Under the pieces are notes generated by a model, which saw nothing but the letters and a program-made list of their open reading frames with translations, made no database searches and was not told where the DNA came from. Shown here in pieces: positions 1-64,000 of a DNA stretch of 64,000 bases (positions are counted from its first letter, which is position 1; each line of letters begins with the position of its first letter). The stretch spans positions 1,644,001 to 1,708,000 of the forward strand of contig CATOTC010000001.1 in NCBI GenBank assembly GCA_951812975.1, given 5' to 3'. Position numbers and translations under genes: made by a program. Source of the stretch: an uncultured Acidimicrobiales bacterium. Lineage in GTDB: Bacteria > Actinomycetota > Acidimicrobiia > Acidimicrobiales > Aldehydirespiratoraceae.

Positions 1-1221
1 CGATGCCTGCAAACCCAGATCGGAGTCGTTGGCCAGCCTGAACGCCTCGTCATCGCTGGAGAAGCGGGTTACCGGGATCACCGGGCCGAAAGTCTCGTGG
101 CGGAACACATCCATGTCGGTGGTCACCTCGTCGATCACAGTCAGTTCGTAGTAGAGATCCGTCGGATGGTCCGGAGCACGGCGTCCTCCTCGCACCAACC
201 GGGCGCCACGTGTGAGCGCGTCGGCAACATGGGCGTCCATGCGAGCCGCCACCGTCTCATTGTTGAGCGGTCCCATCAACGTTGTGTCATCAAGGGGGTC
301 GCCCAGCGTCACTGCGGCGGCTCGATCCTGGACCTGATCAACCAACCTGTCGTGCACGGAGTCATGCACAAGCAGCCGCTCGGTGGCAACGCAGCACTGT
401 CCTGAAACAAAATGCGCTCCGAACACGGCAGCCTCGGCCGCGGCGTCGAGATTCGCGTCGTCGAACACGATCTGGGGACCATTGCCGGACGCTTCAATGA
501 TCGTGCGTTTCATCCCAGCGGCGGCGACTATGGCCGCGGCTGTGCCCTGCGAACCGACGAACCCGATGCCATGCACGCCGGGGTGGGCAGCCAAGACCTG
601 ACCAATGTCGCCGCGGCCCATCAACACCGACACGGCACCAGGCGGGAAACCAGCCTCGGACACGGCCTCTGCCAGAGCCAGTGCCGACAGAGGAGCGTTC
701 TCCGACGGTTTGATTATTGCAGGATTGCCCGCCGCCAACGCCGCGGCGAGCAACTCCGCTGGAATGTTCATAGGAAAGTTCCAAGGTGTGATCAGCGCAT
801 ATACGCCGTTGGGTTTGCGATGCGTGAATACCCGTTTGTTCGGGTCGACGCTGGGTAGAACGTGTGTCTCGAGCCGTCTGATCTCCTCGGCTGCCAGGCG
901 GAAGATCTCTGCGGACTCGTCCAGTTCGTCGACGGCTTCTGCTGCCAGCGGCTTTCCGGACTCCCGGGCCAACTGTTCGGCGAGTGGACCAACTCTGGTG
1001 TTGATCGCATCCGCAGCAGCGTGGAGGAGGTCAGCCCGCTCGAAGAAACTCAGCCGTTCCAACTCGTCGGCAGCGCGGTTGGCTGCGCCGACGGCATCGT
1101 CGACATCGGCAACCGATGCCGTGTCCACCTCAGCCAGCACCGCGTTATTGGCGGGCTCAATGATGTTCAGCCGTGCCGACCCCCGTCCCGGCCGACGATG
1201 TCCCCCCACGAGCTGATGCAT
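1..1221 (-). CDS. Aldehyde dehydrogenase (NAD(P)-dependent), C-terminus off window
   Basis: The minus strand is open from an ATG at 1221 to the window edge, giving 407 residues (MHQLVGG...) with no stop, so the last ~50-90 residues are missing. It reads as the ALDH superfamily, which oxidises aldehydes to acids with NAD(P)+. Visible motifs are TPWNFPMN with the oxyanion Asn (~148), the cofactor loop FVGSQGTAA (~221-229), general-base Glu in IEASGNGPQ (~243), and the nucleophile in FVSGQCCVATER (Cys ~277). The end reads FRHETFGPVIPV, the usual late ALDH motif. The ORF track missed it because no stop lies in the window; plus-strand ORFs here are its shadows. Substrate is not determinable; succinate-semialdehyde or lactaldehyde-type are possible. 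It lies 72 bp downstream of the next gene on the same strand. Confidence 0.9.
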   Translation of the reverse strand, partial: MHQLVGGHRRPGRGSARLNIIEPANNAVLAEVDTASVADVDDAVGAANRAADELERLSFFERADLLHAAADAINTRVGPLAEQLARESGKPLAAEAVDELDESAEIFRLAAEEIRRLETHVLPSVDPNKRVFTHRKPNGVYALITPWNFPMNIPAELLAAALAAGNPAIIKPSENAPLSALALAEAVSEAGFPPGAVSVLMGRGDIGQVLAAHPGVHGIGFVGSQGTAAAIVAAAGMKRTIIEASGNGPQIVFDDANLDAAAEAAVFGAHFVSGQCCVATERLLVHDSVHDRLVDQVQDRAAAVTLGDPLDDTTLMGPLNNETVAARMDAHVADALTRGARLVRGGRRAPDHPTDLYYELTVIDEVTTDMDVFRHETFGPVIPVTRFSSDDEAFRLANDSDLGLQAS

Positions 1222-1293
1222 GAAGCGAACCCTAGGCGCGGACCGATACCCGCTGTGGATATGGGGATGCCGTCAGTCGCCCCGGTCTGGCTG

Positions 1294-2241
1294 CTAGGCA
1301 AAGGTGCGGAAGTTGCTGATCTGGATGTCGTCGACGCCGTAGTCGGCGAAGTTGTCGTCGGCACGTCCCTTGATGAACTCGCGCCAACTGAAACGCCGGT
1401 AGTGAGGCTGACCGTCGAGCAGCACCTCGATCGGCGCGATCATGCAGTCACGGGGAGGGTTCGAAAAGAACGGGATGCTGTAACGGGAACTCTCAGTCAT
1501 CGGAACAACCCGATGAACCGCCGCCCTGTAACGGTCATTGGTCCACACCTGCATCGTGTCCGCGAGGTTCACCACAATGGTCCCCGGCCGGGGCTCAATG
1601 TCGATCCAGCCGTGCTCGGCCGATTCTGCTTGGAGTCCGCCAGTGTCGTCCTGCAGCAGAAGGGTGAGCACTCCAGGGTCCGTGTGATAGCCCAATGCGG
1701 TTTCCCCGAGCGGGTTCAACCCCCCACGCTCCGTCTCCGGGACAGGATCCCCGACCGGGTAGTGATTGAGACGCACCGTACTGGTGGAACGCATGCTCGT
1801 GTGGCTCTGAGCCACCTCCAGGGGCAGACCCAGAGTGTGGTGCAGCAGACCGAGCGTCCTCGACGCCAGAGCTGCGAACGCATCGAAGAACTGCTCCATC
1901 GTCTCGCGGAAACCGTCGACCCCCTGCGGCCAACGATTCGGGTTGTACTCGGGGGGAATCTCAGGATCGATGAAATCGAACACCTCCTTGTGGTCCCGTC
2001 TGCGCTTAGTGAGCTCCCGGTCGAACCAGCCGAGCATCGAGTCGGGATTTCGGCGAATCGACTCCTTCACTTCAGGCGGCGAATCAAAGAACTGACGTGT
2101 GGCAAACCAGGTATGGTCGATCAGGGCGTCGAGACCGTGGCCTTCGAGCAGAAAGAAGCCATGATCAGCGCACGCAGCATCAAGCGCGCCGAGCGACGCT
2201 GCCGACGGCTCAGCAATGTCAATCGTCGGAACCAGATCCAT
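1294..2241 (-). CDS. Fe(II)/2-oxoglutarate-dependent oxygenase, isopenicillin N synthase-like
   Basis: 315 residues starting at MDLVPTID (ATG at 2241). The track's 484-aa version adds a basic, low-complexity N-terminal stretch that looks non-coding, and the family always starts with a VPTIDI-like strand. The N-terminal DIOX_N region (1-~110) has the HGFFLLEGHG motif. The double-stranded beta-helix core carries the iron ligands YHTDPG (His186, Asp188) and AAVHRV (His243) and the 2-oxoglutarate anchor RYSIPFF (Arg253, Ser255). Length and layout match bacterial IPNS-like/flavanone-hydroxylase-like dioxygenases; the substrate is unknown. It probably shares a transcript with the downstream aldehyde dehydrogenase. 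Confidence 0.85.
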   Translation of the reverse strand: MDLVPTIDIAEPSAASLGALDAACADHGFFLLEGHGLDALIDHTWFATRQFFDSPPEVKESIRRNPDSMLGWFDRELTKRRRDHKEVFDFIDPEIPPEYNPNRWPQGVDGFRETMEQFFDAFAALASRTLGLLHHTLGLPLEVAQSHTSMRSTSTVRLNHYPVGDPVPETERGGLNPLGETALGYHTDPGVLTLLLQDDTGGLQAESAEHGWIDIEPRPGTIVVNLADTMQVWTNDRYRAAVHRVVPMTESSRYSIPFFSNPPRDCMIAPIEVLLDGQPHYRRFSWREFIKGRADDNFADYGVDDIQISNFRTFA

Positions 2242-2427
2242 CCCCAACGAAGCTAGCCAGATCAGACGGGCCGGCGCCCAACAACTTGAAGGGGGTGCTC
2301 CCGACGGGTACCTTTCGATTCCAGCGAGTCTTCGGCTGCTCGTTCTGGAGACGTGAGAGAGGAGTAGCCCGGTTGCTGCAGACACCCTGGAGACTGTCCG
2401 TCGGGCCCCGAGGTGCCCGTTGCCTGA

Positions 2428-4170
2428 TTGAGTCGGTCGTTTGTCGTGAACTCGACTGAGGGGGTCACGTTCGAACCCGATGATCGGAGTCCCATAGGGC
2501 TGACGGTCGGCGTGGCGCTGCAGGGCGTCCTGTTGGGTCTGGCGCCGACCGTGCTGACGATGTCGCTGTTCGCGGGGGCTTCGGGCATGGGCGAGCATCA
2601 GATTGTCTGGTCGGTCCTGGTAGCAGTCTTGGTGAGCGGAACCGTGACCATCCTGCAGGCGACCCGCTTCGGTCTGCTCGGCGGCGGCCACGCCATGATC
2701 ACCGGCACCGCCACCAGCTATGTGGCCGTCGCACTGATCGCGGTGCATGAAGCCGGGCTGGAGACTCTGGCCACGCTGATCGTCGTGTCGGCCTGTTTTC
2801 AGTTCTCGCTGGCGAGGTTGCTCCCACGTCTGCGCCGGATCATTACACCGGTCGTTTCGGGCGTGGTGCTCATGTTGATCGCCGTGGGGGTCATGCAGGT
2901 CGCCGTGGAGAGGCTGGAGCAGCCCGTTGCGGAGGGGACTCTAGCGGCGGCTGAGCCGATCGTGGCTGCGGTGACGCTGGCTGTGGCCGCGATGTTGGGG
3001 CTTGGTGCCAGAGGTGTTCTGCGGCTGTGGTCGCCGATGGTCGGAATCCTCGCAGGGTGTGCCGCGGCAGGGTTGTTCGGGCTGTACGACACCCAGCGTG
3101 TCGAGGATGCACCCTGGCTGGCAGTGCCCGATCCCTCGATACCGGGCATCGACTTGACCCCGGGCGCCCAGTTCTGGGCACTTCTACCGATGTTCCTGAT
3201 CGTTTCGATGGCCGCAACGCTCAAGTACATCGGTGACAGCGTGGCTGTTCAGCGGGTCTCGTCGCAGGCGACGAGGGCAACCGACTATCGACTGGTGCAG
3301 GGGACTGTTGCCACCAACGGTGCGGGTTCGCTCGTTGCCGGAATCCTGGGGACGCTCCCCGTCGGGGCCTACGGCTCCACGACCGTGTCGCTCGTCAACT
3401 TCACCGGCGTCGCCTCCCGCATGGTGGGATACACGATCGGAACCATGCTCGTGGTCCTGGCTCTGTTGCCGAAGGCTATGGCGCTGCTGCTCACAATTCC
3501 CGACCCAGTCACCAGTGCGTACATGCTGATCTTCATGGGCATGATCTTCGTGGAGGGTGCCCGCTCGGTCTTCGGGGACACGCTCCAGCCCCGCAAAGCG
3601 CTGATTGTCGGCACCTCGCTGGCGGTCGGCGTGGGCCTGCAGGGAGACAACATTGTTGCCGACCTTGTCGGAGCCCCGTGGGGGACCCTTTTGGGCAACG
3701 GTCTGACGATGGGCACGATCACCGCGATCCTGCTGACTGCGTTCGTGGAGGTGAGCAGTCCTCGGCGCCGACGGCTCGAGTGCGACCTGGGCATCGACGC
3801 ATTCCCGAGGATCGACGAGTTCCTCTATGAGCTCGCGACGAGCGTCGGTTGGAACGAGGTTTCGGTGGAGCGTCTGCGTCTGGTCGGGGAGGAGGCGGTA
3901 GCGAGTCTCATGGACGCGAACGAGGACGACGCACGACCGCGCCTCATCGTCATGGCGCGACCGGGCGCTCATGTGGTCGAACTGGAGTTCCTCGTCGTGC
4001 TCGAGGAGGGCAACCTCGAGGACCAGCTCGCCTATCTCGGTGAGCACACCGATACGCCTGAGCAGAGCGAAGTTTCACTCCGGCTGCTCCGGCACTTCGC
4101 GTCGTCGGTGCGCCACCGCAAATACAGCGGGATTGACGTGGTTGTGGTCGAGGTGGAGCGCTCCGGCTGA
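2428..4170 (+). CDS. NCS2-type purine/pyrimidine permease with C-terminal anti-sigma-like domain
   Basis: 580 residues from a TTG at 2428; a GTG at 2446 is an equally possible start and no strong ribosome site is seen for either. Residues ~20-445 form 12-14 hydrophobic segments with NCS2 landmarks (GLLGGGHAMITG, GSLVAGILGTLPVGAYGSTT, QGDNIVADLVG), so it should carry xanthine, uracil or a related base across the membrane. Residues ~450-580 are soluble: ERLRLVGEEAVASL and a final SLRLLRHFASSVRHRKYSG resemble the HATPase_c_2 (RsbW-like) fold. I do not see an intact DxGxG nucleotide loop, so the domain may bind without catalysis. It is the only plus-strand gene in this stretch and is flanked by minus-strand genes. 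Confidence 0.8.
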   Translation: MSRSFVVNSTEGVTFEPDDRSPIGLTVGVALQGVLLGLAPTVLTMSLFAGASGMGEHQIVWSVLVAVLVSGTVTILQATRFGLLGGGHAMITGTATSYVAVALIAVHEAGLETLATLIVVSACFQFSLARLLPRLRRIITPVVSGVVLMLIAVGVMQVAVERLEQPVAEGTLAAAEPIVAAVTLAVAAMLGLGARGVLRLWSPMVGILAGCAAAGLFGLYDTQRVEDAPWLAVPDPSIPGIDLTPGAQFWALLPMFLIVSMAATLKYIGDSVAVQRVSSQATRATDYRLVQGTVATNGAGSLVAGILGTLPVGAYGSTTVSLVNFTGVASRMVGYTIGTMLVVLALLPKAMALLLTIPDPVTSAYMLIFMGMIFVEGARSVFGDTLQPRKALIVGTSLAVGVGLQGDNIVADLVGAPWGTLLGNGLTMGTITAILLTAFVEVSSPRRRRLECDLGIDAFPRIDEFLYELATSVGWNEVSVERLRLVGEEAVASLMDANEDDARPRLIVMARPGAHVVELEFLVVLEEGNLEDQLAYLGEHTDTPEQSEVSLRLLRHFASSVRHRKYSGIDVVVVEVERSG

Positions 4171-4196
4171 CGTATGCGGCACGCGGCTCCGACGGG

Positions 4197-5294
4197 CTAT
4201 TCGAGTGCGGGATCCTCGCAGAAACTGGGTGCACGCTGCGGGTCGTATATGCGGGGGCGTTGGACGAATCCCGTACCGGGGCGTTCAGTGTGCAGGTAGG
4301 CGTCGATGGCGTCGGCGGTGGCCCCGGCTGCCACCTCGATGTATTCGTCGGTGGCGAACAGGGCTGCCTCGGAGGGGTTGGAAAGGTAGCCGTACTCGAC
4401 CAGGGCGGTGGGGACCTCGGGGCGGACGATCATTCCGTAGGCGTCGGTGCCTCTCGACGAAAGGACCCGCAGCACACCTGCACTGGCCGACCGGCTCCAT
4501 GAGACATTGTCGAAAGTAGCGAGCGCAGCGGTGATCTCTTCGTACAACAACCCACCTAGGCGGGCGGAATCGGCACGGGCCAGGCTGACCGACTCAGATT
4601 GTATGAACACCTCGCTGCCGGGGAACGTGCTGGTTGCCCAGGTGGGTGCGTTGTGGTGGATCGAAACCAGCGCTTCGACTCCCAGGTCGTCGGCGAGGAG
4701 CGAGCGAACCGACAGCAACGTCGGGTAACCGCCGGTGCGGGTGCTGACCGCGGAGATTCCGCGGCTGGTCAGCTCTTCGATGACGGCCAGGCCGAGTGTG
4801 AGGTTCAGGTCGCGTTCTATGAGGCCGTTGGGTCCTACCGCGCCGGTGTCGACGGGTCCGCCGTGGCCCGGATCGATCACCACTTCGGCGCCGTTGATCC
4901 AAACGCCCTTGGACACCTCGGCGGTGTTCCCGCAAGGTGTGCGCACCAGGTAGCCCGAGTCAGTGGGCCCGAGCACAGCGACCGGGACACCCGTCGGCGT
5001 CACCAACCCGTCCGGAACCCCGTCGTCGGGGCCCTCCTGAGGTCTGGAGTCTTCGGGCACGGTCGTTGTGGTAGTGGTGTCGTCGACCGTGGTCTGGGGT
5101 GCTTCCGTTGTGGTGGAGTCGTCCACCGTGGTTTCGGGCACGGTCGTTGTGGTAGTGGTGTCGTCGACTGTGGTTTGGGGTGCTGCTGTGGTGGTGGAAT
5201 CAGGACCGAGTTCGTCGCCACCCCCGTCAGAGGTGCATGCAACAGCAGCAACGATCAGTACGACTACGAGAAGCAGGGCTCGATGGCTATTCAC
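4197..5294 (-). CDS. N-acetylmuramoyl-L-alanine amidase (Amidase_3), lipoprotein
   Basis: 365 residues, ATG at 5294. The N-terminus is a lipoprotein signal peptide with Cys20 (VAAVAC). Residues ~30-85 are a Thr/Pro/Asp-rich linker with imperfect repeats of TTVDDTTTTTTVPE, a cell-wall-spanning tether. The catalytic Amidase_3 domain begins at ~138. Zn ligands are in VVIDPGHGG (His144), ERDLNL (Glu160) and SIHHN (His213), and the catalytic Glu is in VEYGYLSNPSEA (~300). It should cut the lactyl-amide bond between MurNAc and the stem peptide on the outside of the membrane. Complete and typical in length. Confidence 0.9.
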   Translation of the reverse strand: MNSHRALLLVVVLIVAAVACTSDGGGDELGPDSTTTAAPQTTVDDTTTTTTVPETTVDDSTTTEAPQTTVDDTTTTTTVPEDSRPQEGPDDGVPDGLVTPTGVPVAVLGPTDSGYLVRTPCGNTAEVSKGVWINGAEVVIDPGHGGPVDTGAVGPNGLIERDLNLTLGLAVIEELTSRGISAVSTRTGGYPTLLSVRSLLADDLGVEALVSIHHNAPTWATSTFPGSEVFIQSESVSLARADSARLGGLLYEEITAALATFDNVSWSRSASAGVLRVLSSRGTDAYGMIVRPEVPTALVEYGYLSNPSEAALFATDEYIEVAAGATADAIDAYLHTERPGTGFVQRPRIYDPQRAPSFCEDPALE

Positions 5295-5379
5295 CGCAGC
5301 GGAGCCTAACCCCGAGGACGTCCAAGTCGGGTGAGGAGGAGCTGCCCCGACTGCGCTGCGGGTGTCGTATTGGAACTGC

Positions 5380-6534
5380 TCAGACGAGTTGGCCTTGCCA
5401 GAGCTCTCGGATGAAATCCGTGGCGCCGATCACGTCGATGCCGTCGCTGGTGCGCCGCGGCTTGGATTCGAGGCAGACCACGACTCGGCGACTGACACCG
5501 GGATGCTCCTCGGCGAGGGTGCGAAGGCCCTTGAGATGGCTGTTGTTGATTCTGGCGGTCGCCTTCGCCTCGATCGCGAGCCGCATGTCGCCCACAATGA
5601 AGTCGACCTCGATGCCGCTCGGCACTCGCCAATAAGTCAGTTGCTCGTCACGTTCTCGGTATGCGAGGAAAGCCGACAGCTCGTGGAACAACCAGTTCTC
5701 GAACGCCTTGCCGTACGAGTCGGAGCCCCGGTGCAGTTCACCGCGCCGCGCCAGGCGGTTCACGACCCCCACATCCTCGAAATAGAGCTTCGGAGCGCCA
5801 GCCAGGCGGCGCTTGGCCCGCCGCCGCCAGCGGGGCAACCAGCGAGCCAGCAACGTGTCCTCCAAGATGCCGAAGTACGATTTGACCGTGGGAGCCGACA
5901 CGCCGCACTCGCGGGCAACGTTCGAATAGTTGACTGGGCTGGTGTCGCTCAGTGCGGCTGCGTCGAGGAAGTCTGAGAAGGCGGGCAGGTTCCGCACCAG
6001 TCCCTCGGCGGCAACCTCCTCACGCAGATAGTCGGAGATGTAAGCCTCAAGCCGGCGGCTGTGCCTGTTCGACCCGTAGATCGAGGGCAGGCAACCGTGG
6101 TTGAGAATCCGGTCGAGATCGAAGGACTTCCCGAGTTCACCAGCAGTCAGGCCTCGCAGTTCGTAGCGCAGAGCGCGCCCACCCAGTAGGTTCGCCGCGC
6201 CGCGTCGTACCTTGCGGGCGCTCGAACCGCACAACGCGAACCGCAGCCCACGGTTCTCGATCAGCCAGTGGACCTCGTCGAGCAGAGCGGGAACCTTCTG
6301 GATCTCGTCGATGACCACCTGACGCGATGGGTCGGGGTCCGCCGCCTCCAACTCCTCGCGCAGTTGCTCGGGCCGGCTGATGTAGCGACGGAACTCGTCC
6401 GCCTTGAGCAGATCAACCCAAACGGCGTCGGGGTACCGGTGTCGCAGCAGGGTGCTCTTGCCCGCCTGGCGCGGTCCCCAAAGAAAGAATGTCTCAGCCC
6501 CAGACTCAGGCAATGAGAGCAATCGTTGAAACAT
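5380..6534 (-). CDS. AAA+ family ATPase with C-terminal DUF4143 domain
   Basis: 384 residues, ATG at 6534. The N-terminal AAA_14 ATPase has Walker A FLWGPRQAGKS (~18-28), Walker B QVVIDEIQKVP and sensor region FALCGSSARK. The C-terminal half contains FENWLFHEL and IEVDFIVG...AIEAKAT, the restriction-endonuclease-like core typical of DUF4143. Such proteins are common, of uncertain function, and often carried on mobile or defence-linked segments. A perfect AT-rich inverted repeat lies directly upstream of the start, and the gene's immediate upstream region is much more AT-rich than its surroundings, which suggests separate acquisition. Confidence 0.85.
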   Translation of the reverse strand: MFQRLLSLPESGAETFFLWGPRQAGKSTLLRHRYPDAVWVDLLKADEFRRYISRPEQLREELEAADPDPSRQVVIDEIQKVPALLDEVHWLIENRGLRFALCGSSARKVRRGAANLLGGRALRYELRGLTAGELGKSFDLDRILNHGCLPSIYGSNRHSRRLEAYISDYLREEVAAEGLVRNLPAFSDFLDAAALSDTSPVNYSNVARECGVSAPTVKSYFGILEDTLLARWLPRWRRRAKRRLAGAPKLYFEDVGVVNRLARRGELHRGSDSYGKAFENWLFHELSAFLAYRERDEQLTYWRVPSGIEVDFIVGDMRLAIEAKATARINNSHLKGLRTLAEEHPGVSRRVVVCLESKPRRTSDGIDVIGATDFIRELWQGQLV

Positions 6535-6566
6535 AAACTTTAGATTATCATGACAATCTAAAGTTT
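6535..6566. promoter_or_regulatory. Perfect 12-bp inverted repeat at the DUF4143 ATPase start
   Basis: AAACTTTAGATT and its exact reverse complement AATCTAAAGTTT are separated by 8 bp, starting one base upstream of the ATPase start codon. AT-rich arms in a GC-rich genome placed over the expected ribosome-binding and promoter region suggest an operator or an RNA hairpin controlling this gene. Confidence 0.5.
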
Positions 6567-6620
6567 TACTTCATATTTCTAGCTCAGTGCTGATCCAGCG
6601 CTAGCAAACCGAGGCCCTGA

Positions 6621-6746
6621 TCAGAATCCGACTAGGCGTTGGGCGTAGTACTGCCGGCGACGCAGGATCTCTGAACGCTCGTCGGGGGTGACCCTGCGAG
6701 TCGACTTCGGCACGTGCTTGTTGATGTCGTCGAAGGATAATCAGCG
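6621..6746 (-). pseudogene. Possible C-terminal gene remnant
   Basis: A minus-strand frame ending at the stop 6621-6623 reads LSFDDINKHVPKSTRRVTPD and then ERSEILRRRQYYAQRLVGF. It looks like genuine protein sequence, but a TGA lies immediately upstream and there is no start codon. I read it as the tail of a gene cut when neighbouring DNA arrived. The family is not recognised. The rest of 6567-6811 shows nothing I can support. Confidence 0.3.
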
Positions 6747-6811
6747 GACACGCTAAGCCGTTCGGCAGCAGTAGGGACCAAGGCGGTCAGGAGTTTCTCC
6801 TTCGTGCTCTG

Positions 6812-7348
6812 TCAGCGGTTCAGTTCCAGGCGGCCATCGGCTAGGGCGGCTCTGCATTCCTCGATGACCTGCGCGGGCGGTCCGTCCGAGGAGACGACAT
6901 GGGGCTCGAGCTCCCCCAGGTCTGTGAACTGGGCGTACATGACCTCGGCCCCGGTGGTGTCGTCGACGTCGTCACGACCACGCACCCGTCCCATCGCCGT
7001 TGTGCGGCCGGGCCGCAGGATGAGGTATTGAACTCGGATCTTGCGGTCGCCGAGGCGACTGGCGACTTGATCGAGGAACCACGATCCGACAATTCCATCC
7101 CACACGACTGCGTAGCCTGCTTCGGCGTACGCCGCGGCAGCGTCGGTGGCAACCACCATCACCGCCTCGTTCTGGCTGTGGGCGTCCGGCAGCCATGGTG
7201 CAACGAACCCCGAACGGATGAACCTGAAGAACCAGTCGGCCTCCATATGGACACCCCGCTCACAGCCCGAAGCGAGCGCGGCACTCACGGTCGTCTTCCC
7301 CGAGCCCGGCGGCCCCGACACGATCAGCACTTCCCCGCAGTTGAGCAT
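6812..7348 (-). CDS. P-loop NTPase, small-molecule kinase-like
   Basis: 178 residues, ATG at 7348. Walker A is VSGPPGSGKTT (~10-20), followed by the short kinase-like pattern HMEADWFFRFI and VVWDGIVGSW. The size and single P-loop fit the AAA_33/shikimate-kinase/chloramphenicol-phosphotransferase group of small kinases. The substrate cannot be read. It ends just after the DUF4143 region and starts about 85 bp from the cation-efflux gene on the same strand. Confidence 0.7.
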   Translation of the reverse strand: MLNCGEVLIVSGPPGSGKTTVSAALASGCERGVHMEADWFFRFIRSGFVAPWLPDAHSQNEAVMVVATDAAAAYAEAGYAVVWDGIVGSWFLDQVASRLGDRKIRVQYLILRPGRTTAMGRVRGRDDVDDTTGAEVMYAQFTDLGELEPHVVSSDGPPAQVIEECRAALADGRLELNR

Positions 7349-7433
7349 CCAGCGATAGTAGCGACGCCGCCACCCCGCAGTAGAAGAGATATCTCGAACG
7401 TATTGAGGTGCCGCATGTGGTACGGGCCGGGCG

Positions 7434-8069
7434 TCAGGCGCAGCAGGTGTCTTCGAGGGACTCGGCGCGCCACACAGACACTGTTTCGCGGGCCGCCAGT
7501 GCCGCGATGAACAGCCCGGCCAGCGGGTCGGCCCACCACCACCCCAGAACCGCGTTGGCGCCCAGGCCGATGAGCAGTCCGCCCGACATGAGCGCGCACA
7601 GCACTGTCTGGTTCGCCTCGGCCTCCACGGCCCGCGACCCCATCACCGGGGCCAGCCGGCGTTTGGACCGGGCCAGCACCGGCATGATTGCCAGCGACAG
7701 GGCAGCCATCACGATCCCCACCAGCGATTCGTCGGGGCGGTTGGCCAGCAGCAGGTCTCGCCCCGCCGCGATTCCCACGTATAGGGCCAGTGCGGCGAAG
7801 CTGAGCGCGATCAGTCGCTGGGCCCGTTTGTCGACGTCCTGCTTACAGCCGGTGCGGCGCTCCTGGGCCAGCCGCCAGGCCAGGATGAGCGCAGCCGACA
7901 CTTCGATCCCGGAGTCGAGTCCGAAGCCGATCAGGCTCACGGACCCCGCCGCGATGCCGGCCGCGATTGCGATCACGCCCTCGATACCGTTCCAGCCGAT
8001 GGTCGCGGCGGTGAGCCATTTTTCCCGGACGACGGCTCCGGCTCGGTCGGTGGGCGCAGTCAGGGCCAT
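7434..8069 (-). CDS. Cation-diffusion-facilitator-family membrane protein
   Basis: 211 residues, ATG at 8069 preceded by GAGGTGA at good spacing. Five to six hydrophobic segments, with SLIGFGLDSGIEVSAA (~42-57) matching the first metal-binding transmembrane helix of CDF transporters and WWWADPLAGLFIA the second (Asp-containing). It lacks the usual ~90-residue cytoplasmic C-terminal domain, like many short actinobacterial CDF proteins. It probably exports a divalent metal by proton antiport. It ends CC-A, a possible metal-binding tail. Confidence 0.8.
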   Translation of the reverse strand: MALTAPTDRAGAVVREKWLTAATIGWNGIEGVIAIAAGIAAGSVSLIGFGLDSGIEVSAALILAWRLAQERRTGCKQDVDKRAQRLIALSFAALALYVGIAAGRDLLLANRPDESLVGIVMAALSLAIMPVLARSKRRLAPVMGSRAVEAEANQTVLCALMSGGLLIGLGANAVLGWWWADPLAGLFIAALAARETVSVWRAESLEDTCCA

Positions 8070-8118
8070 ACAGCCGTCACCTCTCCTTGGCGTCGTTCCT
8101 TGACCCTCAATCTAGAGG
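8055..8118. repeat. Intergenic segment duplicated at 14583-14651
   Basis: About 64 bp spanning the cation-efflux start, its ribosome site and the stop codon of the next gene is nearly identical to 14583-14651, which carries a 12-bp insertion. Both copies include TTGACCCTCAATCTA and both are read as ...RGL-stop by the upstream minus-strand gene. This points to a segmental duplication shared with the giant repeat gene. Confidence 0.7.
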
Positions 8119-9005
8119 CCTCGCGGACCCGCCGCTTGTCGTCCACGGCTCAGACTCTCCGCCGCTTGGCTTCTGTGAGGCTTCAGCAGGAAGCCAAGTG
8201 GCACCAGTCGAGGCACCGCGGCTTGGTAGCGGCTGTAGGTGGGGTACTTCTCGCTGGAGATGTTCTCTGTGAGGATTGTCGAGCCGTGGAACAGCAGGAT
8301 CAGGAGGGGGAAGCCGAGGCCTGTCCAATGCCAGGGTTGGTTCGACGCGGATATGGCGAAGACGTAGAAGACTGTCCACATCCCCATCTCGCAGAAGTAG
8401 CTGGGATGGCGTGAGAATCGAAACAGGCCCGTGTCCATGAACGGTCGTTCCACTTCGAATCCGTCAGCGAGTCGACGCTTCTTGGTCTGCTGGAAGCGCC
8501 ACATCTGCGCGTCCGCTGTGCTCTCGAGGGCCAGAAACACCAAGAACACGACCGCGGCCAGGTAGTCCAGCCATCGCAGCGGGCGCTCGGAGTGGACCCA
8601 CGCTTGATGGACGGGTGAGGTGAACAGCCAGATGATGGCCATCTGGCCGAAAGCGACGAAGACGAAGTTGAGCAGTTGGAACCTCAGCCGGCCGAGGCTC
8701 TCTCGGAGGTAGATCCACCGGTAGTCCTCGCCGCTGAGCCGGTACCCGCCCTTGACTGCCAGGTTGGACGTCAACCGGATCGCCCATGTCGTGACCAGAA
8801 CGGTCATGATGTTCACGCGCGCAGACTCGAAACCCAGATCGGCAGCAACCATGACGCAGAACACGGCCGGGACCACCGACCACAGACGATCCACCCAAGA
8901 ATAGTCGTCCGTCAGCAACGAGACGACCCAGCAGAGTGCGGCCAGGGCGACGCAGACATACACCGTGTCCCCGTACGGCGTACCCACAAGAACACTCGGG
9001 ATCAT
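8112..9005 (-). CDS. DUF1295 / steroid-5-alpha-reductase-like membrane protein
   Basis: 297 residues from ATG 9005 (MIPSVLVG), chosen because GGGGAG lies just upstream; the track's longer form adds an unlikely tail. Seven or so transmembrane segments. The C-terminal half has the family pattern DTGLFRFSRHPSYFCEMGMW and LTENISSEKYPTYSRYQ, which matches DUF1295 and related isoprenylcysteine-methyltransferase/5-alpha-reductase folds. A membrane redox or methyl-transfer role is possible, but no substrate can be assigned. The last residues RAAGPRGL overlap a duplicated sequence. Confidence 0.8.
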   Translation of the reverse strand: MIPSVLVGTPYGDTVYVCVALAALCWVVSLLTDDYSWVDRLWSVVPAVFCVMVAADLGFESARVNIMTVLVTTWAIRLTSNLAVKGGYRLSGEDYRWIYLRESLGRLRFQLLNFVFVAFGQMAIIWLFTSPVHQAWVHSERPLRWLDYLAAVVFLVFLALESTADAQMWRFQQTKKRRLADGFEVERPFMDTGLFRFSRHPSYFCEMGMWTVFYVFAISASNQPWHWTGLGFPLLILLFHGSTILTENISSEKYPTYSRYQAAVPRLVPLGFLLKPHRSQAAESLSRGRQAAGPRGL

Positions 9006-9403
9006 TCGTTGGCTCCCCTCATCTCGCCGGGCACTGCCCCGGGGTCTGGTGTGCTTCAGGTTGGGCCTTGTTCGGTGATGGTATCGGGTCGGGGTTGCAG
9101 CTAGGCCGACTGTCCGACACTTCTGGCAGCGCTTCGGCGGCAACCATGAGCAGCAGTGTTTCGTTCACCGTCGGACGGGAAGCCCCGATGCGGGCATGTA
9201 CGTTGGCGGGCCACCGGCGGTGAGCGTTCGACCAGAACAGCGCGGCGGCGCCAAGGCAAATCCTCCCCCTCAGGCACCGCGGACGCTCAGAGCATCGAAC
9301 GTTCCCGAGTCGGACTTCGATAGAACCGATTCCGAAGAGCCCAGCGAACTCCCCCTGAGCCGGAATCGATGGCCGGCGGTGTCACTGAGTGGGGTGCGGG
9401 GGG
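9006..9403. other. Intergenic region, no supported feature
   Basis: Nearly 400 bp between the DUF1295 gene and the end of the 1,620-residue repeat protein. The only ORFs are short plus-strand frames without ribosome sites or recognisable motifs. No hairpin followed by a T run was seen. Confidence 0.5.
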
Positions 9404-12400
9404 TTAGTTGTCGGGTTGGGGTTGTTGGGTGAAGTATCGGTACAGGAAAGTGGCGACTTGACCGCGGGTGGCTCGTTGGTGGGGGCAGAAGGTGTTTCCG
9501 CCGTCACAGCCTCTGGTGATGCCCTCGGCCGCGGCCCAGCCGGTGGCTTGTTGGTAGTAGGCCGATTCGTCTACGTCGTCGAAGCGCTCGTCGCCGGACA
9601 CTGCTGGTTCGGGCCGACCAGCGGCTCTCCATAGAAACGTCACGACGTGTGCGCGGGTGGCAATCAGGTCTGGGCAGAACCTGTCGGGTTCACAGCCTGT
9701 TGTGATGCCCTCGGCCGCGGCCCAGCCGGTGGCTTGTTGGTAGTAGGCCGATTCGTCTACGTCGTCGAAGCGCTCGTCGCCGGACACTGCTGGTTCGGGC
9801 CGACCAGCGGCTCTCCATAGAAACGTCACGACGTGTGCGCGGGTGGCAATCAGGTGTGGGCAGAACCTGTCGGGTTCACAGCCTGTTGTGATCTCGTTTT
9901 TCAGCATCCAGCCGACCGGGTCTACGAACCAGTCGTCTTCGTCGACGTCGTTGAAGCGCTGCGCCGCCGTCAGCGCCTCGCTGGACTCCTCCGCCTCACC
10001 ATCGCCGCCACCCATGCCGGGCTCCTCGACGTCGGTGATGTTGATCGTCAACGTAACCGTGTCATCGATGGTCGTGCTCGAGTCGATGGAGTCGGTGACT
10101 TCGATGACCACGATGTAGCTTGCGCGGACCTCGAAATCGATCGAGCCGCCGGCTTTGACGCTGATCTGGCCGGTGGCTGTGTCCAGCACGAAGTCCTCGT
10201 TGAACGCCGTGAGATCATCAGCTCCGCCCAAAGTCGCCTGTGCCACCGAGTAAGTCAGCGTGTCGCCGTCGGCGTCGCTGGCGCTGACCGCCGCACCCAC
10301 ATTGCCTGAAACAGTGTTCTCTGCCACAGTCCGCGACACCGACGTCTCGGCGAACGCGGCCGGCGAGTTTGCCGCGATGGAGCCTGTGGTGGCGGTGGCG
10401 GTCTTTCCTGAGCCGCGGCGCTCGGTGTAGGTGGCGGTGGCGCTCACCCACATGTTCTCGTCGTTGGATGTGAGGGTGTAGCTGGAGGCGGTCGCTCCGC
10501 TGATCGCGCTGAACGTCCCAGACGCTGTCGCCGCCCGGCTCCACACCCAAGTTACGCCGGTTACGTCGCCGTCGGGGTCAGTCACGTCCGCGGTCAGGGT
10601 CTCGCCGACCCGTGCTGTCCCCGACACTGTGACTGCGCCGGGCTCCTCGACGTCGCTGACGTTGATCGTCAACGTCACCGTGTCATCGATGGTCGTGCTC
10701 GAGTCGATGGAGTCGGTGACTTCGATGACCACGATGTAGCTTGCGCGGTCCTCGAAATCGATCGAGCCGTTTGCTTTGACGCTGATCTGGCCGGTGGCTG
10801 TGTCCAGCACGAAGTCCTCGTTGAACGCCGTGAGATTCTCGGCTCCGCCCGAAATCGAGGCCACCGAGACCGAGTAGGTCAGCGTGTCGCCGTCGGCGTC
10901 GGTGGCGCTGACCGCCGCACCCACATTGCCTGAAACAGTGTTCTCTGCCACAGTCCGCGACACCGACGCGGCGGCGAACGCGGCCGGCGAGTTCGCTGCG
11001 ATGGAGCCTGTGGTGGCGTTGGCGGTCTTTGCTGAGCCGCGGCGGTCGGTGTAGGTGGCGGTGGCGCGCACCCACATGTTCTCGTCGTTGGATGTGAGGG
11101 TGTAGCTGGAGGCGGTCGCTCCGCTGATCGCGCTGAACGTCCCAGACGCTGTCGCCGCCCGGCTCCACACCCAAGTTACGCCGGTTACGTCGCCGTCGGG
11201 GTCAGTCACGTCCGCGGTCAGGGTCTCGCCGACCCGTGCTGTCCCCGACACTGTGACTGCGCCGGGCTCCTCGACGTCGCTGACGTTGATCGTCAACGTC
11301 ACCGTGTCATCGATGGTCGTGCTCGAGTCGATGGAGTCGGTGACTTCGATGACCACGATGTAGCTTGCGCGGTCCTCGAAATCGATCGAGCCGTTTGCTT
11401 TGACGCTGATCTGGCCGGTGGCTGTGTCCAGCACGAAGTCCTCGTTGAACGCCGTGAGATTCTCGGCTCCGCCCGAAATCGAGGCCACCGAGACCGAGTA
11501 GGTCAGCGTGTCGCCGTCGGCGTCGGTGGCGCTGACCGCCGCACCCACATTGCCTGAAACAGTGTTCTCTGCCACAGTCCGCGACACCGACGCGGCGGCG
11601 AACGCGGCCGGCGAGTTCGCTGCGATGGAGCCTGTGGTGGCGTTGGCGGTCTTTGCTGAGCCGCGGCGGTCGGTGTAGGTGGCGGTGGCGCGCACCCACA
11701 TGTTCTCGTCGTTGGATGTGAGGGTGTAGCTGGAGGCGGTCGCTCCGCTGATCGCGCTGAACGTCCCAGACGCTGTCGCCGCCCGGCTCCACACCCAACC
11801 GACGCTGGTTACGTCGCCGTCGGGGTCAGTCACGTCCGCGGTCAGGGTCTCGCCGACCCGTGCTGTCCCCGACACTGTGACTGCGCCGGGCTCCTCGACG
11901 TCGCTGACGTTGATCGTCAACGTCACCGTGTCATCGATGGTCGTGCTCGAGTCGATGGAGTCGGTGACTTCGATGACCACGATGTAGCTTGCGCGGTCCT
12001 CGAAATCGATCGAGCCGTTTGCTTTGACGCTGATCTGGCCGGTGGCTGTGTCCAGCACGAAGTCCTCGTTGAATGCCGTGAGATCATCAGCTCCGCCCGA
12101 AGTCGCCTGTGCCACCGAGTAAGTCAGTGTGTCGCCGTCGGCGTCGGTGGCGCTGACCGCCGAACCCACATTGCCTGAAACAGTGTTCTCTGCCACAGTC
12201 CGCGACACCGACGTCTCGGCGAACGCGGCCGGCGAGTTCGCTGCGATGGGGCCTGTGGTGGCGTTGGCGGTCTTTGCTGAGCCGCGGCGTTCGGTGTAGG
12301 TGGCGGTGGCGCGCACCCACATGTTCTCGTCGTTGGATGTGAGGGTGTAGCTGGAGGCGGTCGCTCCGCTGATCGCGCTGAACGTCCCAGACGCTGTCGC

Positions 12401-14266
12401 CGCCCGGCTCCACACCCAAGTTACGCCGGTTACAACGCCGTCGGGGTCAGTCACGTTCGCGGTCAGGGTCTCGCCGACCCGTGCTGTCCCCGACACTGTG
12501 ACTGCGCCGGGCTCCTCGACGTCGCTGACGTTGATCGTCAACGTCACCGTGTCATCGATGGTCGTGCTCGAGTCGATGGAGTCGGTGACTTCGATGACCA
12601 CGATGTAGCTTGCGCGGTCCTCGAAATCGATCGAGGCGCCGGCTTTGACGCTGATCTGGCCGGTGGCTGTGTCCAGCACGAAGTCCTCGTTGAACGCCGT
12701 GAGATCATCAGCTCCGCCCGAAGTCGCCTGTGCCACCGAGTAAGTCAGTGTGTCGCCGTCGGCGTCGCTGGCGCTGACCGCCGAACCCACATTGCCTGAA
12801 ACAGTGGTCTCTGCCACAGTCCGCGACACCGACGCGTCGGCGAACGCGGCCGGCGAGTTCGCTGCGATGGGGCCTGTGGTGGCGTTGGCGGTCTTTGCTG
12901 AGCCGCGGCGGTCGGTGTAGGTGGCGGTGGCGCGCACCCACATGTTCTCGTCGTTGGATGTGAGGGTGTAGCTGGAGGCGGTCGCTCCGCTGATCGCGCT
13001 GAACGTCCCAGACGCTGTCGCCGCCCGGCTCCACACCCAAGTTACGCCGGTTACGTCGCCGTCGGGGTCAGTCACGTCCGCGGTCAGGGTCTCGCCGACC
13101 CGTGCTGTCCCCGACACTGTGACTGCGCCGAACTCCTCGACGTCGATGATTTGGATCGTCAACGTCACCGTGTCATCGATGGTCGAGTCCGGGGCGCCGA
13201 CGGAGTCTTTGGAGTCGGTGACTCCGATGTCGACGATGTAGCTTGCGCGGTCCTCGAAATCGATCGAGGCGCCGGCTTTGACGCTGACCTGGCCGGTGGC
13301 TGTGTCCAGCACGAAGTCCGCGTTGAACGCCGTGAGATCATCAGCTCCGCCCAAAGTCGCCTGTGCCACCGAGTAAGTCAGTGTGTCGCCGTCGGCGTCG
13401 CTGGCGCTGACCGCCGAACCCACATTGCCTGAAACAGTGTTCTCATCCACAGTCCGCGACACCGACGCGTCGGCGAACGCGGCCGGCGAGTTCGCTGCGA
13501 TGGAGCCTGTGGTGGCGTTGGCGGTCTTTCCTGAGCCGCGGCGGTCGGTGTAGGTGGCGGTGGCGCGCACCCACATGTTCTCGTCGTTGGATGTGAGGGT
13601 GTAGCTGGAGGCGGTCGCTCCGCTGATCGCGCTGAACGTCCCAGACACTGTCGCCGCCCGGCTCCACACCCAACCAACGCCGGTTACACCGCCGTCGGGG
13701 TCAGTCACGTCCGCGGTCAGGGTCTCGCCGACCCGTGCTGTCCCCGACACTGTGACTGCGCCGAACTCCTCGACATCGATGATTTGGATCGTCAACGTCA
13801 CCGTGTCATCGATGGTCGAGTCCGGGGCGCCGACGGAGTCTTTGGAGTCGGTGACTCCGATGTCGACGATGTAGCTTGCGCGGTCCTCGAAATCGATCGA
13901 GCCGTTTGCTTTGACGCTGACCTGGCCGGTGGCTGTGTCCAGCACGAAGTCCTCGTTGAACGCCGTGAGATCATCAGCTCCGCCCAAAGTCGCCTGTGCC
14001 ACCGAGTAAGTCAGTGTGTCGCCGTCGGCGTCGCTGGCGCTGACCGCCGCACCCACATTGCCTGAAACAGTGTTCTCATGCCAAACCCGAGTCGTCGTCG
14101 AGAGGGAGAACGCGGGCGGCGAGTTCGTTTGGGCCGACGCCGTGGACGGCACTTGGAGCAGCACAGCGACCAGCGCCAGCGCAACCACTGCCCGCACCAC
14201 AGTCACCGCGCCACGAAAGTAGCCGGCGACAGTTCTGCACCACACAAAGGCCACAGCTGTGGCCAA
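9404..14266 (-). CDS. Giant surface repeat protein: 7 cadherin-like modules plus SLH-like modules
   Basis: 1,620 residues from TTG 14266. A signal peptide (VALALVAVLLQVPSTASAQ, ~27-45) is followed by seven cadherin-like modules (each begins NSPxAF... and has SDADGDTLTY and SIDFEDRASYIV calcium-type motifs) alternating with six Ig-like modules (DVEE.GAVTVSGTARVGETL...). The period is about 621-633 bp; two adjacent units are identical over at least 490 bp. After a Gly-rich hinge come three SLH-like modules with paired cysteines (GCEPDRFCP). It is probably an adhesin or matrix protein held to the cell surface by the SLH-like end. The paralogue at 14642-26134 starts at an ATG whose equivalent here (14282-14284) is followed four codons later by TAA, so this copy must use TTG or is poorly translated. 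Confidence 0.85.
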   Translation of the reverse strand: MATAVAFVWCRTVAGYFRGAVTVVRAVVALALVAVLLQVPSTASAQTNSPPAFSLSTTTRVWHENTVSGNVGAAVSASDADGDTLTYSVAQATLGGADDLTAFNEDFVLDTATGQVSVKANGSIDFEDRASYIVDIGVTDSKDSVGAPDSTIDDTVTLTIQIIDVEEFGAVTVSGTARVGETLTADVTDPDGGVTGVGWVWSRAATVSGTFSAISGATASSYTLTSNDENMWVRATATYTDRRGSGKTANATTGSIAANSPAAFADASVSRTVDENTVSGNVGSAVSASDADGDTLTYSVAQATLGGADDLTAFNADFVLDTATGQVSVKAGASIDFEDRASYIVDIGVTDSKDSVGAPDSTIDDTVTLTIQIIDVEEFGAVTVSGTARVGETLTADVTDPDGDVTGVTWVWSRAATASGTFSAISGATASSYTLTSNDENMWVRATATYTDRRGSAKTANATTGPIAANSPAAFADASVSRTVAETTVSGNVGSAVSASDADGDTLTYSVAQATSGGADDLTAFNEDFVLDTATGQISVKAGASIDFEDRASYIVVIEVTDSIDSSTTIDDTVTLTINVSDVEEPGAVTVSGTARVGETLTANVTDPDGVVTGVTWVWSRAATASGTFSAISGATASSYTLTSNDENMWVRATATYTERRGSAKTANATTGPIAANSPAAFAETSVSRTVAENTVSGNVGSAVSATDADGDTLTYSVAQATSGGADDLTAFNEDFVLDTATGQISVKANGSIDFEDRASYIVVIEVTDSIDSSTTIDDTVTLTINVSDVEEPGAVTVSGTARVGETLTADVTDPDGDVTSVGWVWSRAATASGTFSAISGATASSYTLTSNDENMWVRATATYTDRRGSAKTANATTGSIAANSPAAFAAASVSRTVAENTVSGNVGAAVSATDADGDTLTYSVSVASISGGAENLTAFNEDFVLDTATGQISVKANGSIDFEDRASYIVVIEVTDSIDSSTTIDDTVTLTINVSDVEEPGAVTVSGTARVGETLTADVTDPDGDVTGVTWVWSRAATASGTFSAISGATASSYTLTSNDENMWVRATATYTDRRGSAKTANATTGSIAANSPAAFAAASVSRTVAENTVSGNVGAAVSATDADGDTLTYSVSVASISGGAENLTAFNEDFVLDTATGQISVKANGSIDFEDRASYIVVIEVTDSIDSSTTIDDTVTLTINVSDVEEPGAVTVSGTARVGETLTADVTDPDGDVTGVTWVWSRAATASGTFSAISGATASSYTLTSNDENMWVSATATYTERRGSGKTATATTGSIAANSPAAFAETSVSRTVAENTVSGNVGAAVSASDADGDTLTYSVAQATLGGADDLTAFNEDFVLDTATGQISVKAGGSIDFEVRASYIVVIEVTDSIDSSTTIDDTVTLTINITDVEEPGMGGGDGEAEESSEALTAAQRFNDVDEDDWFVDPVGWMLKNEITTGCEPDRFCPHLIATRAHVVTFLWRAAGRPEPAVSGDERFDDVDESAYYQQATGWAAAEGITTGCEPDRFCPDLIATRAHVVTFLWRAAGRPEPAVSGDERFDDVDESAYYQQATGWAAAEGITRGCDGGNTFCPHQRATRGQVATFLYRYFTQQPQPDN

Positions 14267-14281
14267 CTCTTAGCGACGAGT

Positions 14282-14461
14282 CATCTGGACACCTCCGGTC
14301 CCGGTGCGAGTCAAGCGCAGCCGGGCGGCCCCGAGAAACCGCCAGACCCTCCAACTCAAGGACGATAGTCAACTAGGCTCAAGGACAATAGTCGATATAG
14401 AAGACAGGATACAACCAGAGTCGAATAGAAGACAGGATACAACCAGGTAAACCGGTTAGTC
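14282..14461 (-). promoter_or_regulatory. Duplicated upstream region of the smaller giant gene with iterated repeats
   Basis: This region is homologous to 26132-26280 upstream of the larger giant gene. It retains GGAGGTG five bases from the old ATG at 14284. Further upstream are two copies of CTCAAGGAC(G/A)ATAGTC and two copies of a block containing AGAAGACAGGATACAACCAG. The direct repeats conserved in both promoters are candidates for a regulator site. Confidence 0.5.
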
Positions 14462-14641
14462 AGCAGCCGAGCCGTCCGGGAGCAGCTTGGCTAGTCCCGC
14501 TCAGCCCAAACCGCATCTGTTAAAGACGCAGTTGAGATAACAGGTCGGTGAAAGAACCCCTGAGTTCTGCTGTCCGGCAGTGCCATGCAACCGTCACCTC
14601 TTCTTTGTCGTCGTTCTTGTCGTCGCTCCTTGACCCTCAAT
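14462..14641. other. Intergenic remnant with dead start of a cation-efflux-like gene
   Basis: The minus strand here has the duplicated ribosome site GAGGTGACGG and an ATG (14585) reading MALPDSRTQGFF, which resembles the MALTAPTDR start of the cation-efflux gene at 8069 but stops after about 30 codons. I take it as a leftover of the duplication described at 8055-8118. No other gene is seen. Confidence 0.4.
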
Positions 14642-14651
14642 CTATAGGCCT
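14583..14651. repeat. Second copy of the duplicated segment (see 8055-8118)
   Basis: Near-identical to the cation-efflux/DUF1295 junction apart from a 12-bp insertion (an extra GTCGTCGTTCTT-like unit). It forms the 3' end of the 3,830-residue gene, which therefore also ends ...PRGL. Confidence 0.7.
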
Positions 14652-17600
14652 CGGGGTTGGGGTTGTTGGGTGAAGTATCGGTGCAGGAGCTCGGCTACTT
14701 GGGCGCGTGTTTCCGAGGTGTCCGGGCAGAACCGGTCGGCGGCACAGCCGCTGGTGATGGCGTTGGCGGCCATCCACTCCACTGCTGAGAAGTAGTATGC
14801 GTCGGTTGACACGTCTTGGAAGGTTGCTTCGGTCACCGTGTGGTGGTGGCCTGAGTACCGGTACAGGAAAGCGGCTAATTGACCGCGGGTGGCGTGTTGG
14901 TCGGGGCAGAAGATGGTTCCGTCGCCACAGCCTGTGGTGATGCCCTCGGCTGCGGCCCAGCCGACGGCTTGTTGGTAGTAGGCCGATTCGTCTACGTCAT
15001 CGAAGCGCTCGGTGCCGGTCACTGCTGGTTCGGGCCGACCCGCGGCTCTCCACAGAAACGTCACGAAGTGTGCGCGGGTGGCGATCCGGTGTGGGCAGAA
15101 CCTGTCGGGTTCACAGCCTGTTGTGATCTCGTTTTTCAGCATCCAGCCGACCGCGTGTGCGAACCAGTCGTCTTCGTCGACGTCGTTGAAGCGCTGCGCC
15201 GCCGTCAGCGCCTCGCTGGACTCCTTCGCCCCACCATCGCCGCCACCCGTGCCGGGCTCTTCGGCGTCGATGACGTTGATCGTCAGTGTGAGCGTGTCGT
15301 CGATGGCCGGGTCGTCAGCGTCGGCGGGGTCTTTGGAGTCGGTGATTGCGATGACCACGATGTAGCTTTCGCGGTCCTCGAAATCGATCAAAGCGCCGGC
15401 TTTGACACTGACCTGGCCGCTGGTTGCGTTCAACTCGAAGTCCTCGTTGAACGCCGCCAGATCATCAGCTCCGCCCGAAGCCGCCTGTGCCACCGAGTAG
15501 GTCAGCGTGTCGCCGTCGGCGTCGCTGGCAGCGACGGCCGCGCCTATATCGCCTGCAGCAGTGTTTTCTGCCACAGTCCGCCACACCGCTTCGGCGGTGA
15601 ACTCGGGCGGCGAGTTCGTCGCCGAAGCGGCTTGGATGGGGCCTTTGGTGGTGTTGGCGGTCTTTGCTGGGCCGCGGCGGTCGCTGTAAGTGGCGCTGGC
15701 GCGCACGTACATGTCTTCGTCGCTGGTTGTGAGCGTGTAGCTGGAGTTGGACTGCCCACTGATCGTGTTGAACGGCCCAGACATCGACGATGCCCGGCTC
15801 CACACCCAAACGACGCTGGTTACCCCGCCGTCGGGGTCAGCCAGCTCCGCGGACAGGGTCGGGCCGACCCGTGTTGTCCCCGACACTGTGACTGTGCCGG
15901 GCTCCTCGGCGTCGCTGACGTTGATCGTCAGTGTGGCCGTGTCATCGATGGCCGGGTCAACCGCGTCGGCGGGGTCTTTGGAGTCGGTGACTGCGATGAC
16001 CACGATGTAGCGTTCGCGGTCCTCGAAATCGATCGAGCCGCCGGCTTTGATGCTGATCTGGCCGCTGGTTGGGTTCAGCTCGAAGTCCTCGTTGAACGCG
16101 ACGAGATCATCAGCTCCGCCCGAAGCCGCCTGTGCCACCGAGTAGATCAGTGTGTCGTTGTCGGCGTCGCTGGCAGTGACCGCCGCACCCACATCGCCCG
16201 CAGCAGTGTTTTCTGCCACAGTCCGCGACGCCGACGCCGAGTCGAACTCGGGCGGCGAGTTCGACGCCGAGGCGGTTTGGATGGGGCCTTTGGTGGTGTT
16301 GGCGGTCTTTGCGTCACCGCGGCGGTCGCTGTAAGTGGCGCTGGCGCGCACGTACATGTCCTCGTCGCTGGTTGTGAGCGTGTAGCTGGAGTTGGACTGC
16401 CCACTGATCGCGCTGAACGACCCAGACAACGACGATGCCCGGCTCCACACCCAAACGACGCTGGTCACCCCGCCGTCGGGGTCAGCCAGCTCCGCGGACA
16501 GGGTCCGGCCGACCCGTGTTGTCCCCGACACTTTGACTGTGCCGGGCTCCTCGGCGTCGCTGACGTTGATCGTCAACGTCACCGTGTCATCGATGGCCGG
16601 GTCGTCAGCGTCGGCGGGGTCTTTGGAGTCGGTGACTGCGATGACCACGATGTAGCGTTCGCGGTCTTCGAAATCGATGGAGGCGCCGGCTTTGATGCTG
16701 ATCTGGCCGGTGGTTGCGTTCAACTCGAAGTCCTCGTTGAACGCGGCGAGATCATCGGCTCCGCCCGAAGCTGCCTGTGTCACCGAGTAGGTCAGTGTGT
16801 CGTTGTCGGCGTCGCTGGCAGTGACCGCCGCGCCCACATCGCCTGCAGCAGTGTTTTCTGCCACCGTCCGCGACGCCGACGCCGCGGTGAACTCGGCCGG
16901 GGAGTTCGCCGTGATGGGGCCTTTGGTGGTGTTGGCGGTCTTTGCTGGGCCGCGGCGGTCGCTGTAGGTGGCGGTGGCGCGCACGTACATGTCTTCGTCG
17001 CTGGTTGTGAGCGTGTAGCTGGAGTTGGACTGCCCGCTGATCGTGTTGAACGGCCCAGACATCGACGATGCCCGGCTCCACACCCAAACGACGCTGGTTA
17101 CCCCGCCGTCGGGGTCAGCCACCTCCGCGGACAAGGTCCGGCCGACCCGTGTTGTCCCCGACACTGTGACTGTGCCGGGCTCCTCGGCGTCGCTGACGTT
17201 GATCGTCAGTGTGGCCGTGTCATCGATGGCCGGGTCAACCGCGTCGGCGGGGTCTTTGGAGTCGGTGACTGCGATGACCACGATGTAGCGTTCGCGGTCC
17301 TCGAAATCGATCGAGCCGCCGGCTTTGATGCTGATCTGGCCGCTGGTTGAGTTCAGCTCGAAGTCCTCGTTGAACGCAACCAGATCATCAGCTCCGCCCG
17401 AAGCCGCCTGTGCCACCGAGTAGATCAGCGTGTCGTTGTCGGCGTCGCTGGCAGTGACCGCCGCACCCACATCGCCTCCAGCAGTGTTTTCTGCCACCGT
17501 CCGCGACACCGACGCGGCGGAGAACTCGGCCGGCGAGTTCGACGCCGAGGCGGCTTGGATGGGGCCTTTGGTGGTGTTGGCGGTCTTTGCTGGGCCGCGG

Positions 17601-20600
17601 CGGTCGCTGTAAGTGGCGCTGGCGCGCACGTACATGTCCTCGTCGCTGGGTGTGAGCGTGTAGCTGGAGTTGGACTGCCCGCTGATCGTGTTGAACGGCC
17701 CAGACATCGACGACGCCCGGCTCCACACCCAAACGACGCTGGTCACACCACCGTCGGGGTCAGCCACCTCCGCGGACAAGGTAAAGCCGACCCGTGTTGT
17801 CCCCGACACTGTGACTGTGCCGGGCTCCTCGGCGTCGATGACGTTGATCGTCAACGTCACCGTGTCATCAATGGCCGGGTCGTCAGCGTCGCCGGGGTCT
17901 TTTTTGTCGGTGACTGCGATGACCACGATGTAGCTTTCGCGGTCCTCGAAATCGATCAAAGCGCCGGCTTTGACACTGATCTGGCCGCTGGTTGGGTTCA
18001 GCTCGAAGTCCTCGTTGAACGCCGCGAGATCATCAGCTCCGCCCGAAGCCGCCTGTGCCACCGAGTAGGTCAGCGTGTCGCCGTCGGCGTCGCTGGCGCT
18101 GACCGCCGCGCCTATATTGCCTGAAGCAGTGTTCTCTGCCACGGGCCGCGACACCGACGCGGCGTCGAACTTGGCCGGCGAGTTCGCCGTGATGGGGCCT
18201 TTGGTGGTGTTGGCGGTCTTTGCTGGGCCGCGGCGGTCGCTGTAAGTGGCGCTGGCGCGTACGTACATGTCTTCGTCGCTGGATGTGAGCGTGTAGCTGG
18301 AGTTGGACTGCCCACTGATCGCGCTGAACGACCCAGACAACGACGACGCCCGGCTCCACACCCAAACGACGCTGGTCACGCCGCCGTCGGGGTCAGCCAC
18401 CTCCGCGGACAGGGTCCGGCCGACCCGTGTTGTCCCCGACACTGTGACTGTGCCGGGCTCCTCGGCGTCGCTGACGTTGATCGTCAACGTCACCGTGTCA
18501 TCGATGGCCGGGTCAACAGCGTCGGCGGAGTTTTTGGAGTCGGTGACTGCGATGACCACGATGTAGCTTTCGCGGTCCTCGAAATCGATCGAGCCGCCGG
18601 CTTTGATGCTGATCTGGCCGCTGGTTGGGTTCAGCTCGAAGTCCTCGTTGAACGCCGCCAGATCATCAGCTCCGCCCGAAGCCGCCTGTGCCACCGAGTA
18701 AGTCAGCGTGTCGCCGTCGGCGTCGCTGGCGGTGACCGCCGCGACCGCAGCAGTGTTCTCTGCCACAGTCCACGACGTCGACGTCTCGGCGAACTCGGGC
18801 GGCGAGTTCGAGGTCTCGGTGAACTCGGGCGGGGAGTTCGCTTGGATGGGGCCTGTGGTGGTGTTGGCGGTCTTTGCGTCACCGCGGCGGTCGCTGTAGG
18901 TGGCGGTGGCGCGCACGTACATGTCCTCGTCGCTGGTTGTGAGGGTGTAGTTGGAGTTGGACTGTCCGCTGATCGTGTTGAACGGCCCAGACGTCGACGA
19001 CGCCCGGCTCCACACCCAAACGACGCTGGTTACGTCGCCGTCGGGGTCAGCCACGTCCGCGGACAGGGTCCGGCCGACCCGTGTTGTCCCCGACACTGTG
19101 ACTGTGCCGGGCTCCTCGGCGTCGATGACGTTGATCGTCAACGTCACCGTGTCGTCGATGGTCGGGTCCACAGCGTCGGCGGGGTCTTTTTTGTCGGTGA
19201 CTGCGATGACCACGATGTAGCTTTGGCGGTCCTCGAAATCGATCGAGGCGCCGCTGTTGATGCTGATCTGGCCGGTGGTTACGTTCAGCTCGAAGTCCTC
19301 GTTGAACGCAACCAGATCATCAGCCCCGCCCGAAGCCGCCTGTGCCACCGAGTAGGTCAGCGTGTCGCCGTCGGCGTCTCTGGCAGTGACCGCCGCAACG
19401 ACATCGCCTGAAGCAGTGTTTTCTGCCACAGTCCGCGACACCGACGCCTCGTCGAACTTGGCCGGCGAGTTCGCCGTGATGGGGCCTGTGGTGGTGTTGG
19501 CGGTCTTTGCGTCACCGCGGCGGTCGCTGTAAGTGGCGCTGGCGCGTACGTACATGTCTTCGTCGCTGGTTGTGAGCGTGTAGTTGGAGTTGGACTGTCC
19601 GCTGATCGTGTTGAACGGCCCAGACATCGACGACGCCCTGCTCCACACCCAAACGACGCTGGTCACACCGCCGTCGGGGTCAGCCACCTCCGCGGACAGG
19701 GTCCGGCCGACCCGTGTTGTCCCCGACACTGTGACTGTGCCGGGCTCTTCGGCGTCGCTGACGTTGATCGTCAACGTGGCCGTGTCATCAATGGCCGGGT
19801 CAACCGCGTCGCCGGGGTCTTTGGAGTCGGTGACTGCGATGACCACGATGTAGCTTTCGCGGTCCTCGAAATCGATCGAGCCGACGCTTTTGATGCTGAT
19901 CTGGCCGCTGGTTGCGTTCAGCTCGAAGTCCTCGTTGAACGCAACCAGATCATCAGCCCCGCCCGAAGCCGCCTGTGCCACCGAGTAGGTCAGCGTGTCG
20001 CCGTCGGCGTCGCTGGCAGCGACCGCCTCACCCACATCGCCTGAAGCAGTGTTCTCTGCCACAGTCCGCGACACCGACGTGTCGGCGAACTCCGCCGGCG
20101 AGTTCGCCGCGATGGGGCCTTTGGTGGTGTTGGCAGTCTTTGCGTCACCGCGGCGGTCGCTGTAAGTGGCGCTGGCGCGCACGTACATGTCTTCGTCGCT
20201 GGTTGTGAGCGTGTAGCTGGAGTTGGACTGCCCACTGATCGCGCTGAACGGCCCAGACATCGACGATGCCCGGCTCCACACCCAAACGACGCTGGTTACG
20301 TCGCCGTCGGGGTCAGCCAGCTCCGCGGACAGGGTCCGGCCGACCCGTGTTGTCCCCGACACTGTGACTGTGCCGGGCTCTTCGGCGTCGCTGACGTTGA
20401 TCGTCAACGTCACCGTGTCATCAATGGCCGGGTCAACCGCGTCGCCGGAGTCTTTGGAGTCGGTGACTGCGATGACCACGATGTAGCTTTCGCGGTCCTC
20501 GAAATCGATCGAGGCGCCGCTGTTGATGCTGATCTGGCCGCTGGTTGGGTTCAGCTCGAAGTCCTCGTTGAACGCAACCAGATCATCAGCCCCGCCCGAA

Positions 20601-23600
20601 GCCGCCTGTGCCACCGAGTAGGTCAGCGTGTCGCCGTCGGCGTCGCTGGCAGCGACCGCCTCACCCACATCGCCTGCAGCAGTGTTTTCTGCCACAGTCC
20701 GCGACACCGACGCCTCGTCGAACTCCGGCGGGGAGTTCGCCGTGATGGGGCCTGTGGTGGTGTTGGCGGTCTTTGCTGGGCCGCGGCGGTCGCTGTAGGT
20801 GGCGCTGGCGCGCACGTACATGTCTTCGTCGCTGGATATGAGCGTGTAGCTGGAGTTGGACTGCCCACTGATCGCGCTGAACGGCCCAGACATCGACAAC
20901 GCCCTGCTCCACACCCAAACGACGCTGGTTACCCCGCCGTCGGGGTCAGCCACGCCCGCGGACAGGGTCCGGCCGACCCGTGTTGTCCCCGACACTGTGA
21001 CTGTGCCGGGCTCTTCGGCGTCGCTGACGTTGATCGTCAGTGTGGCCGTGTCATCGATGGCCGGGTCAACCGCGTCGCCGGAGTTTTTGGAGTCGGTGAC
21101 TGCGATGACCACGATGTAGCTTTCGCGGTCCTCGAAATCGATCGAGGCGCCGCTTTTGATGCTGATCTGGCCGCTGGTTGCGTTCAGCTCGAAGTCCTCG
21201 TTGAACGCCGCCAGATCATCAGCCCCGCCCGAAGCCGCCTGTGCCACCGAGTAGGTCAGCGTGTCGTTGTCGGCGTCGCTGGCAGCGACCGCCTCACCCA
21301 CATCGCCTGAAGCAGTGTTCTCTGCCACAGTCCGCGACACCGACGTGTCGGCGAACTCCGCCGGCGAGTTCGCCGTGATGGGGCCTTTGGTGGTGTTGGC
21401 AGTCTTTGCGTCACCGCGGCGGTCGCTGTAGGTGGCGGTGGCGCGTACGTACATGTCTTCGTCGCTGGTTGTGAGCGTGTAGCTGGAGTTGGACTGCCCA
21501 CTGATCGCGCTGAACGGCCCAGACATCGACGATGCCCGGCTCCACACCCAAACGACGCTGGTTACGTCGCCGTCGGGGTCAGCCAGCTCCGCGGACAGGG
21601 TCCGGCCGACCCGTGTTGTCCCCGACACTGTGACTGTGCCGGGCTCTTCGGCGTCGCTGACGTTGATCGTCAACGTCACCGTGTCATCAATGGCCGGGTC
21701 AACAGAGTCGGTGACTGCGATGACCACGATGTAGCGTTCGCGGTCCTCGAAATCGATCGAGCCGCCGGCTTTGATGCTGATCTGGCCGCTGGTTGAGTTC
21801 AGCTCGAAGTCCTCGTTGAACGCCGCGAGATCATCAGCTCCGCCCGAAGCCGCCTGTGCCACCGAGTAGGTCAGTATGTCGTTGTCGGCGTCGCTGGCAG
21901 TGACCGCCGCACCCACATCGCCCGCAGCAGTGTTCTCTGCCACGGTCCGCGACGTCGACGTCTCGTCGAACTCGGGCGGGGAGTTCGCCGCGATGGGGCC
22001 TGTGGTGGTGTTGGCGGTCTTTGCTGGGCCGCGGCGGTCGCTGTAGGTGGCGGTGGCGCGCACGTACATGTCTTCGTCGCTGGTTGTGAGCGTGTAGCTG
22101 GAGTTGGACTGTCCACTGATCGTGTTGAACGGCCCAGACATCGACGATGCCCGGCTCCACACCCAAACGACGCTGGTCACGCCGCCGTCGGGGTCAGCCA
22201 GCTCCGCGGACAGGGTCCGGCCGACCCGTGTTGTCCCCGACACTGTGACTGTGCCGGGCTCTTCGGCGTCGCTGACGTTGATCGTCAGTGTGGCCGTGTC
22301 ATCAATGGCCGGGTCAACCGCGTCGCCGGGGTCTTTGGAGTCGGTGACTGCGATGACCACGATGTAGCGTTGACGGTCCTCGAAATCGATCGAGCCGCCG
22401 GGTTTGATGCTGATCTGGCCGCTGGTTGAGTTCAGCTCGAAGTCCTCGTTGAACGCCGCGAGATCATCAGCTCCGCCCACCTCGGTGGAAGCCGCCTGTG
22501 CCACCGAGTAGGTCAGTATGTCGTTGTCGGCGTCGCTGGCGGTGACCGCCGCACCCACATCGCCCGCAGCAGTGTTCTCTGCCACCGTCCGCGACACCGC
22601 CCCGTCGAACTCGGGCGGCGAGTTCGACGCCGAGGCGTCTTGGATGGGGCCTTTGGTGGTGTTGGCGGTCTTTGCTGGGCCGCGGCGGTCGCTGTAAGTG
22701 GCGCTGGCGCGCACGTACATGTCCTCGTCGCTGGTTGTGAGCGTGTAGCTGGAGTTGGACTGCCCACTGATCGTGTTGAACGACCCAGACAACGACGACG
22801 CCCGGCTCCACACCCAAACGACGCTGGTCACACCACCGTCGGGGTCAGCCACCTCCGCGGACAGGGTCCGGCCGACCCGTGTTGTCCCCGACACTGTGAC
22901 TGTGCCGGGCTCCTCGGCGTCGATGACGTTGATCGTCAACGTGACCGTGTCATCGATGGCCGGGTCGTCAGCGTCGCCGGGGTCTTTGGAGTCGGTGACT
23001 GCGATGACCACGATGTAGCTTTCGCGGTCCTCGAAATCGATCAAAGCGCCGGCTTTGACACTGATCTGGCCGCTGGTTGGGTTCAGCTCGAAGTCCTCGT
23101 TGAACGCCGCGAGATCATCAGCTCCGCCCGAAGCCGCCTGTGCCACCGAGTAGGTCAGCGTGTCGCCGTCGGCGTCGCTGGCGGTGACCGCCGCAACCAC
23201 ATCGCCTGAAGCAGTGTTCTCTGCCACAGTCCACGACGTCGCCGCGTCGAACTCGGCCGGGGAGTTCGCCGTGATGGGGCCTTTGGTGGTGTTGGCGGTC
23301 TTTGCTGGGCCGCGGCGGTCGCTGTAAGTGGCGCTGGCGCGCACGTACATGTCCTCGTCGCTGGGTGTGAGCGTGTAGCTGGAGTTGGACTGCCCACTGA
23401 TCGTGTTGAACGGCCCAGACATCGACGATGCCCGGCTCCACACCCAAACGACGCTGGTTACACCACCGTCAAGGTCAGCCACCTCCGCGAACAGGGTCCG
23501 GCCGACCCGTGTTGTCCCCGACACTGTGACTGTGCCGGGCTCCTCGGCGTCGATGACGTTGATCGTCAACGTCACCGTGTCATCGATGGCCGGGTCCACA

Positions 23601-26134
23601 GCGTCGCCGGGGTCTTTGGAGTCGGTGACTGCGATGACCACGATGTAGCTTTCGCGGTCCTCGAAATCGATCGAGCCGCCGGCTTTGATGCTGATCTGGC
23701 CGCTGGTCGCGTTCAACTCGAAGTCCTCGTTGAACGCCGCCAGATCATCAGCTCCGCCCGAAGCCGCCTGTGCCACCGAGTAGGTCAGCGTGTCGTTGTC
23801 GGCGTCGCTGGCAGCGACCGCCTCACCCACATCGCCCGCAGCAGTGTTTTCTGCCACCGTCCACGACACCGACGTCTCGGCGAACTCGGGCGGCGAGTTT
23901 AACGCCGAGGCGTCTTTGATGGGGCCTTTGGTGGTGTTGGCGGTCTTTGCTGGGCCGCGGCGGTCGCTGTAAGTGGCGCTGGCGCGCACGTACATGTCCT
24001 CGTCGCTGGGTGTGAGCGTGTAGCTGGAGTTGGACTGCCCACTGATCGTGTTGAACGGCCCAGACATCGACGATGCCCGGCTCCACACCCAAACGACGCT
24101 GGTTACGTCGCCGTCGGGGTCAGCCAGCTCCGCGGACAAGGTAAAGCCGACCCGTGTTGTCCCCGACACTGTGACTGTGCCGGGCTCTTCGGCGTCGCTG
24201 ACGTTGATTGTCAACGTGAGCGTGTCATCGATGGCCGGGTCAACCGCGCCGGCGGAGTCTTTGGAGTCGGTGACTGCGATGACCACGATGTAGCTTTCGC
24301 GGTCCTCGAAATCGATCGAGCCGCCGGCTTTGATGCTGATCTGGCCGCTGGTTGCGTTCAGCTCGAAGTCCTCGTTGAACGCCGCCAGATCGTCAGCCCC
24401 GCCCACCACCGAGTAGGTCAGCGCCTGTGCCGAGTAGGTCAGTGCGTCGCCGTCGGCGTCGCTGGCGGTGACGGCGACACTCGCATCGCCCGCAGCAGTG
24501 TTCTCTGCCACCGTCCACGACACCGACGCCGCGGCGAACTCCGGCGGCGAGTTCGCCGCCGAGGCGTTCGCTTGGATGGGGCCTTTGGTGGTGTTGGCGG
24601 TCTTTGCTGGGCCGCGGCGGTCGCTGTAAGTGGCGCTGGCGCGCATGTACATGTCCTCGTCGTCGGTTGTGAGCGTGTAGCTGGAGTTGGACTGCCCACT
24701 GATCGTGTTGAACGGCCCAGACATCGACGACGCCCGGCTCCACACCCAAACGACGCTGGTTACACCACCGTCAAGGTCAGCCAACTCCGCGGACAGGGTC
24801 CGGCCGACCCGTGTTGTCCCCGACACTGTGACTGTGCCGGGCTCCTCGGCGTCGATGACGTTGATCGTCAACGTGACCGTGTCATCAATGGCCGGGTCAA
24901 CAGCGTCGCCGGGGCCTTTGGAGTCGGTGACTGCGATGACCACGATGTAGCGTTCGCGGTCCTCGAAATCGATCGAGCCGACGCTGTTGATGCTGATCTG
25001 GCCGGTGGTTGCGTTCAGCTCGAAGTCCTCGTTGAACGCCGCGAGATCATCAGCTCCGCCCGAAGCCGTCTGTGTCACCGAGTAGGTCAGCGTGTCGCCG
25101 TCGGCGTCGCTGGCAGTGACCGCCGCGCCTATATTGCCTGAAGCAGTGTTCTCTGCCACGGTCCGCGACGCCGACGTCTCGTCGAACTCGGGCGGGGAGT
25201 TCGCCGCGATGGGGCCTGTGGTGGTGTTGGCGGTCTTTGCTGGGCCGCGGCGGTCGCTGTAAGTGGCGCTGGCGCGCACGTACATGTCCTCGTCGCTGGG
25301 TGTGAGCGTGTAGCTGGAGTTGGACTGCCCACTGATCGTGTTGAACGGCCCAGACATCGACGACGCCCGGCTCCACACCCAAACGACGCTGGTTACATCG
25401 CCGTCGGGGTCAGTCACATCCGCGGACAAGGTAAAGCCGATCCGCGTTGTCCCCGACACTGTGACTGTGCCGGGCTCTTCGGCGTCGCTGACGTTGATTG
25501 TCAACGTGAGCGTGTCATCGATGGCCGGGTCAACAGCGCCGGCGGAGTCTTTGGAGTCGGTGACTGCGATGACCACGATGTAGCTTTCGCGGTCCTCGAA
25601 ATCGATCGAGCCGCCGCTTTTGATGCTGATCTGGCCGCTGGTTGCGTTCAGCTCGAAGTCCTCGTTGAACGCGGCGAGATCATCAGCCCCGCCCACCACC
25701 GAGTAGGTCAGCGCCTGTGCCGAGTAGGTCAGTGCGTCGCCGTCGGGGTCGCTGGCGGTGACGGCGACACTCGCATCGCCCGCAGCAGTGTTCTCTGCCA
25801 CCGTCCACGACGCCGCCGCCGCGGCGAACTCCGGCGGCGAGTTCGGCGCGATGGGGCCTTCGGAGGGGCCTTCGATGGTGGTGAACGACCCAGCGATGAG
25901 CTTTGTCGGCAGTTCGTCAGCGATTTTCTCAGTACCGGCGGAGGTCTCAGCGGTGTTGCCCACCAGGGTAATGGACTGCGCCGACGCCGTGGACGGCACT
26001 TGGGGTAGCGCCGTGACCACCAGCGCTAGCGCAACCACTGCCCGCACCACAGTCACCGCGCCACCAAAGTAGCCGACGACAGTTTTGCGCCGCACGAAGG
26101 CCACACCTGTGGCCAACTCTTCGCGACGAGCCAT
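14642..26134 (-). CDS. Very large surface repeat protein: 17 cadherin-like modules plus SLH-like modules
   Basis: 3,830 residues, ATG at 26134 (MARREELATG) with AGAGG upstream. A signal peptide ends near VPSTASAQ. About 17 cadherin-like modules (start NSPxEF, calcium-type motifs ASDADGDTLTYSV and DFEDRESYIVVIAVTDS) alternate with 16 Ig-like modules (DAEEPGTVTVSGTTRVG..., WVWSRASSMSG...), period ~630-660 bp. Three C-terminal SLH-like modules follow (FNDVDEDDWF..., FDDVDESAYY..., FQDVSTDAYY...), each with a Cys pair. One unit has a short internal duplication of NSPPEF.ETS. It is likely a long, calcium-stiffened surface fibre used in adhesion or aggregation. The many 80-110-aa ORFs on both strands, including an 823-aa plus-strand ORF, are periodic shadows. 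Confidence 0.87.
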   Translation of the reverse strand: MARREELATGVAFVRRKTVVGYFGGAVTVVRAVVALALVVTALPQVPSTASAQSITLVGNTAETSAGTEKIADELPTKLIAGSFTTIEGPSEGPIAPNSPPEFAAAAASWTVAENTAAGDASVAVTASDPDGDALTYSAQALTYSVVGGADDLAAFNEDFELNATSGQISIKSGGSIDFEDRESYIVVIAVTDSKDSAGAVDPAIDDTLTLTINVSDAEEPGTVTVSGTTRIGFTLSADVTDPDGDVTSVVWVWSRASSMSGPFNTISGQSNSSYTLTPSDEDMYVRASATYSDRRGPAKTANTTTGPIAANSPPEFDETSASRTVAENTASGNIGAAVTASDADGDTLTYSVTQTASGGADDLAAFNEDFELNATTGQISINSVGSIDFEDRERYIVVIAVTDSKGPGDAVDPAIDDTVTLTINVIDAEEPGTVTVSGTTRVGRTLSAELADLDGGVTSVVWVWSRASSMSGPFNTISGQSNSSYTLTTDDEDMYMRASATYSDRRGPAKTANTTKGPIQANASAANSPPEFAAASVSWTVAENTAAGDASVAVTASDADGDALTYSAQALTYSVVGGADDLAAFNEDFELNATSGQISIKAGGSIDFEDRESYIVVIAVTDSKDSAGAVDPAIDDTLTLTINVSDAEEPGTVTVSGTTRVGFTLSAELADPDGDVTSVVWVWSRASSMSGPFNTISGQSNSSYTLTPSDEDMYVRASATYSDRRGPAKTANTTKGPIKDASALNSPPEFAETSVSWTVAENTAAGDVGEAVAASDADNDTLTYSVAQAASGGADDLAAFNEDFELNATSGQISIKAGGSIDFEDRESYIVVIAVTDSKDPGDAVDPAIDDTVTLTINVIDAEEPGTVTVSGTTRVGRTLFAEVADLDGGVTSVVWVWSRASSMSGPFNTISGQSNSSYTLTPSDEDMYVRASATYSDRRGPAKTANTTKGPITANSPAEFDAATSWTVAENTASGDVVAAVTASDADGDTLTYSVAQAASGGADDLAAFNEDFELNPTSGQISVKAGALIDFEDRESYIVVIAVTDSKDPGDADDPAIDDTVTLTINVIDAEEPGTVTVSGTTRVGRTLSAEVADPDGGVTSVVWVWSRASSLSGSFNTISGQSNSSYTLTTSDEDMYVRASATYSDRRGPAKTANTTKGPIQDASASNSPPEFDGAVSRTVAENTAAGDVGAAVTASDADNDILTYSVAQAASTEVGGADDLAAFNEDFELNSTSGQISIKPGGSIDFEDRQRYIVVIAVTDSKDPGDAVDPAIDDTATLTINVSDAEEPGTVTVSGTTRVGRTLSAELADPDGGVTSVVWVWSRASSMSGPFNTISGQSNSSYTLTTSDEDMYVRATATYSDRRGPAKTANTTTGPIAANSPPEFDETSTSRTVAENTAAGDVGAAVTASDADNDILTYSVAQAASGGADDLAAFNEDFELNSTSGQISIKAGGSIDFEDRERYIVVIAVTDSVDPAIDDTVTLTINVSDAEEPGTVTVSGTTRVGRTLSAELADPDGDVTSVVWVWSRASSMSGPFSAISGQSNSSYTLTTSDEDMYVRATATYSDRRGDAKTANTTKGPITANSPAEFADTSVSRTVAENTASGDVGEAVAASDADNDTLTYSVAQAASGGADDLAAFNEDFELNATSGQISIKSGASIDFEDRESYIVVIAVTDSKNSGDAVDPAIDDTATLTINVSDAEEPGTVTVSGTTRVGRTLSAGVADPDGGVTSVVWVWSRALSMSGPFSAISGQSNSSYTLISSDEDMYVRASATYSDRRGPAKTANTTTGPITANSPPEFDEASVSRTVAENTAAGDVGEAVAASDADGDTLTYSVAQAASGGADDLVAFNEDFELNPTSGQISINSGASIDFEDRESYIVVIAVTDSKDSGDAVDPAIDDTVTLTINVSDAEEPGTVTVSGTTRVGRTLSAELADPDGDVTSVVWVWSRASSMSGPFSAISGQSNSSYTLTTSDEDMYVRASATYSDRRGDAKTANTTKGPIAANSPAEFADTSVSRTVAENTASGDVGEAVAASDADGDTLTYSVAQAASGGADDLVAFNEDFELNATSGQISIKSVGSIDFEDRESYIVVIAVTDSKDPGDAVDPAIDDTATLTINVSDAEEPGTVTVSGTTRVGRTLSAEVADPDGGVTSVVWVWSRASSMSGPFNTISGQSNSNYTLTTSDEDMYVRASATYSDRRGDAKTANTTTGPITANSPAKFDEASVSRTVAENTASGDVVAAVTARDADGDTLTYSVAQAASGGADDLVAFNEDFELNVTTGQISINSGASIDFEDRQSYIVVIAVTDKKDPADAVDPTIDDTVTLTINVIDAEEPGTVTVSGTTRVGRTLSADVADPDGDVTSVVWVWSRASSTSGPFNTISGQSNSNYTLTTSDEDMYVRATATYSDRRGDAKTANTTTGPIQANSPPEFTETSNSPPEFAETSTSWTVAENTAAVAAVTASDADGDTLTYSVAQAASGGADDLAAFNEDFELNPTSGQISIKAGGSIDFEDRESYIVVIAVTDSKNSADAVDPAIDDTVTLTINVSDAEEPGTVTVSGTTRVGRTLSAEVADPDGGVTSVVWVWSRASSLSGSFSAISGQSNSSYTLTSSDEDMYVRASATYSDRRGPAKTANTTKGPITANSPAKFDAASVSRPVAENTASGNIGAAVSASDADGDTLTYSVAQAASGGADDLAAFNEDFELNPTSGQISVKAGALIDFEDRESYIVVIAVTDKKDPGDADDPAIDDTVTLTINVIDAEEPGTVTVSGTTRVGFTLSAEVADPDGGVTSVVWVWSRASSMSGPFNTISGQSNSSYTLTPSDEDMYVRASATYSDRRGPAKTANTTKGPIQAASASNSPAEFSAASVSRTVAENTAGGDVGAAVTASDADNDTLIYSVAQAASGGADDLVAFNEDFELNSTSGQISIKAGGSIDFEDRERYIVVIAVTDSKDPADAVDPAIDDTATLTINVSDAEEPGTVTVSGTTRVGRTLSAEVADPDGGVTSVVWVWSRASSMSGPFNTISGQSNSSYTLTTSDEDMYVRATATYSDRRGPAKTANTTKGPITANSPAEFTAASASRTVAENTAAGDVGAAVTASDADNDTLTYSVTQAASGGADDLAAFNEDFELNATTGQISIKAGASIDFEDRERYIVVIAVTDSKDPADADDPAIDDTVTLTINVSDAEEPGTVKVSGTTRVGRTLSAELADPDGGVTSVVWVWSRASSLSGSFSAISGQSNSSYTLTTSDEDMYVRASATYSDRRGDAKTANTTKGPIQTASASNSPPEFDSASASRTVAENTAAGDVGAAVTASDADNDTLIYSVAQAASGGADDLVAFNEDFELNPTSGQISIKAGGSIDFEDRERYIVVIAVTDSKDPADAVDPAIDDTATLTINVSDAEEPGTVTVSGTTRVGPTLSAELADPDGGVTSVVWVWSRASSMSGPFNTISGQSNSSYTLTTSDEDMYVRASATYSDRRGPAKTANTTKGPIQAASATNSPPEFTAEAVWRTVAENTAAGDIGAAVAASDADGDTLTYSVAQAASGGADDLAAFNEDFELNATSGQVSVKAGALIDFEDRESYIVVIAITDSKDPADADDPAIDDTLTLTINVIDAEEPGTGGGDGGAKESSEALTAAQRFNDVDEDDWFAHAVGWMLKNEITTGCEPDRFCPHRIATRAHFVTFLWRAAGRPEPAVTGTERFDDVDESAYYQQAVGWAAAEGITTGCGDGTIFCPDQHATRGQLAAFLYRYSGHHHTVTEATFQDVSTDAYYFSAVEWMAANAITSGCAADRFCPDTSETRAQVAELLHRYFTQQPQPRGL

Positions 26135-26311
26135 CTGGAAACCTCTGGTTCCGGTGCGAGCCTAGCGGAGCCGAGCGGCCCCGAGAAACCGCCCAGGCAC
26201 CACAACTCAAGGACGATAATCAACTAGTTCCAAGGACAATAGCCGAATAGAAAACAGGATACAACCAGGTAAACCTGTTATTCAGCAGCGGTAAACCTGT
26301 TATTCAGCAGC
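26135..26311 (-). promoter_or_regulatory. Upstream region of the larger giant gene, with direct repeats
   Basis: Homologous to 14285-14461. It contains two spaced copies of a (T)CAAGGAC(G/A)ATA motif and one copy of the ACAGGATACAACCAG block; farther out a 22-bp unit containing GTAAACCTGTTATTCAGCAG occurs twice in tandem (26268-26311). Conservation of the CAAGGACRATA pair between both giant genes suggests shared control. Confidence 0.45.
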
Positions 26312-26560
26312 GATAGTCCCGAGCATCCTCGACGATCCCCTTGCAGATGGCCCGGCCCGGGCCGAGGTCGCCTGCCTGGTCGGGACCTGATGATGCGCCG
26401 CGCCTCATCGTTGGCCGACCACAGTTCCCCGCTTCGGACGTCGAACACCACCACTGCCATCGGAGCGGTGTGCGACAACGCATCCAGGTCGGCGCAGGCC
26501 GCTGCTCGGCAATCCGACAGGGACACCAGCGTCGGCGGATACTGCCAACTGGGACCCCCT
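26312..26560 (-). pseudogene. PAS-domain gene fragment
   Basis: The minus-strand ORF reads SLSDCRAAACADLDALSHTA and then PMAVVVFDVRSGELWSANDE, a typical N-terminal PAS-type sensor stretch seen in bacterial signalling proteins. It degenerates after ARRIIRSRPG into unrelated sequence, with signs of a frameshift, and runs into the tandem repeat upstream of the giant gene. The track ORF begins at GTG 26526, but protein-like sequence (SWQYPPTLV) extends a little upstream. I interpret it as a regulator gene truncated by the arrival or rearrangement of the giant gene. Confidence 0.45.
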
Positions 26561-26634
26561 AGACTCCCCTGACATCCTCCGGACTCGCGGCCGTTGTTAC
26601 AGCTGCGCGTTCCCCGCGCTGCGGCCAGGTGGGG

Positions 26635-27285
26635 CTATCGCAGCGAGAACGGCGGGTAGCGGTCGGTGATGAGAAACCACATATAGGCCCCGACGCGCAG
26701 GCTCCAGCGGTGCACACCGAGCACGAAATTGAACAGCCCGCGGGGATAGCGGCCGGTGAAGATGATCGCGAACCATGCGATCACGACACAGATGAACGCG
26801 GCAACACTCAGCACAGCCAGCACGATGTAGTGGGGGATGGCCAGCAGCCACTTGACCAGCGGCAGCCAGCGGTTCAGGTCCTGGTCCGCGTCGGGATAGT
26901 CCAGTTCCAGATGCACTGCCTGCTGCTCATCGGTGGAGGGGTACTCGTCGCGCATCAGCGACATGTAGGCGATGATGCGGGTGGTGAACCGCGTCAGTTC
27001 GAGGTTGAAGTCGAACCACCAGCGCGGGTACTTCCGCCGGAACAGGATCATCAGCAATGTTGGACCGAACAGCGTGATGGCTGCGAAGAGCACCGCCAAG
27101 TTCGCCTCGTCGGTCTGCGAATTCCCGACGAAGGAGTTGGTGAGCAGGCCCGCCACGATCGCGATGGGTATGACCAGGATGATCCGGAATAACGTCGATG
27201 CCCGACCGAGCCCCTCCTCGGGATACTCGATGTCGAGCCTCGCCGGATACCCGCCGGACTCGGTGCCGTGGTGAACGTCTGACAT
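26635..27285 (-). CDS. DUF4389 membrane protein
   Basis: 216 residues from ATG 27285 (MSDVHHG), chosen for the strong AAGGAGGG ribosome site 6 bp upstream; the 295-aa track version extends into non-coding sequence. Family landmarks are YPARLDIEYPEEGLGR (~13-28), PRWWFDFNLELTRFTTRIIAY and YPRGLFNFVLGVHRWSLRVGA (two repeated 'FNxxxxxRWxxRVxAY' motifs). About four transmembrane helices. Common in actinobacteria; function unknown. Confidence 0.85.
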   Translation of the reverse strand: MSDVHHGTESGGYPARLDIEYPEEGLGRASTLFRIILVIPIAIVAGLLTNSFVGNSQTDEANLAVLFAAITLFGPTLLMILFRRKYPRWWFDFNLELTRFTTRIIAYMSLMRDEYPSTDEQQAVHLELDYPDADQDLNRWLPLVKWLLAIPHYIVLAVLSVAAFICVVIAWFAIIFTGRYPRGLFNFVLGVHRWSLRVGAYMWFLITDRYPPFSLR

Positions 27286-27610
27286 GGAACCCTCCTTAGG
27301 TGGTTTCAAGATTGCATCAAGCCTTGATGGTAGTCGGTTCCCGTCGCGACTATCCCGGATCTTAGCCAAAGGCTGATTGGCATCGCAAGAGAATCGCCGA
27401 GCCTTCAAACGCGATGCCCCAACTGAAAGGTTGTCTTTACCCGGCTCGGTAACGGTCGGAGGTGACCCGATCGATTGAAGGGCCGGCCGAGCGCGGAACG
27501 TGTGCCCGCGCATCATCGACATGGGCTTGGTCCGAGACGACGCCAGCCAGCATGTTGTCTCGGCGGCAGTTCTTCGCCGTAGGTGACGTCGTCGTCAGTC
27601 TCCCACACGC
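27286..27610. other. Intergenic region with one palindrome (27315-27329)
   Basis: About 325 bp without a supported gene. The only clear structure is the 15-bp palindrome CATCAAGCCTTGATG, 30 bp upstream of the DUF4389 start, a possible operator for that gene. The rest shows nothing I can support. Confidence 0.4.
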
Positions 27611-28435
27611 TCAGACCGAATCGAGAGACTCGCGCAACTTCTCCTCCTCGCCCGGGTGCATGTGCACCGCCTGCTCGGAGTAGGGGAACCGCAGAGCCCT
27701 CGACTCGGCGTGGAAAGCCTTGAGGGCCGCTACCCGCTCCTCATGCATCTGCTCATGCAGCCGGGCGAGGTTGCCGAACGCGTGGGCGTGCCTGGGCGGG
27801 TCGGGTGTCTCCCCGCAGATGTCAGACATGAACAAGAAGATGACGTCGCCGGAGTTCCCGCAACCCAACGAGAACGTGACGATCGAGGTCTTCTCGTTGA
27901 GCAGGTTGAGCGTCTCCTCGGCCACGCACTCGATCTCGACGGCGAAGCAGCCGGCGTCCTCTAGCCGACGGAACGTTTTGAGCAGTTCGAGCGCCTCATC
28001 CGCGGTGCGGCCGTAGGCCCGCAGACCGCCGCCCCAGATGCTCACCGAAGGCACCAGACCCATATGGGCCTGAACCGGGATGTGCTCTTTAGCCAGCATC
28101 TCGATCACGTCGTAGCTGCGGTTGGTGAAGTACATGTCGGCGCCTGCCTCCATGCACTCCACCGCGGCCCGCAGGATCTCGTCGTTGGTCTTGTGCTGGC
28201 CCCAGTTCATGGCCGTCGCCATGAAATGGGTGGGAGCGATCTCGCGAGCGATCTCGAGCTGGTCGTCCCACACCGTGAGGGTGTCGATGCCCGCCTCGAC
28301 GCACGCCCGAATCTCAGCCGCGCCGGCGGGGTTGCACATCGTGAGCCGGCTGCCGGAACCCTTCAGAGCCCGCAGATCGGGGATGGTGTAGTTGCGTTGG
28401 GCCGGCTTGCGGCCGAACGTGTATATGTTCTTCAT
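27611..28435 (-). CDS. PanB-like (ketopantoate hydroxymethyltransferase / PEP-mutase superfamily) enzyme
   Basis: 274 residues from ATG 28435 (MKNIYTFGRK); an upstream GTG/ATG at 28477 is possible but adds nothing conserved. It follows the PanB pattern: LTMCNPAGAAEIRACVEAGIDTLTVWDD, then HIPVQAHMGLVPSVSIWGGGLRAYGRTADEA, then DAGCFAVEIECVAEE and SLGCGNSGDVIFLFMSD. Classic PanB has VGDS near residue 45 where this protein has VWDD, and ends with a different loop, so it is a divergent family member rather than a housekeeping panB. It could add or remove a one-carbon or acyl unit on an alpha-keto acid. It lies next to the catabolic island but is separated from it by an insertion sequence. Confidence 0.7.
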   Translation of the reverse strand: MKNIYTFGRKPAQRNYTIPDLRALKGSGSRLTMCNPAGAAEIRACVEAGIDTLTVWDDQLEIAREIAPTHFMATAMNWGQHKTNDEILRAAVECMEAGADMYFTNRSYDVIEMLAKEHIPVQAHMGLVPSVSIWGGGLRAYGRTADEALELLKTFRRLEDAGCFAVEIECVAEETLNLLNEKTSIVTFSLGCGNSGDVIFLFMSDICGETPDPPRHAHAFGNLARLHEQMHEERVAALKAFHAESRALRFPYSEQAVHMHPGEEEKLRESLDSV

Positions 28436-28557
28436 TGTGTCGGAACAGTAGGGGCTGTGAGCCTCGCCTGCCAGCACGACCCAGAAGCTCGAAAATCAAT
28501 AAAACTCACTATTCGGGCCAATTGGCTTACAAGATTGACTCTAAATGGTTAAGACCC
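28436..28557. other. Intergenic region upstream of the PanB-like gene
   Basis: Contains a lone TGTTCC half-site 7 bp from the PanB-like start (minus strand) but no matching second half. AT-rich around 28490-28550, suggesting a promoter. Confidence 0.3.
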
Positions 28558-28574
28558 CAGCGCGGAGACGGTGG
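28558..28574. repeat. 17-bp direct repeat, copy of tRNA-Ser 3' end (left)
   Basis: CAGCGCGGAGACGGTGG is identical to 29857-29873, which is the 3' end of tRNA-Ser plus five bases. The two copies bracket the insertion sequence. It is either a long target-site duplication or an attachment-site-like repeat. Confidence 0.65.
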
Positions 28575-29856
28575 TGTGGTGTTTCAGGACATAGGAACCT
28601 TATGTCGCGAGACATAGGAACATTGCGGTGCTGGTGCAGGGTGGCGGATGTCGAAGGTCCGTCTGGTTGTCACTGCTGTTGTTGTGGAGGGGCGAACCCA
28701 CGCTGAAGTGGCCGCCGATTACGGTTTGTCGAGGTCGTGGGTAACCAAGTTGGTGGCCCGCTGGCGTGTGGAGGGCGAGGCGGCGTTTGAGCCCCGGTCG
28801 CGTCGTCCCCGAAGGTCGCCGGCTGCGATTGGTGACGAGGTGGTCGAGCTGATCGTGAACCTACGCGCCGAACTCGACCGCGAGGGCCTCGACGCGGGAC
28901 CGCACACGATCTGTTGGCATCTCCAGCACCGCCACGGCATCGTCGTGTCGCCCTCGACGGTCTGGCGCCGCCTCACCGAGTTGGGCCTGGTGGAACCCAA
29001 CGCGAAGAAACGACCGAAGTCGTCCTATGTCCGCTTCGCGGCTGATCTGCCCAACGAGATGTGGCAGTCGGACTTCACCCACTGGCGCCTGGTTACAGGT
29101 GCTGAGGTCGAGATCATCACCTGGCTCGACGACCATTCCCGTTTCGCTCTGTCAGTCACCGCGCATCGGCGCATAACCGGCCCGATCGTGGTCGACACGT
29201 TCAACCAAACCAGCTGTGAGCACGGGTTTCCCGCGTCGGTGCTCACCGACAACGCCATGGTCTACACCACCCGCTTCTCAGGCGGACGCGGCGGCAGAAA
29301 CGCCTTCGAAACCCGTTTAGCTGATCTGGGGGTCATCCAGAAGCACTCAGCTCCCAACCACCCAACCACCTGCGGCAAAGTCGAACGTTTCCAACAAACC
29401 CTCAAGAAATACCTGACCGCCCAACCCACAGCCAACAGCCTCAACGAACTCCAGGCGCTCATCGACGAATTCACCGGCACCTACAACAACCACCGCCCCC
29501 ACCGCAGCCTCGACCGCGCAACCCCAACTGCTGTCTACAACCGGCTGCCCAAAACCGGCCCCCAACACAACGGTGCCGACACCCACTTCAGAGTCCGCCA
29601 CGACCGCGTCGACACAACAGGCTCCGTCACCCTCCGCCACAACAGCCGCCTGCACCACATCGGCATCGGCAGAGCCCACAAACACACCCCCATAACCCTC
29701 CTCGTCGCCGACCTAGACATCAGAATCATCGCAACCCAAACCGGCGAACTCCTCCGACACCTCACCCTCGACCCAACCCGCGACTACCAACCCCAAAACC
29801 CACCCTGAAAACCCCCAACCCGTGGGTTCACAAGGTTCCGATGTCTCGCGACATCA
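28575..29856 (+). mobile_element. IS481-family insertion sequence
   Basis: One transposase gene between inverted ends. The inner left end (28602-28625) and right end (29831-29854) match as ATGTCGCGAGACAT followed by (A/C)GGAAC(A/C)TTG. The left side has a second partial copy, GACATAGGAACCTT, just outside (28588-28601). Bracketed exactly or almost exactly by the 17-bp repeat of the tRNA-Ser 3' end. Confidence 0.75.
28648..29808 (+). CDS. IS481-family DDE transposase
   Basis: 386 residues. The N-terminal helix-turn-helix (VEGRTHAEVAADYGLSRSWVTKLVARW, ~14-40) is followed by a second HTH and an rve integrase core with the DDE residues in WQSDFTHW, LTDNAMVY and KVERFQQTLKKYL. The C-terminal region (NNHRPHRSLDRATP) is standard for the family. 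It appears full length and without frameshift, so the element may be active or recently inserted. Confidence 0.92.
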   Translation: MSKVRLVVTAVVVEGRTHAEVAADYGLSRSWVTKLVARWRVEGEAAFEPRSRRPRRSPAAIGDEVVELIVNLRAELDREGLDAGPHTICWHLQHRHGIVVSPSTVWRRLTELGLVEPNAKKRPKSSYVRFAADLPNEMWQSDFTHWRLVTGAEVEIITWLDDHSRFALSVTAHRRITGPIVVDTFNQTSCEHGFPASVLTDNAMVYTTRFSGGRGGRNAFETRLADLGVIQKHSAPNHPTTCGKVERFQQTLKKYLTAQPTANSLNELQALIDEFTGTYNNHRPHRSLDRATPTAVYNRLPKTGPQHNGADTHFRVRHDRVDTTGSVTLRHNSRLHHIGIGRAHKHTPITLLVADLDIRIIATQTGELLRHLTLDPTRDYQPQNPP

Positions 29857-29873
29857 CAGCGCGGAGACGGTGG
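29857..29873. repeat. 17-bp direct repeat at tRNA-Ser 3' end (right)
   Basis: Identical to 28558-28574; most of it is the 3' acceptor end of tRNA-Ser. Confidence 0.65.
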
Positions 29874-29950
29874 GATTCGAACCCACGAACGCCTTGCGAC
29901 GTTACTTCCTTAGCAGGGAAGCGCCTTCAACCTGGCTCGGCCACGTCTCC
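29862..29950 (-). tRNA. tRNA-Ser (GCU anticodon)
   Basis: Read on the minus strand: GGAGACG acceptor arm pairing with CGTCTCC plus discriminator G, D-arm GTGGCCGAGC, anticodon loop CTGCTAA (anticodon GCT), a long class II variable arm, and T-arm GGTTCGAATCC. 89 nt, no encoded CCA. It decodes AGC/AGU. It is intact despite the adjacent insertion sequence. Confidence 0.95.
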
Positions 29951-29998
29951 AGAGTTGTGAGGCTAGCGCACAGGAGCACGAGCCCACCGTCCTGATAA

Positions 29999-30026
29999 TG
30001 TTCCTGTAAGCGGAACATCATTCCGC
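29999..30026 (+). promoter_or_regulatory. Regulon operator 1
   Basis: TGTTCC-N7-GGAACA-TC-ATTCCGC, 27 bp before the start of the racemase-like gene. Best-matching member of a six-site family found in front of all main operons of the catabolic island. The last two half-sites form GCGGAA-N5-TTCCGC. Confidence 0.7.
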
Positions 30027-30053
30027 AAACAAGCGAGCCGGAAGGGGGCATTC

Positions 30054-30800
30054 GTGCCTGATGTCGTGGGGTACAGGGCCAAGATCGGGGTCATCGTGCC
30101 GTCGACCAACACCGTCGTCGAACACGACTTCGCCCGGGTCCGTCCGCCCGGGGTCACCTTCCACAGCGGACGGTTCCTTGTGGAAGCACCAGACCTCAGC
30201 AGCGACGAGGCATTCCTGCACTTCCTGGACCTCATCCGTGAGACCATCCCCACCGCGATCCGTGACATCATGACCTGCAAACCCGACCACATCCTCATGG
30301 GAATGTCGGCCGAGACATTCTGGGGAGGCAAGGAGGGCAACGCCGCATTCTCCGCCCGAGTCGCCTCGATCGCCGGCGAGATCGGCATCACCTCGGGCGC
30401 GGCGGCCTGCAACGCCGCTCTCGGCAAACTCGGAGTGTCACGCATCGCCTGCCTCACGCCGTACATACCAGCCGCCGACGAGCAGGTATATGGCTACTTC
30501 AGCGAATGCGGCCTCGACGTCAAACGAGTACACGGCCTGCGCTGCGAATCGGCGACCTCGATTGCCGACGTGACCCCCGAGACCCTCGTGGAGGTGCTCA
30601 AGAGCCTCGACGGCGACGACATCGACGCAATCGTGCAGTGCGGCACCAACCTGTCGATGGTCGAAGTAGCCGATCAAGCCGAACGCTGGCTCGGAAAGCC
30701 CGTGCTGGCCATCAACGCCATCTGCCTGTGGCATGCGCTGCGGACTCTCGGCATCAACGACCAGTTCGTGGGCCACGGCATGATGCTGCGCGAATACTGA
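30054..30800 (+). CDS. Asp/Glu racemase superfamily enzyme (arylmalonate decarboxylase / maleate isomerase-like)
   Basis: 248 residues, GTG start after GGAAGGGGG. The N-terminal IGVIVPSTNTVVEHDF is typical of maleate isomerase-like members. The second region ILMGMSAETFWGGKEGN matches the arylmalonate decarboxylase pattern and carries Ser/Met where maleate isomerase has its first catalytic Cys. The single conserved Cys is in AIVQCGTNLS (~197), where arylmalonate decarboxylase has its only catalytic Cys. So it may decarboxylate a substituted malonate or isomerise a cis-dicarboxylate. First gene of a two-gene operon with the FAD monooxygenase, preceded by operator 1, so I place it in the island's lower pathway. 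The substrate is inferred. Confidence 0.8.
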   Translation: MPDVVGYRAKIGVIVPSTNTVVEHDFARVRPPGVTFHSGRFLVEAPDLSSDEAFLHFLDLIRETIPTAIRDIMTCKPDHILMGMSAETFWGGKEGNAAFSARVASIAGEIGITSGAAACNAALGKLGVSRIACLTPYIPAADEQVYGYFSECGLDVKRVHGLRCESATSIADVTPETLVEVLKSLDGDDIDAIVQCGTNLSMVEVADQAERWLGKPVLAINAICLWHALRTLGINDQFVGHGMMLREY

Positions 30801-30815
30801 CGCGAGTACTGGGTT

Positions 30816-32030
30816 GTGCCGGATCCGCACGTAGTAGTCGCCGGGGCGGGTCCTGTCGGCTGCGTTGCGGCTGCGGTGCTGGCAAAGCGGGGGATCAGGG
30901 TGACCCTGCTCGAAGCCGCACCCGAACTGCCCCGCGAACTGCGGGCGTCCACCTTCCACCCGGCCACCCTTGACCTTCTCGACCAGTACGGCGTGGTGGA
31001 CGAGATGATCAGCCGAGGTTTAGTGGCTCCCCGCTTCGCCTACCGGAACCGCCGCAAAGGCGTGGTGGCCGAGTTCGACCTCACCACGCTGGCCGACGTG
31101 AGTGCCCATCCGTTCCGTCTTCAGTGCGAGCAGTACAAGCTGTGTGAAATCATGCTCGACCGGTTCGCCTCGATGGCCGACATCACCGTCAGGTTCGATG
31201 CCGAAGTGGTGGGAGCAGCCGATCAGGGCGACGCCGCCACCGTGCGGTTGGCCTCGGGCGAGACGATCAGCGCCGATGCCGTGATCGGTGCCGACGGCGC
31301 GGCCAGCGCTGTGCGAAAGTCGCTGGGCCTGGCGTTCGACGGCATGACCTACGAGGATCGCTACCTGGTCGTGTCGACTCCGTTCGAGATGGCCGACCGC
31401 CTCGACGACCTGGCCTACGTCAACTACATCTCCGACCCGGAGGAATGGCTGGTGCTGCTGCGCACCGTGGACCTGTGGCGGGCGCTGTTCCCGGTCGGTG
31501 AGCACGAATCCGACGACGAGGCACTCAGCGACGAGAGCGCTCAGCGGCGGCTCAACGGCGTAGTCGCCCGCAGCGACCCCTACGAAATCGCCCACCGTAC
31601 GATCTACCGGGTCCACCAGCGAGTAGCCGACCGATTCCGGATCGGTCGGGTGGTCTTGATGGGAGACGCCGCCCATATCAACAACCCGCTAGGCGGAATG
31701 GGCATGAACGGTGGGATCCATGACGCGGTGCTGCTCGGCGGCTCACTGGCCGCCGTCCTGCACGGTGACATTGCTGAGGACCGGCTCGAGCATCATGCCG
31801 AACTGCGCCGGACCCTGGCGATCGACTACGTGAAACGCCACACGCACAACAACGCCGAGAGTTTGGCAGCAAACGACCCAGCGGCCCGACAAAGCGCCCT
31901 CGACGCCCTGGCCGCCACCGCAGCCGACCCCGAACGGAGCAGGAACTACATGCTCCAGACCAGCATGATCGGTGCGGTGAACTCGATGAGGACCGAGTTG
32001 GCCGAGGTCGGAGCACTGAATCCAGACTGA
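30816..32030 (+). CDS. FAD-dependent aromatic-ring-type monooxygenase
   Basis: 404 residues, GTG start 15 bp after the previous stop. Rossmann motif VVVAGAGPVGCVAAAVLAKRG (~6-26), the DG motif VIGADGAASAVRKSL, and RVVLMGDAAHINNPLGGMGMN mark the group A flavoprotein hydroxylases (PHBH fold). These use NAD(P)H and O2 to hydroxylate aromatic or conjugated substrates. Co-transcribed with the racemase-like gene under operator 1. In this setting it could hydroxylate a pyrrole or bilin-derived ring; that is inference. Confidence 0.88.
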   Translation: MPDPHVVVAGAGPVGCVAAAVLAKRGIRVTLLEAAPELPRELRASTFHPATLDLLDQYGVVDEMISRGLVAPRFAYRNRRKGVVAEFDLTTLADVSAHPFRLQCEQYKLCEIMLDRFASMADITVRFDAEVVGAADQGDAATVRLASGETISADAVIGADGAASAVRKSLGLAFDGMTYEDRYLVVSTPFEMADRLDDLAYVNYISDPEEWLVLLRTVDLWRALFPVGEHESDDEALSDESAQRRLNGVVARSDPYEIAHRTIYRVHQRVADRFRIGRVVLMGDAAHINNPLGGMGMNGGIHDAVLLGGSLAAVLHGDIAEDRLEHHAELRRTLAIDYVKRHTHNNAESLAANDPAARQSALDALAATAADPERSRNYMLQTSMIGAVNSMRTELAEVGALNPD

Positions 32031-32065
32031 AATCGGAGATTCTGATGCACCGCTGCGCAATCGGC

Positions 32066-32093
32066 TGTTTCGTTGACCGGAACGACGTTTCGC
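32066..32093 (+). promoter_or_regulatory. Regulon operator 6 with adjacent -10-like box
   Basis: TGTTTC-N7-GGAACG-AC-GTTTCGC, followed immediately by TATAGA. It lies 65 bp upstream of the seven-gene uptake operon beginning at 32159. One mismatch in the first half-site. Confidence 0.65.
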
Positions 32094-32158
32094 TATAGAG
32101 TCGCAGCAGGTTTGCGGCAAAGCGATCCGCGACAAAGGCGAATTCTCGGAGGGAACCC

Positions 32159-32893
32159 ATGATCCGCACCAAGTACCGCTTGATAGCAGCGTTTTCGATA
32201 ATGGCGCTAGCGAGTCTCATAGCGCTGCCCGCCGCATTCGCCGATCATGGTGAGGGTCACAACGGAGAGACCATGGAAGTCTCAAAGAGTGAGGGCATTG
32301 AGGACGGCGATGTCATCACCGTCACGCTCACAAGCTGGCTCCCGGGCAAGACCGCGACGGTAGTCACCTGCTACAACTATCCAGCGGTCGGCCCCGCTGA
32401 TTGTGAACTGAGCAACTACGGCCAGCACACCGTGACGATCGCGGATGACGGGACCGCAACGTACGACTATCCCGTATCGGTGATCCCCCTGCGTTGCGAC
32501 GTCGACAATCCATGCTTCATCGTGGCCGGCGACGGCTTCGGAGCAACCGCGAACTATGCAGCACAGCTGGTTACCTTCGCCGCAGTGGCCGAGCCGGAAC
32601 CAGAGCCGGAGCCGGAGCCGGAGCCGGTTGAAGAGGAAGCAGTCGAGCCGGAGCCGGAGCCTGAACCGGTTGAAGAGGAAGCAGTCGAGCCCGAACCGGA
32701 GCCGGAGCCCGAGCCTGAGCCCGAAGAAGAGATGGCCGAAGAAGAGACAGCCGCAGTCGCTGACGATGATGACGACGACGGTTCAGGGTTCAACTGGATT
32801 CCAATTGCGGTGATCATCCCTGTGATCATCGTCGTTGTCTTGATCCCCGCAGTACGCAGGCAACGGCAACACGGGGGCGGCAGCGCTGCCTGA
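32159..32893 (+). CDS. Membrane-anchored neocarzinostatin-fold protein
   Basis: 244 residues, ATG after GGAGGG. Signal peptide 1-~28 (ends PAAFADH). Residues ~40-140 match the neocarzinostatin/macromomycin fold: VSKSEGIEDGDVITVTLTSW, then two Cys pairs (one bracketing YNYPAVGPADCE, one in RCDVDNPCF) and FGATANYAAQLVTF. A Glu-Pro-rich spacer (~145-200, tandem PEPEPEPVEEEAVE units) leads to an Asp run, a single transmembrane helix (WIPIAVIIPVIIVVVLIP) and a short basic tail. In streptomycetes this fold binds planar chromophores non-covalently. Here it is tethered outside the cell as the first gene of the uptake operon, so it may capture a hydrophobic ligand; that is inference. Confidence 0.75.
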   Translation: MIRTKYRLIAAFSIMALASLIALPAAFADHGEGHNGETMEVSKSEGIEDGDVITVTLTSWLPGKTATVVTCYNYPAVGPADCELSNYGQHTVTIADDGTATYDYPVSVIPLRCDVDNPCFIVAGDGFGATANYAAQLVTFAAVAEPEPEPEPEPEPVEEEAVEPEPEPEPVEEEAVEPEPEPEPEPEPEEEMAEEETAAVADDDDDDGSGFNWIPIAVIIPVIIVVVLIPAVRRQRQHGGGSAA

Positions 32894-32894
32894 T

Positions 32895-34208
32895 GTGATC
32901 GACCGCCGAGTCCTGGCCGCGACGATCGTCGTCTCATGCGCCGTCGCGGCCGCCTGCGGCAACGACGAAGAAGCCGAGCCGCGCCCCGAGCTGGGTGACT
33001 TCTGGCGTGTTCAGATCGGTAGTTCTGGGGCTGAAACCTCCTACGGCGTAGCTGCGACACCAGACGGCGAGGTAGTGATCACCGCCTCCACCGAAGGCAA
33101 CCTCGCCGGCGAGAACCAAGGCCAAAGAGACGTGTTCCTTGCCCGCTACTCCAATGACGGCGACCGACTGTGGACACTACAGACCGGTGGTGAATCCAAC
33201 GACTCACCCCTGGGCGTTTCGGTTGCGCCCGACGGCTCGATCTATGTCGGCGGATTCACCGACGGCGACTTTGCCGGCCCCAACCAGGGATCGGCCGATG
33301 TCTGGCTCGCCCGCTTCGACGGCGATGGCAACGAACTGTGGCGCAGACAGTTCGGCAGCGACCAATGGGACCGTGGCTTCGACGTCAGCGCCTTCGACGG
33401 GGGCGCCTACATCAGCGGGTACAGCGCAGGCACGCTCGACCCGGACACGTATCAAGGGGGATTCGACGGCTTTGCGGCCCGCTTCGACGCGGAGGGCAAC
33501 CAGCAATGGGTACGCCAGTTCGGCACCGATGCCACCGATTGGGGTCAAGGATCGGCGCTGGCACCCGACGGTGGCCTGTATGTCACCGGACACACCGAAG
33601 GTGACTTCGGCGGCCCCAACGCGGGGGACAAGGATCTGTTCGTACTGCGCCTCTCACCCGACGGCGAACAACAATGGGTCACCCAGCTTGGATCCGACGG
33701 TTCGGACTGGACCCAGGGAGTCGGGCTCGGACCCGACGGGTCAGTGCTTGTGGCCGGTTCGACCGAAGGCTCGTTCGGTACCGGCCTTGGTGGTGAACGT
33801 GACATGATCGTGGTGTCGCTCAATGCGGAGGGCGGAGAACAATGGCGCTGGCAGTCGGGGCTCCCCATCAGCGACATTGCGTTCGAAGTGCGTTTCGTCG
33901 ACAACCGGGTCCTCGCCACCGGCACCGTCGACAACATTGATTTGCCTGATGAAATCGAGGAGTTGGAGAACGCTGCTGACGCAACCGCGGCGACGACTGG
34001 ACGCGACCTGGCGTTGGTGTGGCTGACACGCCAAGGTAGCCCGATCGTCATCGCGTCGCAGGGGACAGAATCAGTGGAAGAGGGGACAGGCCTGGCAGTG
34101 GCTGCCGATGGATCGATCTACTGGAGCGGCTACACGACCGGGTCTTACGCTGGTCCGAGTGCCGGGGGGCCCGACCTGCTGCTCGGCGGTTTCGTAGGCG
34201 AAGGATGA
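32895..34208 (+). CDS. Lipoprotein with SBBP beta-propeller repeats
   Basis: 437 residues, GTG start 1 bp after the previous stop. Lipoprotein signal with Cys ~21 (VAAACGND). At least six repeats of ~50 residues follow, e.g. WTLQTGGESNDSPLGVSVAP, WRRQFGSDQWDRGFDVSAFD, WVRQFGTDATDWGQGSALAP and WVTQLGSDGSDWTQGVGLGP, each with D-G-x-(I/L)-Y-V-x-G. This is the SBBP propeller pattern. Likely an extracellular binding or scaffolding protein for the transporter downstream. Confidence 0.8.
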   Translation: MIDRRVLAATIVVSCAVAAACGNDEEAEPRPELGDFWRVQIGSSGAETSYGVAATPDGEVVITASTEGNLAGENQGQRDVFLARYSNDGDRLWTLQTGGESNDSPLGVSVAPDGSIYVGGFTDGDFAGPNQGSADVWLARFDGDGNELWRRQFGSDQWDRGFDVSAFDGGAYISGYSAGTLDPDTYQGGFDGFAARFDAEGNQQWVRQFGTDATDWGQGSALAPDGGLYVTGHTEGDFGGPNAGDKDLFVLRLSPDGEQQWVTQLGSDGSDWTQGVGLGPDGSVLVAGSTEGSFGTGLGGERDMIVVSLNAEGGEQWRWQSGLPISDIAFEVRFVDNRVLATGTVDNIDLPDEIEELENAADATAATTGRDLALVWLTRQGSPIVIASQGTESVEEGTGLAVAADGSIYWSGYTTGSYAGPSAGGPDLLLGGFVGEG

Positions 34209-35512
34209 CCGTAGAGATGAGCGCCGATACGCAGGGCCGAACCAGAGGAGAATTGTTGGTCGAGGACATGACCGAGGCCGAGCGTGAGCGGGCGCGGCAG
34301 GTCGACTCGGTGCTGCCCGCTCTCGCCGAACGGGCAGTCGAAGCCGACCGGTCCGGTGAGTTCCCCATCGAACACGTCCGCACGATCTCCGATGCCGGCC
34401 TACTGGGGCTGACCGTCCCAGTCAGCTACGGGGGCCTCGGCGGCGGCCTGCGCGACCTTGCCGCAGCCACATTCGCCATGGCAACGGCCTGCGCCTCGAC
34501 CTCGCTGGCGTACTTCTTCCAATGCAGCGGATCATCGCGAGGACTGTTGCCGCTCAAGGCCGTCGAAGCCGGACTGTTCGCGGCCGACGAAGTCCCGGTC
34601 GTCACCGCCTTCGGGGAGAAGGTGCTGCGCCGCATGGGTGCAGAGGGCCGCTGGGTCGCCAACTTCGCCAGCGAGTCGGTGCGCACCAAAGACGCTGCCG
34701 TCACCATCGCCACCGAAGCCACACGCACGACAGGCGGCTGGTTGATCAACGGAGTCAAATCCTTCGGCTGCGCCACCGGGGTGGCCGACGACTACCTGGT
34801 GACAGCCAGACTCGACAGCGGCGACACCGCCGAGTTCCTGGCCGTGTTCCTGATCCCCCGAGACACCCCGGGAGTGAGTGAACGGGCCAAGTGGGACGCT
34901 GTGGGCATGCGCGCCACCGCCACCCACGGCATCGTTCTAGACAACGCCTTCGTACCCGACGAGAATGCGCTGACCGTGCCCGCGACGTTCGTCAAGATGA
35001 CCCAGGTGAGCCGAGGCAGTTTCGTCGGCAACCAGGTGGCCCTGTCGTCGGTCTACATAGGCGCAGCCCAGGCGGTGTACGACTATGCGATGCAATTCCT
35101 CAGGACCACCACCTACCACGGCACCGACGAACCGATCGGCGGGAGCGACATGCACCGCCAGCTGATCGGCAGAATGCGGGCCCACCTCGACACCGCCTAC
35201 CTGTGGGCCCGCCGCCAGATCCGCCTGGAGACCGCCGACCCCGAGATCATTCCCAAAGACGATGTGGTCGCCAACTGGAGGATCGCCAAAGGAGAGATCG
35301 CCGACAACTGCTTCGGTGTGGCCGTCTGCGCGCTCAAAGCCTGCGGTACCGGCAACACCGGGATGGACGGTCCGGTATCGAGGGGTCTGCGCGACCTGTC
35401 GATGGGGCTCGTGCAGGGGTTCCCGGCTGAGAGGGGCCGCCTCGAAGCGGCTTCGTACTACGTCCACGGCCAAGAAGGCGCCCAGTTCGGCACGACCGCT
35501 GGCAAGACATGA
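34205..35512 (+). CDS. Acyl-CoA dehydrogenase-fold flavoprotein
   Basis: 435 residues, ATGA overlap with the previous stop. N-terminal helical domain, middle beta domain (WLINGVKSFGCATGVADDYLV; KWDAVGMRATATHG) and C-terminal helical domain (RGSFVGNQVALSSVYIGAAQ) follow the acyl-CoA dehydrogenase fold. I do not see the usual catalytic Glu context near the C-terminus, so a flavin-monooxygenase-like (group D) role is as likely as CoA-thioester dehydrogenation. Its place between surface proteins and transporter genes is unusual and suggests action on the imported compound. Confidence 0.78.
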   Translation: MTVEMSADTQGRTRGELLVEDMTEAERERARQVDSVLPALAERAVEADRSGEFPIEHVRTISDAGLLGLTVPVSYGGLGGGLRDLAAATFAMATACASTSLAYFFQCSGSSRGLLPLKAVEAGLFAADEVPVVTAFGEKVLRRMGAEGRWVANFASESVRTKDAAVTIATEATRTTGGWLINGVKSFGCATGVADDYLVTARLDSGDTAEFLAVFLIPRDTPGVSERAKWDAVGMRATATHGIVLDNAFVPDENALTVPATFVKMTQVSRGSFVGNQVALSSVYIGAAQAVYDYAMQFLRTTTYHGTDEPIGGSDMHRQLIGRMRAHLDTAYLWARRQIRLETADPEIIPKDDVVANWRIAKGEIADNCFGVAVCALKACGTGNTGMDGPVSRGLRDLSMGLVQGFPAERGRLEAASYYVHGQEGAQFGTTAGKT

Positions 35513-35796
35513 ACCAGCTCCACAAACGCCCCTGGTTCTTCCCGTCGATGGGAGCGTTCCTGTACCTGACCGGGATGAACGACGAACTGCTGCATGTGCT
35601 CGGCGGCTGGTGGCTCGACTTCGGGCGCTGGGGGCAGACCGTGGTCGTGCTGGTGCTGCTCGCGCTCGCCGCGTACTTCACGTCCGAAGCGCTCAACCGC
35701 CGCCGCTCCGCCTACCGTGCCGCCGTCAGCGCCGCCGATGCCACACGCCCCGCATCGAACGATCACCTGATCACAGGTCTGAAGACCGAACAATGA
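35509..35796 (+). CDS. Small membrane protein, unknown
   Basis: 95 residues, ATGA overlap with the preceding gene. A tryptophan/aromatic-rich N-terminal segment (PWFFPSMGAFLYLTGM) is followed by one clear transmembrane helix (TVVVLVLLALAAYFTSEAL) and an Arg-rich cytoplasmic-type tail. No family recognised. Its fixed position between the flavoprotein and the substrate-binding protein suggests a transporter accessory. Confidence 0.6.
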   Translation: MNQLHKRPWFFPSMGAFLYLTGMNDELLHVLGGWWLDFGRWGQTVVVLVLLALAAYFTSEALNRRRSAYRAAVSAADATRPASNDHLITGLKTEQ

Positions 35797-35806
35797 AAGG
35801 TGCCCT

Positions 35807-37234
35807 ATGAGTTCCGCCGCCGCCCGTGCCGGCAGTCGCCTCAAGAACCCCGGAGTACTCGGGCTGCTACTGGTCGTAGCGATGCTCGCAGCCGCCTGTT
35901 CCGAGTCGGCCGACGAGGACCCGACCGATGCCGACACCGACGCCGCGCCCACCACCACAGCCGATGCACCCGGCGATGAACCCGACTCCGCTCCCACCAC
36001 CTCAGCAGAACCCACCGGCCCGGTGCCAGCAGGAGCAGACACCCCCGGAGTCAGCGACGACACCGTCACCATCTCGTTCATCATCACCGACACCTCTGCG
36101 GTAGCAGCAGCGTTCGGTTGGGAAACCCCCGATGAAGGCGACCGCGAAGCCCAACTGGCGGCGATGATCGACCACTTCAACGCCAACGGCGGCTTCGCCG
36201 GCCGACAGATCGAAGCCAAGGTCACCGTGTTCAACGCCATCACCGACGGCCCGGTCGCCGAAGAAGCACTCTGCAACGCCGTCACCCAGGACGACAAGGC
36301 CTTCGCCGTGGTGATGACCGGCCAGTTCCAGGAGAATGCCCGGCCCTGCTACCACAATGCTAAAACGCTGATGCTCGACGCCACCCTCTACCCGGTCGAC
36401 AACGCAGGGTTCGAAGAGCTGGCGCCGTACTACTGGTCGCCGATACTTCCCTCCTACGACGACCTGGTCGGCGGACTCGCCGCGGGACTCATCGAAGACG
36501 GCTGGTTCGAAGGCGCCACGCTCGGTGTCATCGCCATCGAGTCCGAACTGTCCGAACGTGTTTATGAACAGCAGTTCGTCCCGAGGCTCGAAGCAGCCGG
36601 AGTGGAAGTTGCCTCGTACAACACTATCGACCCGACCGACGGAACGTCGTTCAACAACGACCAACTCCAAGCCATCATCAACTTCAAGGAAGCAGGAGTG
36701 GACAAGGTCGTGGCCATAGGCGGCTCCAGGCTGGTCTCCTGGTTCATCGACACCAGCGTCACCCAGAACTTCTCGCCTGCATATGCCGTGACCAGTTACG
36801 ACAATCCCGAGTTCAACATCTTCAACTATCCCGAGATGATGGCCGGAGCAAGCGGAATCAGCGTGATGCCCGGTTATGACGTCGGCGACCAACAGCACCC
36901 GTTCCCGGCCTCGGGCGCCGAGCAGGAATGCCTCGACATCTTCATCGAAGCCGGGCTGACATTCGAGGAACGCAACAATGTCCGAACCGGGCTCATGTTC
37001 TGCGACATGCTGCGTCTGCTCCAGGCAGCCTCACCGCACCTGACCGAGGTCAGCGCGCAGGGAGTGACCGAAGCGATCTGGCAACTCGGCGACAGCTTCG
37101 AACCGGCATCGGTCTATGGGGTGGAGTACAGCCGAGGAAGCTACGCCGGAGGCGACGCCTACCGGAGTTTCCGATTCGACCCCGAATGCGAGTGCATGGC
37201 CCTAGTCGGCGACCCGGCGGACTTCGACGGCTGA
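35807..37234 (+). CDS. Substrate-binding lipoprotein, branched-chain (Liv) type ABC transporter
   Basis: 475 residues with AAAGGTG upstream. Lipoprotein signal ending AMLAAACSE, then a Thr/Pro/Asp-rich linker (~35-75). The periplasmic-binding type 1 fold follows: VTISFIITDTSAVAA, DHFNANGGFAGRQIEAKV (the N-x-x-GG-hx-G-r motif of Liv proteins), then ~370 residues of alternating strands and helices. It should hand its ligand to the fused permease two genes downstream. Two close Cys residues near the end (CECMALVG) may form a disulfide. Confidence 0.85.
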   Translation: MSSAAARAGSRLKNPGVLGLLLVVAMLAAACSESADEDPTDADTDAAPTTTADAPGDEPDSAPTTSAEPTGPVPAGADTPGVSDDTVTISFIITDTSAVAAAFGWETPDEGDREAQLAAMIDHFNANGGFAGRQIEAKVTVFNAITDGPVAEEALCNAVTQDDKAFAVVMTGQFQENARPCYHNAKTLMLDATLYPVDNAGFEELAPYYWSPILPSYDDLVGGLAAGLIEDGWFEGATLGVIAIESELSERVYEQQFVPRLEAAGVEVASYNTIDPTDGTSFNNDQLQAIINFKEAGVDKVVAIGGSRLVSWFIDTSVTQNFSPAYAVTSYDNPEFNIFNYPEMMAGASGISVMPGYDVGDQQHPFPASGAEQECLDIFIEAGLTFEERNNVRTGLMFCDMLRLLQAASPHLTEVSAQGVTEAIWQLGDSFEPASVYGVEYSRGSYAGGDAYRSFRFDPECECMALVGDPADFDG

Positions 37235-37253
37235 ACGGCCGGCGGGTAGACCG

Positions 37254-39263
37254 ATGGACCCCCAGCGTGAGGAGGGACTGCCCGGCAACCCTCGCCTCCT
37301 GACAGCGGTATCGGTGCAGGCGGCGGGTCTGGCGTCACCGTTGCCGGTCCTGTTGTTCCGCCGCACCGAGATAGCCGACCACTTCAGTCTGCTGGGGGCG
37401 ATCGTCGGCGAGGGCGCTCTGCTGGGCGCGGTCACTGTGCTGGCAGCTCTGGTTGTACCCCGGCTGCGTGACAAGCTCCCGGCCGGGGCGCTGCTGGTGC
37501 TCGGAGGGTTGATCGCTGCGCTGGGTCTGGCTCTGATGGCCTCCACAACACAGTTTGGAACCTTCGTGGCCGGTGGTGTGCTGTTGGCTGTGGGATCGGC
37601 GCCGGGGCTGGTCGTCCACCGGATCCTGGTGGCGACCGACGAACGCTTCGCAGACCGGTTCCGCACGCTCTCGTGGTATTGGGCTGCGGTCGCCTCGGGC
37701 GTTTCGCTGCCGCTGGTGCTGCGGGTGTTCGGTCCCGTCGATTTCGACACGCTGCTGTGGGTGAGCGCAGCGCTGGTGCTGGTCGGCACGTTGCTGGTCA
37801 GCCGACACGGGCTGGTCCACGACGAAGACCTTGAAGTGGAAGACACCGTGGCCCGTACCGATGTGCCGTGGGCCCGCCGCGCCCACGGAGCGGCCTTCGC
37901 GGGTGGTGCAGTGGTTGTGGGCGGAGCCGACGCGGCACAGTCGCTGCTGTTGGGTCAGTGGCAGCGCAGCGGCACCCAGACTGCGGCGGTGTTAGCAGCC
38001 GGGGCCTTGGCAGCGGCGCTCATCGGCGGGTTCGGACCCTGGTACCACCGTCTGCACCGACTGCTCGGCGGTCGCCGGGCCGACGCTGTGGGAACCAACC
38101 TGCTGGTCGGGGGGCTGCTGGTCACGCTGGGCGGCCTGTCGTTCACCTACATCGGGCTGGTGGTGTGCTGGCTCGTGGCCGGTGGAGCACTCGGCTTGGC
38201 GGCCGCGGGACTGGACGCCTCGGCGTTCACTCCGCTCGCCCCCGCACTGCGCCGCAGAGTGGCTGCGCGGCAGGTTCTCTGGGCCGGTGTCGGCGCACTG
38301 TTCGTGTCGCTGGTCAACGCAGTGATCATCGGCGGCTGGTCCGACCAGTGGAAGATCGCCTGGGTCGGGCTGCTGTTCGTGGCGGTGGGCTGGGGTGTGC
38401 GCCGTTTCGCGCCCTCCGCTCGTGACGCGGCGACCGCCGTGGCCCAGGCCCAGGCCACAACCGTGCCCCGCCGGGTCTACGCGCGGCAGAGTGCCGAAGG
38501 CGGGCCTGAGGCACCTCCGCTGCTCTCGGTCGAACAGGTGTCGGTGGCCTATGAAACCGTGCAGGTCCTGTTCGACGTGGACCTTCGGGTCGACGAGGGA
38601 GCGGTCGTTGCGCTGCTCGGCACCAACGGCGCGGGCAAGACCACGCTGCTGCGAGCGGTCTCCGGGCTTGAACCGACCATCGGCGGGCGGATCGTCTACG
38701 CCGGGCTCGACATCACCAAGACCCGCCCCACCTGGCGCGTTGGAATGGGGCTGCACCAGATCGTCGGGGGAGAGACGGCGGTAGGCCCGCTGACAGTGTC
38801 CGAGAATCTGCGTCTGTTCGGCCATGCGGCCCCCGAACCGACCCGCAGCGAAGCCTTTGCCGAGGCCATTGCCGAGGTCTACGAGCTGTTCCCCCGTCTG
38901 GCCGAACGGTCCGGCCAGCGCGCAGACACTCTGTCGGGCGGTGAGAAACAGATGCTCTCACTGGCGAAGTCCATCATCGTGCCTCCCCGGCTGCTGATGA
39001 TCGACGAGTTCTCTCTGGGCCTGGCGCCCACGGTGATCGCCGATCTGCTGCCGGTTGTCCGCCGAATCGCCGACCGGGGCTCGGCTGTGCTGCTGGTCGA
39101 GCAGTCGGTCAACATCGCGCTCGCCGTCGCCGACCACGCCTATGTGATGGAGAAGGGGGAGATCGGCCACTCGGGCACGACCGAGGAGTTCCGGGCCAAG
39201 CCCAACCTCCTGCAGGCCGCCTACCTCGAGGGGCTCGCCGGCGCCCTGGACGCGGACCGGTAG
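37254..39263 (+). CDS. Fusion: 12-TM MFS-like domain plus LivF-type ABC ATPase
   Basis: 669 residues. Residues ~15-400 contain about 12 hydrophobic helices with MFS-like spacing and a charged central loop (RHGLVHDEDLEVEDTVARTD). Residues ~425-660 are a LivF-type ATPase: Walker A LLGTNGAGKTTLLRAVSG, signature LSGGEKQMLSLAKSI, Walker B RLLMIDEFSLGLAP, and the switch His replaced by Gln in LLVEQSVNIALAV as usual for LivF. Ordinary LivF has no membrane domain. The fusion may recruit a second transporter or a membrane-embedded partner to the Liv complex. Confidence 0.85.
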   Translation: MDPQREEGLPGNPRLLTAVSVQAAGLASPLPVLLFRRTEIADHFSLLGAIVGEGALLGAVTVLAALVVPRLRDKLPAGALLVLGGLIAALGLALMASTTQFGTFVAGGVLLAVGSAPGLVVHRILVATDERFADRFRTLSWYWAAVASGVSLPLVLRVFGPVDFDTLLWVSAALVLVGTLLVSRHGLVHDEDLEVEDTVARTDVPWARRAHGAAFAGGAVVVGGADAAQSLLLGQWQRSGTQTAAVLAAGALAAALIGGFGPWYHRLHRLLGGRRADAVGTNLLVGGLLVTLGGLSFTYIGLVVCWLVAGGALGLAAAGLDASAFTPLAPALRRRVAARQVLWAGVGALFVSLVNAVIIGGWSDQWKIAWVGLLFVAVGWGVRRFAPSARDAATAVAQAQATTVPRRVYARQSAEGGPEAPPLLSVEQVSVAYETVQVLFDVDLRVDEGAVVALLGTNGAGKTTLLRAVSGLEPTIGGRIVYAGLDITKTRPTWRVGMGLHQIVGGETAVGPLTVSENLRLFGHAAPEPTRSEAFAEAIAEVYELFPRLAERSGQRADTLSGGEKQMLSLAKSIIVPPRLLMIDEFSLGLAPTVIADLLPVVRRIADRGSAVLLVEQSVNIALAVADHAYVMEKGEIGHSGTTEEFRAKPNLLQAAYLEGLAGALDADR

Positions 39264-39267
39264 AACC

Positions 39268-42054
39268 GTGCCTTTGTTCGACATCTCCGGGTTCGACATA
39301 TCCGGCCCGCTGCTGCTGCTGGGCTCGATCTTCGGCATCGGTTACGCCCTGCTGGGCATCGGCTTGGTGCTGGCCTACCGATCCAGCGGCTTCATCAACT
39401 TCGCGCACGGCTCGATCGGCCTGGTTGCCGCCTCGATGATGTCGGTCGTGGTCAACGACTACGGCGTGCCCTACTGGCTCGGTTTCGTCGGAGCGCTGAT
39501 CGTGGCGGCTCTGCTGGCTGCGGGCGTGGAATCATTCGTGGTTCGCAAGCTGTCGGCGGCCCCCAAGGTCCTGTCGATGGTCGCCACCCTGGGTGCTGCC
39601 CAAGCGCTGCTGCTGCTGGCTCTTTCGTTCTCCAAGGGCGGCCTGGGGGGCGGCAGCTTCCCGCAGCCTCCGTTCTTCCCGGAGTTCGACCTCACCGTCT
39701 ACGTCTCGCCCTCCTCGACAGCACTGCTCTGCCTGTCGCCGCTGGTGGTGGCCGGGCTCTATGTGTTCTTGCAGCGCAGCCGGTACGGCCTGGCGATCCG
39801 GGGCGCCGCGGCCAATCCCGACTCGGCGACGCTGGCAGGGGCCGACCCGCGGCACATGGCGATGCTGTCGTGGGCCCTCGCGGGAGCCATCGCCGCGTTC
39901 GCGGCGATGCTGATCATCGGCAACCAGTCGACTGTGACCGCCGATGCGTTGGGTCCCGACTTCATCGTGCGCGGCCTGGCGGTGGCCGCGTTGGCGCGCT
40001 TCGCCAACCTGCCAGCGGCATTGGCCTCCGGGCTGGGAATCGGGATCGTCGAGCAGATCCTGGCCTCCAACCCCGAAGCCACCGGCTGGTTCGAAGTGGC
40101 ATTGTTCGTACTGATCCTGCTCGGAGTGGCGCTTCAGGTGCGTTCGGGTCGTGAACAGCCCGAACGCTGGTCGAGCCTGGCGCCGAACCGCCGGCTGCCC
40201 GATTCGTACCGCGACGTTTGGCTGATCCGGAACCTGGCCTGGGTGACCGGGGCTGTCGGCGTGGTCGTTGCGCTCGTGGTTCCGCTGCTGATGAGCAATC
40301 GTTCGGCGTTCGTGTTGTCGACCATTGTCGCCTTCGCCACCATCGGCATCTCGGTCAGCTTCCTGACTGGTCTGGCCGGTCAGCTCTCGCTGGGGCAGGT
40401 CGCCTTCGCAGCGATCGGTGCTGTCGTTGGAGTTCGGGTTGCCACCGAGACCGGCAGCCTGATCCTGGGGCTGCTGTGCGGCGGGATCACCGCGGCGTTG
40501 GTGTCTGCGGCGGTGGGGTTGCCCGCTCTGAGGGTGCAGGGTCTGCTTCTGGCGATCGCCACGCTGGCCTTCGCCCTGGCGACGTTCAGTTGGCTGCTGC
40601 GGCAGGACTGGGCCTTCGGCGCGGGGCTGTCGTCGCGGCCGGTCAGCGTGGTGGGCATCGATCTCGGCACCTCGCGCAGGTTCTATTTCGCGGCTCTGCT
40701 GACGTTCGTGATGGTGCTTGCCATTGCCCATGTGCTGCGTCGTTCGTCTTTCGGCCGGTCGCTCATCGCGGTCCGCGACAACGCCCCTGCGGCTCGGGTG
40801 CTCCAGATCGCTCCGCGTCGCCTGCTGTTGGCCGCCTACGGATTCTCGGGATTCGTCGCCGGGGTCGGCGGGGTGGTCCTGGCGATGAGCAACACGTTCG
40901 TCTCGCGCAGCATCTTCACCCCGAGCGACAGCATCAACGTTGTGTCGTTGGCTGTCATCGGCGGCCTCTCGGAGCTGACCGGGCCTCTCCTCGGGGCTGC
41001 CTACCTGATTGGTATCCGGGAGTTCTTCGACCTTGAGCTGTCGGCGCTGGCCGGGCTCAACGCGGCGTGGTTGATCCTGATCCTCGAACAGCCGCGCGGC
41101 CTGCACGGTCTGCTGAGCACGACCCGCGGCAACCTCATCGACCAGATCGCCCGGTTGCACGGTATCGACCCCGTTGCCGCCCGGTCAGAACAAAGCGACG
41201 TTGAAGCCGGCTCGACGGTGGTGACAGTCGCCCCCACTGAGCACCCCAGACCCGCCGACGATGTGATGCTGGAAGTGCGCGGCATCAGCAAGCGGTTCGG
41301 TGACCTGGTTGCTGTAGACGATGTGTCGTTGCAGGTCCGCGCCGGCGAGACGCTGGGGTTGATAGGACCCAACGGCGCGGGCAAGACAACCCTGTTCGAG
41401 CTGGTCAGCGGGTATCTGCGTGCCGATGCCGGCACAGTGGTCTTCGACGGTGCAGACATCACCCGCCTGCTACCGGAGGCTCGCAGCCGAGCGGGTCTGG
41501 TGCGCTCGTTCCAGAACGCCTCTTTGTTTCCCACGATGACCGCTCGAGACATCATCTTCCTGGCCAACAAACGAGCCGCGGGACACAGTCTTGTGGTCGG
41601 CGGATCGGCAGCCGAACGCCGAATCGAGGATGAAACCTCCGAGACGCTGGCGATGTTCGGTCTCAGTGGGTTGGCTGACCAGCCCGTGAGCCTGTTGTCG
41701 ACGGGCACCCGCCGCCTGGTCGAGTTGGCGGCCAACGTCGCCCTTCGGCCCAGGCTGCTGCTGATGGACGAACCCTCGGCCGGCATCGCCCAAGCCGAGA
41801 CGGAAGCACTGGGGGCAGTGATCACACAGATCCGCGACGCCTACCAGATGACCCTGGTGGTGATCGAGCACGACATGCCGCTGCTGAGCTCTGTCTGTGA
41901 CCGGTTGGTCGCCATGGAGACTGGTTCCGTCATCGCCGAGGGCACCCCGAGCGAGGTCCAAGCCGACGCCGCCGTGGTGCGCAGCTACCTCGGAGGCGAC
42001 CTGACGGCCATAGCCCGCAGCGGCTCCGCGGCCGGCAGCGAAGGTGAGCGCTAG
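39268..42054 (+). CDS. Fusion: LivH-LivM permeases plus LivG-type ABC ATPase
   Basis: 928 residues, 4 bp after the previous stop. Residues ~8-300 are LivH-like (YALLGIGLVLAYRSSGFINFAHG; AIRGAAANPDSATLAGADPRHM). Residues ~320-620 are LivM-like (TGLAGQLSLGQVAFAAIGA; GRSLIAVRDNAPAARVLQI; VSLAVIGGLSELTGPLLGA). Residues ~665-925 are LivG-like: Walker A GLIGPNGAGKTTLFELVSG, Walker B LLLMDEPSAGI, and H-loop VVIEHDMPLL. The ABC signature reads LLSTGTRRLVELA instead of LSxGQ, a notable deviation. Together with the preceding gene and the lipoprotein this completes one importer in three polypeptides. Confidence 0.9.
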   Translation: MPLFDISGFDISGPLLLLGSIFGIGYALLGIGLVLAYRSSGFINFAHGSIGLVAASMMSVVVNDYGVPYWLGFVGALIVAALLAAGVESFVVRKLSAAPKVLSMVATLGAAQALLLLALSFSKGGLGGGSFPQPPFFPEFDLTVYVSPSSTALLCLSPLVVAGLYVFLQRSRYGLAIRGAAANPDSATLAGADPRHMAMLSWALAGAIAAFAAMLIIGNQSTVTADALGPDFIVRGLAVAALARFANLPAALASGLGIGIVEQILASNPEATGWFEVALFVLILLGVALQVRSGREQPERWSSLAPNRRLPDSYRDVWLIRNLAWVTGAVGVVVALVVPLLMSNRSAFVLSTIVAFATIGISVSFLTGLAGQLSLGQVAFAAIGAVVGVRVATETGSLILGLLCGGITAALVSAAVGLPALRVQGLLLAIATLAFALATFSWLLRQDWAFGAGLSSRPVSVVGIDLGTSRRFYFAALLTFVMVLAIAHVLRRSSFGRSLIAVRDNAPAARVLQIAPRRLLLAAYGFSGFVAGVGGVVLAMSNTFVSRSIFTPSDSINVVSLAVIGGLSELTGPLLGAAYLIGIREFFDLELSALAGLNAAWLILILEQPRGLHGLLSTTRGNLIDQIARLHGIDPVAARSEQSDVEAGSTVVTVAPTEHPRPADDVMLEVRGISKRFGDLVAVDDVSLQVRAGETLGLIGPNGAGKTTLFELVSGYLRADAGTVVFDGADITRLLPEARSRAGLVRSFQNASLFPTMTARDIIFLANKRAAGHSLVVGGSAAERRIEDETSETLAMFGLSGLADQPVSLLSTGTRRLVELAANVALRPRLLLMDEPSAGIAQAETEALGAVITQIRDAYQMTLVVIEHDMPLLSSVCDRLVAMETGSVIAEGTPSEVQADAAVVRSYLGGDLTAIARSGSAAGSEGER

Positions 42055-42189
42055 GAGGCCGAGCGGATTGCTCTCGCACACGGGAGCGACCGAACGAGGC
42101 CGTGGCCCGCGCGGCCCGCCTGGGGCCCTAGTGGCCCCGTGAGCTCGGCGAACAAGAACGGCACGCGGAGCGCAGCGAACAAGAGCGGT
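42055..42189 (+). repeat. Long inverted repeat, left arm
   Basis: About 130 bp whose reverse complement is found at 44549-44683 at roughly 80-85 percent identity, including ACCGAACGAGGCCGTGGCCC and GAGCGCAGCGAACAAGAGCG. The two arms enclose arsC, the SDR gene and the hydrolase gene, all on the minus strand. Starts right after the transporter stop codon and ends at the arsC stop codon. Confidence 0.75.
42120..42141 (+). terminator. Hairpin after the transporter operon
   Basis: GGGGCC-CTAGT-GGCCCC forms a perfect GC-rich stem about 70 bp past the stop codon of the fused transporter gene. No T run follows, so it would be a weak or factor-assisted terminator, possibly serving both strands. Confidence 0.35.
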
Positions 42190-42609
42190 CTAAGAAGCTG
42201 GATTCATCCCGAGAATGACCAATAGGGCCTCCACACGGCCCTTGATGTCGTCCCGAATGGGCCGCACTGCCTCAATGGAGCGCCCAGCGGGGTCGTCCAG
42301 TTCCCAATCCTCGTAACGCTTGGTGGGGTAGACGGGGCAAGCATCTCCGCAGCCCATACTCACGATCACGTCGGCGGTTCGGGCCATTTCATCGGTCCAC
42401 AGTCTGGGGTGCTCTGCGGAGATGTCGATTCCCTCCTCGGCCATGGCCGCGACTGCCACCGGGTTGGTCTCGGTACCCGGGTTTGAACCGGCGCTGAACA
42501 CCTCAACCCGGTCCCCGGCGAGATGGCGGAGGAAACCGGCCGCCATCTGGGAGCGCCCGGCGTTGTGAACACACAGGAACAGAACCCCGGGCCGGTCCGA
42601 GGGGCTCAC
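42190..42609 (-). CDS. arsC: Arsenate reductase, low-molecular-weight phosphatase fold
   Basis: 139 residues from GTG 42609 (MSPSDRPGVLFLC); an ATG at 42681 would add 24 residues that read like duplicated junction sequence. The P-loop CVHNAGRSQMAAGFL has the CX5R motif, and DVIVSMGCGDACPVYP carries the extra cysteine pair of mycothiol/thioredoxin-coupled arsenate reductases. KRYEDWELDDPAG supplies the general-acid Asp. It reduces arsenate to arsenite. No arsenite pump or ArsR lies nearby, so its presence in this cassette is unexplained. Confidence 0.85.
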   Translation of the reverse strand: MSPSDRPGVLFLCVHNAGRSQMAAGFLRHLAGDRVEVFSAGSNPGTETNPVAVAAMAEEGIDISAEHPRLWTDEMARTADVIVSMGCGDACPVYPTKRYEDWELDDPAGRSIEAVRPIRDDIKGRVEALLVILGMNPAS

Positions 42610-42683
42610 CGTCAGGCGTCCTTGACCCCGACGAACAGCTCCGAAGAGATCGACGAGAACCCCCACGAAGTCGAGGTTCATCG

Positions 42684-43490
42684 TCAGGCGTCCTTGACGT
42701 CGACGAACAGGTCGCGTTTGCGGAACGCCGCGGTCATGAACCGGGCGAAAGCCTTGCGACGGGTGAGCCACACCACGCGGGCGCCGGACTTGTCGGCGGC
42801 GAGGATGTGGTCGGCCAGCCAGGGGGTGACGGTGTGGACCTTGTCGCCGAGAATGTTGAAGATCTTCTTGGACTTCTCCCACTGTTCTGAGGTGAGGTCG
42901 TAGTCGCCGGTGAGCAGGTCGGTCACGACGATCCCCGGCGAGACAGTGCAGATCTGCACAGCAGTGTCGGCGGTGTCTTTGCGCAGGGCCTTCTGCAGGT
43001 AGCGCACCGCACGCTTGGTCGCGCCGTAGGCCGCCATGCCGGGTTGTGTGGCGCCGTCGGACCCGAACCCCTCGGTGTTCCAGACCTGCCCGTGGTCCTG
43101 GCGCACCATGTTGGAGACCGCGGTCTTGCTGGCCAGCAGCGTGCCCGTGAGGTTGGTGTCGACCAGCGCGGCAAGTTCATCGTCGCTCTGTTCCCACAGA
43201 GGTTCACGCCCGATGCTGACCCCGGCGTTGTTGATCCATATGTCGACCCCGCCGAAAGCCTCTGCGGCGTGGTCCCACAGTTCTTGGAGCTGTCCGGGGT
43301 CGGTGATGTCGCAGGCCCTGCCACAGACCTTGGACTCCCCGTAGTACTCGCCGAGTTCAGCCACCACCGCCGCCACGCTTCCGGCTGAGCGTCCACTGAC
43401 GGCCACCTGGCATTGGCGCTTCAGGAACTCGCGGGCCAATCCGTTGCCGATCCCCCTGGTGCTCCCCGTGATCACGATGCGCTTGCCCAT
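42684..43490 (-). CDS. Short-chain dehydrogenase resembling chlorophyll b reductase (NYC1/NOL type)
   Basis: 268 residues, ATG at 43490. Rossmann motif VITGSTRGIGNGLAREFL, IWINNAGVSIG, and catalytic YGATK. The stretch TNLTGTLLASKTAVSNMV then WNTEGFGSDGATQPGMAAYG closely recalls plant NYC1/NOL chlorophyll b reductases, which have TNL.G...CT.....M and FN.DG.GS.G..TP...YG. That plant enzyme reduces the C7 formyl of chlorophyll b. General SDR function is certain; the chlorophyll b reductase likeness is my reading and needs a tree. It sits between arsC and the hydrolase inside the inverted-repeat cassette. Confidence 0.75.
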   Translation of the reverse strand: MGKRIVITGSTRGIGNGLAREFLKRQCQVAVSGRSAGSVAAVVAELGEYYGESKVCGRACDITDPGQLQELWDHAAEAFGGVDIWINNAGVSIGREPLWEQSDDELAALVDTNLTGTLLASKTAVSNMVRQDHGQVWNTEGFGSDGATQPGMAAYGATKRAVRYLQKALRKDTADTAVQICTVSPGIVVTDLLTGDYDLTSEQWEKSKKIFNILGDKVHTVTPWLADHILAADKSGARVVWLTRRKAFARFMTAAFRKRDLFVDVKDA

Positions 43491-43529
43491 TGAATCCCTT
43501 TCGGTTCAGACTTTAGGGGAGAGGCGGGT

Positions 43530-44492
43530 TCAGCGCCGTCTCCAGTGGTTCACCAGACGGTGCTCGACGAGGTGCTCCAGAGTGGTGGTCGCCGTCCGCC
43601 CCAGGCTTGTGGCGACGAAAGCGGCGATGAGGTCGCCGAGCAGTGCCCGGACTGCGGGATCGGCATTGACAGGATCAACCTCGAGGAAGGTACGGCCGCT
43701 GGTGGTGTCAAGCGGCCAACAGATTGCGAAATGGCCCGCGTCGGTCAACTCGACCAGCCATGAGTCTCCGTGGTCGCGTGCGATGCCCTCGTCGAAGGTT
43801 CGCCTGATGGGGTCGTGGACCGCGTCGTGCGTGGTTGAGCGGTAGCGGTCGCTGCTTGCTGCGATGACCCCGTCGGCAGTCCCTGCCAGCAGCATCACCG
43901 GCACTTCGGCGGGTGCTGCCACCACAGCACTCTCGCCGTGTCCCAGGGTGGCAGCGGTCATGGTGTGCGCGCCGTAGGTGAACACCGCTTTCAGGCCCGG
44001 TACCCAGGCCGGGTCGCTGTTGTGCAGCGCCACGGTGCCACCGGCTGAGTGGCCTCCGAGGACCACACTGCCGAGGTCCAACAGCCCGGTTACGGGGCTG
44101 TCGTCGTGCCCGGCGCCGTTGAGACGGTTCAGCAGCGGTTCGAGAACCGTGGACGAAGGCCGGGTGCCGATCGTGTCGGGGAGCAGCGCGGTCATGTCGA
44201 TGCCGGGGGTGATGCCCCGGCCCGCAGGCCCGAGCGATCCGACAGCGGTGTAGGTCACCACGCAGATTCCGTCGGCCACGAGTCGGTAGGCGAGCCAGCG
44301 GTATCCGTCCGGGGTCACGTTGATCCCCGGCATCATCACCACAACCGGCCAGGGATCGGGCGTTTGGATCGGCGGGACGCGCCCCGTCAACCGAGCTTCT
44401 GTGAACCGTTGATCGTCGCCGGGGTAGTACAACGTGCCCACCGCTGCGTCTTCGTCGGCCTCAAACGCGAAGTGCCACCCGCGAACGATCAT
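43530..44492 (-). CDS. Alpha/beta hydrolase, chlorophyllase / dienelactone-hydrolase-like
   Basis: 320 residues, ATG at 44492. The oxyanion strand WPVVVMMPGINVTPDGYRWLA is followed by a nucleophile elbow VVLGGHSAGGTVAL, acid Asp in LLAGTADGVI, and His in LTDAGHFAI. The arrangement and the GHSxGG elbow are shared with chlorophyllases and PET-hydrolase-like lipases. No signal peptide, so it acts in the cytoplasm. Directly upstream of the SDR gene (39 bp) and probably co-transcribed. De-esterification of phytol or a porphyrin ester is a reasonable but unproven role. Confidence 0.75.
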   Translation of the reverse strand: MIVRGWHFAFEADEDAAVGTLYYPGDDQRFTEARLTGRVPPIQTPDPWPVVVMMPGINVTPDGYRWLAYRLVADGICVVTYTAVGSLGPAGRGITPGIDMTALLPDTIGTRPSSTVLEPLLNRLNGAGHDDSPVTGLLDLGSVVLGGHSAGGTVALHNSDPAWVPGLKAVFTYGAHTMTAATLGHGESAVVAAPAEVPVMLLAGTADGVIAASSDRYRSTTHDAVHDPIRRTFDEGIARDHGDSWLVELTDAGHFAICWPLDTTSGRTFLEVDPVNADPAVRALLGDLIAAFVATSLGRTATTTLEHLVEHRLVNHWRRR

Positions 44493-44548
44493 GATTCAGC
44501 CTAGAACGTGCGCGGATTGAAAAATTGTCGGTGCGTCGAGACCTGTTG

Positions 44549-44683
44549 TCTTCCGCTCTTGTTCACTACGCGTGCCTCCCGCTCTTGTTCGCTGCGCTCA
44601 CGGGCCGCGAGGCCGCGGGCGGGCCGCTCGGGCCACGGCCTCGTTCGGTCGCGGCCGTGTGCGGATCATTCCGCTCGGCCTCT
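44549..44683 (-). repeat. Long inverted repeat, right arm
   Basis: Reverse complement of 42055-42189. It lies between the hydrolase start and operator 5, in the divergent promoter region, so inversion of the enclosed cassette would swap which promoter it faces. Confidence 0.75.
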
Positions 44684-44686
44684 GTT

Positions 44687-44714
44687 GGTTCCGCTCAGAG
44701 GAACGCGGTTTCAT
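44687..44714 (+). promoter_or_regulatory. Regulon operator 5
   Basis: GGTTCC-N7-GGAACG-CG-GTTTCAT, 30 bp upstream of the first lipocalin-like gene. It shares the identical core TTCCGCTCAGAGGAA with operator 3 in front of the IclR gene. Confidence 0.65.
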
Positions 44715-44744
44715 TAAGTGCTCCGGGGACTCTACGATTGTGCC

Positions 44745-45200
44745 ATGAGCGAACAGAAAAGCTACGGCCCCGCTTCAGACAAGCCCTACCAGTGTTTCAT
44801 GGGGCGCTGGGAGGGGCTGTGCAAGAGCTTCACCCCCGAAGGCGAGTTCCTCGAATCCAGCGCGGTGCACATGGACGTCTACTGGCTCGACGACCACACC
44901 TGGCACCTGCACGAACACTTCGAGAACCTCTACGGAGTAGGGGAGACCATCTTCGACACGCCCATCGGAGTCGAAGGCAGACGGTGCTTCGCCGACAGCG
45001 AACAGATCAGCCTCGAAGGCGCCGAACTCACGCCCTACAACTACGTTTTCACCATCGACAGCAGAGTCAGCAACACGATCGTCTACAACAACCACTACTT
45101 CCTGGATCCCGACACCCGCCGCATCATCACCCACAAAGTGCGTGACGGGAAGACCATCCTGTTCCAGATCCAGGACTTCGCCCGGATCCAACGGCCATGA
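44745..45200 (+). CDS. Lipocalin-like beta-barrel protein 1
   Basis: 151 residues from ATG 44745 (MSEQKSYG); the track start at 44718 is nine codons earlier without a better ribosome site. It opens with FMGRWEGLCKSFTPEGEF, the GxW strand that begins lipocalin-type barrels, and is strand-rich throughout (HTWHLHEHFENLYG, VSNTIVYNNHYFLDP). It resembles the DUF3598/CpcS-type lipocalins that bind tetrapyrroles in cyanobacteria and plants, but I cannot confirm the family. Starts a four-gene operon with 4-bp overlaps, under operator 5. Confidence 0.6.
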   Translation: MSEQKSYGPASDKPYQCFMGRWEGLCKSFTPEGEFLESSAVHMDVYWLDDHTWHLHEHFENLYGVGETIFDTPIGVEGRRCFADSEQISLEGAELTPYNYVFTIDSRVSNTIVYNNHYFLDPDTRRIITHKVRDGKTILFQIQDFARIQRP

Positions 45201-46015
45201 TCGTTCAACGAGCCCCCGGCGGGGTTGCTGACGCACCGCACTTCGTGATCGCAATGCATCAGCACACCTCCTTCGCAGGATCGCTCGCCGCGAACTTCGG
45301 CAACGACGACTTCGCCGGGCTGGAACCTGCTGAGCCGATGCAGTTCATCGTCGACCACCACGACCAGGGATGGGCCGACCTGGATGCGGCCGCCCCTCAG
45401 GACCCGGCGACGGGACTGCCATACAACCTCACAGCCACTCCGTTGCCGCAGATCGTCGCCACCTCGGCGGGTTCGCCGGCATTCAACGATGCCCACCATC
45501 CGTTCAGCGGCATCATCTCGTCGATGCACACCTACGGCCTGTATCGGGGACGCTACGGGCTGAGCGACAAGATCTTCCTCGACAGCATCGGCGAAGAGCT
45601 GCGCCCTGAAGTCGATGCCATGCTGGCTGCAGAAGAGGACCGTCAGAGCCGTCTCAAGGAACAGCTGGCGGTGAGCGACCCCGACCATGCAAGCGACGAG
45701 TACCTGTTCCACGCCTACAAGCAGCTCCAGTTCTTCGACACGCTCTCGCTCTACATGCACATGTCCCCCGAGGGCGAGAGAGGCGAATCTGAGTTCCACA
45801 ACGTGCCCCGGGCCGTCGGCGACGATGTGACCGTCTCAGTCGTGGAGCTGCCCGGCGCGGTCTATGCACTGGACCCGTATCCCTTCGCTCCCGATCAACT
45901 CGAATTGGCTACAGAGGGCCGATACCTCGCCCCGCAGCCGGCAGGCACCGACCTCGCCGCGATGCTGGCAACGACGCCGATCGAGGCGCAGACGGTGCAT
46001 CTGGTCCGGGCGTGA
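45197..46015 (+). CDS. DUF3891-like metal-binding protein
   Basis: 272 residues, ATGA overlap with the previous gene. His/Asp-rich motifs in the order IAMHQHTSFAGSLAANFG, IVDHHDQGWADLD and NDAHHPFSGIISSMHTYGLY match the DUF3891 pattern (QHa..a..a, eHD.GW..w, H). The residues look like a metal centre in an HD-like helical fold. No reaction is known for the family. Its tight coupling between lipocalin-like genes suggests a role in the ring-breakdown block. Confidence 0.7.
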   Translation: MIVQRAPGGVADAPHFVIAMHQHTSFAGSLAANFGNDDFAGLEPAEPMQFIVDHHDQGWADLDAAAPQDPATGLPYNLTATPLPQIVATSAGSPAFNDAHHPFSGIISSMHTYGLYRGRYGLSDKIFLDSIGEELRPEVDAMLAAEEDRQSRLKEQLAVSDPDHASDEYLFHAYKQLQFFDTLSLYMHMSPEGERGESEFHNVPRAVGDDVTVSVVELPGAVYALDPYPFAPDQLELATEGRYLAPQPAGTDLAAMLATTPIEAQTVHLVRA

Positions 46016-46914
46016 GCAGTGGGTCGTTCTCCCGGGGTGTCGGTGAATGGATCGGCGCTGCTGAGGTTTACGACGCAGAGGGCCGCTTCGCTGGATTGGG
46101 CCGCGACACCCGGTCAGTGCAGGCAGACGACCAGGCCGGGACGGTAACCGTAGAGGTCACCTTCGACGGGCCGTTCTCGCTGTCAGGCGAGTACACGATT
46201 GTTGACCACGGTTCGTATCGGACCTATGAGGGCCCTCTCAACATCGGCTACGCCGAGGCTCTGGGCGACGGCCTGGTAGCGGCTCACAACTACTGGCCGG
46301 ACCTCGGTCTGTCACAGCGGTTCTTTCTGATGGTGATGCCCGACGGGTCACGCCAGTTGTCTCTGGCGTTGCTGAGCCGGGGCGAACAGCTTCGCTGGAC
46401 AGTCGTCGGGGAATATCAGCGCCGACTCGACGAGTCACGCCCGGAACCGCCCCCGCCCGAACCGATGGATCCATCGCAACTGCGAGACGACCCCACAGCG
46501 GGTCGGGGAGAGCTCCTGTTGCTGCGCTCGGGGTGCTGGTCGGGTCGTCTGCAGCGCCTCGATGACGACTGCAAGCCTTCGAATGCGGCCGACTACACCG
46601 AATCGGTTGTCGGCCAGGACGGTTCTTGGGAAGTTGAACTGTCGGGTGCCGACTACTCGTCGGGTCTGTCATTCACCCTGTTGAGCGACGGTTGGACGGC
46701 TTGGACTCCGACCGGCAGCCTGACGGGAAGCGGAATCCTCAGCGGCGGCCGGGGCTTCAGCGGCCAGTTCCACCATCAGGGATCTGGGTTGCGCATGTGG
46801 CGCCGCGAAGCGGCATCGCGAGACGGCACCACCAAAGCGGTACTGCACATCTGGTACCGCGGTGAGGAGCGGCTCGGAGCGGCATACGGCGTCCTGGCCT
46901 TCGATCCGGCATGA
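46012..46914 (+). CDS. Tandem lipocalin-like beta-barrel protein 2
   Basis: 300 residues, GTGA overlap. Two barrel-like halves joined by a Pro/Glu linker (RPEPPPPEPMDPSQL, ~142-156). The first starts GVGEWIGAAEVYDAEGRFAG and has the block YRTYEGPLNIGYAEALGDG; the second starts RSGCWSGRLQRLDDD. The Y-x-GP-x3-G block recurs in the neighbouring proteins, so they form one paralogous family. Likely a soluble binding protein for a hydrophobic or tetrapyrrole ligand; the family has no function I know. Confidence 0.6.
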   Translation: MSSGSFSRGVGEWIGAAEVYDAEGRFAGLGRDTRSVQADDQAGTVTVEVTFDGPFSLSGEYTIVDHGSYRTYEGPLNIGYAEALGDGLVAAHNYWPDLGLSQRFFLMVMPDGSRQLSLALLSRGEQLRWTVVGEYQRRLDESRPEPPPPEPMDPSQLRDDPTAGRGELLLLRSGCWSGRLQRLDDDCKPSNAADYTESVVGQDGSWEVELSGADYSSGLSFTLLSDGWTAWTPTGSLTGSGILSGGRGFSGQFHHQGSGLRMWRREAASRDGTTKAVLHIWYRGEERLGAAYGVLAFDPA

Positions 46915-47645
46915 ACAGTGATCCCGTTAGGACTGGTTCAATGAGTACTGACCCCGTTGGTACTGGCCCAATGGGCACTGGTTACACCAGCGGCGGCGAC
47001 ACGTTCAGTGGGGCCTGGTTGGTGACCGAATACGTCCACGACCCCGACGGCACGTTCCGGGGAACCGTCGCCCAGCGCCGCCGTGTCGAACAGGTCGACG
47101 AGGCGCGCCTGCGGGTGACCCAGCAGTGCGAACCGTCGGCCGCTCTCCACGGCCACGCCATGGCCGCGTTCGCCGGTGAATGGGTGTTCGATCTCGAAGT
47201 GGTCGGCGACCAGCGCCATTATTTGGGCCCCGATGTGGTGGGCTCAGCCACGCAATGGCAACCCGGTGCGATGACCGGGCAGGGCATGTGGCCCCGATTC
47301 GGATACGAGTTCGAGTCCTACAGCGTGCTGGTAGCCCCCGACCGTCAACTCACCGGCGGGTTCTTCTCGCTCGCCGGACGGTCCGTGGCAGACATCGTGG
47401 GAGTGGCCGTCCCCGAAACCGCCGGTATCGAGCCTCGCTTGGACCTGACGGCCCCGCCGCCCGTCGCCGGCGACGAATGGCAACTGCACCGAGCGGTCGG
47501 CCCGCTGCTGGTAGCGACCGCCCGTCCCACGCCGTCACAGCGCCGCCGCCTCTGGACGATGCACGATCCGGCCGGAGCCGCCACAGTCGCCCTTACTGAG
47601 ACTGTCGACGGGGGAGCACGCGCGGTCGCGGTGGCAGTCAGCTGA
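46911..47645 (+). CDS. Lipocalin-like beta-barrel protein 3
   Basis: 244 residues, ATGA overlap. The first ~27 residues are an imperfect 10-residue tandem repeat (SDPVRTGSM, STDPVGTGPM) encoded by repeated DNA, so the true start may be a later Met at 46941 or 46971. The barrel then begins FSGAWLVTEYVHDPDGTFRG and includes RHYLGPDVVGSATQWQPGAM, the family's Y-x-GP block. Last gene of the operon; converges with the next minus-strand gene 13 bp later. Confidence 0.55.
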   Translation: MNSDPVRTGSMSTDPVGTGPMGTGYTSGGDTFSGAWLVTEYVHDPDGTFRGTVAQRRRVEQVDEARLRVTQQCEPSAALHGHAMAAFAGEWVFDLEVVGDQRHYLGPDVVGSATQWQPGAMTGQGMWPRFGYEFESYSVLVAPDRQLTGGFFSLAGRSVADIVGVAVPETAGIEPRLDLTAPPPVAGDEWQLHRAVGPLLVATARPTPSQRRRLWTMHDPAGAATVALTETVDGGARAVAVAVS

Positions 47646-47658
47646 GCGGCGACATCCC

Positions 47659-48597
47659 CTAGTCCGATGACCAGATGAGAGGGCCGAACACGATGTCGGT
47701 CATGCGGTCACCGGAGTAGAGCTTCCAGGCCACAGCCATCGTGTAGCTGCGGTCGAGGATGAACTCCCGCCCCTTGACCTTGAACGCCTCGCTGGAGTGG
47801 TGCTGCGATGTGTACAGCGCCCGACCGTAGGCGATGGCGTTGCCCCAGAGATCGGGGCCGTCATAGGTGTAGCGGTTGCCGCCCGAGCGGGTCCGGGTGT
47901 AGCTCAACGACCGGTCGAAGGCCCCCGACATGTCCAACGTGCAGTTGGCGCGCACCAAGTCGATGGGGTCGTTGCGCAAGCGCACGTCGACTGAACCCCG
48001 GCGCTGTTGGTCGGCCCCGAACACCTCGCATTGGCCGGTCCATTCGCCACCGACCCGGTCCGGCACGGTGTGCGGCCATGAGGCCAGCTCGCGTTCGGCC
48101 TCGATGTGGCCGTCGATCCACTCCTTGGTATCGGCGTTGGTGTCGTAGTCGTGGGCGTTGAGGTACACCCCGTTGAACACCGAGAAGAGGGTCGGCCCCT
48201 CATACAGCAGCGACGAATAAACCTGGGTCACGCCGTCCGGCAGGATCTGGTTCATGGTGTTGAGATCGGCCCGCCATCCCGGAGAGTAGTAGTGCGAGTC
48301 CACCAGCGACCCGTAGGGATGGCCTGCCCCGTAGAAGTCGGGGCCCCGATAGATGCGGTCGTTGCCCTGGTCGTCTACTCCGAACTCGAAGTCGCGGATC
48401 TCGAAGCGGTTGCGCAGCGGCCCGGTGTTCATGAAGTTGCACTGCATCCAGTAGGTGACCTCGCCGTCGGCGAACACGCTGGCCCGGCTGACCTTGTTGA
48501 ACCCGGTGTGGCTTCCGTCGGCATCGAAGACCGACGGCAGGCCGTACCACTCACCGGTGATGCGCTGTTGCCATTCAGAGGCTTCGGTTTCGCTCAT
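47659..48597 (-). CDS. Tandem lipocalin-like beta-barrel protein 4
   Basis: 312 residues, ATG at 48597. Two barrel-like domains: the first from ITGEWYGLPSVFDADGSHTG with DRIYRGPDFYGAGHPYGSLV, the second from VGGEWTGQCEVFGADQQRRG with RYTYDGPDLWGNAIAYGRAL. The shared Y-x-GP-x3-G-x4-YG signature links it to proteins 1-3. It is the last gene of the RCCR-Rieske-RCCR operon on the minus strand, which ties this family to macrocycle breakdown. Confidence 0.62.
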   Translation of the reverse strand: MSETEASEWQQRITGEWYGLPSVFDADGSHTGFNKVSRASVFADGEVTYWMQCNFMNTGPLRNRFEIRDFEFGVDDQGNDRIYRGPDFYGAGHPYGSLVDSHYYSPGWRADLNTMNQILPDGVTQVYSSLLYEGPTLFSVFNGVYLNAHDYDTNADTKEWIDGHIEAERELASWPHTVPDRVGGEWTGQCEVFGADQQRRGSVDVRLRNDPIDLVRANCTLDMSGAFDRSLSYTRTRSGGNRYTYDGPDLWGNAIAYGRALYTSQHHSSEAFKVKGREFILDRSYTMAVAWKLYSGDRMTDIVFGPLIWSSD

Positions 48598-48706
48598 TGG
48601 TGATCTCCGTTCTCGGTCGGGTCGGGTTTGGTCGAGCTGGGTGTGGTTGGGCGGGTTGGGTGCGGGCTGTTTCGGTGCGTATGGGTTGGGTTGGGCGGGT
48701 TGGCAC
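48598..48706. other. GC-rich spacer with GGGTTGG-type runs
   Basis: About 110 bp of G/T-rich plus-strand sequence (repeated GGTTGGG and GGGCGGGTTGG) between the lipocalin 4 start and the RCCR-like 2 stop. It could fold as a G-quadruplex on the plus strand, but no specific element is assigned. Confidence 0.35.
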
Positions 48707-49426
48707 TCAGGTGCGGGCGGCGGTTTTGAGGCTGGTCTGGATCTCGGTGCTCATCTCTGCACCGAGAAGTTGGTCCACGCGGGCCCACACGGGATCGACC
48801 TCCGGACTGAAGACGGCTTCACGGTTGCGATGGTCACGGCGGTCCAGGTCCTTGGGGGTCGCGCCGCCGAGGGCATCGTCGGGCACACCCTCGCCCACCA
48901 AATCGAGCCAGTGGTCGCGGTAGTGGGCCACGGCACCGAACACGCCCGCGAAGCCCTCCTCATCAGCCCGATGGGCCAGCATCCAAGCCGACATCAGCTG
49001 CCATTGTCGGGGTGACAGGTGCGCCGCGGTGAGCCCGTCCAGTTGCAGGACCGCGTCGTGGGTCTCGGTGAGCGGGCCGTAGCAATGGTCGATGTAGGCC
49101 AGGTTCGCGCCCGGGTCGAGGCGGGGGATCAAATCCAGGTGGAACGCATAGTGGGGACCGGCCAACACTGAGTCCACCGTGAAATGGGGGACCGGGCTGT
49201 GGGGCGGCGTGAAAGCGAAACACATGTGGCTGTCGAGACCGAACGCCTCCACCGTCATGCCGACATAGACCAACTCGGCCACCCCGTCGCGCGACAGCAC
49301 GCGATGGGAACCGACCGACGAACCGTCCAGTGCCGAAACCAGAGGTGTGCTCACAGTTTCGGCCAGGTCGAGGCGATTCTCGATCGCCTCGACGGTCCCG
49401 AGGCACAGATCAGCCGACAGGCTCAT
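48707..49426 (-). CDS. Ferredoxin-dependent bilin reductase / RCC-reductase-like protein 2
   Basis: 239 residues from ATG 49426 (MSLSADLCLG); the track start at 49675 runs into the Rieske gene. Secondary pattern and motifs follow the FDBR/RCCR superfamily: VPHFTVDSVLAGPHYAFHLDL is where plant RCC reductase has APNFVVELIQ and LVLILDL, then LIPRLDPG, then LSPRQWQLMSAW and VFGAVAHYRDHWLDLVGEG. The Asp in FTVDS falls where RCCR has its catalytic Glu and several bilin reductases have Asp. These enzymes use ferredoxin electrons to reduce linear tetrapyrroles. 25 bp downstream of the Rieske gene, same operon. Confidence 0.68.
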   Translation of the reverse strand: MSLSADLCLGTVEAIENRLDLAETVSTPLVSALDGSSVGSHRVLSRDGVAELVYVGMTVEAFGLDSHMCFAFTPPHSPVPHFTVDSVLAGPHYAFHLDLIPRLDPGANLAYIDHCYGPLTETHDAVLQLDGLTAAHLSPRQWQLMSAWMLAHRADEEGFAGVFGAVAHYRDHWLDLVGEGVPDDALGGATPKDLDRRDHRNREAVFSPEVDPVWARVDQLLGAEMSTEIQTSLKTAART

Positions 49427-49451
49427 CGCTCGCCCCCCACCTGATCGGCCC

Positions 49452-50618
49452 TCATTGGGGGGACCCGGTGCCGGTGTGCGGCGCCGCGGCCTCAGCGACG
49501 GTGGGGAAGACCCAGGCATTGGCCAACTCGGGGTCACCGGCTCGTGCCGGCGAAGGAATGACTGCAGCGGCCCGCATAGCCGTTTCGTCCGAGAGCACTT
49601 CAAGTCCCCAGCCTCTGTTGATCTGCTCGGAGCGCCAGCGACGGTAGGCCAACTGGATCGAATCGGACTTGACATGAAGCTCGGCCGACAGGTCGAAGGG
49701 CAACAGCTCGGGACGCTGCCCCTCCACGGTCGGCTGGTCCTCCAAGAAGATCTTGATCGTGCGCTGCATGGAGTTCTTGTCGGCCCAACCGCCTGTGAAG
49801 AACGTGCGCAGCATGGCGAACTTCGAGACTGTGACGTGCTCGTCGCGGGGGACCGCCGCGGTGAAGATGCGGATCTCGCCCATCGGCAGGCGCACGATCA
49901 GCAGCGACACGTTGGGGGGATAGAAGCCGGTGGTGGTGCTGACCGGGGGGCGGTCCTTCTTGGAGATGAACTTCCACAGACCGGATGGACGGGGAGGCTC
50001 AAGGTCGACTGTGGCAGTCACCGAGGTCAGAAATCCGTCGTTGCGCTCCTCTTGGAGTTCGAACTCCTCGATCTCAGGCTGGTCGGCGTTGCCGAACGAA
50101 CCGGAGTGCACGAACGGTGTGTGGGCGATGTCCACGGCGTTCTCCAATACCCGGTCGTAGTTGGCGTTCCAGGTGAACTCCCCGAATATGGCCCGGTAAC
50201 CCGCCGCTTTGGCCTCGGTGTGCTCTTCGAGCCCGTCGAGCACAGGCACCGGCGGACGCTGCTCGGCAGGAAGGTCACCCAGGAATACCCACACGAAGCC
50301 GTAGCGCTCCACACAGGGGTAGGTGTCGATCCGGGCCTTGCGGGGGATGGGAAGGTCCTGACGGTTCGCCGGGATCTCCACGCACGCACCGTCGGAGCCG
50401 TAGCGCCATCCGTGGTAGGGGCATTGCACACAGTTGCCGACCACTCTGCCCCCAGCCAGTGAACCGCCGCGGTGCACGCAGAGGTCGGACTGGGCATTGA
50501 CGGTTCCATCGGGACTGCGCCACAGCACCAGGTCGTGGCCGTGCACCCGGGCGAGAACGGGTTCAGCAGCGACCTCCGCACCGAATTCGACTGCGTACCA
50601 GTGGTTCTTTATGAACAT
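49452..50618 (-). CDS. Rieske [2Fe-2S] oxygenase, pheophorbide a oxygenase-like
   Basis: 388 residues, ATG at 50618. The N-terminal Rieske domain has LCVHRGGSLAGG and CVQCPYHGWRYG (CxH...CxxH). The mononuclear iron site is ENAVDIAHTPFVHSGSFG (D-x2-H-x4-H). This arrangement and the region VLENAVDIAH recall pheophorbide a oxygenase (ENLMDPAHVPYAH), which opens the chlorin ring with O2, but VanA/choline-monooxygenase relatives share it. No transmembrane tail, unlike plant PAO. No dedicated reductase or ferredoxin gene is in the window. Sandwiched between two RCCR-like genes, the same enzyme order as plant chlorophyll breakdown. Confidence 0.85.
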   Translation of the reverse strand: MFIKNHWYAVEFGAEVAAEPVLARVHGHDLVLWRSPDGTVNAQSDLCVHRGGSLAGGRVVGNCVQCPYHGWRYGSDGACVEIPANRQDLPIPRKARIDTYPCVERYGFVWVFLGDLPAEQRPPVPVLDGLEEHTEAKAAGYRAIFGEFTWNANYDRVLENAVDIAHTPFVHSGSFGNADQPEIEEFELQEERNDGFLTSVTATVDLEPPRPSGLWKFISKKDRPPVSTTTGFYPPNVSLLIVRLPMGEIRIFTAAVPRDEHVTVSKFAMLRTFFTGGWADKNSMQRTIKIFLEDQPTVEGQRPELLPFDLSAELHVKSDSIQLAYRRWRSEQINRGWGLEVLSDETAMRAAAVIPSPARAGDPELANAWVFPTVAEAAAPHTGTGSPQ

Positions 50619-50630
50619 GTGATTCTTCCT

Positions 50631-51443
50631 TCAGGCAGGTCTCGGCAGGTGTCGGTCGCCGCCCCACAGGGCCCGCACCAGACGGTCGGTCATCTCCTGG
50701 CCGAAGAACCGTACCGCCATCACGTTGGCCGGGTCTCTTTCGGCGATGGTGCGCCGTCGGGCCAGGTCGTCCGCGGCAAGTTGTGCTCGCCGCCGCTGCG
50801 GCACGGGTTCGGCCTCGTCGACCCATTGCAGCCACTGGTCGACACGGCGGTGGGCGAGTTCGCCCACCTGGTCCAGCCGTGCTTCGTCGTGGGTGCGGTT
50901 CGGGGTGGTGAAGCAGATGGCCACGTCGCTGAGCGCCGCTCGGATGTACAGGGCCCTGGAGGTGAACGGTGCCAGCCCCTCGTCTGCTCGCAGCGCCAGG
51001 AACTCCTCGTTGAGCGGTTCGTAGTACTTGTCCAGCGCTTCGGTGTCGAGCATGAGGTCGGAGCGGGGGTTGTAGTCGATGTAGAACCACAGGTCGGGCA
51101 GGGTTCCCCAGGCGATACCGAGATGTGGCACATCGATATGGGGGCCGAGCCATGCGGTTACGTGCATGTTGGTGAAACCGAGGGGCGGGTTGCCGATCCA
51201 GGAGTGGATCAGCCAGTCTATTTCGGGCCCGCTGTAGGCGGCGAGCCGGCCCGAAGGGTGCTCCATCTCGCCCCGATACGACTCCAGGTCGGCGGTGCTG
51301 GGGTCTCGGGTCAGTTCGAACCGGGCTTCGATCTTGGCCATGACCTCGCAGGTGATCGACCACAGCCGGTCGAAGGTTGCCGTCGCGTCTGTCGGGACTC
51401 GCTCGTCGAAGATGTCTTGGACACCCTTCAACGTCTCGCGCAT
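50631..51443 (-). CDS. Red chlorophyll catabolite reductase-like protein 1
   Basis: 270 residues from ATG 51443 (MRETLKG), chosen because GGAGAA lies 5 bp upstream; the track start at 51491 would place operator 2 inside the gene. The C-terminal VRFFGQEMTDRLVRALWG closely matches plant RCC reductase (PRMFGEEVSSRVVHAI). The middle region LWFYIDYNPRSDLMLDTEAL, DKYYEPLN and FTSRALYIRAALSD parallels the plant LILDLPHRKDLVL...YY...SLFVRSAFSP order. The position of the plant active-site Glu is Ala here, while an Asp (ERDPAN) falls near the plant active-site Asp. First gene of the minus-strand operon RCCR1-Rieske-RCCR2-lipocalin 4. Confidence 0.75.
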   Translation of the reverse strand: MRETLKGVQDIFDERVPTDATATFDRLWSITCEVMAKIEARFELTRDPSTADLESYRGEMEHPSGRLAAYSGPEIDWLIHSWIGNPPLGFTNMHVTAWLGPHIDVPHLGIAWGTLPDLWFYIDYNPRSDLMLDTEALDKYYEPLNEEFLALRADEGLAPFTSRALYIRAALSDVAICFTTPNRTHDEARLDQVGELAHRRVDQWLQWVDEAEPVPQRRRAQLAADDLARRRTIAERDPANVMAVRFFGQEMTDRLVRALWGGDRHLPRPA

Positions 51444-51471
51444 TGGTTCTCCGATATCGTCAGAGGAAGGT

Positions 51472-51499
51472 TGTTCCGTCAAGCGGAACATCGTTTCGT
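51472..51499 (+). promoter_or_regulatory. Regulon operator 2, divergent promoter
   Basis: TGTTCC-N7-GGAACA-TC-GTTTCGT between the RCCR1 operon (minus, start 29 bp away) and the CitE-like gene (plus, start 78 bp away). Positioned to control both directions. Confidence 0.7.
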
Positions 51500-51577
51500 T
51501 CGGCTCGACAGTAGGGCTGAGCGGAGACGAGTGTCAACAATCCACACTGCCGACAACATCAGGGAACTGCCACGACA

Positions 51578-52393
51578 ATGAGCCGCACCACTCTTTACGT
51601 CCCGGGCGACCGGGCTGACCGCTTCGCCAAGGCGCTTGCCTCGGGAGCTGACGCCATCATCTGTGACCTCGAAGACGCGGTTGCCGAAACAGCCAAGGCA
51701 ACGGCCCGTGAAGCAGTCTCGAAGTGGCTGGGGGCCAACTCCGGCGCAGCGGCATGGGTGCGGGTCAACAACCGTCCCGACCTGCTCGAGGACGACGCGG
51801 CCATGGTTCGTTCGCTGGTGGCCGACGGGGTGGATTTCGCGGGGGTGGTGGTTCCCAAGGCCGACAGGACTGTCTGCGCGGTCGACTTCGCGGGCAGCCC
51901 CGTAATGGCCCTCATCGAGTCGGCGGTCGGTGTGAGAGACATCTATGAGATAGCGGCAAATCCCGCGGTAGTGCGTCTGGCTCTGGGAGAGGCCGACCTG
52001 GCCGCCGACATGAGCATGGAACCGTCCGCGGACGCCCTTGAGATGTGGCCGATCCGCACCCGAGTGGTGGTCGCATCGGTCGGCTCCGGACTCAATGCCC
52101 CCTGCGGACCCGTACCCACCGACCTCAACGACGACGAAGCGCTGGTCGCCTCCAGCGAATCGCTGCGCCGCCACGGATTCGGTGGTCGTTCGGTGATCCA
52201 CCCCAAGCAGGTGGAGGCGGTCAACGCAGCATTCACTCCATCAGCCGATTCCATCGCCCACGCGGAGAAGGTCGTGGCAGCTTATGAAGCAGCGGTCGAA
52301 GAAGGTCGCGCAGCACTGGTTCTCGACGGCGAGTTCATCGACACCGCAGTCGTGCGGCAAGCCCGAGCAGTTCTGGCTAGGACGCCGCGCTGA
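51578..52393 (+). CDS. HpcH/HpaI-CitE family acyl-CoA lyase or aldolase
   Basis: 271 residues. Family motifs in order: TTLYVPGDRADRFAKAL (~3-19), DAIICDLEDAVAETAK (Mg-binding region), VRVNNRP, FAGVVVPKAD, ALIESAVGVRDIYEIA (Glu metal ligand), LALGEADLAADMSM (Asp ligand), and RSVIHPKQVEAVN. This is the citryl/malyl/citramalyl-CoA lyase type that cleaves beta-hydroxyacyl-CoA to acetyl- or propionyl-CoA plus an alpha-keto acid. In the island it would follow the CaiB CoA-transferases. Its 3' end overlaps the convergent nitrilase gene by 17 bp. Confidence 0.88.
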   Translation: MSRTTLYVPGDRADRFAKALASGADAIICDLEDAVAETAKATAREAVSKWLGANSGAAAWVRVNNRPDLLEDDAAMVRSLVADGVDFAGVVVPKADRTVCAVDFAGSPVMALIESAVGVRDIYEIAANPAVVRLALGEADLAADMSMEPSADALEMWPIRTRVVVASVGSGLNAPCGPVPTDLNDDEALVASSESLRRHGFGGRSVIHPKQVEAVNAAFTPSADSIAHAEKVVAAYEAAVEEGRAALVLDGEFIDTAVVRQARAVLARTPR

Positions 52394-54125
52394 ACCTCTC
52401 GCTGAGCACGGCGGAAGCTTGCCAGGGGCGACCTCCTACCAGGTCCGTGTCCTTGGAGACCTCTCGATTCAGTGCTCGACCGGGGTGCAGGGTAGCGATC
52501 AACAACCCGTCCGTTGGTTCGGCCCGAATGGTTGTCGGAGTGTTGATCGTGCCGTCGTAGGCGCTCGATCGCTGAGGGTTCCACAGCGAATCAGCGGGTG
52601 GGTCGAGCAGCACCGCAGCACCCAGCGAACCTGCCGGACCGCATGCCGCGAGGCTCACTCGGTTCTCGGCTGCCCGCTCTACCAGAGCCAGATCGCACTC
52701 CCAGGCGCGTTCAGGCTGCCAACACACCGCAACGATGTGGGCGCCGGCAACAGCTGCCAAACGCACCGCTTCGGGATAGCGGTGATCGTCGGCGACCAGC
52801 ACCGCCAGATCACCGAACGGCGTCCGGTACAGGTCTACGGAATCGCCGAGCCTGGTGACCTGCGGGTAGCGATCACTGCGGTGGATCTGCCGTTGCTCGT
52901 GCACTAGGCCCTGCGCGGACCAGACCCGGCCCCTGTGCTGGGTGTGGCCGTGTTGGTCCTGGTCGCTGTGCTGGGTGTGGCCGTGTTGGTCCTGGTCGCT
53001 GTGCTGGGTGTGGCCGTGTTGGTCCTGGTCGCTGTGCTGGGTGTGGCCTCTGTGTTGGCCCTCACCGTGTTGATCTTCTCCCAGGGCCGTGGTCACCACC
53101 AGGACCCCCTCGGGGATAACGGGCGGTACCGGTGTCAGCTCCGGCAAGATCACCAGCGATGCCCCCGAATCGAAGGCCTCGTCGATGAGTTCTGGATTGG
53201 TTCGGGCCCCAGGCACGCAGGCAACCCGCACCTCGTTGGCCAACCCGGAGACCGGCTGAACCGTATCGGCTTGCGCCAGCGGGGCGTACACCTTCGGGCG
53301 GCGCCCTGAGAGTCGCCCAGGATCAACATCGGAAAGGTCGACGTCGGCGATGACCACGGCCTCACCGGTCAGGGGCGCGATGGCCAACACCGTGCCGTCA
53401 GGACCGACGATCTGGCTCTCCCCGGCGCCGTTGAGAGTCTCGGGCGGCACGCCGAGCGCCTCGCTGAAGGCGCCCACTCGGTCGGGGGGCAACAGCGGGC
53501 CGACCTTGTTGGCAGCCACCACAAACACTCCGTTCTCGGCGGCTCGCACCGGAATGTGCAGTGCGGCCTCGTCCCGGGCGAACGAGTTGAGGTTGTTCAT
53601 CAACAGTCGGGCGCCCCGCACCGCCAGTGTGCGCGGTATCTCGAAGGTCACGCCGTCCATGCAGGAATACAGGCCGACGGGGCCGAAGCGGGTGTCGGTC
53701 ACGGGGTTCGCCCCTACACCGGCGCTCAGGAAGGCCCGTTCGTTGCCCATGAGCATCTGCTTGTCGGCAGTGGCTGCCAGGTTGCCGTCGGGGTCGAACA
53801 ACACTCCGGTCACAGTCACCCGATCATCGGGCTGGGGCATCGTCACGGCCAATGCGGCGTAGACGCCGTGCTCAGCGACCCGCCGAGCAAAAGCCTGCAT
53901 CCAGGGACCGTCTGCTGTTACAGCAACCGAGCGGCAGTGGGCGACGTCGTCGTAGACCGAGATGTGGTTGCAGAACTCGGGCAGCACCACGACCTCAGCG
54001 CCCTCAGAAGCGGCCGCATCGAGCATCCGCAGGCAGGTGCCCAGGTTCTCGTCGAGGTCACAGCCCGTGGCGAACTGTACTGCCGCCACGCTCAAGCGGT
54101 CCGTCACCACAGGCGGTTCAGGCAT
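52377..54125 (-). CDS. Double nitrilase-superfamily protein with His-rich insert
   Basis: 582 residues, ATG at 54125. The N-terminal carbon-nitrogen hydrolase domain (~8-280) has a full triad: Glu in VVVLPEFCNH, Lys in ATADKQMLMGNE, Cys in GLYSCMDGVTFEIPR. A second domain (~295-575) repeats the fold (SLVILPELTP; GDLAVLVADDHRYPEAV; GAHIVAVCWQ), but the Cys position is Asp and the Lys position is not conserved, so it is a degenerate copy. Inside it sits an 11-residue repeat, HSDQDQHGHTQ, three and a half times. The active half likely hydrolyses an amide in the island's lower pathway; the inert half may be structural or regulatory. Confidence 0.85.
   Translation of the reverse strand: MPEPPVVTDRLSVAAVQFATGCDLDENLGTCLRMLDAAASEGAEVVVLPEFCNHISVYDDVAHCRSVAVTADGPWMQAFARRVAEHGVYAALAVTMPQPDDRVTVTGVLFDPDGNLAATADKQMLMGNERAFLSAGVGANPVTDTRFGPVGLYSCMDGVTFEIPRTLAVRGARLLMNNLNSFARDEAALHIPVRAAENGVFVVAANKVGPLLPPDRVGAFSEALGVPPETLNGAGESQIVGPDGTVLAIAPLTGEAVVIADVDLSDVDPGRLSGRRPKVYAPLAQADTVQPVSGLANEVRVACVPGARTNPELIDEAFDSGASLVILPELTPVPPVIPEGVLVVTTALGEDQHGEGQHRGHTQHSDQDQHGHTQHSDQDQHGHTQHSDQDQHGHTQHRGRVWSAQGLVHEQRQIHRSDRYPQVTRLGDSVDLYRTPFGDLAVLVADDHRYPEAVRLAAVAGAHIVAVCWQPERAWECDLALVERAAENRVSLAACGPAGSLGAAVLLDPPADSLWNPQRSSAYDGTINTPTTIRAEPTDGLLIATLHPGRALNREVSKDTDLVGGRPWQASAVLSERFSAAS
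52935..53048. repeat. 33-bp tandem repeat (3.5 copies) coding a His-rich insert
   Basis: Three exact copies (52935-52967, 52968-53000, 53001-53033) and a partial fourth. In frame in the nitrilase-like gene, coding HSDQDQHGHTQ per unit. Exact identity suggests a recent and length-variable expansion; the His/Asp content could bind metal. Confidence 0.85.
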
Positions 54126-54218
54126 CGGCGCGGGTCTCGGGGTTTCGTTGTCAGGGCACGGGTGGCCTCGACCAGATTCACCACCGTCACCTGAAGGGGT
54201 TCAGGCACCGGAGGTGGT

Positions 54219-55001
54219 TCAGTTGACAGGGCGGGCTCCGAGCTTTGTGGACAGCGCGCGGGTTACCTCCACCACCGCAGCGGCGGAGCTCGCGATCTCG
54301 TCGCGGAAACGCTCGATCGGCCCGCTGACGCTGATCACCGCGACAGGCGCCTGGTTGTGGTCGAGTATCGGTGCGGCAACCGAGCCCGCGTCGTGCTGAC
54401 GCTCACCGAGCGAGACTGCAAAGCCCTGCTGGCGCACACGTCCCAGTTCGGCGCGCAGCTCGTCGACAGTGACGATGGTGGCCTCAGTCATGGCGTCGAG
54501 TGAGTTCTCGGCCAGATAGAGGTCAATCTCGCCTTCGCTGAGCCAAGCCAGGAACGCTTTGGACGAAGCACCGGCATGCAGCGGGAACGACCCGCCGATC
54601 GGCACGGTCATCTTCACCTCACGCGGAGGAGTGATCTGGGCAACGTAGACGCGCCGGTTGCCGTGGCGCACCGACAGAGTCGCCGTCTCCTCGGTGGCGG
54701 CGCTGAGTCTGCGCATCTCGTCGAGGGCCAGGGTCCGAATGTCGAGCTGATCCCGGTAGGCGGTGGCCAACTCGAGCACCGCGGGCCCGAGTGCGTAGCG
54801 CCGGGTCTCCGGGTCGGTGGTCAGAAGGTCGCGTTCACGCAGCGAGGTGAGAATCCGATGCACCACCGCCTTGGACACGCCGAGCTCCTTGGAGATCTCG
54901 GTGACACCGAGGCTTCTCTGTGATCTGGCGAACAGGAACAGCACGTCAGCGGCCCGCTCGATAGCGGCAACGCTGCGGCTGGTGCCCGTGACTGAGTCCA
55001 T
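54219..55001 (-). CDS. IclR-family transcription regulator
   Basis: 260 residues from ATG 55001 (MDSVTGTSRS). N-terminal winged helix: AIERAADVLFLFARSQRSLG, then VTEISKELGVSKAVVHRILTSL (recognition helix ~38-50). C-terminal effector domain with RRYALGPAVLELA, PIGGSFPLHAGASSKAFLA and GERQHDAGSVAAPILD, including the usual ligand-pocket residues. Operator 3 lies 10 bp upstream, consistent with autoregulation. IclR proteins normally respond to a pathway intermediate. As the only regulator gene in the island it is the natural candidate for the six-site regulon; that link is inferred. Confidence 0.9.
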   Translation of the reverse strand: MDSVTGTSRSVAAIERAADVLFLFARSQRSLGVTEISKELGVSKAVVHRILTSLRERDLLTTDPETRRYALGPAVLELATAYRDQLDIRTLALDEMRRLSAATEETATLSVRHGNRRVYVAQITPPREVKMTVPIGGSFPLHAGASSKAFLAWLSEGEIDLYLAENSLDAMTEATIVTVDELRAELGRVRQQGFAVSLGERQHDAGSVAAPILDHNQAPVAVISVSGPIERFRDEIASSAAAVVEVTRALSTKLGARPVN

Positions 55002-55010
55002 TGATTCTGC

Positions 55011-55038
55011 TGTTCCGCTCAGAGGAATGAGGTTAGCG
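55011..55038 (+). promoter_or_regulatory. Regulon operator 3 (IclR promoter)
   Basis: TGTTCC-N7-GGAATG-AG-GTTAGCG, 10 bp from the IclR start. Weaker in the third half-site but sharing a 15-bp core with operator 5. Confidence 0.6.
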
Positions 55039-55113
55039 GATGTTCGCTGGTGAGGCCCATGCGCGCTGGGAACGGTTGCCAACATACATATCTTTGCGGA
55101 ACACTAGGGCCGA

Positions 55114-55141
55114 TGTTCCCCTGGGAGAAACAACGTTCCGC
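55114..55141 (+). promoter_or_regulatory. Regulon operator 4 (CoA-transferase promoter)
   Basis: TGTTCC-N7-GAAACA-AC-GTTCCGC, ending at the base before the ATG of the CoA-transferase. A further GCGGAACA half-site lies at 55096-55103. The promoter region here is only 140 bp and holds two full sites. Confidence 0.65.
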
Positions 55142-56332
55142 ATGAGTGGGCCTCTATCCGACCTGCGTGTCCTCGATGCCTCCACCGTGATCGCAGGGCC
55201 GATGATAGGCCAGATCATGGCCGACTTCGGCGCGGACGTTATCAAGATCGAGCATCCGCAGACAGGCGACAGCATGCGAGGACACGGCACGCAGAAGGAC
55301 GGTCACGGCCTCTGGTGGAAGCTCGTGGCGCGCAACAAGCGCTGCGTGGGGCTGAACCTGAACCACCCCGACGGCGCCGAAGTGTTCCTGAACCTCGTAG
55401 CCGACTCTGATGTGGTCATCGAGAACTTCCGGCCCGGCACCCTGGAGCGCTGGGGCCTGGGCCCCGAAGTACTGTCGGAGCGCAACCCCGGGCTGATTCT
55501 CTGCCGAGTCACCGGGTTCGGACAGACCGGCCCCTATGCCGCCCGCCCGGCGTTCGGGACCTTGATCGAAGCCATGAGCGGATTCGCTCACATGACCGGC
55601 GAATCCGACCGGCCCCCCACGCTGCCCCCCTTCGGACTCGCCGACAGCTTCGCGGGCGTCAGCGGAGTCGCCGCGGTGATGATGGCGCTGCACCATCGCC
55701 ACGCCACCGGGGAAGGACAGACGGTCGACCTGTCAATCCTCGAACCGCTCGTCGCCGCGCTCGGACCCCACATCATCACCTGGGACCAGACCGGCCGGGT
55801 CTCCCAGCGCAGCGGCAACCGCTCGCTGAACAACGCGCCCCGCAACACCTACCTCACCGCCGACGGCCGCTGGGTGGCAGTGTCGAGCAGTACCGACGCA
55901 GTCGCACGGCGAACAATCGAACTGGTGGGCCGGGGCGATCTGGCATGTGAAGGCTGGTTCGCCACCGGTGCCGGCCGGGCAGCCCACACCGACGAGATCG
56001 ACGATGCCATGGCCGCATGGATCGGTCAACGCAAGCTCGACGAAGTCGTTGAAGCGTTCGCGGGGGCCGATGTGGCACTCGCTCCGGTGTACGACGTGGA
56101 GCAGTACGTCGCTGATCCGCAGGTGCAGGCGCGCCGGGCGGTGGTCTCGGTGGAAGACCCCGACCTGGGTCCGCTGCAGATGCAGAACGTCCTTTTCAGC
56201 CTGTCCGCCACACCCGGCGAGATCCGGCATCCAGGACGGACCCTGGGCGCGGACACCGATGAGGTGCTCGCCGATGCGGGGGTCAGCGCCGAGCAGATCG
56301 CGGATCTGCGGGAGCGGGGAGTGATCGCATGA
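55142..56332 (+). CDS. CaiB/BaiF family III CoA-transferase 1
   Basis: 396 residues from ATG 55142 (MSGPLSDLRVLDAS); the track start at 55040 adds 34 residues across the operator and is not family-like. Motifs: VIAGPMIGQIMADFGADVIKIEHP, VIENFRPGTLERWGL, VTGFGQTGPYA and catalytic Asp in PFGLADSFAG (~165). It moves CoA between a donor thioester and a carboxylic acid through a mixed-anhydride Asp intermediate. In related itaconate/citramalate routes such an enzyme activates citramalate or mesaconate. First gene of a four-gene operon. Confidence 0.9.
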   Translation: MSGPLSDLRVLDASTVIAGPMIGQIMADFGADVIKIEHPQTGDSMRGHGTQKDGHGLWWKLVARNKRCVGLNLNHPDGAEVFLNLVADSDVVIENFRPGTLERWGLGPEVLSERNPGLILCRVTGFGQTGPYAARPAFGTLIEAMSGFAHMTGESDRPPTLPPFGLADSFAGVSGVAAVMMALHHRHATGEGQTVDLSILEPLVAALGPHIITWDQTGRVSQRSGNRSLNNAPRNTYLTADGRWVAVSSSTDAVARRTIELVGRGDLACEGWFATGAGRAAHTDEIDDAMAAWIGQRKLDEVVEAFAGADVALAPVYDVEQYVADPQVQARRAVVSVEDPDLGPLQMQNVLFSLSATPGEIRHPGRTLGADTDEVLADAGVSAEQIADLRERGVIA

Positions 56333-57153
56333 GCAACAGTCATCTGGATCTGGTTCCCGGCCTGTTGGACCTTCTCACCGAAGCGACCGTGTACGATCTG
56401 GGTCGCCCGATGCACAACGGCATGGCACAGTCACCGAACCACCCGGAGTTCCGCCACTGCCTGGACCGGCGCCACGGCGAACGAGTGCGAGCCGACGGGG
56501 GTTCGGCTGCCGCCGACCTGCTGACGACCGGATGCCACGTCGGGACGCATGTGGACGCGTTGGCCCATGTCAGCCACCAGGGCCTGCTGCACGGCGGCGT
56601 AGACGCGCAAGCAGCCCAGGCGGATGGGAACTTCGAGGTGCTGGGGATCCAGGACCTGCCACCCTTCGTGGGTCGTGGCGTGATGCTGGACATCGCCGGG
56701 CTGCTCGAGGAGGAGGTCTGCGACGGAGGCCAGGAGATCAGCGTGGCCGAACTCAAAGCCGCTGCGACGCGTCAAGGCACCCCTCTGCGCCCGGGCGACG
56801 CCGTGCTGATACGCAGCGGTTGGGGCGCGTACTTCGACGACCCCGACCGCTACAGCGGCGCCGACACCGGAGTGCCAGGAGTCGGCGAGAGCGGCGCGCA
56901 ATGGTTGGCTGAGCAGCGAGCAGCCCTCGTCGGGGCCGACACGCTGGCCTTCGAGTGCATCCCCACGGGCCGCGGCCACGCCCTGCTCCCGGCCCACCGG
57001 GTCCTGCTGGTGGAAAAGGGCATCAACATAATCGAGGCCCTCGACCTGGACGGCCTGGCCGCTGCAGGCGTCTACGAGTTCGTGTTCGTGCTGTCCCATC
57101 TGAACATCCACGGCGCCACCGGAGCCCCGGTCCGCCCTCTGGCCGTCGCATGA
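56329..57153 (+). CDS. Cyclase-family metal hydrolase (kynurenine-formamidase-like)
   Basis: 274 residues, ATGA overlap. The motif TTGCHVGTHVDALAHVSHQG (~64-83) is the HxGTHxD metal-binding signature of PF04199. YDLGRPMHNGMAQSPNHPEF near the start and VGADTLAFECIPTGRGHALLPAHRVLL near the end complete the family. These enzymes hydrolyse amide or lactone bonds. It could open a lactam or imide-derived amide in the lower pathway. Confidence 0.85.
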   Translation: MSNSHLDLVPGLLDLLTEATVYDLGRPMHNGMAQSPNHPEFRHCLDRRHGERVRADGGSAAADLLTTGCHVGTHVDALAHVSHQGLLHGGVDAQAAQADGNFEVLGIQDLPPFVGRGVMLDIAGLLEEEVCDGGQEISVAELKAAATRQGTPLRPGDAVLIRSGWGAYFDDPDRYSGADTGVPGVGESGAQWLAEQRAALVGADTLAFECIPTGRGHALLPAHRVLLVEKGINIIEALDLDGLAAAGVYEFVFVLSHLNIHGATGAPVRPLAVA

Positions 57154-57182
57154 GGTCCGTCGCATGAGGTCCGTCGCATGAG
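57145..57182 (+). repeat. 14-bp tandem repeat at gene junction
   Basis: GTCGCATGAGGTCC occurs twice and then partially (GTCGCATGAG), giving three ATGA units between the cyclase stop and the MmgE/PrpD start. Repeat slippage here would change the spacing or coupling of the two genes. Confidence 0.6.
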
Positions 57183-58599
57183 CCCGGTCGTTACGCAACT
57201 GGCGGAACTGGCTTGCGCCCCGGTGCCCGAAACCGTCCGAGCCGGCATCTGTTCGCGCATCATCGACATCGTGGGTATCGCCGTGCGGGCCTCGACGCTG
57301 GAGACCTCCCAAGCTGTCATCGGGTTCGCCGTCGATCAGGACTCCGCTGCCCAGGCCACCGCGATCGGTGCTCCACGGCCCGTCTCAGCAGCCGAAGCCG
57401 CCTTCGTCAACGGGGTACTGGCCCACTCACTGGACTACGACGACACGCATCTGCCGTCGATCCTGCACCCCAGCGCACCGGTGGTGCCCGCAGCGCTGGC
57501 GGTGGCTGAGTGGCAGTCGGCATCAGGCGCATCCCTGCTCGATGCCGTAGCGGTTGGCCTGGAGACAACCGTGCGCCTCGGCATGGGCGGATACGACCCC
57601 CAGGCCCGCCAGTCGGTGTACTTCGAAAGAGGTCAACACGCCACCTCCATTTGCGGCGCGGTGGGCTCGGCCGCCGCCGCCGGCCGTCTGCTGGATCTGG
57701 GCCGCGACGGGATCGCCCACGCCATGGGGATCGCCTGCAGCATGGCCAGCGGGATCATCGAAGCGAACCGGGCCGGCGGGACGGTGAAACGGCTCCACTG
57801 CGGCTGGGCCGCCCGGGCCGGGGTCACCGCGGCTCAGCTCGCGGCGCGCGGCATTACCGGACCTCCGACCGCTATCGAAGGCCGGTTCGGGCTGTTCCAG
57901 GCGTTCTTGGGCGACCAGTCCAACCTCGACTCGGTCACCGCCCATCTGTCAGACCGCTGGCATTGCGATGACATCTTCTACAAGCCGTATCCGGCGAACC
58001 ACTTCACCCACACCGGAATCGATGCCGCCATGGCCCTGCGCCGCCGAGGAGTGTGTGCTTCAGACCTCGCAAGCGCCACGCTGGAAGTGGCACCGCCGAC
58101 CGTGCGCACGATCGGCGAGCCGATTGAGGCCAAACGGATGCCCGAATCCGGATATCACGCCCAGTTCAGCGGCCCGTACACGGTGGTCGCCGGTCTGCTC
58201 GGTGGTGGAGGCCTCGGGGTCGGTTTGGCTGATTTCTCCGACGCACAAGCCTGCGACTCCCGTCGGCGGGAGTTGATGGCCCGGGTCGAGGTGGTGGGCG
58301 ATCCTCAGCTGATGCAGATATATCCGTGTCAGCTTCCGGCTCGTTTGCGGGTTACGACCACGGACGGTCAGACGCTGGTGGAGGAAGTCCTCACCAACCG
58401 CGGTGGACCGGACCGGCCACTGTCAGCGTCGGAGCTGGCAGCCAAGTACACCGACAACACCGCCGGTCTGTTGCCGAACGAAGTCGCCGCCAGACTACAC
58501 GAGACCCTGTCTGGGTTGGCCAGATGCGCCTCCACGGCCGGACTGCTGGTGCCGTTGCAAGCAATCACCACCCAAACACCAGCCGAGGGCTGCCCATGA
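57178..58599 (+). CDS. MmgE/PrpD-family dehydratase/hydratase
   Basis: 473 residues from the third ATG of the junction repeat. N-terminal helical domain with NGVLAHSLDYDDTHLPSILHPSAPVVPAAL (the H..D.DD family motif, ~78-107), then HATSICGAVGSAAAAGRLL, GGTVKRLHCGWAARAGVTAA and PYPANHFTHTGIDAA. This is the 2-methylcitrate dehydratase/cis-aconitate decarboxylase/iminodisuccinate epimerase superfamily. A hydration of a substituted maleate to a malate, or the reverse, fits the context. Confidence 0.87.
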   Translation: MSPVVTQLAELACAPVPETVRAGICSRIIDIVGIAVRASTLETSQAVIGFAVDQDSAAQATAIGAPRPVSAAEAAFVNGVLAHSLDYDDTHLPSILHPSAPVVPAALAVAEWQSASGASLLDAVAVGLETTVRLGMGGYDPQARQSVYFERGQHATSICGAVGSAAAAGRLLDLGRDGIAHAMGIACSMASGIIEANRAGGTVKRLHCGWAARAGVTAAQLAARGITGPPTAIEGRFGLFQAFLGDQSNLDSVTAHLSDRWHCDDIFYKPYPANHFTHTGIDAAMALRRRGVCASDLASATLEVAPPTVRTIGEPIEAKRMPESGYHAQFSGPYTVVAGLLGGGGLGVGLADFSDAQACDSRRRELMARVEVVGDPQLMQIYPCQLPARLRVTTTDGQTLVEEVLTNRGGPDRPLSASELAAKYTDNTAGLLPNEVAARLHETLSGLARCASTAGLLVPLQAITTQTPAEGCP

Positions 58600-58739
58600 C
58601 CGAACTGGCAATCACCGGTCCCACCGTGCTCCGTCAGGACACAGGCGAGGCCGGCCTCGTCGATACTGGCTCGACCGCCGAACTTTCGGCACGGTTCGCC
58701 CGTCTGAAAAGAACTCACCTGCCAGAGGTACGCTCATGA
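58596..58739 (+). pseudogene. Truncated duplicate of the hydantoinase N-terminus
   Basis: A 47-codon ORF starting with an ATGA overlap reads MTELAITGPTVLRQDTGEAG, clearly a copy of the next gene's MTELIITGATVVRPDAGVAD, then diverges. The two starts are 140 bp apart and both couple by ATGA to the preceding frame. A tandem partial duplication; whether it is translated is unknown. Confidence 0.7.
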
Positions 58740-60199
58740 CCGAACTGATAATCACCGGTGCCACCGTGGTCCGCCCAGACGCAGGCGTAGCCGACCAGAC
58801 AGACATCGCGATCAGCGACGGGAAGGTCAGCGATCTGGGCATGGGGCTCGCAGTTGCCGCGCCCCGGACGACAAGTGTTTTCGACGCTACGGGACTCATC
58901 GCCTTTCCCGGGTCGGTTGACGCCCACACGCACATGGGCATCTACAACCCGTTGCCCGTCGATTCCGAGAGCGAGAGCCGGGCCGCTGCCCAGGGCGGCA
59001 CAACAACCGTGCTCAACTACATGAGGACCGGTCAGTACTACTTGAACCGGGGCGGCCCCTACGCCGAGTTCTTCCCAGAGGTGCTGCAACAGATCCAAGG
59101 CAACAGCCATGTGGACTACGCCTTCCACCTCGCTCCGATGCAGGCGAGCCACATCGACGAGATCCCAATGCTGGCGACCGATTTCGGGGTGACCTCATTC
59201 AAGATCTTCATGTTCTACGGCGGTCACGGCCTGCATGGTGCCAGCGACGACCAGTCCGAGTTCTTGATGACGCCGCCCGGCGAACGCTACGACTACGCCC
59301 ATTTCGAGTTCATCATGCGTGGCATCGCCGAGGCCCGCCGGAACCACCCGGAACTCGCCGATTCGCTGTCGCTGTCGCTGCACTGCGAAACGGCGGAGAT
59401 CATGACTGCCTACACCAGGATGGTCGAGGAGGCGGGGGAACTCACCGGGCTGGCCGCGTACTCGGCTTCGCGCCCTCCGCATTCTGAGGGTCTGGCCGTG
59501 ACCATCGCCTCGTACCTGGCACATGAGACCGAGGTGGTCAACATCAACCTGCTGCACCTTTCTTCGGCCAAGGCCGTGGACGCGGCCCTGCGCATGCAGC
59601 GGTGCTTCGAGAATGTGGACTTCCGCCGCGAGGTCACGATCGGGCATCTGCTGGTGGACATCGAGACCTCCGGCGACCCGTGGGGGAAGGTCAACCCGCC
59701 GATCCGTCCCCGTGCTGATGTGGAGGTGCTGTGGGACCATGTGCTCGCCGGCGAGTTGGACTGGGTTGTGAGCGACCATGCCTGCTGTCGCACCGAGGCC
59801 AAGGTGTCCGCCGAGCGTCCCGACGACATCTGGCTCGCCAAGAGTGGTTTCGGGGGCACCGAGTATCTGCTGAACGGGCTCTATTCCGAGGGGACCAAAC
59901 GGGGTTTGGATCTGGTCGACATGGCCCGAATGCTGGCATGGAACCCGGCCCAGCGGTTCGCGCTCGGCACCAAGGGAACCATCGGGATCGGTTTCGATGC
60001 TGACATTGCCCTGTTGGACCCGACAGTCAGCCATGTGGTGTCGGCCGACGAGTCGGAATCCAGCCAGGGTTACACACCTTTCGAGGGCCAGGAGCTCAAC
60101 GGCAGGGTGCGCCATGTCTGGTTGCGGGGCCGCCGCATCCTCGCGGACGGGGTGGTGGTTGGTGATCCGACGGGCGAATACCAGAAGAGGCCGACGTGA
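58736..60199 (+). CDS. Hydantoinase / dihydropyrimidinase-family cyclic amidohydrolase
   Basis: 487 residues from ATG 58736; the 598-aa track ORF includes unrelated upstream frame. Amidohydrolase metal centre: GSVDAHTHMGI (HxH, ~59-69), carboxylated Lys in TSFKIFMFYGG, LHCETAE, LHLSSAKA, and VSDHACC (Asp). This subfamily hydrolyses cyclic ureides and imides (hydantoin, dihydropyrimidine, maleimide, succinimide). In this operon I propose imide ring opening of substituted maleimides. Typical length for the family. Confidence 0.9.
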   Translation: MTELIITGATVVRPDAGVADQTDIAISDGKVSDLGMGLAVAAPRTTSVFDATGLIAFPGSVDAHTHMGIYNPLPVDSESESRAAAQGGTTTVLNYMRTGQYYLNRGGPYAEFFPEVLQQIQGNSHVDYAFHLAPMQASHIDEIPMLATDFGVTSFKIFMFYGGHGLHGASDDQSEFLMTPPGERYDYAHFEFIMRGIAEARRNHPELADSLSLSLHCETAEIMTAYTRMVEEAGELTGLAAYSASRPPHSEGLAVTIASYLAHETEVVNINLLHLSSAKAVDAALRMQRCFENVDFRREVTIGHLLVDIETSGDPWGKVNPPIRPRADVEVLWDHVLAGELDWVVSDHACCRTEAKVSAERPDDIWLAKSGFGGTEYLLNGLYSEGTKRGLDLVDMARMLAWNPAQRFALGTKGTIGIGFDADIALLDPTVSHVVSADESESSQGYTPFEGQELNGRVRHVWLRGRRILADGVVVGDPTGEYQKRPT

Positions 60200-60357
60200 T
60201 CTGCATCAACGGTGTGGACAGAACCGACCGGGTGGTTGGTTCGGACGGTGTGGTTGGTTCCGACGTCGCGGACGGCGCCGACGCCGCGGACGGCGCCGAC
60301 TGGGCAGGCCGTGCGGTCCGGCGCGCACAGTCGGTGGACTCAGCGCCGTTTATGGAC
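60200..60357. other. Low-complexity intergenic repeats
   Basis: About 160 bp with short direct repeats: GTGGTTGGTTC(C/G)GACG twice and GCGGACGGCGCCGAC twice. It separates the hydantoinase stop from the convergent HMG-CoA-lyase-like gene. The CGCGGACGGCGCC-type blocks could form a hairpin between the two convergent genes. Confidence 0.4.
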
Positions 60358-61266
60358 TCAGTGGGGGAAACCGCCGGCTTTGGCGACCAGGCTGGGCACG
60401 CCGTGGCCGAGTTGGGTTTCCAGCCAGGTGCTAGCATCGATCAGGGCGTCGAGGTCCAGGCCCGTGTCATAGCCCATCCCATGCACCAGATAAACGACAT
60501 CTTCGGTGGCCACGTTGCCGGTGGCTCTCGGGGCGAACGGACAGCCGCCTACTCCGCCGAGGCTGGAGTCGAAAATTCGCACACCCTCGTCGATGGCGGC
60601 GGCGATGTTGGCCAAAGCAGTGTTGCGGGTGTTGTGGAAGTGTCCACGCAGGGCGATCCCGGGAGCCCGCTGCGCCACCCCGGCGAACAGGGCGCCGACC
60701 TGTGTGGGCACGCCCGCACCGATCGTGTCGGCGAGTGCCAACTCGTCGGGCTGCGTGTCGGCCAGATCAGACACGATGTCGAGCACCCTGCCAGAATCGA
60801 CCCTCCCCTCATAGGGACATCCGCAGACAGCCGAGACTGTCACCGCGGTCTTGATACCAGCCGCACGGGCGGCGTCGCTGATGGCACGCCAGCGCTGCAC
60901 CGATTCAGCGATCGTGGCCCGCTGGTTGGCTTGGGAGAAGGTCTCGCTGGCGACGACCACGCCGCAGACCTCGTCGACACCAGCGGCGATTGCTCGCTGC
61001 ACACCCCGCGCATTGAGCGCCAGGGCGCTGTAACTCACACCGCTGGATCGGGGTACGCCAGCCATGACCGCGTCTCCGTCGGCCATTTTCGGCACCGCTG
61101 CGGGGTTAACGAAGCTGGCGGCCTCGATGCGGCAGTGACCTGCAGCGATCAGCCGCTCGATGAGATCGACCTTCTGTGCCGTGCTGAGATCGGCTGGGTC
61201 GGCCTGCAAACCATCGCGGGGGGCAACCTCGACGATCTGGATGGACTCGGTCACACAGCCGAGCAT
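60358..61266 (-). CDS. HMG-CoA lyase-like enzyme (HMGL/DRE-TIM family)
   Basis: 302 residues, ATG at 61266. IVEVAPRDGLQ (metal/Arg loop, ~11-21), EAASFVNPAAVPKMAD, LRGHFHNTRNTALANI (metal His pair) and FDSSLGGVGGCPFAPRATGNVATEDVVYLVHGMG with catalytic Cys, the HMG-CoA lyase signature. It cleaves a 3-hydroxy-3-alkylglutaryl-CoA-type substrate to acetyl-CoA and a keto acid. Divergent from the second CoA-transferase with only 11 bp between starts. Confidence 0.9.
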   Translation of the reverse strand: MLGCVTESIQIVEVAPRDGLQADPADLSTAQKVDLIERLIAAGHCRIEAASFVNPAAVPKMADGDAVMAGVPRSSGVSYSALALNARGVQRAIAAGVDEVCGVVVASETFSQANQRATIAESVQRWRAISDAARAAGIKTAVTVSAVCGCPYEGRVDSGRVLDIVSDLADTQPDELALADTIGAGVPTQVGALFAGVAQRAPGIALRGHFHNTRNTALANIAAAIDEGVRIFDSSLGGVGGCPFAPRATGNVATEDVVYLVHGMGYDTGLDLDALIDASTWLETQLGHGVPSLVAKAGGFPH

Positions 61267-61277
61267 ACTGGTAGCCC

Positions 61278-62474
61278 ATGACCGGGGCGCTTTCGGATAT
61301 TCGTGTGATCGAGATGGGCACGCTGCTGGCCGGGCCGTTCTGCGGCCAACAACTGGCCGACCACGGTGCCGAGGTCATCAAGATCGAGCCGCCTGTGACC
61401 GGTGACCCGATGCGAGCCTGGGGCCAGGAGAAAGCCGACGGCAAATCGTTGTGGTGGCCGGTAGTCGGCCGGGGCAAGAAGTCCGTCACCATCAACCTCC
61501 GCGAAGCCGCCGGGCAGGACCTGGTGCGTCAGTTGGTGGCCGACGCCGATGTACTGGTCGAGAACTTCCGCCCGGGCACGTTGGAGAAATGGGGACTTGC
61601 TCCCGAAGATCTGCAAGCTCTCAATCCGCGACTGATCGTCACTCGTGTTTCGGGTTACGGCCAGACCGGGCCGTACTCGACTCAACCGGGTTTCGGGGCC
61701 ATCGGCGAGGCGCTGGGCGGCATCCGTTACACGACGGGTGATCCCGATTCGATGCCCAGCCGCACCGGCATCAGCATTGGCGACACGCTCACCGCGATGT
61801 TCGCCACGATCGGCACCCTCAACGCGATCCACGCCCGTGAGCGCACCGGCAAGGGCCAGCTCGTCGACGCCGCGCTCTATGAATCGGTACTGGCTGTGAT
61901 GGAGTCTCTGCTGACCGAATACCACGTTGCCGGGTTCATCCGTGAGCGCACCGGTTCGATGATCCCCAACATCGCTCCGGCCAACGCATATCCGACCCGT
62001 GACAACAAGATCCACCTGATCTCAGGCAACCAGGACACTGTGTGGCGGCGGCTGGCTGAGGCGATGGGCCGTCCCGAACTCGGCGACGATCCCCGTTTCG
62101 CCACCCACATCGCCCGAGGAGACAACCAACTCGAACTCGACGAGCTGATCGCCGAGTGGACGGCCACTGTCGACGCCGAGGAACTGCACCGACTGCTCAA
62201 CGAACACAGCGTCCCCAACGGTCAGATCTACCGCGCCCCGGAAATGCTGGCCGACGATCATTTCGCCGCCCGTGAGGCGATCGTCTGGGTCGACACCCCC
62301 GATTTCGGCACGGTTCCGATGCAGAACGTCGTGCCGAAGATGTCGGACACGCCAGGTTCGATCGACTGGTCGGGCCCGGCTCTGGGTGAGCACAACGACG
62401 AGGTCTTCGACGAGATCCTGGGGCTCAGCACCGAGGCCCTGGCCCAGTTGCGAACCGACGGGATCATCGGCTGA
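61278..62474 (+). CDS. CaiB/BaiF family III CoA-transferase 2
   Basis: 398 residues. LLAGPFCGQQLADHGAEVIKIEPP, VENFRPGTLEKWGLAPEDL, VSGYGQTGPYSTQPGFG and catalytic Asp in GISIGDTLTAM. Clearly paralogous to the enzyme at 55142 but in a separate transcription unit with the amidase at 62491. Pairing with the divergent HMGL-like lyase suggests CoA activation followed by cleavage. Confidence 0.9.
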   Translation: MTGALSDIRVIEMGTLLAGPFCGQQLADHGAEVIKIEPPVTGDPMRAWGQEKADGKSLWWPVVGRGKKSVTINLREAAGQDLVRQLVADADVLVENFRPGTLEKWGLAPEDLQALNPRLIVTRVSGYGQTGPYSTQPGFGAIGEALGGIRYTTGDPDSMPSRTGISIGDTLTAMFATIGTLNAIHARERTGKGQLVDAALYESVLAVMESLLTEYHVAGFIRERTGSMIPNIAPANAYPTRDNKIHLISGNQDTVWRRLAEAMGRPELGDDPRFATHIARGDNQLELDELIAEWTATVDAEELHRLLNEHSVPNGQIYRAPEMLADDHFAAREAIVWVDTPDFGTVPMQNVVPKMSDTPGSIDWSGPALGEHNDEVFDEILGLSTEALAQLRTDGIIG

Positions 62475-62490
62475 TGCGGAACGCGGCGTC

Positions 62491-63138
62491 ATGACCGGCG
62501 AAGTGCCCGACGACGGGTTGCTCGACGACTATCGCCGTGCCGGGTTCAACAACCGGCTGGGATTCGGCGAACGGCCAGCGCTCGTGGTGATCGACTTCTG
62601 CCGGGCGTACCTCGATGAGGCGTCGCCCCTCTACGCCGGGGTCGAGGATGCCCGTGGTTCGTGTGTGCGAGTGTTGAACGCTGCCCGAACCGCCCAGATC
62701 CCGGTGTTGCACACAAGGGTTGAGTTCCAGCCCGGTGGCGCCGACGGCGGGATCTTCTTCCGCAAGGTCGGTGCCCTCGAATGCTTCGTGAAAGGCAACC
62801 CCCTCGGCGAGTACGGCGCGGGACTCAAGCCCGCCGAAGGTGAGGTGGTGGTCGTGAAGCAGTACGCCTCCGGGTTTTTCGGCACTTCGCTGGCTTCGAC
62901 TCTCACCTCCATGGGTATCGACACTCTGATCCACACGGGGGTCTCCACCAGCGGTTGCGTACGAGCCACGGCGCTCGACGCCTGCCAGCACGGGTTCGTG
63001 CCGATCGTGGTGCGTGACGCCTGTGGCGACCGCGACGCCGCGGTGCATGAGTCCAACCTGTTCGACCTCGACGCAAAATACGCCGATGTCGTGTCAGAAC
63101 AGGAAGTCCTCGCCTACCTGACGACCTTGAGGGCCTGA
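62491..63138 (+). CDS. Isochorismatase-superfamily amidase (N-carbamoylsarcosine / maleamate amidase-like)
   Basis: 215 residues from ATG 62491 (MTGEVPDDG); the track start lies inside the CoA-transferase. Triad: Asp in ALVVIDFCRAYLD (~34), Lys in VVVKQYASGFFGTSLASTL, Cys in HTGVSTSGCVRATALDA, then RDACGDRDAAVHESNLFDLDAKYADV. This set is specific to the N-carbamoylsarcosine amidase / NicF maleamate amidohydrolase branch, which releases ammonia from a carbamoyl or maleamate substrate. It fits deamidation of a ring-opened maleimide. Confidence 0.9.
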   Translation: MTGEVPDDGLLDDYRRAGFNNRLGFGERPALVVIDFCRAYLDEASPLYAGVEDARGSCVRVLNAARTAQIPVLHTRVEFQPGGADGGIFFRKVGALECFVKGNPLGEYGAGLKPAEGEVVVVKQYASGFFGTSLASTLTSMGIDTLIHTGVSTSGCVRATALDACQHGFVPIVVRDACGDRDAAVHESNLFDLDAKYADVVSEQEVLAYLTTLRA

Positions 63139-63150
63139 GCCCCGGCAGGA

Positions 63151-64000
63151 CTACTGGTACGAGACGAACAGGGGGGTGGGGGTGAGCGCCAGGACTTCGG
63201 CCGCAGTGGCGGTCGGAGAGTCCTCGTCGTAGAAGTTCTTCCAGCCCCAATAGAACTGGCCGGCATCGGGCAGACCGGTCAGGGCGTTCCAGGAGCTGTA
63301 CTTGGTCGGGAGGGGCCCCTGACCGTCCATGTGGATCAGAACCGCCAGTTCGGGGGGCGTCTGCACGAGGTGGCGGTTTGTGATCATGGAGAACTTGAAC
63401 TGGTGGAGTACCAGCAGTTTCTGTGGAAGGGACTCTTCACGGACGATCCCGGCCAGCCACCAGACGACTTCGTTGATCTCAGCCGCGTCCACCGTGCCGA
63501 TCTGCCGCAGATGACGCTGACCGGGTTTGAGCCTCCACTCGGGGTCGAGCGCAAGACCCACGTGAGGGAGGCGCAGGAACTCCTCGTAGATCTTCGCCTG
63601 CGAGAGGTAGTCGGACAGTCCCGGCTGAAGATCCAGGACCACGTAGATGCCGTTGGCCGCAGCGACCTCGATCCAGGGCCTGATCACGTCCAGAGCGGTC
63701 TCATTGGAAAAGTTGCCGTCGTAGCCGGCACTGCCCGCAGCAACGGTGGCGATGATTTCGAACGTGGGCAACACGGCGATACCGTCCGCGTCGTAGCCCT
63801 GAGCAATGGAAAGGACGCGTTCGACGGCCTCGTCCGGACCCTGCTCCCCGAGAACTCCAAGACCTGAGGTCTGAGGATGGCCGTAGATGGCGACCATGCG
63901 GCGGCGCGGCTCCGAATCGAACAGCAGCCCACCACCGTAGGGTGTCTCTTCACCTCGGCGGATCACCTCGAGGTGCCGGGCTGCGTCCTCGCCGAAGTCT
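63151..64000 (-). CDS. Conserved hypothetical protein, N-terminus off window
   Basis: The frame is open through the window edge (DFGEDAARHLEV precedes the internal GTG at 63966), so the N-terminus is missing and the visible part is 283 codons. It reads RMVAIYGHPQTSGLGVLGEQGPDEA, GIAVLPTFEIIATVAAG, IYVVLDLQPGLSDYLSQAKI and VGLALDPEW: strand-helix units ending in acidic residues, like a TIM-barrel lipoprotein of unknown function common in actinobacteria. Convergent with the amidase. Confidence 0.75.
   Translation of the reverse strand, partial: DFGEDAARHLEVIRRGEETPYGGGLLFDSEPRRRMVAIYGHPQTSGLGVLGEQGPDEAVERVLSIAQGYDADGIAVLPTFEIIATVAAGSAGYDGNFSNETALDVIRPWIEVAAANGIYVVLDLQPGLSDYLSQAKIYEEFLRLPHVGLALDPEWRLKPGQRHLRQIGTVDAAEINEVVWWLAGIVREESLPQKLLVLHQFKFSMITNRHLVQTPPELAVLIHMDGQGPLPTKYSSWNALTGLPDAGQFYWGWKNFYDEDSPTATAAEVLALTPTPLFVSYQ

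What the first reader, a model, noticed from the sequence alone, without database searches (positions are those of the whole stretch)
44745..48597. Clustered family of lipocalin-like barrel proteins
Four genes (two with tandem domains, so about six barrels) share a GxW first strand and a Y-x-GP-x3-G block. Three are coupled by 4-bp overlaps with a DUF3891 gene; the fourth ends the RCCR operon. Lipocalin-fold proteins that bind tetrapyrroles are known (CpcS/T lyases, nitrobindins), so these may be carriers or isomerases for pathway intermediates. I do not recognise an exact named family.
Basis: partly seen in the sequence, partly recalled or inferred. Interest (0 to 1): 0.75.

Follow-up and report, generated by a model that had tools for sequence, protein, structure and literature searches.

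The report
Barrel proteins in tetrapyrrole-catabolism gene cluster
A marine bacterium carries, inside a conserved gene cluster that looks like a pathway for taking apart chlorophyll-type pigments, a previously unnamed set of small barrel-shaped proteins that probably hold or process the pigment fragments; no such pathway turned up for non-photosynthetic bacteria in the papers I could search.

Summary
The genes are real, but they are not one family. B2, B3 and B4 (five domains) are one family by profile comparison. B1 is not detectably related to them and lacks the Y-x-GP motif, which occurs in four of the six proposed barrels. AlphaFold2 models of B1 and of B4's C-terminal domain are all-beta. 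Foldseek's best solved match for both is DUF3598 (2o62), followed by BFA1; CpeS lyase, nitrobindin and Ycf58 rank lower. So the 'tetrapyrrole-binding type barrel' reading is supported as a fold class, not shown as a function; B4's N-domain model failed.

B4 always follows RCCR, a Rieske oxygenase and X (a second, divergent RCCR/bilin-reductase homologue). B4 and RCCR occur in exactly the same 8 of 395 sampled genomes of the class. B4 is as conserved as RCCR; B1 is the most conserved of ten cluster proteins. No heme oxygenase was found in nine carrier genomes. Neighbours suggest de-esterification, oxidoreduction and alkyl-maleimide breakdown (inferred).

Best reading: cytosolic binding proteins for phototoxic tetrapyrrole intermediates; B4 serves the ring-opening/reduction step, B1-DUF3891-B2-B3 an upstream accessory step. 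An enzymatic role (isomerase, Mg-dechelatase) remains open. I found no published description of such a cluster.

The parts
44745..45200 (+). B1: 151-aa single barrel (start could be GTG 44718). Most conserved protein of the cluster. Not detectably homologous to B2-B4.
45197..46015 (+). DUF3891 (PF13030) protein, 272 aa, with invariant His/Asp clusters (QHT, HxxGW region, HHP, SSMH, FFDT); 4-bp overlaps with B1 and B2
46012..46914 (+). B2: tandem-domain protein, 300 aa, GTG start; N-domain has GEW and RTYEGPLNIG, C-domain has GCW only
46911..47645 (+). B3: single barrel-family domain plus C-terminal extension, 244 aa; RHYLGPDVVG motif
47659..48597 (-). B4: tandem-domain protein, 312 aa; last gene of the RCCR-Rieske-X-B4 run; as conserved as RCCR
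48707..49426 (-). X: 239-aa second RCCR/bilin-reductase-superfamily protein (profile link to RCCR 93%, E=3e-7 over 218 columns). The listed ORF start at 49675 overlaps the Rieske gene and is probably not used.
49452..50618 (-). Rieske non-heme iron oxygenase (PF00355 + VanA_C PF19112); candidate ring-opening oxygenase
50631..51491 (-). RCCR homologue (PF06405 E=6e-17; profile hits plant RCCR 3agb E=2.6e-13)
43530..44492 (-). alpha/beta hydrolase of the PETase/chlorophyllase superfamily with GHSAGG; candidate de-esterifying enzyme (inference)
42684..43490 (-). short-chain dehydrogenase/reductase (PF00106); resembles plant chlorophyll b reductase NYC1/NOL from memory only
35807..42054 (+). LIV-type ABC transporter: binding protein (35807-37234), ABC1 (37254-39263), fused permease/ATPase ABC2 (39268-42054)
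51578..54125 (.). HpcH/CitE-RipC-like C-C lyase (51578-52393, +) and double carbon-nitrogen hydrolase (52377-54125, -), conserved with the core
55040..62474 (+). two CoA-transferases III, putative cyclase, MmgE/PrpD, hydantoinase/allantoinase-like amidohydrolase and unknown 60196-61281; inferred alkyl-maleimide branch

Best explanation
The locus is a chlorophyll- or bilin-type tetrapyrrole catabolic cluster of marine and sponge-associated Acidimicrobiia. The barrel proteins are its soluble ligand-binding proteins: cytosolic calycin-fold (FABP/CpcS/DUF3598-like) barrels that hold hydrophobic, photoreactive tetrapyrrole intermediates. B4 (two barrels) belongs to the core RCCR-Rieske-X-B4 module. 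It would receive the open-chain product of the Rieske oxygenase and present it to the two RCCR-like reductases, or take up the reduced product. B1, B2 and B3, translationally coupled with DUF3891, form an accessory module found with the transporter, esterase and dehydrogenase, and would handle the earlier closed-ring stage. Shown: gene order, homologies, co-occurrence, conservation and predicted fold class. Inferred: the ligand, the direction of transfer, and carrier rather than catalyst.
For: B4 and RCCR occur in exactly the same 8 of 395 genomes of the class. RCCR-Rieske-X-B4 adjacency is kept in all loci where both sides are visible, down to 50-55% B4 identity. B1 occurs in 5 genomes, all among those 8. 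DUF3891 was found only in cluster genomes, 6 of 13 tested. The RCCR profile hits plant RCCR at 2.6e-13. X is a second RCCR-like protein. No heme oxygenase in nine cluster genomes while controls rang in three. AF2 and Foldseek place B1 and B4's C-domain nearest DUF3598 2o62, BFA1, then CpeS, nitrobindin and Ycf58 among others. In three genomes the best whole-genome DUF3598_N hit is B1 or B4, below cut-off. No N-terminal hydrophobic stretch in B1-B4. Six barrel domains for one pathway fits binding/hand-over better than one catalytic step (inference).
Against: No ligand-binding evidence. B4's N-domain, its better conserved half, was not modelled (pLDDT below 50), and no B2 or B3 model was made. 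Many calycins bind no tetrapyrrole, and the Foldseek lists also contain lipid- and siderophore-binding lipocalins. B1 and B4 are as conserved as enzymes, which also suits catalysis. The Rieske protein is nearer SxtT/NdmA-type oxygenases than PaO, so ring opening is not shown.
Confidence: 0.5

Rival explanations
1. One or more barrels are enzymes of the pathway. B1 (with DUF3891) would be an SGR-independent Mg-dechelatase or a pheophorbide-modifying enzyme; B4 a bilin isomerase or hydrolase acting on the ring-opened product.
For: B1 is the most conserved of ten cluster proteins (mean identity 0.825) and B4 equals RCCR (0.778 against 0.777). Many invariant polar residues: B1 H42 D44 H54 H56 E57 H58 H117 H130; B4 N57 R62 R64 D87 H102 N113 Q117. 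No Staygreen (SGR) family hit in the window's genome (control silent). S-type lyases with this fold handle bilins and show that such barrels can promote chemistry (from knowledge).
Against: No homology to any known dechelatase or isomerase. B2 and B3 diverge faster than the enzymes (0.60). The Staygreen search had no positive control. No active-site geometry was available.
Confidence: 0.3
2. The barrels bind a non-tetrapyrrole lipophilic ligand set free by the pathway, for example phytol, fatty acids or CoA-activated intermediates, as FABP-like proteins do.
For: FABP-like and lipocalin folds commonly bind lipids; an esterase and an acyl-CoA dehydrogenase lie nearby.
Against: B4 is kept in the minimal core (RCCR-Rieske-X-B4) even where the esterase, transporter and dehydrogenase are absent from the cluster. 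The conserved face is rich in Arg, Asn, His and Asp, which suits a carboxylated polar ligand better than a plain lipid (inference).
Confidence: 0.12
3. The cluster serves a different substrate class (another pyrrole, indole or polycyclic compound); the RCCR-like pair and barrels are repurposed for it.
For: The Rieske protein is VanA/SxtT/NdmA-like, not PaO (PF08417 absent). The RCCR residue E154 known from plant RCCR falls in an alignment gap here (alignment; role from knowledge). The transporter is LIV-type, usual for small acids.
Against: The RCCR profile still picks plant RCCR first and bilin reductases second, and nothing else in the PDB. The residue aligned with plant D291 is invariant (D253). 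Two RCCR-superfamily proteins in one operon. CpeS, nitrobindin and Ycf58 are among the nearest folds of the barrels.
Confidence: 0.15

Closest known systems
DUF3598 family (PF12204; structure 2o62, Nostoc punctiforme Npun_R4044)
   Same: Double all-beta barrel; top Foldseek hit of both models (E 4.9e-4 and 6.9e-4). Weak DUF3598_N sequence matches to B1 and B4 at the GxW strand.
   Different: Sequence scores stay below the Pfam cut-off (best 13 against 22 bits; 12.5). DUF3598 rang in the cyanobacterial control. Context here is an RCCR operon in heterotrophs. DUF3598 function is itself unknown.
CpcS/CpeS S-type phycobiliprotein lyases (4tq2; CpcS-like Ycf58 3bdr)
   Same: Same barrel class; 4tq2 is Foldseek rank 4 for B1 (E 1.7e-3, TM 0.63/0.55), 3bdr rank 23 for B1 and 35 for B4; members bind bilins (knowledge).
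   Different: No phycobiliprotein target was found among the annotated cluster genes; no sequence match; tandem domains in B2 and B4; coupled to DUF3891.
Nitrobindins (2a13, 3wjf; Rv2717c 2fr2)
   Same: Ten-stranded heme-binding barrels among the better Foldseek hits of both models.
   Different: No sequence match; heme-ligating residue not tested.
BFA1 (5yvf), Arabidopsis chloroplast ATP synthase biogenesis factor
   Same: Two-barrel protein, second-best fold match for both models.
   Different: 7-12% identity; plant assembly factor with no link to pigment breakdown known to me.
Plant PaO/RCCR chlorophyll breakdown pathway
   Same: A Rieske oxygenase gene next to RCCR; an esterase and SDR in the cluster recall chlorophyllase/pheophytinase and NYC1.
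   Different: Bacterial; second RCCR-like protein X; VanA-type Rieske; no SGR hit; barrels and DUF3891 have no plant pathway counterpart; adjoining genes suggest breakdown beyond phyllobilins.
Pre-PcyA bilin clusters with BBAG globins (PMC10151467)
   Same: FDBR/RCCR-superfamily enzyme clustered with a small bilin-binding protein family in heterotrophic bacteria.
   Different: Those have heme oxygenase, V4R, Fe-S and globin proteins; here no heme oxygenase was found, and the associated proteins are beta barrels.

Membership tests
DUF3598 (PF12204) | Sequence match above the Pfam gathering score (22 bits) | tested here: not met
   Best bits reported: 12.5 for B1; 13, 12.2 and 11 in whole-genome searches. 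Best E 0.019 for one B4 orthologue and 0.051 for B1.
DUF3598 (PF12204) | Double-barrel fold of 2o62 | tested here: inconclusive
   Top Foldseek hit for both models, prob 1.00, but TM 0.45-0.63 by query length and B4's N-domain unresolved
CpcS/CpeS lyases | Sequence family match (Pfam/NCBIfam) | tested here: not met
   No hit for any barrel
CpcS/CpeS lyases | Bilin binding and transfer to phycobiliprotein | not testable with these tools
   Needs purified protein
Lipocalin superfamily (calycins) | GxW on the first strand and an all-beta up-and-down barrel | tested here: met
   GxW at the start of all six domains; all-beta models with 10-11 strands for B1 and B4's C-domain. Not modelled for B4N, B2 and B3; motif alone is weak.
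Nitrobindin | Heme-ligating histidine in a 10-stranded barrel | not tested
   Fold similarity only
B2/B3/B4 as one family | Significant profile-profile similarity of the five domains | tested here: met
   the five are linked through B2N and B4C; direct B4N-B4C link weaker (41%)
B1 as member of that family | Profile-profile similarity and the Y-x-GP block | tested here: not met
   prob 5% or less; motif in 0/15 orthologues
RCCR (gene 50631-51491) | PF06405 above cut-off; best structural relative plant RCCR | tested here: met
   62.2 bits against 24.9; 3agb E=2.6e-13
RCCR (gene 50631-51491) | Plant catalytic residues E154 and D291 (from knowledge) | tested here: inconclusive
   D291 position aligned with invariant D253; E154 position falls in a gap
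Pheophorbide a oxygenase | PaO Pfam domain (PF08417) besides Rieske | tested here: not met
   Rieske + VanA_C only; nearest structures SxtT/SxtDIOX, NdmA
Chlorophyllase (gene 43530-44492) | PF07224 above cut-off | tested here: not met
   PETase PF12740 in 11/12 orthologues, Chlorophyllase in 2/12 at E=0.013 or worse
NYC1/NOL chlorophyll b reductase (gene 42684-43490) | Direct similarity to plant NYC1/NOL | not tested
   No plant sequence available; resemblance is from memory
Staygreen Mg-dechelatase | PF12638 gene in the genome | tested here: inconclusive
   No hit in the window's genome, but no control genome rang either

The most novel reading that the evidence does not exclude
Heterotrophic marine Acidimicrobiia possess a complete bacterial pathway for mineralising chlorophyll: uptake, de-esterification, oxidative ring opening, double RCCR-type reduction, and maleimide-to-CoA breakdown. 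In it B1/DUF3891 form a new kind of Mg-dechelatase and B4 a new class of bilin-binding hand-over protein or isomerase.
Probability: 0.2. Interest if true: 0.92.

Novelty: new variant of a known kind. Interest (0 to 1): 0.72.

Why it matters
Chlorophyll is made and degraded on a scale of about 10^12 kg a year (stated in PMC7318184), yet I found no described bacterial enzyme pathway for it. This locus offers a defined gene set with a Rieske oxygenase, two RCCR-type reductases and dedicated barrel proteins, which makes bacterial breakdown of chlorophyll or bilins directly testable. The barrels would also give a first functional handle on the DUF3598-like fold, whose function is unknown.

Tried and rejected
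(1) One family of four barrels: rejected for B1 by profile comparison. (2) Sequence-level PDB relatives of B1 and B4: single-protein and profile searches gave only chance hits. (3) DUF3891 against the PDB, single and profile: nothing; no paper mentions it. (4) Staygreen dechelatase in the genome: no hit, but the control was silent. (5) Heme breakdown via heme oxygenase: not supported. (6) Plasmid spread: no match for B4 or RCCR. (7) First B2 orthologue set contained four B4 sequences picked up by homology (L009, L020, L021, L023); removed before the profile comparison. (9) A PEB:PCB isomerase paper was read for a barrel isomerase; the enzyme is not identified there.
Full report
OBSERVATION. 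The window lies in a 3.0-Mb genome held in six contigs; its nearest named relatives are Acidimicrobiia MAGs from sponges and marine samples. At 44745-48597 there are four ORFs, called here B1 (151 aa), B2 (300 aa), B3 (244 aa) and B4 (312 aa), with a DUF3891 gene between B1 and B2. B1-DUF3891-B2-B3 run on the plus strand with three exact 4-bp ATGA/GTGA overlaps. B4 converges on them from the minus strand, its stop 13 bp from B3's. B4 ends the run RCCR (51491-50631), Rieske oxygenase (50618-49452), X (49426-48707), B4 (48597-47659).

ONE FAMILY OR SEVERAL. Orthologues of every gene were collected from 21 genome loci and further genomes. The tandem proteins were split and profiles compared. B2N, B2C, B3, B4N and B4C are connected: B2N-B4N 97% (E=2e-10), B2N-B3 94% (2e-7), B2C-B4C 91% (1e-6), B2N-B4C 83% (1e-5), with B4N-B4C directly at 41% (3e-4). 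The alignments match GxW to GxW and R-x-Y-x-GP to R-x-Y-x-GP. B1 is not connected (5% or less) and has no Y-x-GP in any orthologue. The Y-x-GP-x3-G string is in B2N, B3, B4N and B4C but not in B2C or B1. In the window's long open frames it occurs six times, four of them in these genes.

FOLD. AlphaFold2 with shallow in-cluster alignments gave a moderate all-beta model for B1 (mean pLDDT 71; the other four models 45-60) and a fair to good all-beta model for B4 residues 183-311 (blocks mostly 70-94, lowest 54), with residues 1-151 unresolved (below 50). Foldseek against the PDB put the DUF3598 protein 2o62 first for both (E 4.9e-4 and 6.9e-4) and BFA1 5yvf second. CpeS lyase 4tq2 is fourth for B1 (E 1.7e-3). 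Nitrobindins, Rv2717c and Ycf58 come lower, mixed with other lipocalins, siderocalins and designed barrels. By sequence DUF3598_N is only a sub-threshold hit. Yet in three of nine carrier genomes searched whole, the best hit to that family is B1 or B4. This places the proteins in the calycin/FABP-like fold class near DUF3598, not in the DUF3598 family. B2, B3 and B4N are assigned by homology only.

CONTEXT. The order SBP-ABC1-ABC2-SDR-ABH-B1-DUF3891-B2-B3-B4-X-Rieske-RCCR-HpcH-CNhydrolase-IclR-CoA transferase-cyclase-PrpD-amidohydrolase is almost unchanged in most of the 21 loci. In more distant genomes (L030, L039) only a core remains at this place: RCCR-Rieske-X-B4, with HpcH, CN-hydrolase, a beta-propeller-repeat protein and CoA transferase in range, B4 being 50-55% identical. 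In an even sample of 395 genomes of the class, B4 and RCCR were found in exactly the same 8. Related clusters are not independent events, so no probability is attached. B1 was found in 5 genomes, all among those 8. DUF3891 was found in 6 of 13 tested genomes, all cluster carriers.

WHAT THE PATHWAY DOES. The RCCR profile finds plant red chlorophyll catabolite reductase first (3agb, E=2.6e-13), a bilin reductase second, and nothing else. X has no significant Pfam hit but aligns with RCCR over 218 columns (93%, E=3e-7); one orthologue touches PF06405 at 0.032. No heme oxygenase was found in nine cluster genomes, while the control genomes rang in three. The Rieske oxygenase is therefore the candidate ring opener, but it lacks the PaO domain and is nearest SxtT/SxtDIOX and NdmA. 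Other neighbours resemble itaconate C-C lyase RipC, hydantoinase/allantoinase, nitrilase-type amidase and mesaconate or succinate CoA transferase, all below the equivalog cut-offs. This order of activities would suit hydrolysis of alkyl-maleimides (known oxidative chlorophyll products, PMC7318184) to half-amides, diacids and CoA esters that are then cleaved. That is inference from family names.

MECHANISM. Shown: B4 is tied to the RCCR/Rieske core by position and co-occurrence, and changes as slowly as RCCR (mean pairwise identity 0.778 and 0.777). B1 is the slowest-changing of ten cluster proteins (0.825). B2 and B3 change faster (0.60). None of B1-B4 has an N-terminal hydrophobic stretch, so they are most likely cytosolic. 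Inferred: B4 holds the open-chain, light-sensitive product between oxygenase and reductases; B1-DUF3891-B2-B3 serve an earlier step together with transporter, esterase and dehydrogenase. A catalytic role for B1 or B4 is the main rival. The high conservation of polar residues (B1 H42, D44, H54, H56, E57, H58, H117, H130; B4 N57, R62, R64, D87, H102, N113, Q117) keeps it alive.

COMPARISON AND NOVELTY. The pre-PcyA clusters of heterotrophic bacteria (PMC10151467) are the closest known arrangement: a bilin reductase-superfamily enzyme clustered with a bilin-binding protein. They use globins and heme oxygenase and lack the Rieske-RCCR pair. That paper places RCCR-like sequences of Candidatus Schekmanbacteria in its outgroup but describes no gene cluster of this kind in the passages read. 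Searches for bacterial chlorophyll catabolism found no matching report; the library excludes most subscription journals. I rate the barrels as a new variant of a known kind (calycin ligand-binding proteins) in a setting that appears undescribed.

LIMITS. Shallow alignments, one half of B4 unmodelled, no ligand data, no plant NYC1 or PaO sequences to compare directly, Staygreen search without a positive control, and co-occurrence from one bacterial class only.

Noticed in passing
window 48707-49426 (-): X, between the Rieske gene and B4, is a second RCCR/FDBR-superfamily protein without a significant Pfam hit; it carries VPHFTVDSV...FHLDLIPR, resembling the substrate strand of bilin reductases.
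   Followed up: partly
window 45197-46015 (+): DUF3891 has invariant His/Asp clusters (HQHT, HxxGW with preceding HD, HHP, SSMH, FFDT) reminiscent of an HD-type metal site; found only in cluster-carrying genomes among the 13 tested.
   Followed up: partly
window 52377-54125 (-): The double carbon-nitrogen hydrolase carries a run of His/Gln/Asp-rich repeats (HGHTQHSDQDQ) between its two halves; several orthologues are about 45-65 residues shorter.
   Followed up: no
window 55040-62474 (+): CoA transferases, PrpD, hydantoinase-like amidohydrolase and cyclase conserved with the cluster; fits an alkyl-maleimide degradation branch.
   Followed up: partly
window 14642-26134 (-): Very long ORF of 3830 aa with same-length (189 aa) opposite-strand ORFs recurring at 17555, 18842, 22640 and 24572, suggesting a large repeat protein.
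   Followed up: no
L021: Record titled Rhodospirillaceae (isolate ARS27) carries the cluster at about 75-80% identity to Acidimicrobiia loci; probably mislabelled or mis-binned.
   Followed up: no
L010 11000-17400: About 6.5 kb is inserted between B4 and B3, splitting the two barrel operons.
   Followed up: no
L028: One locus has the cluster genes broken into frameshifted pieces (Rieske, X, B4, B1, ABH), either assembly errors or decay.
   Followed up: no
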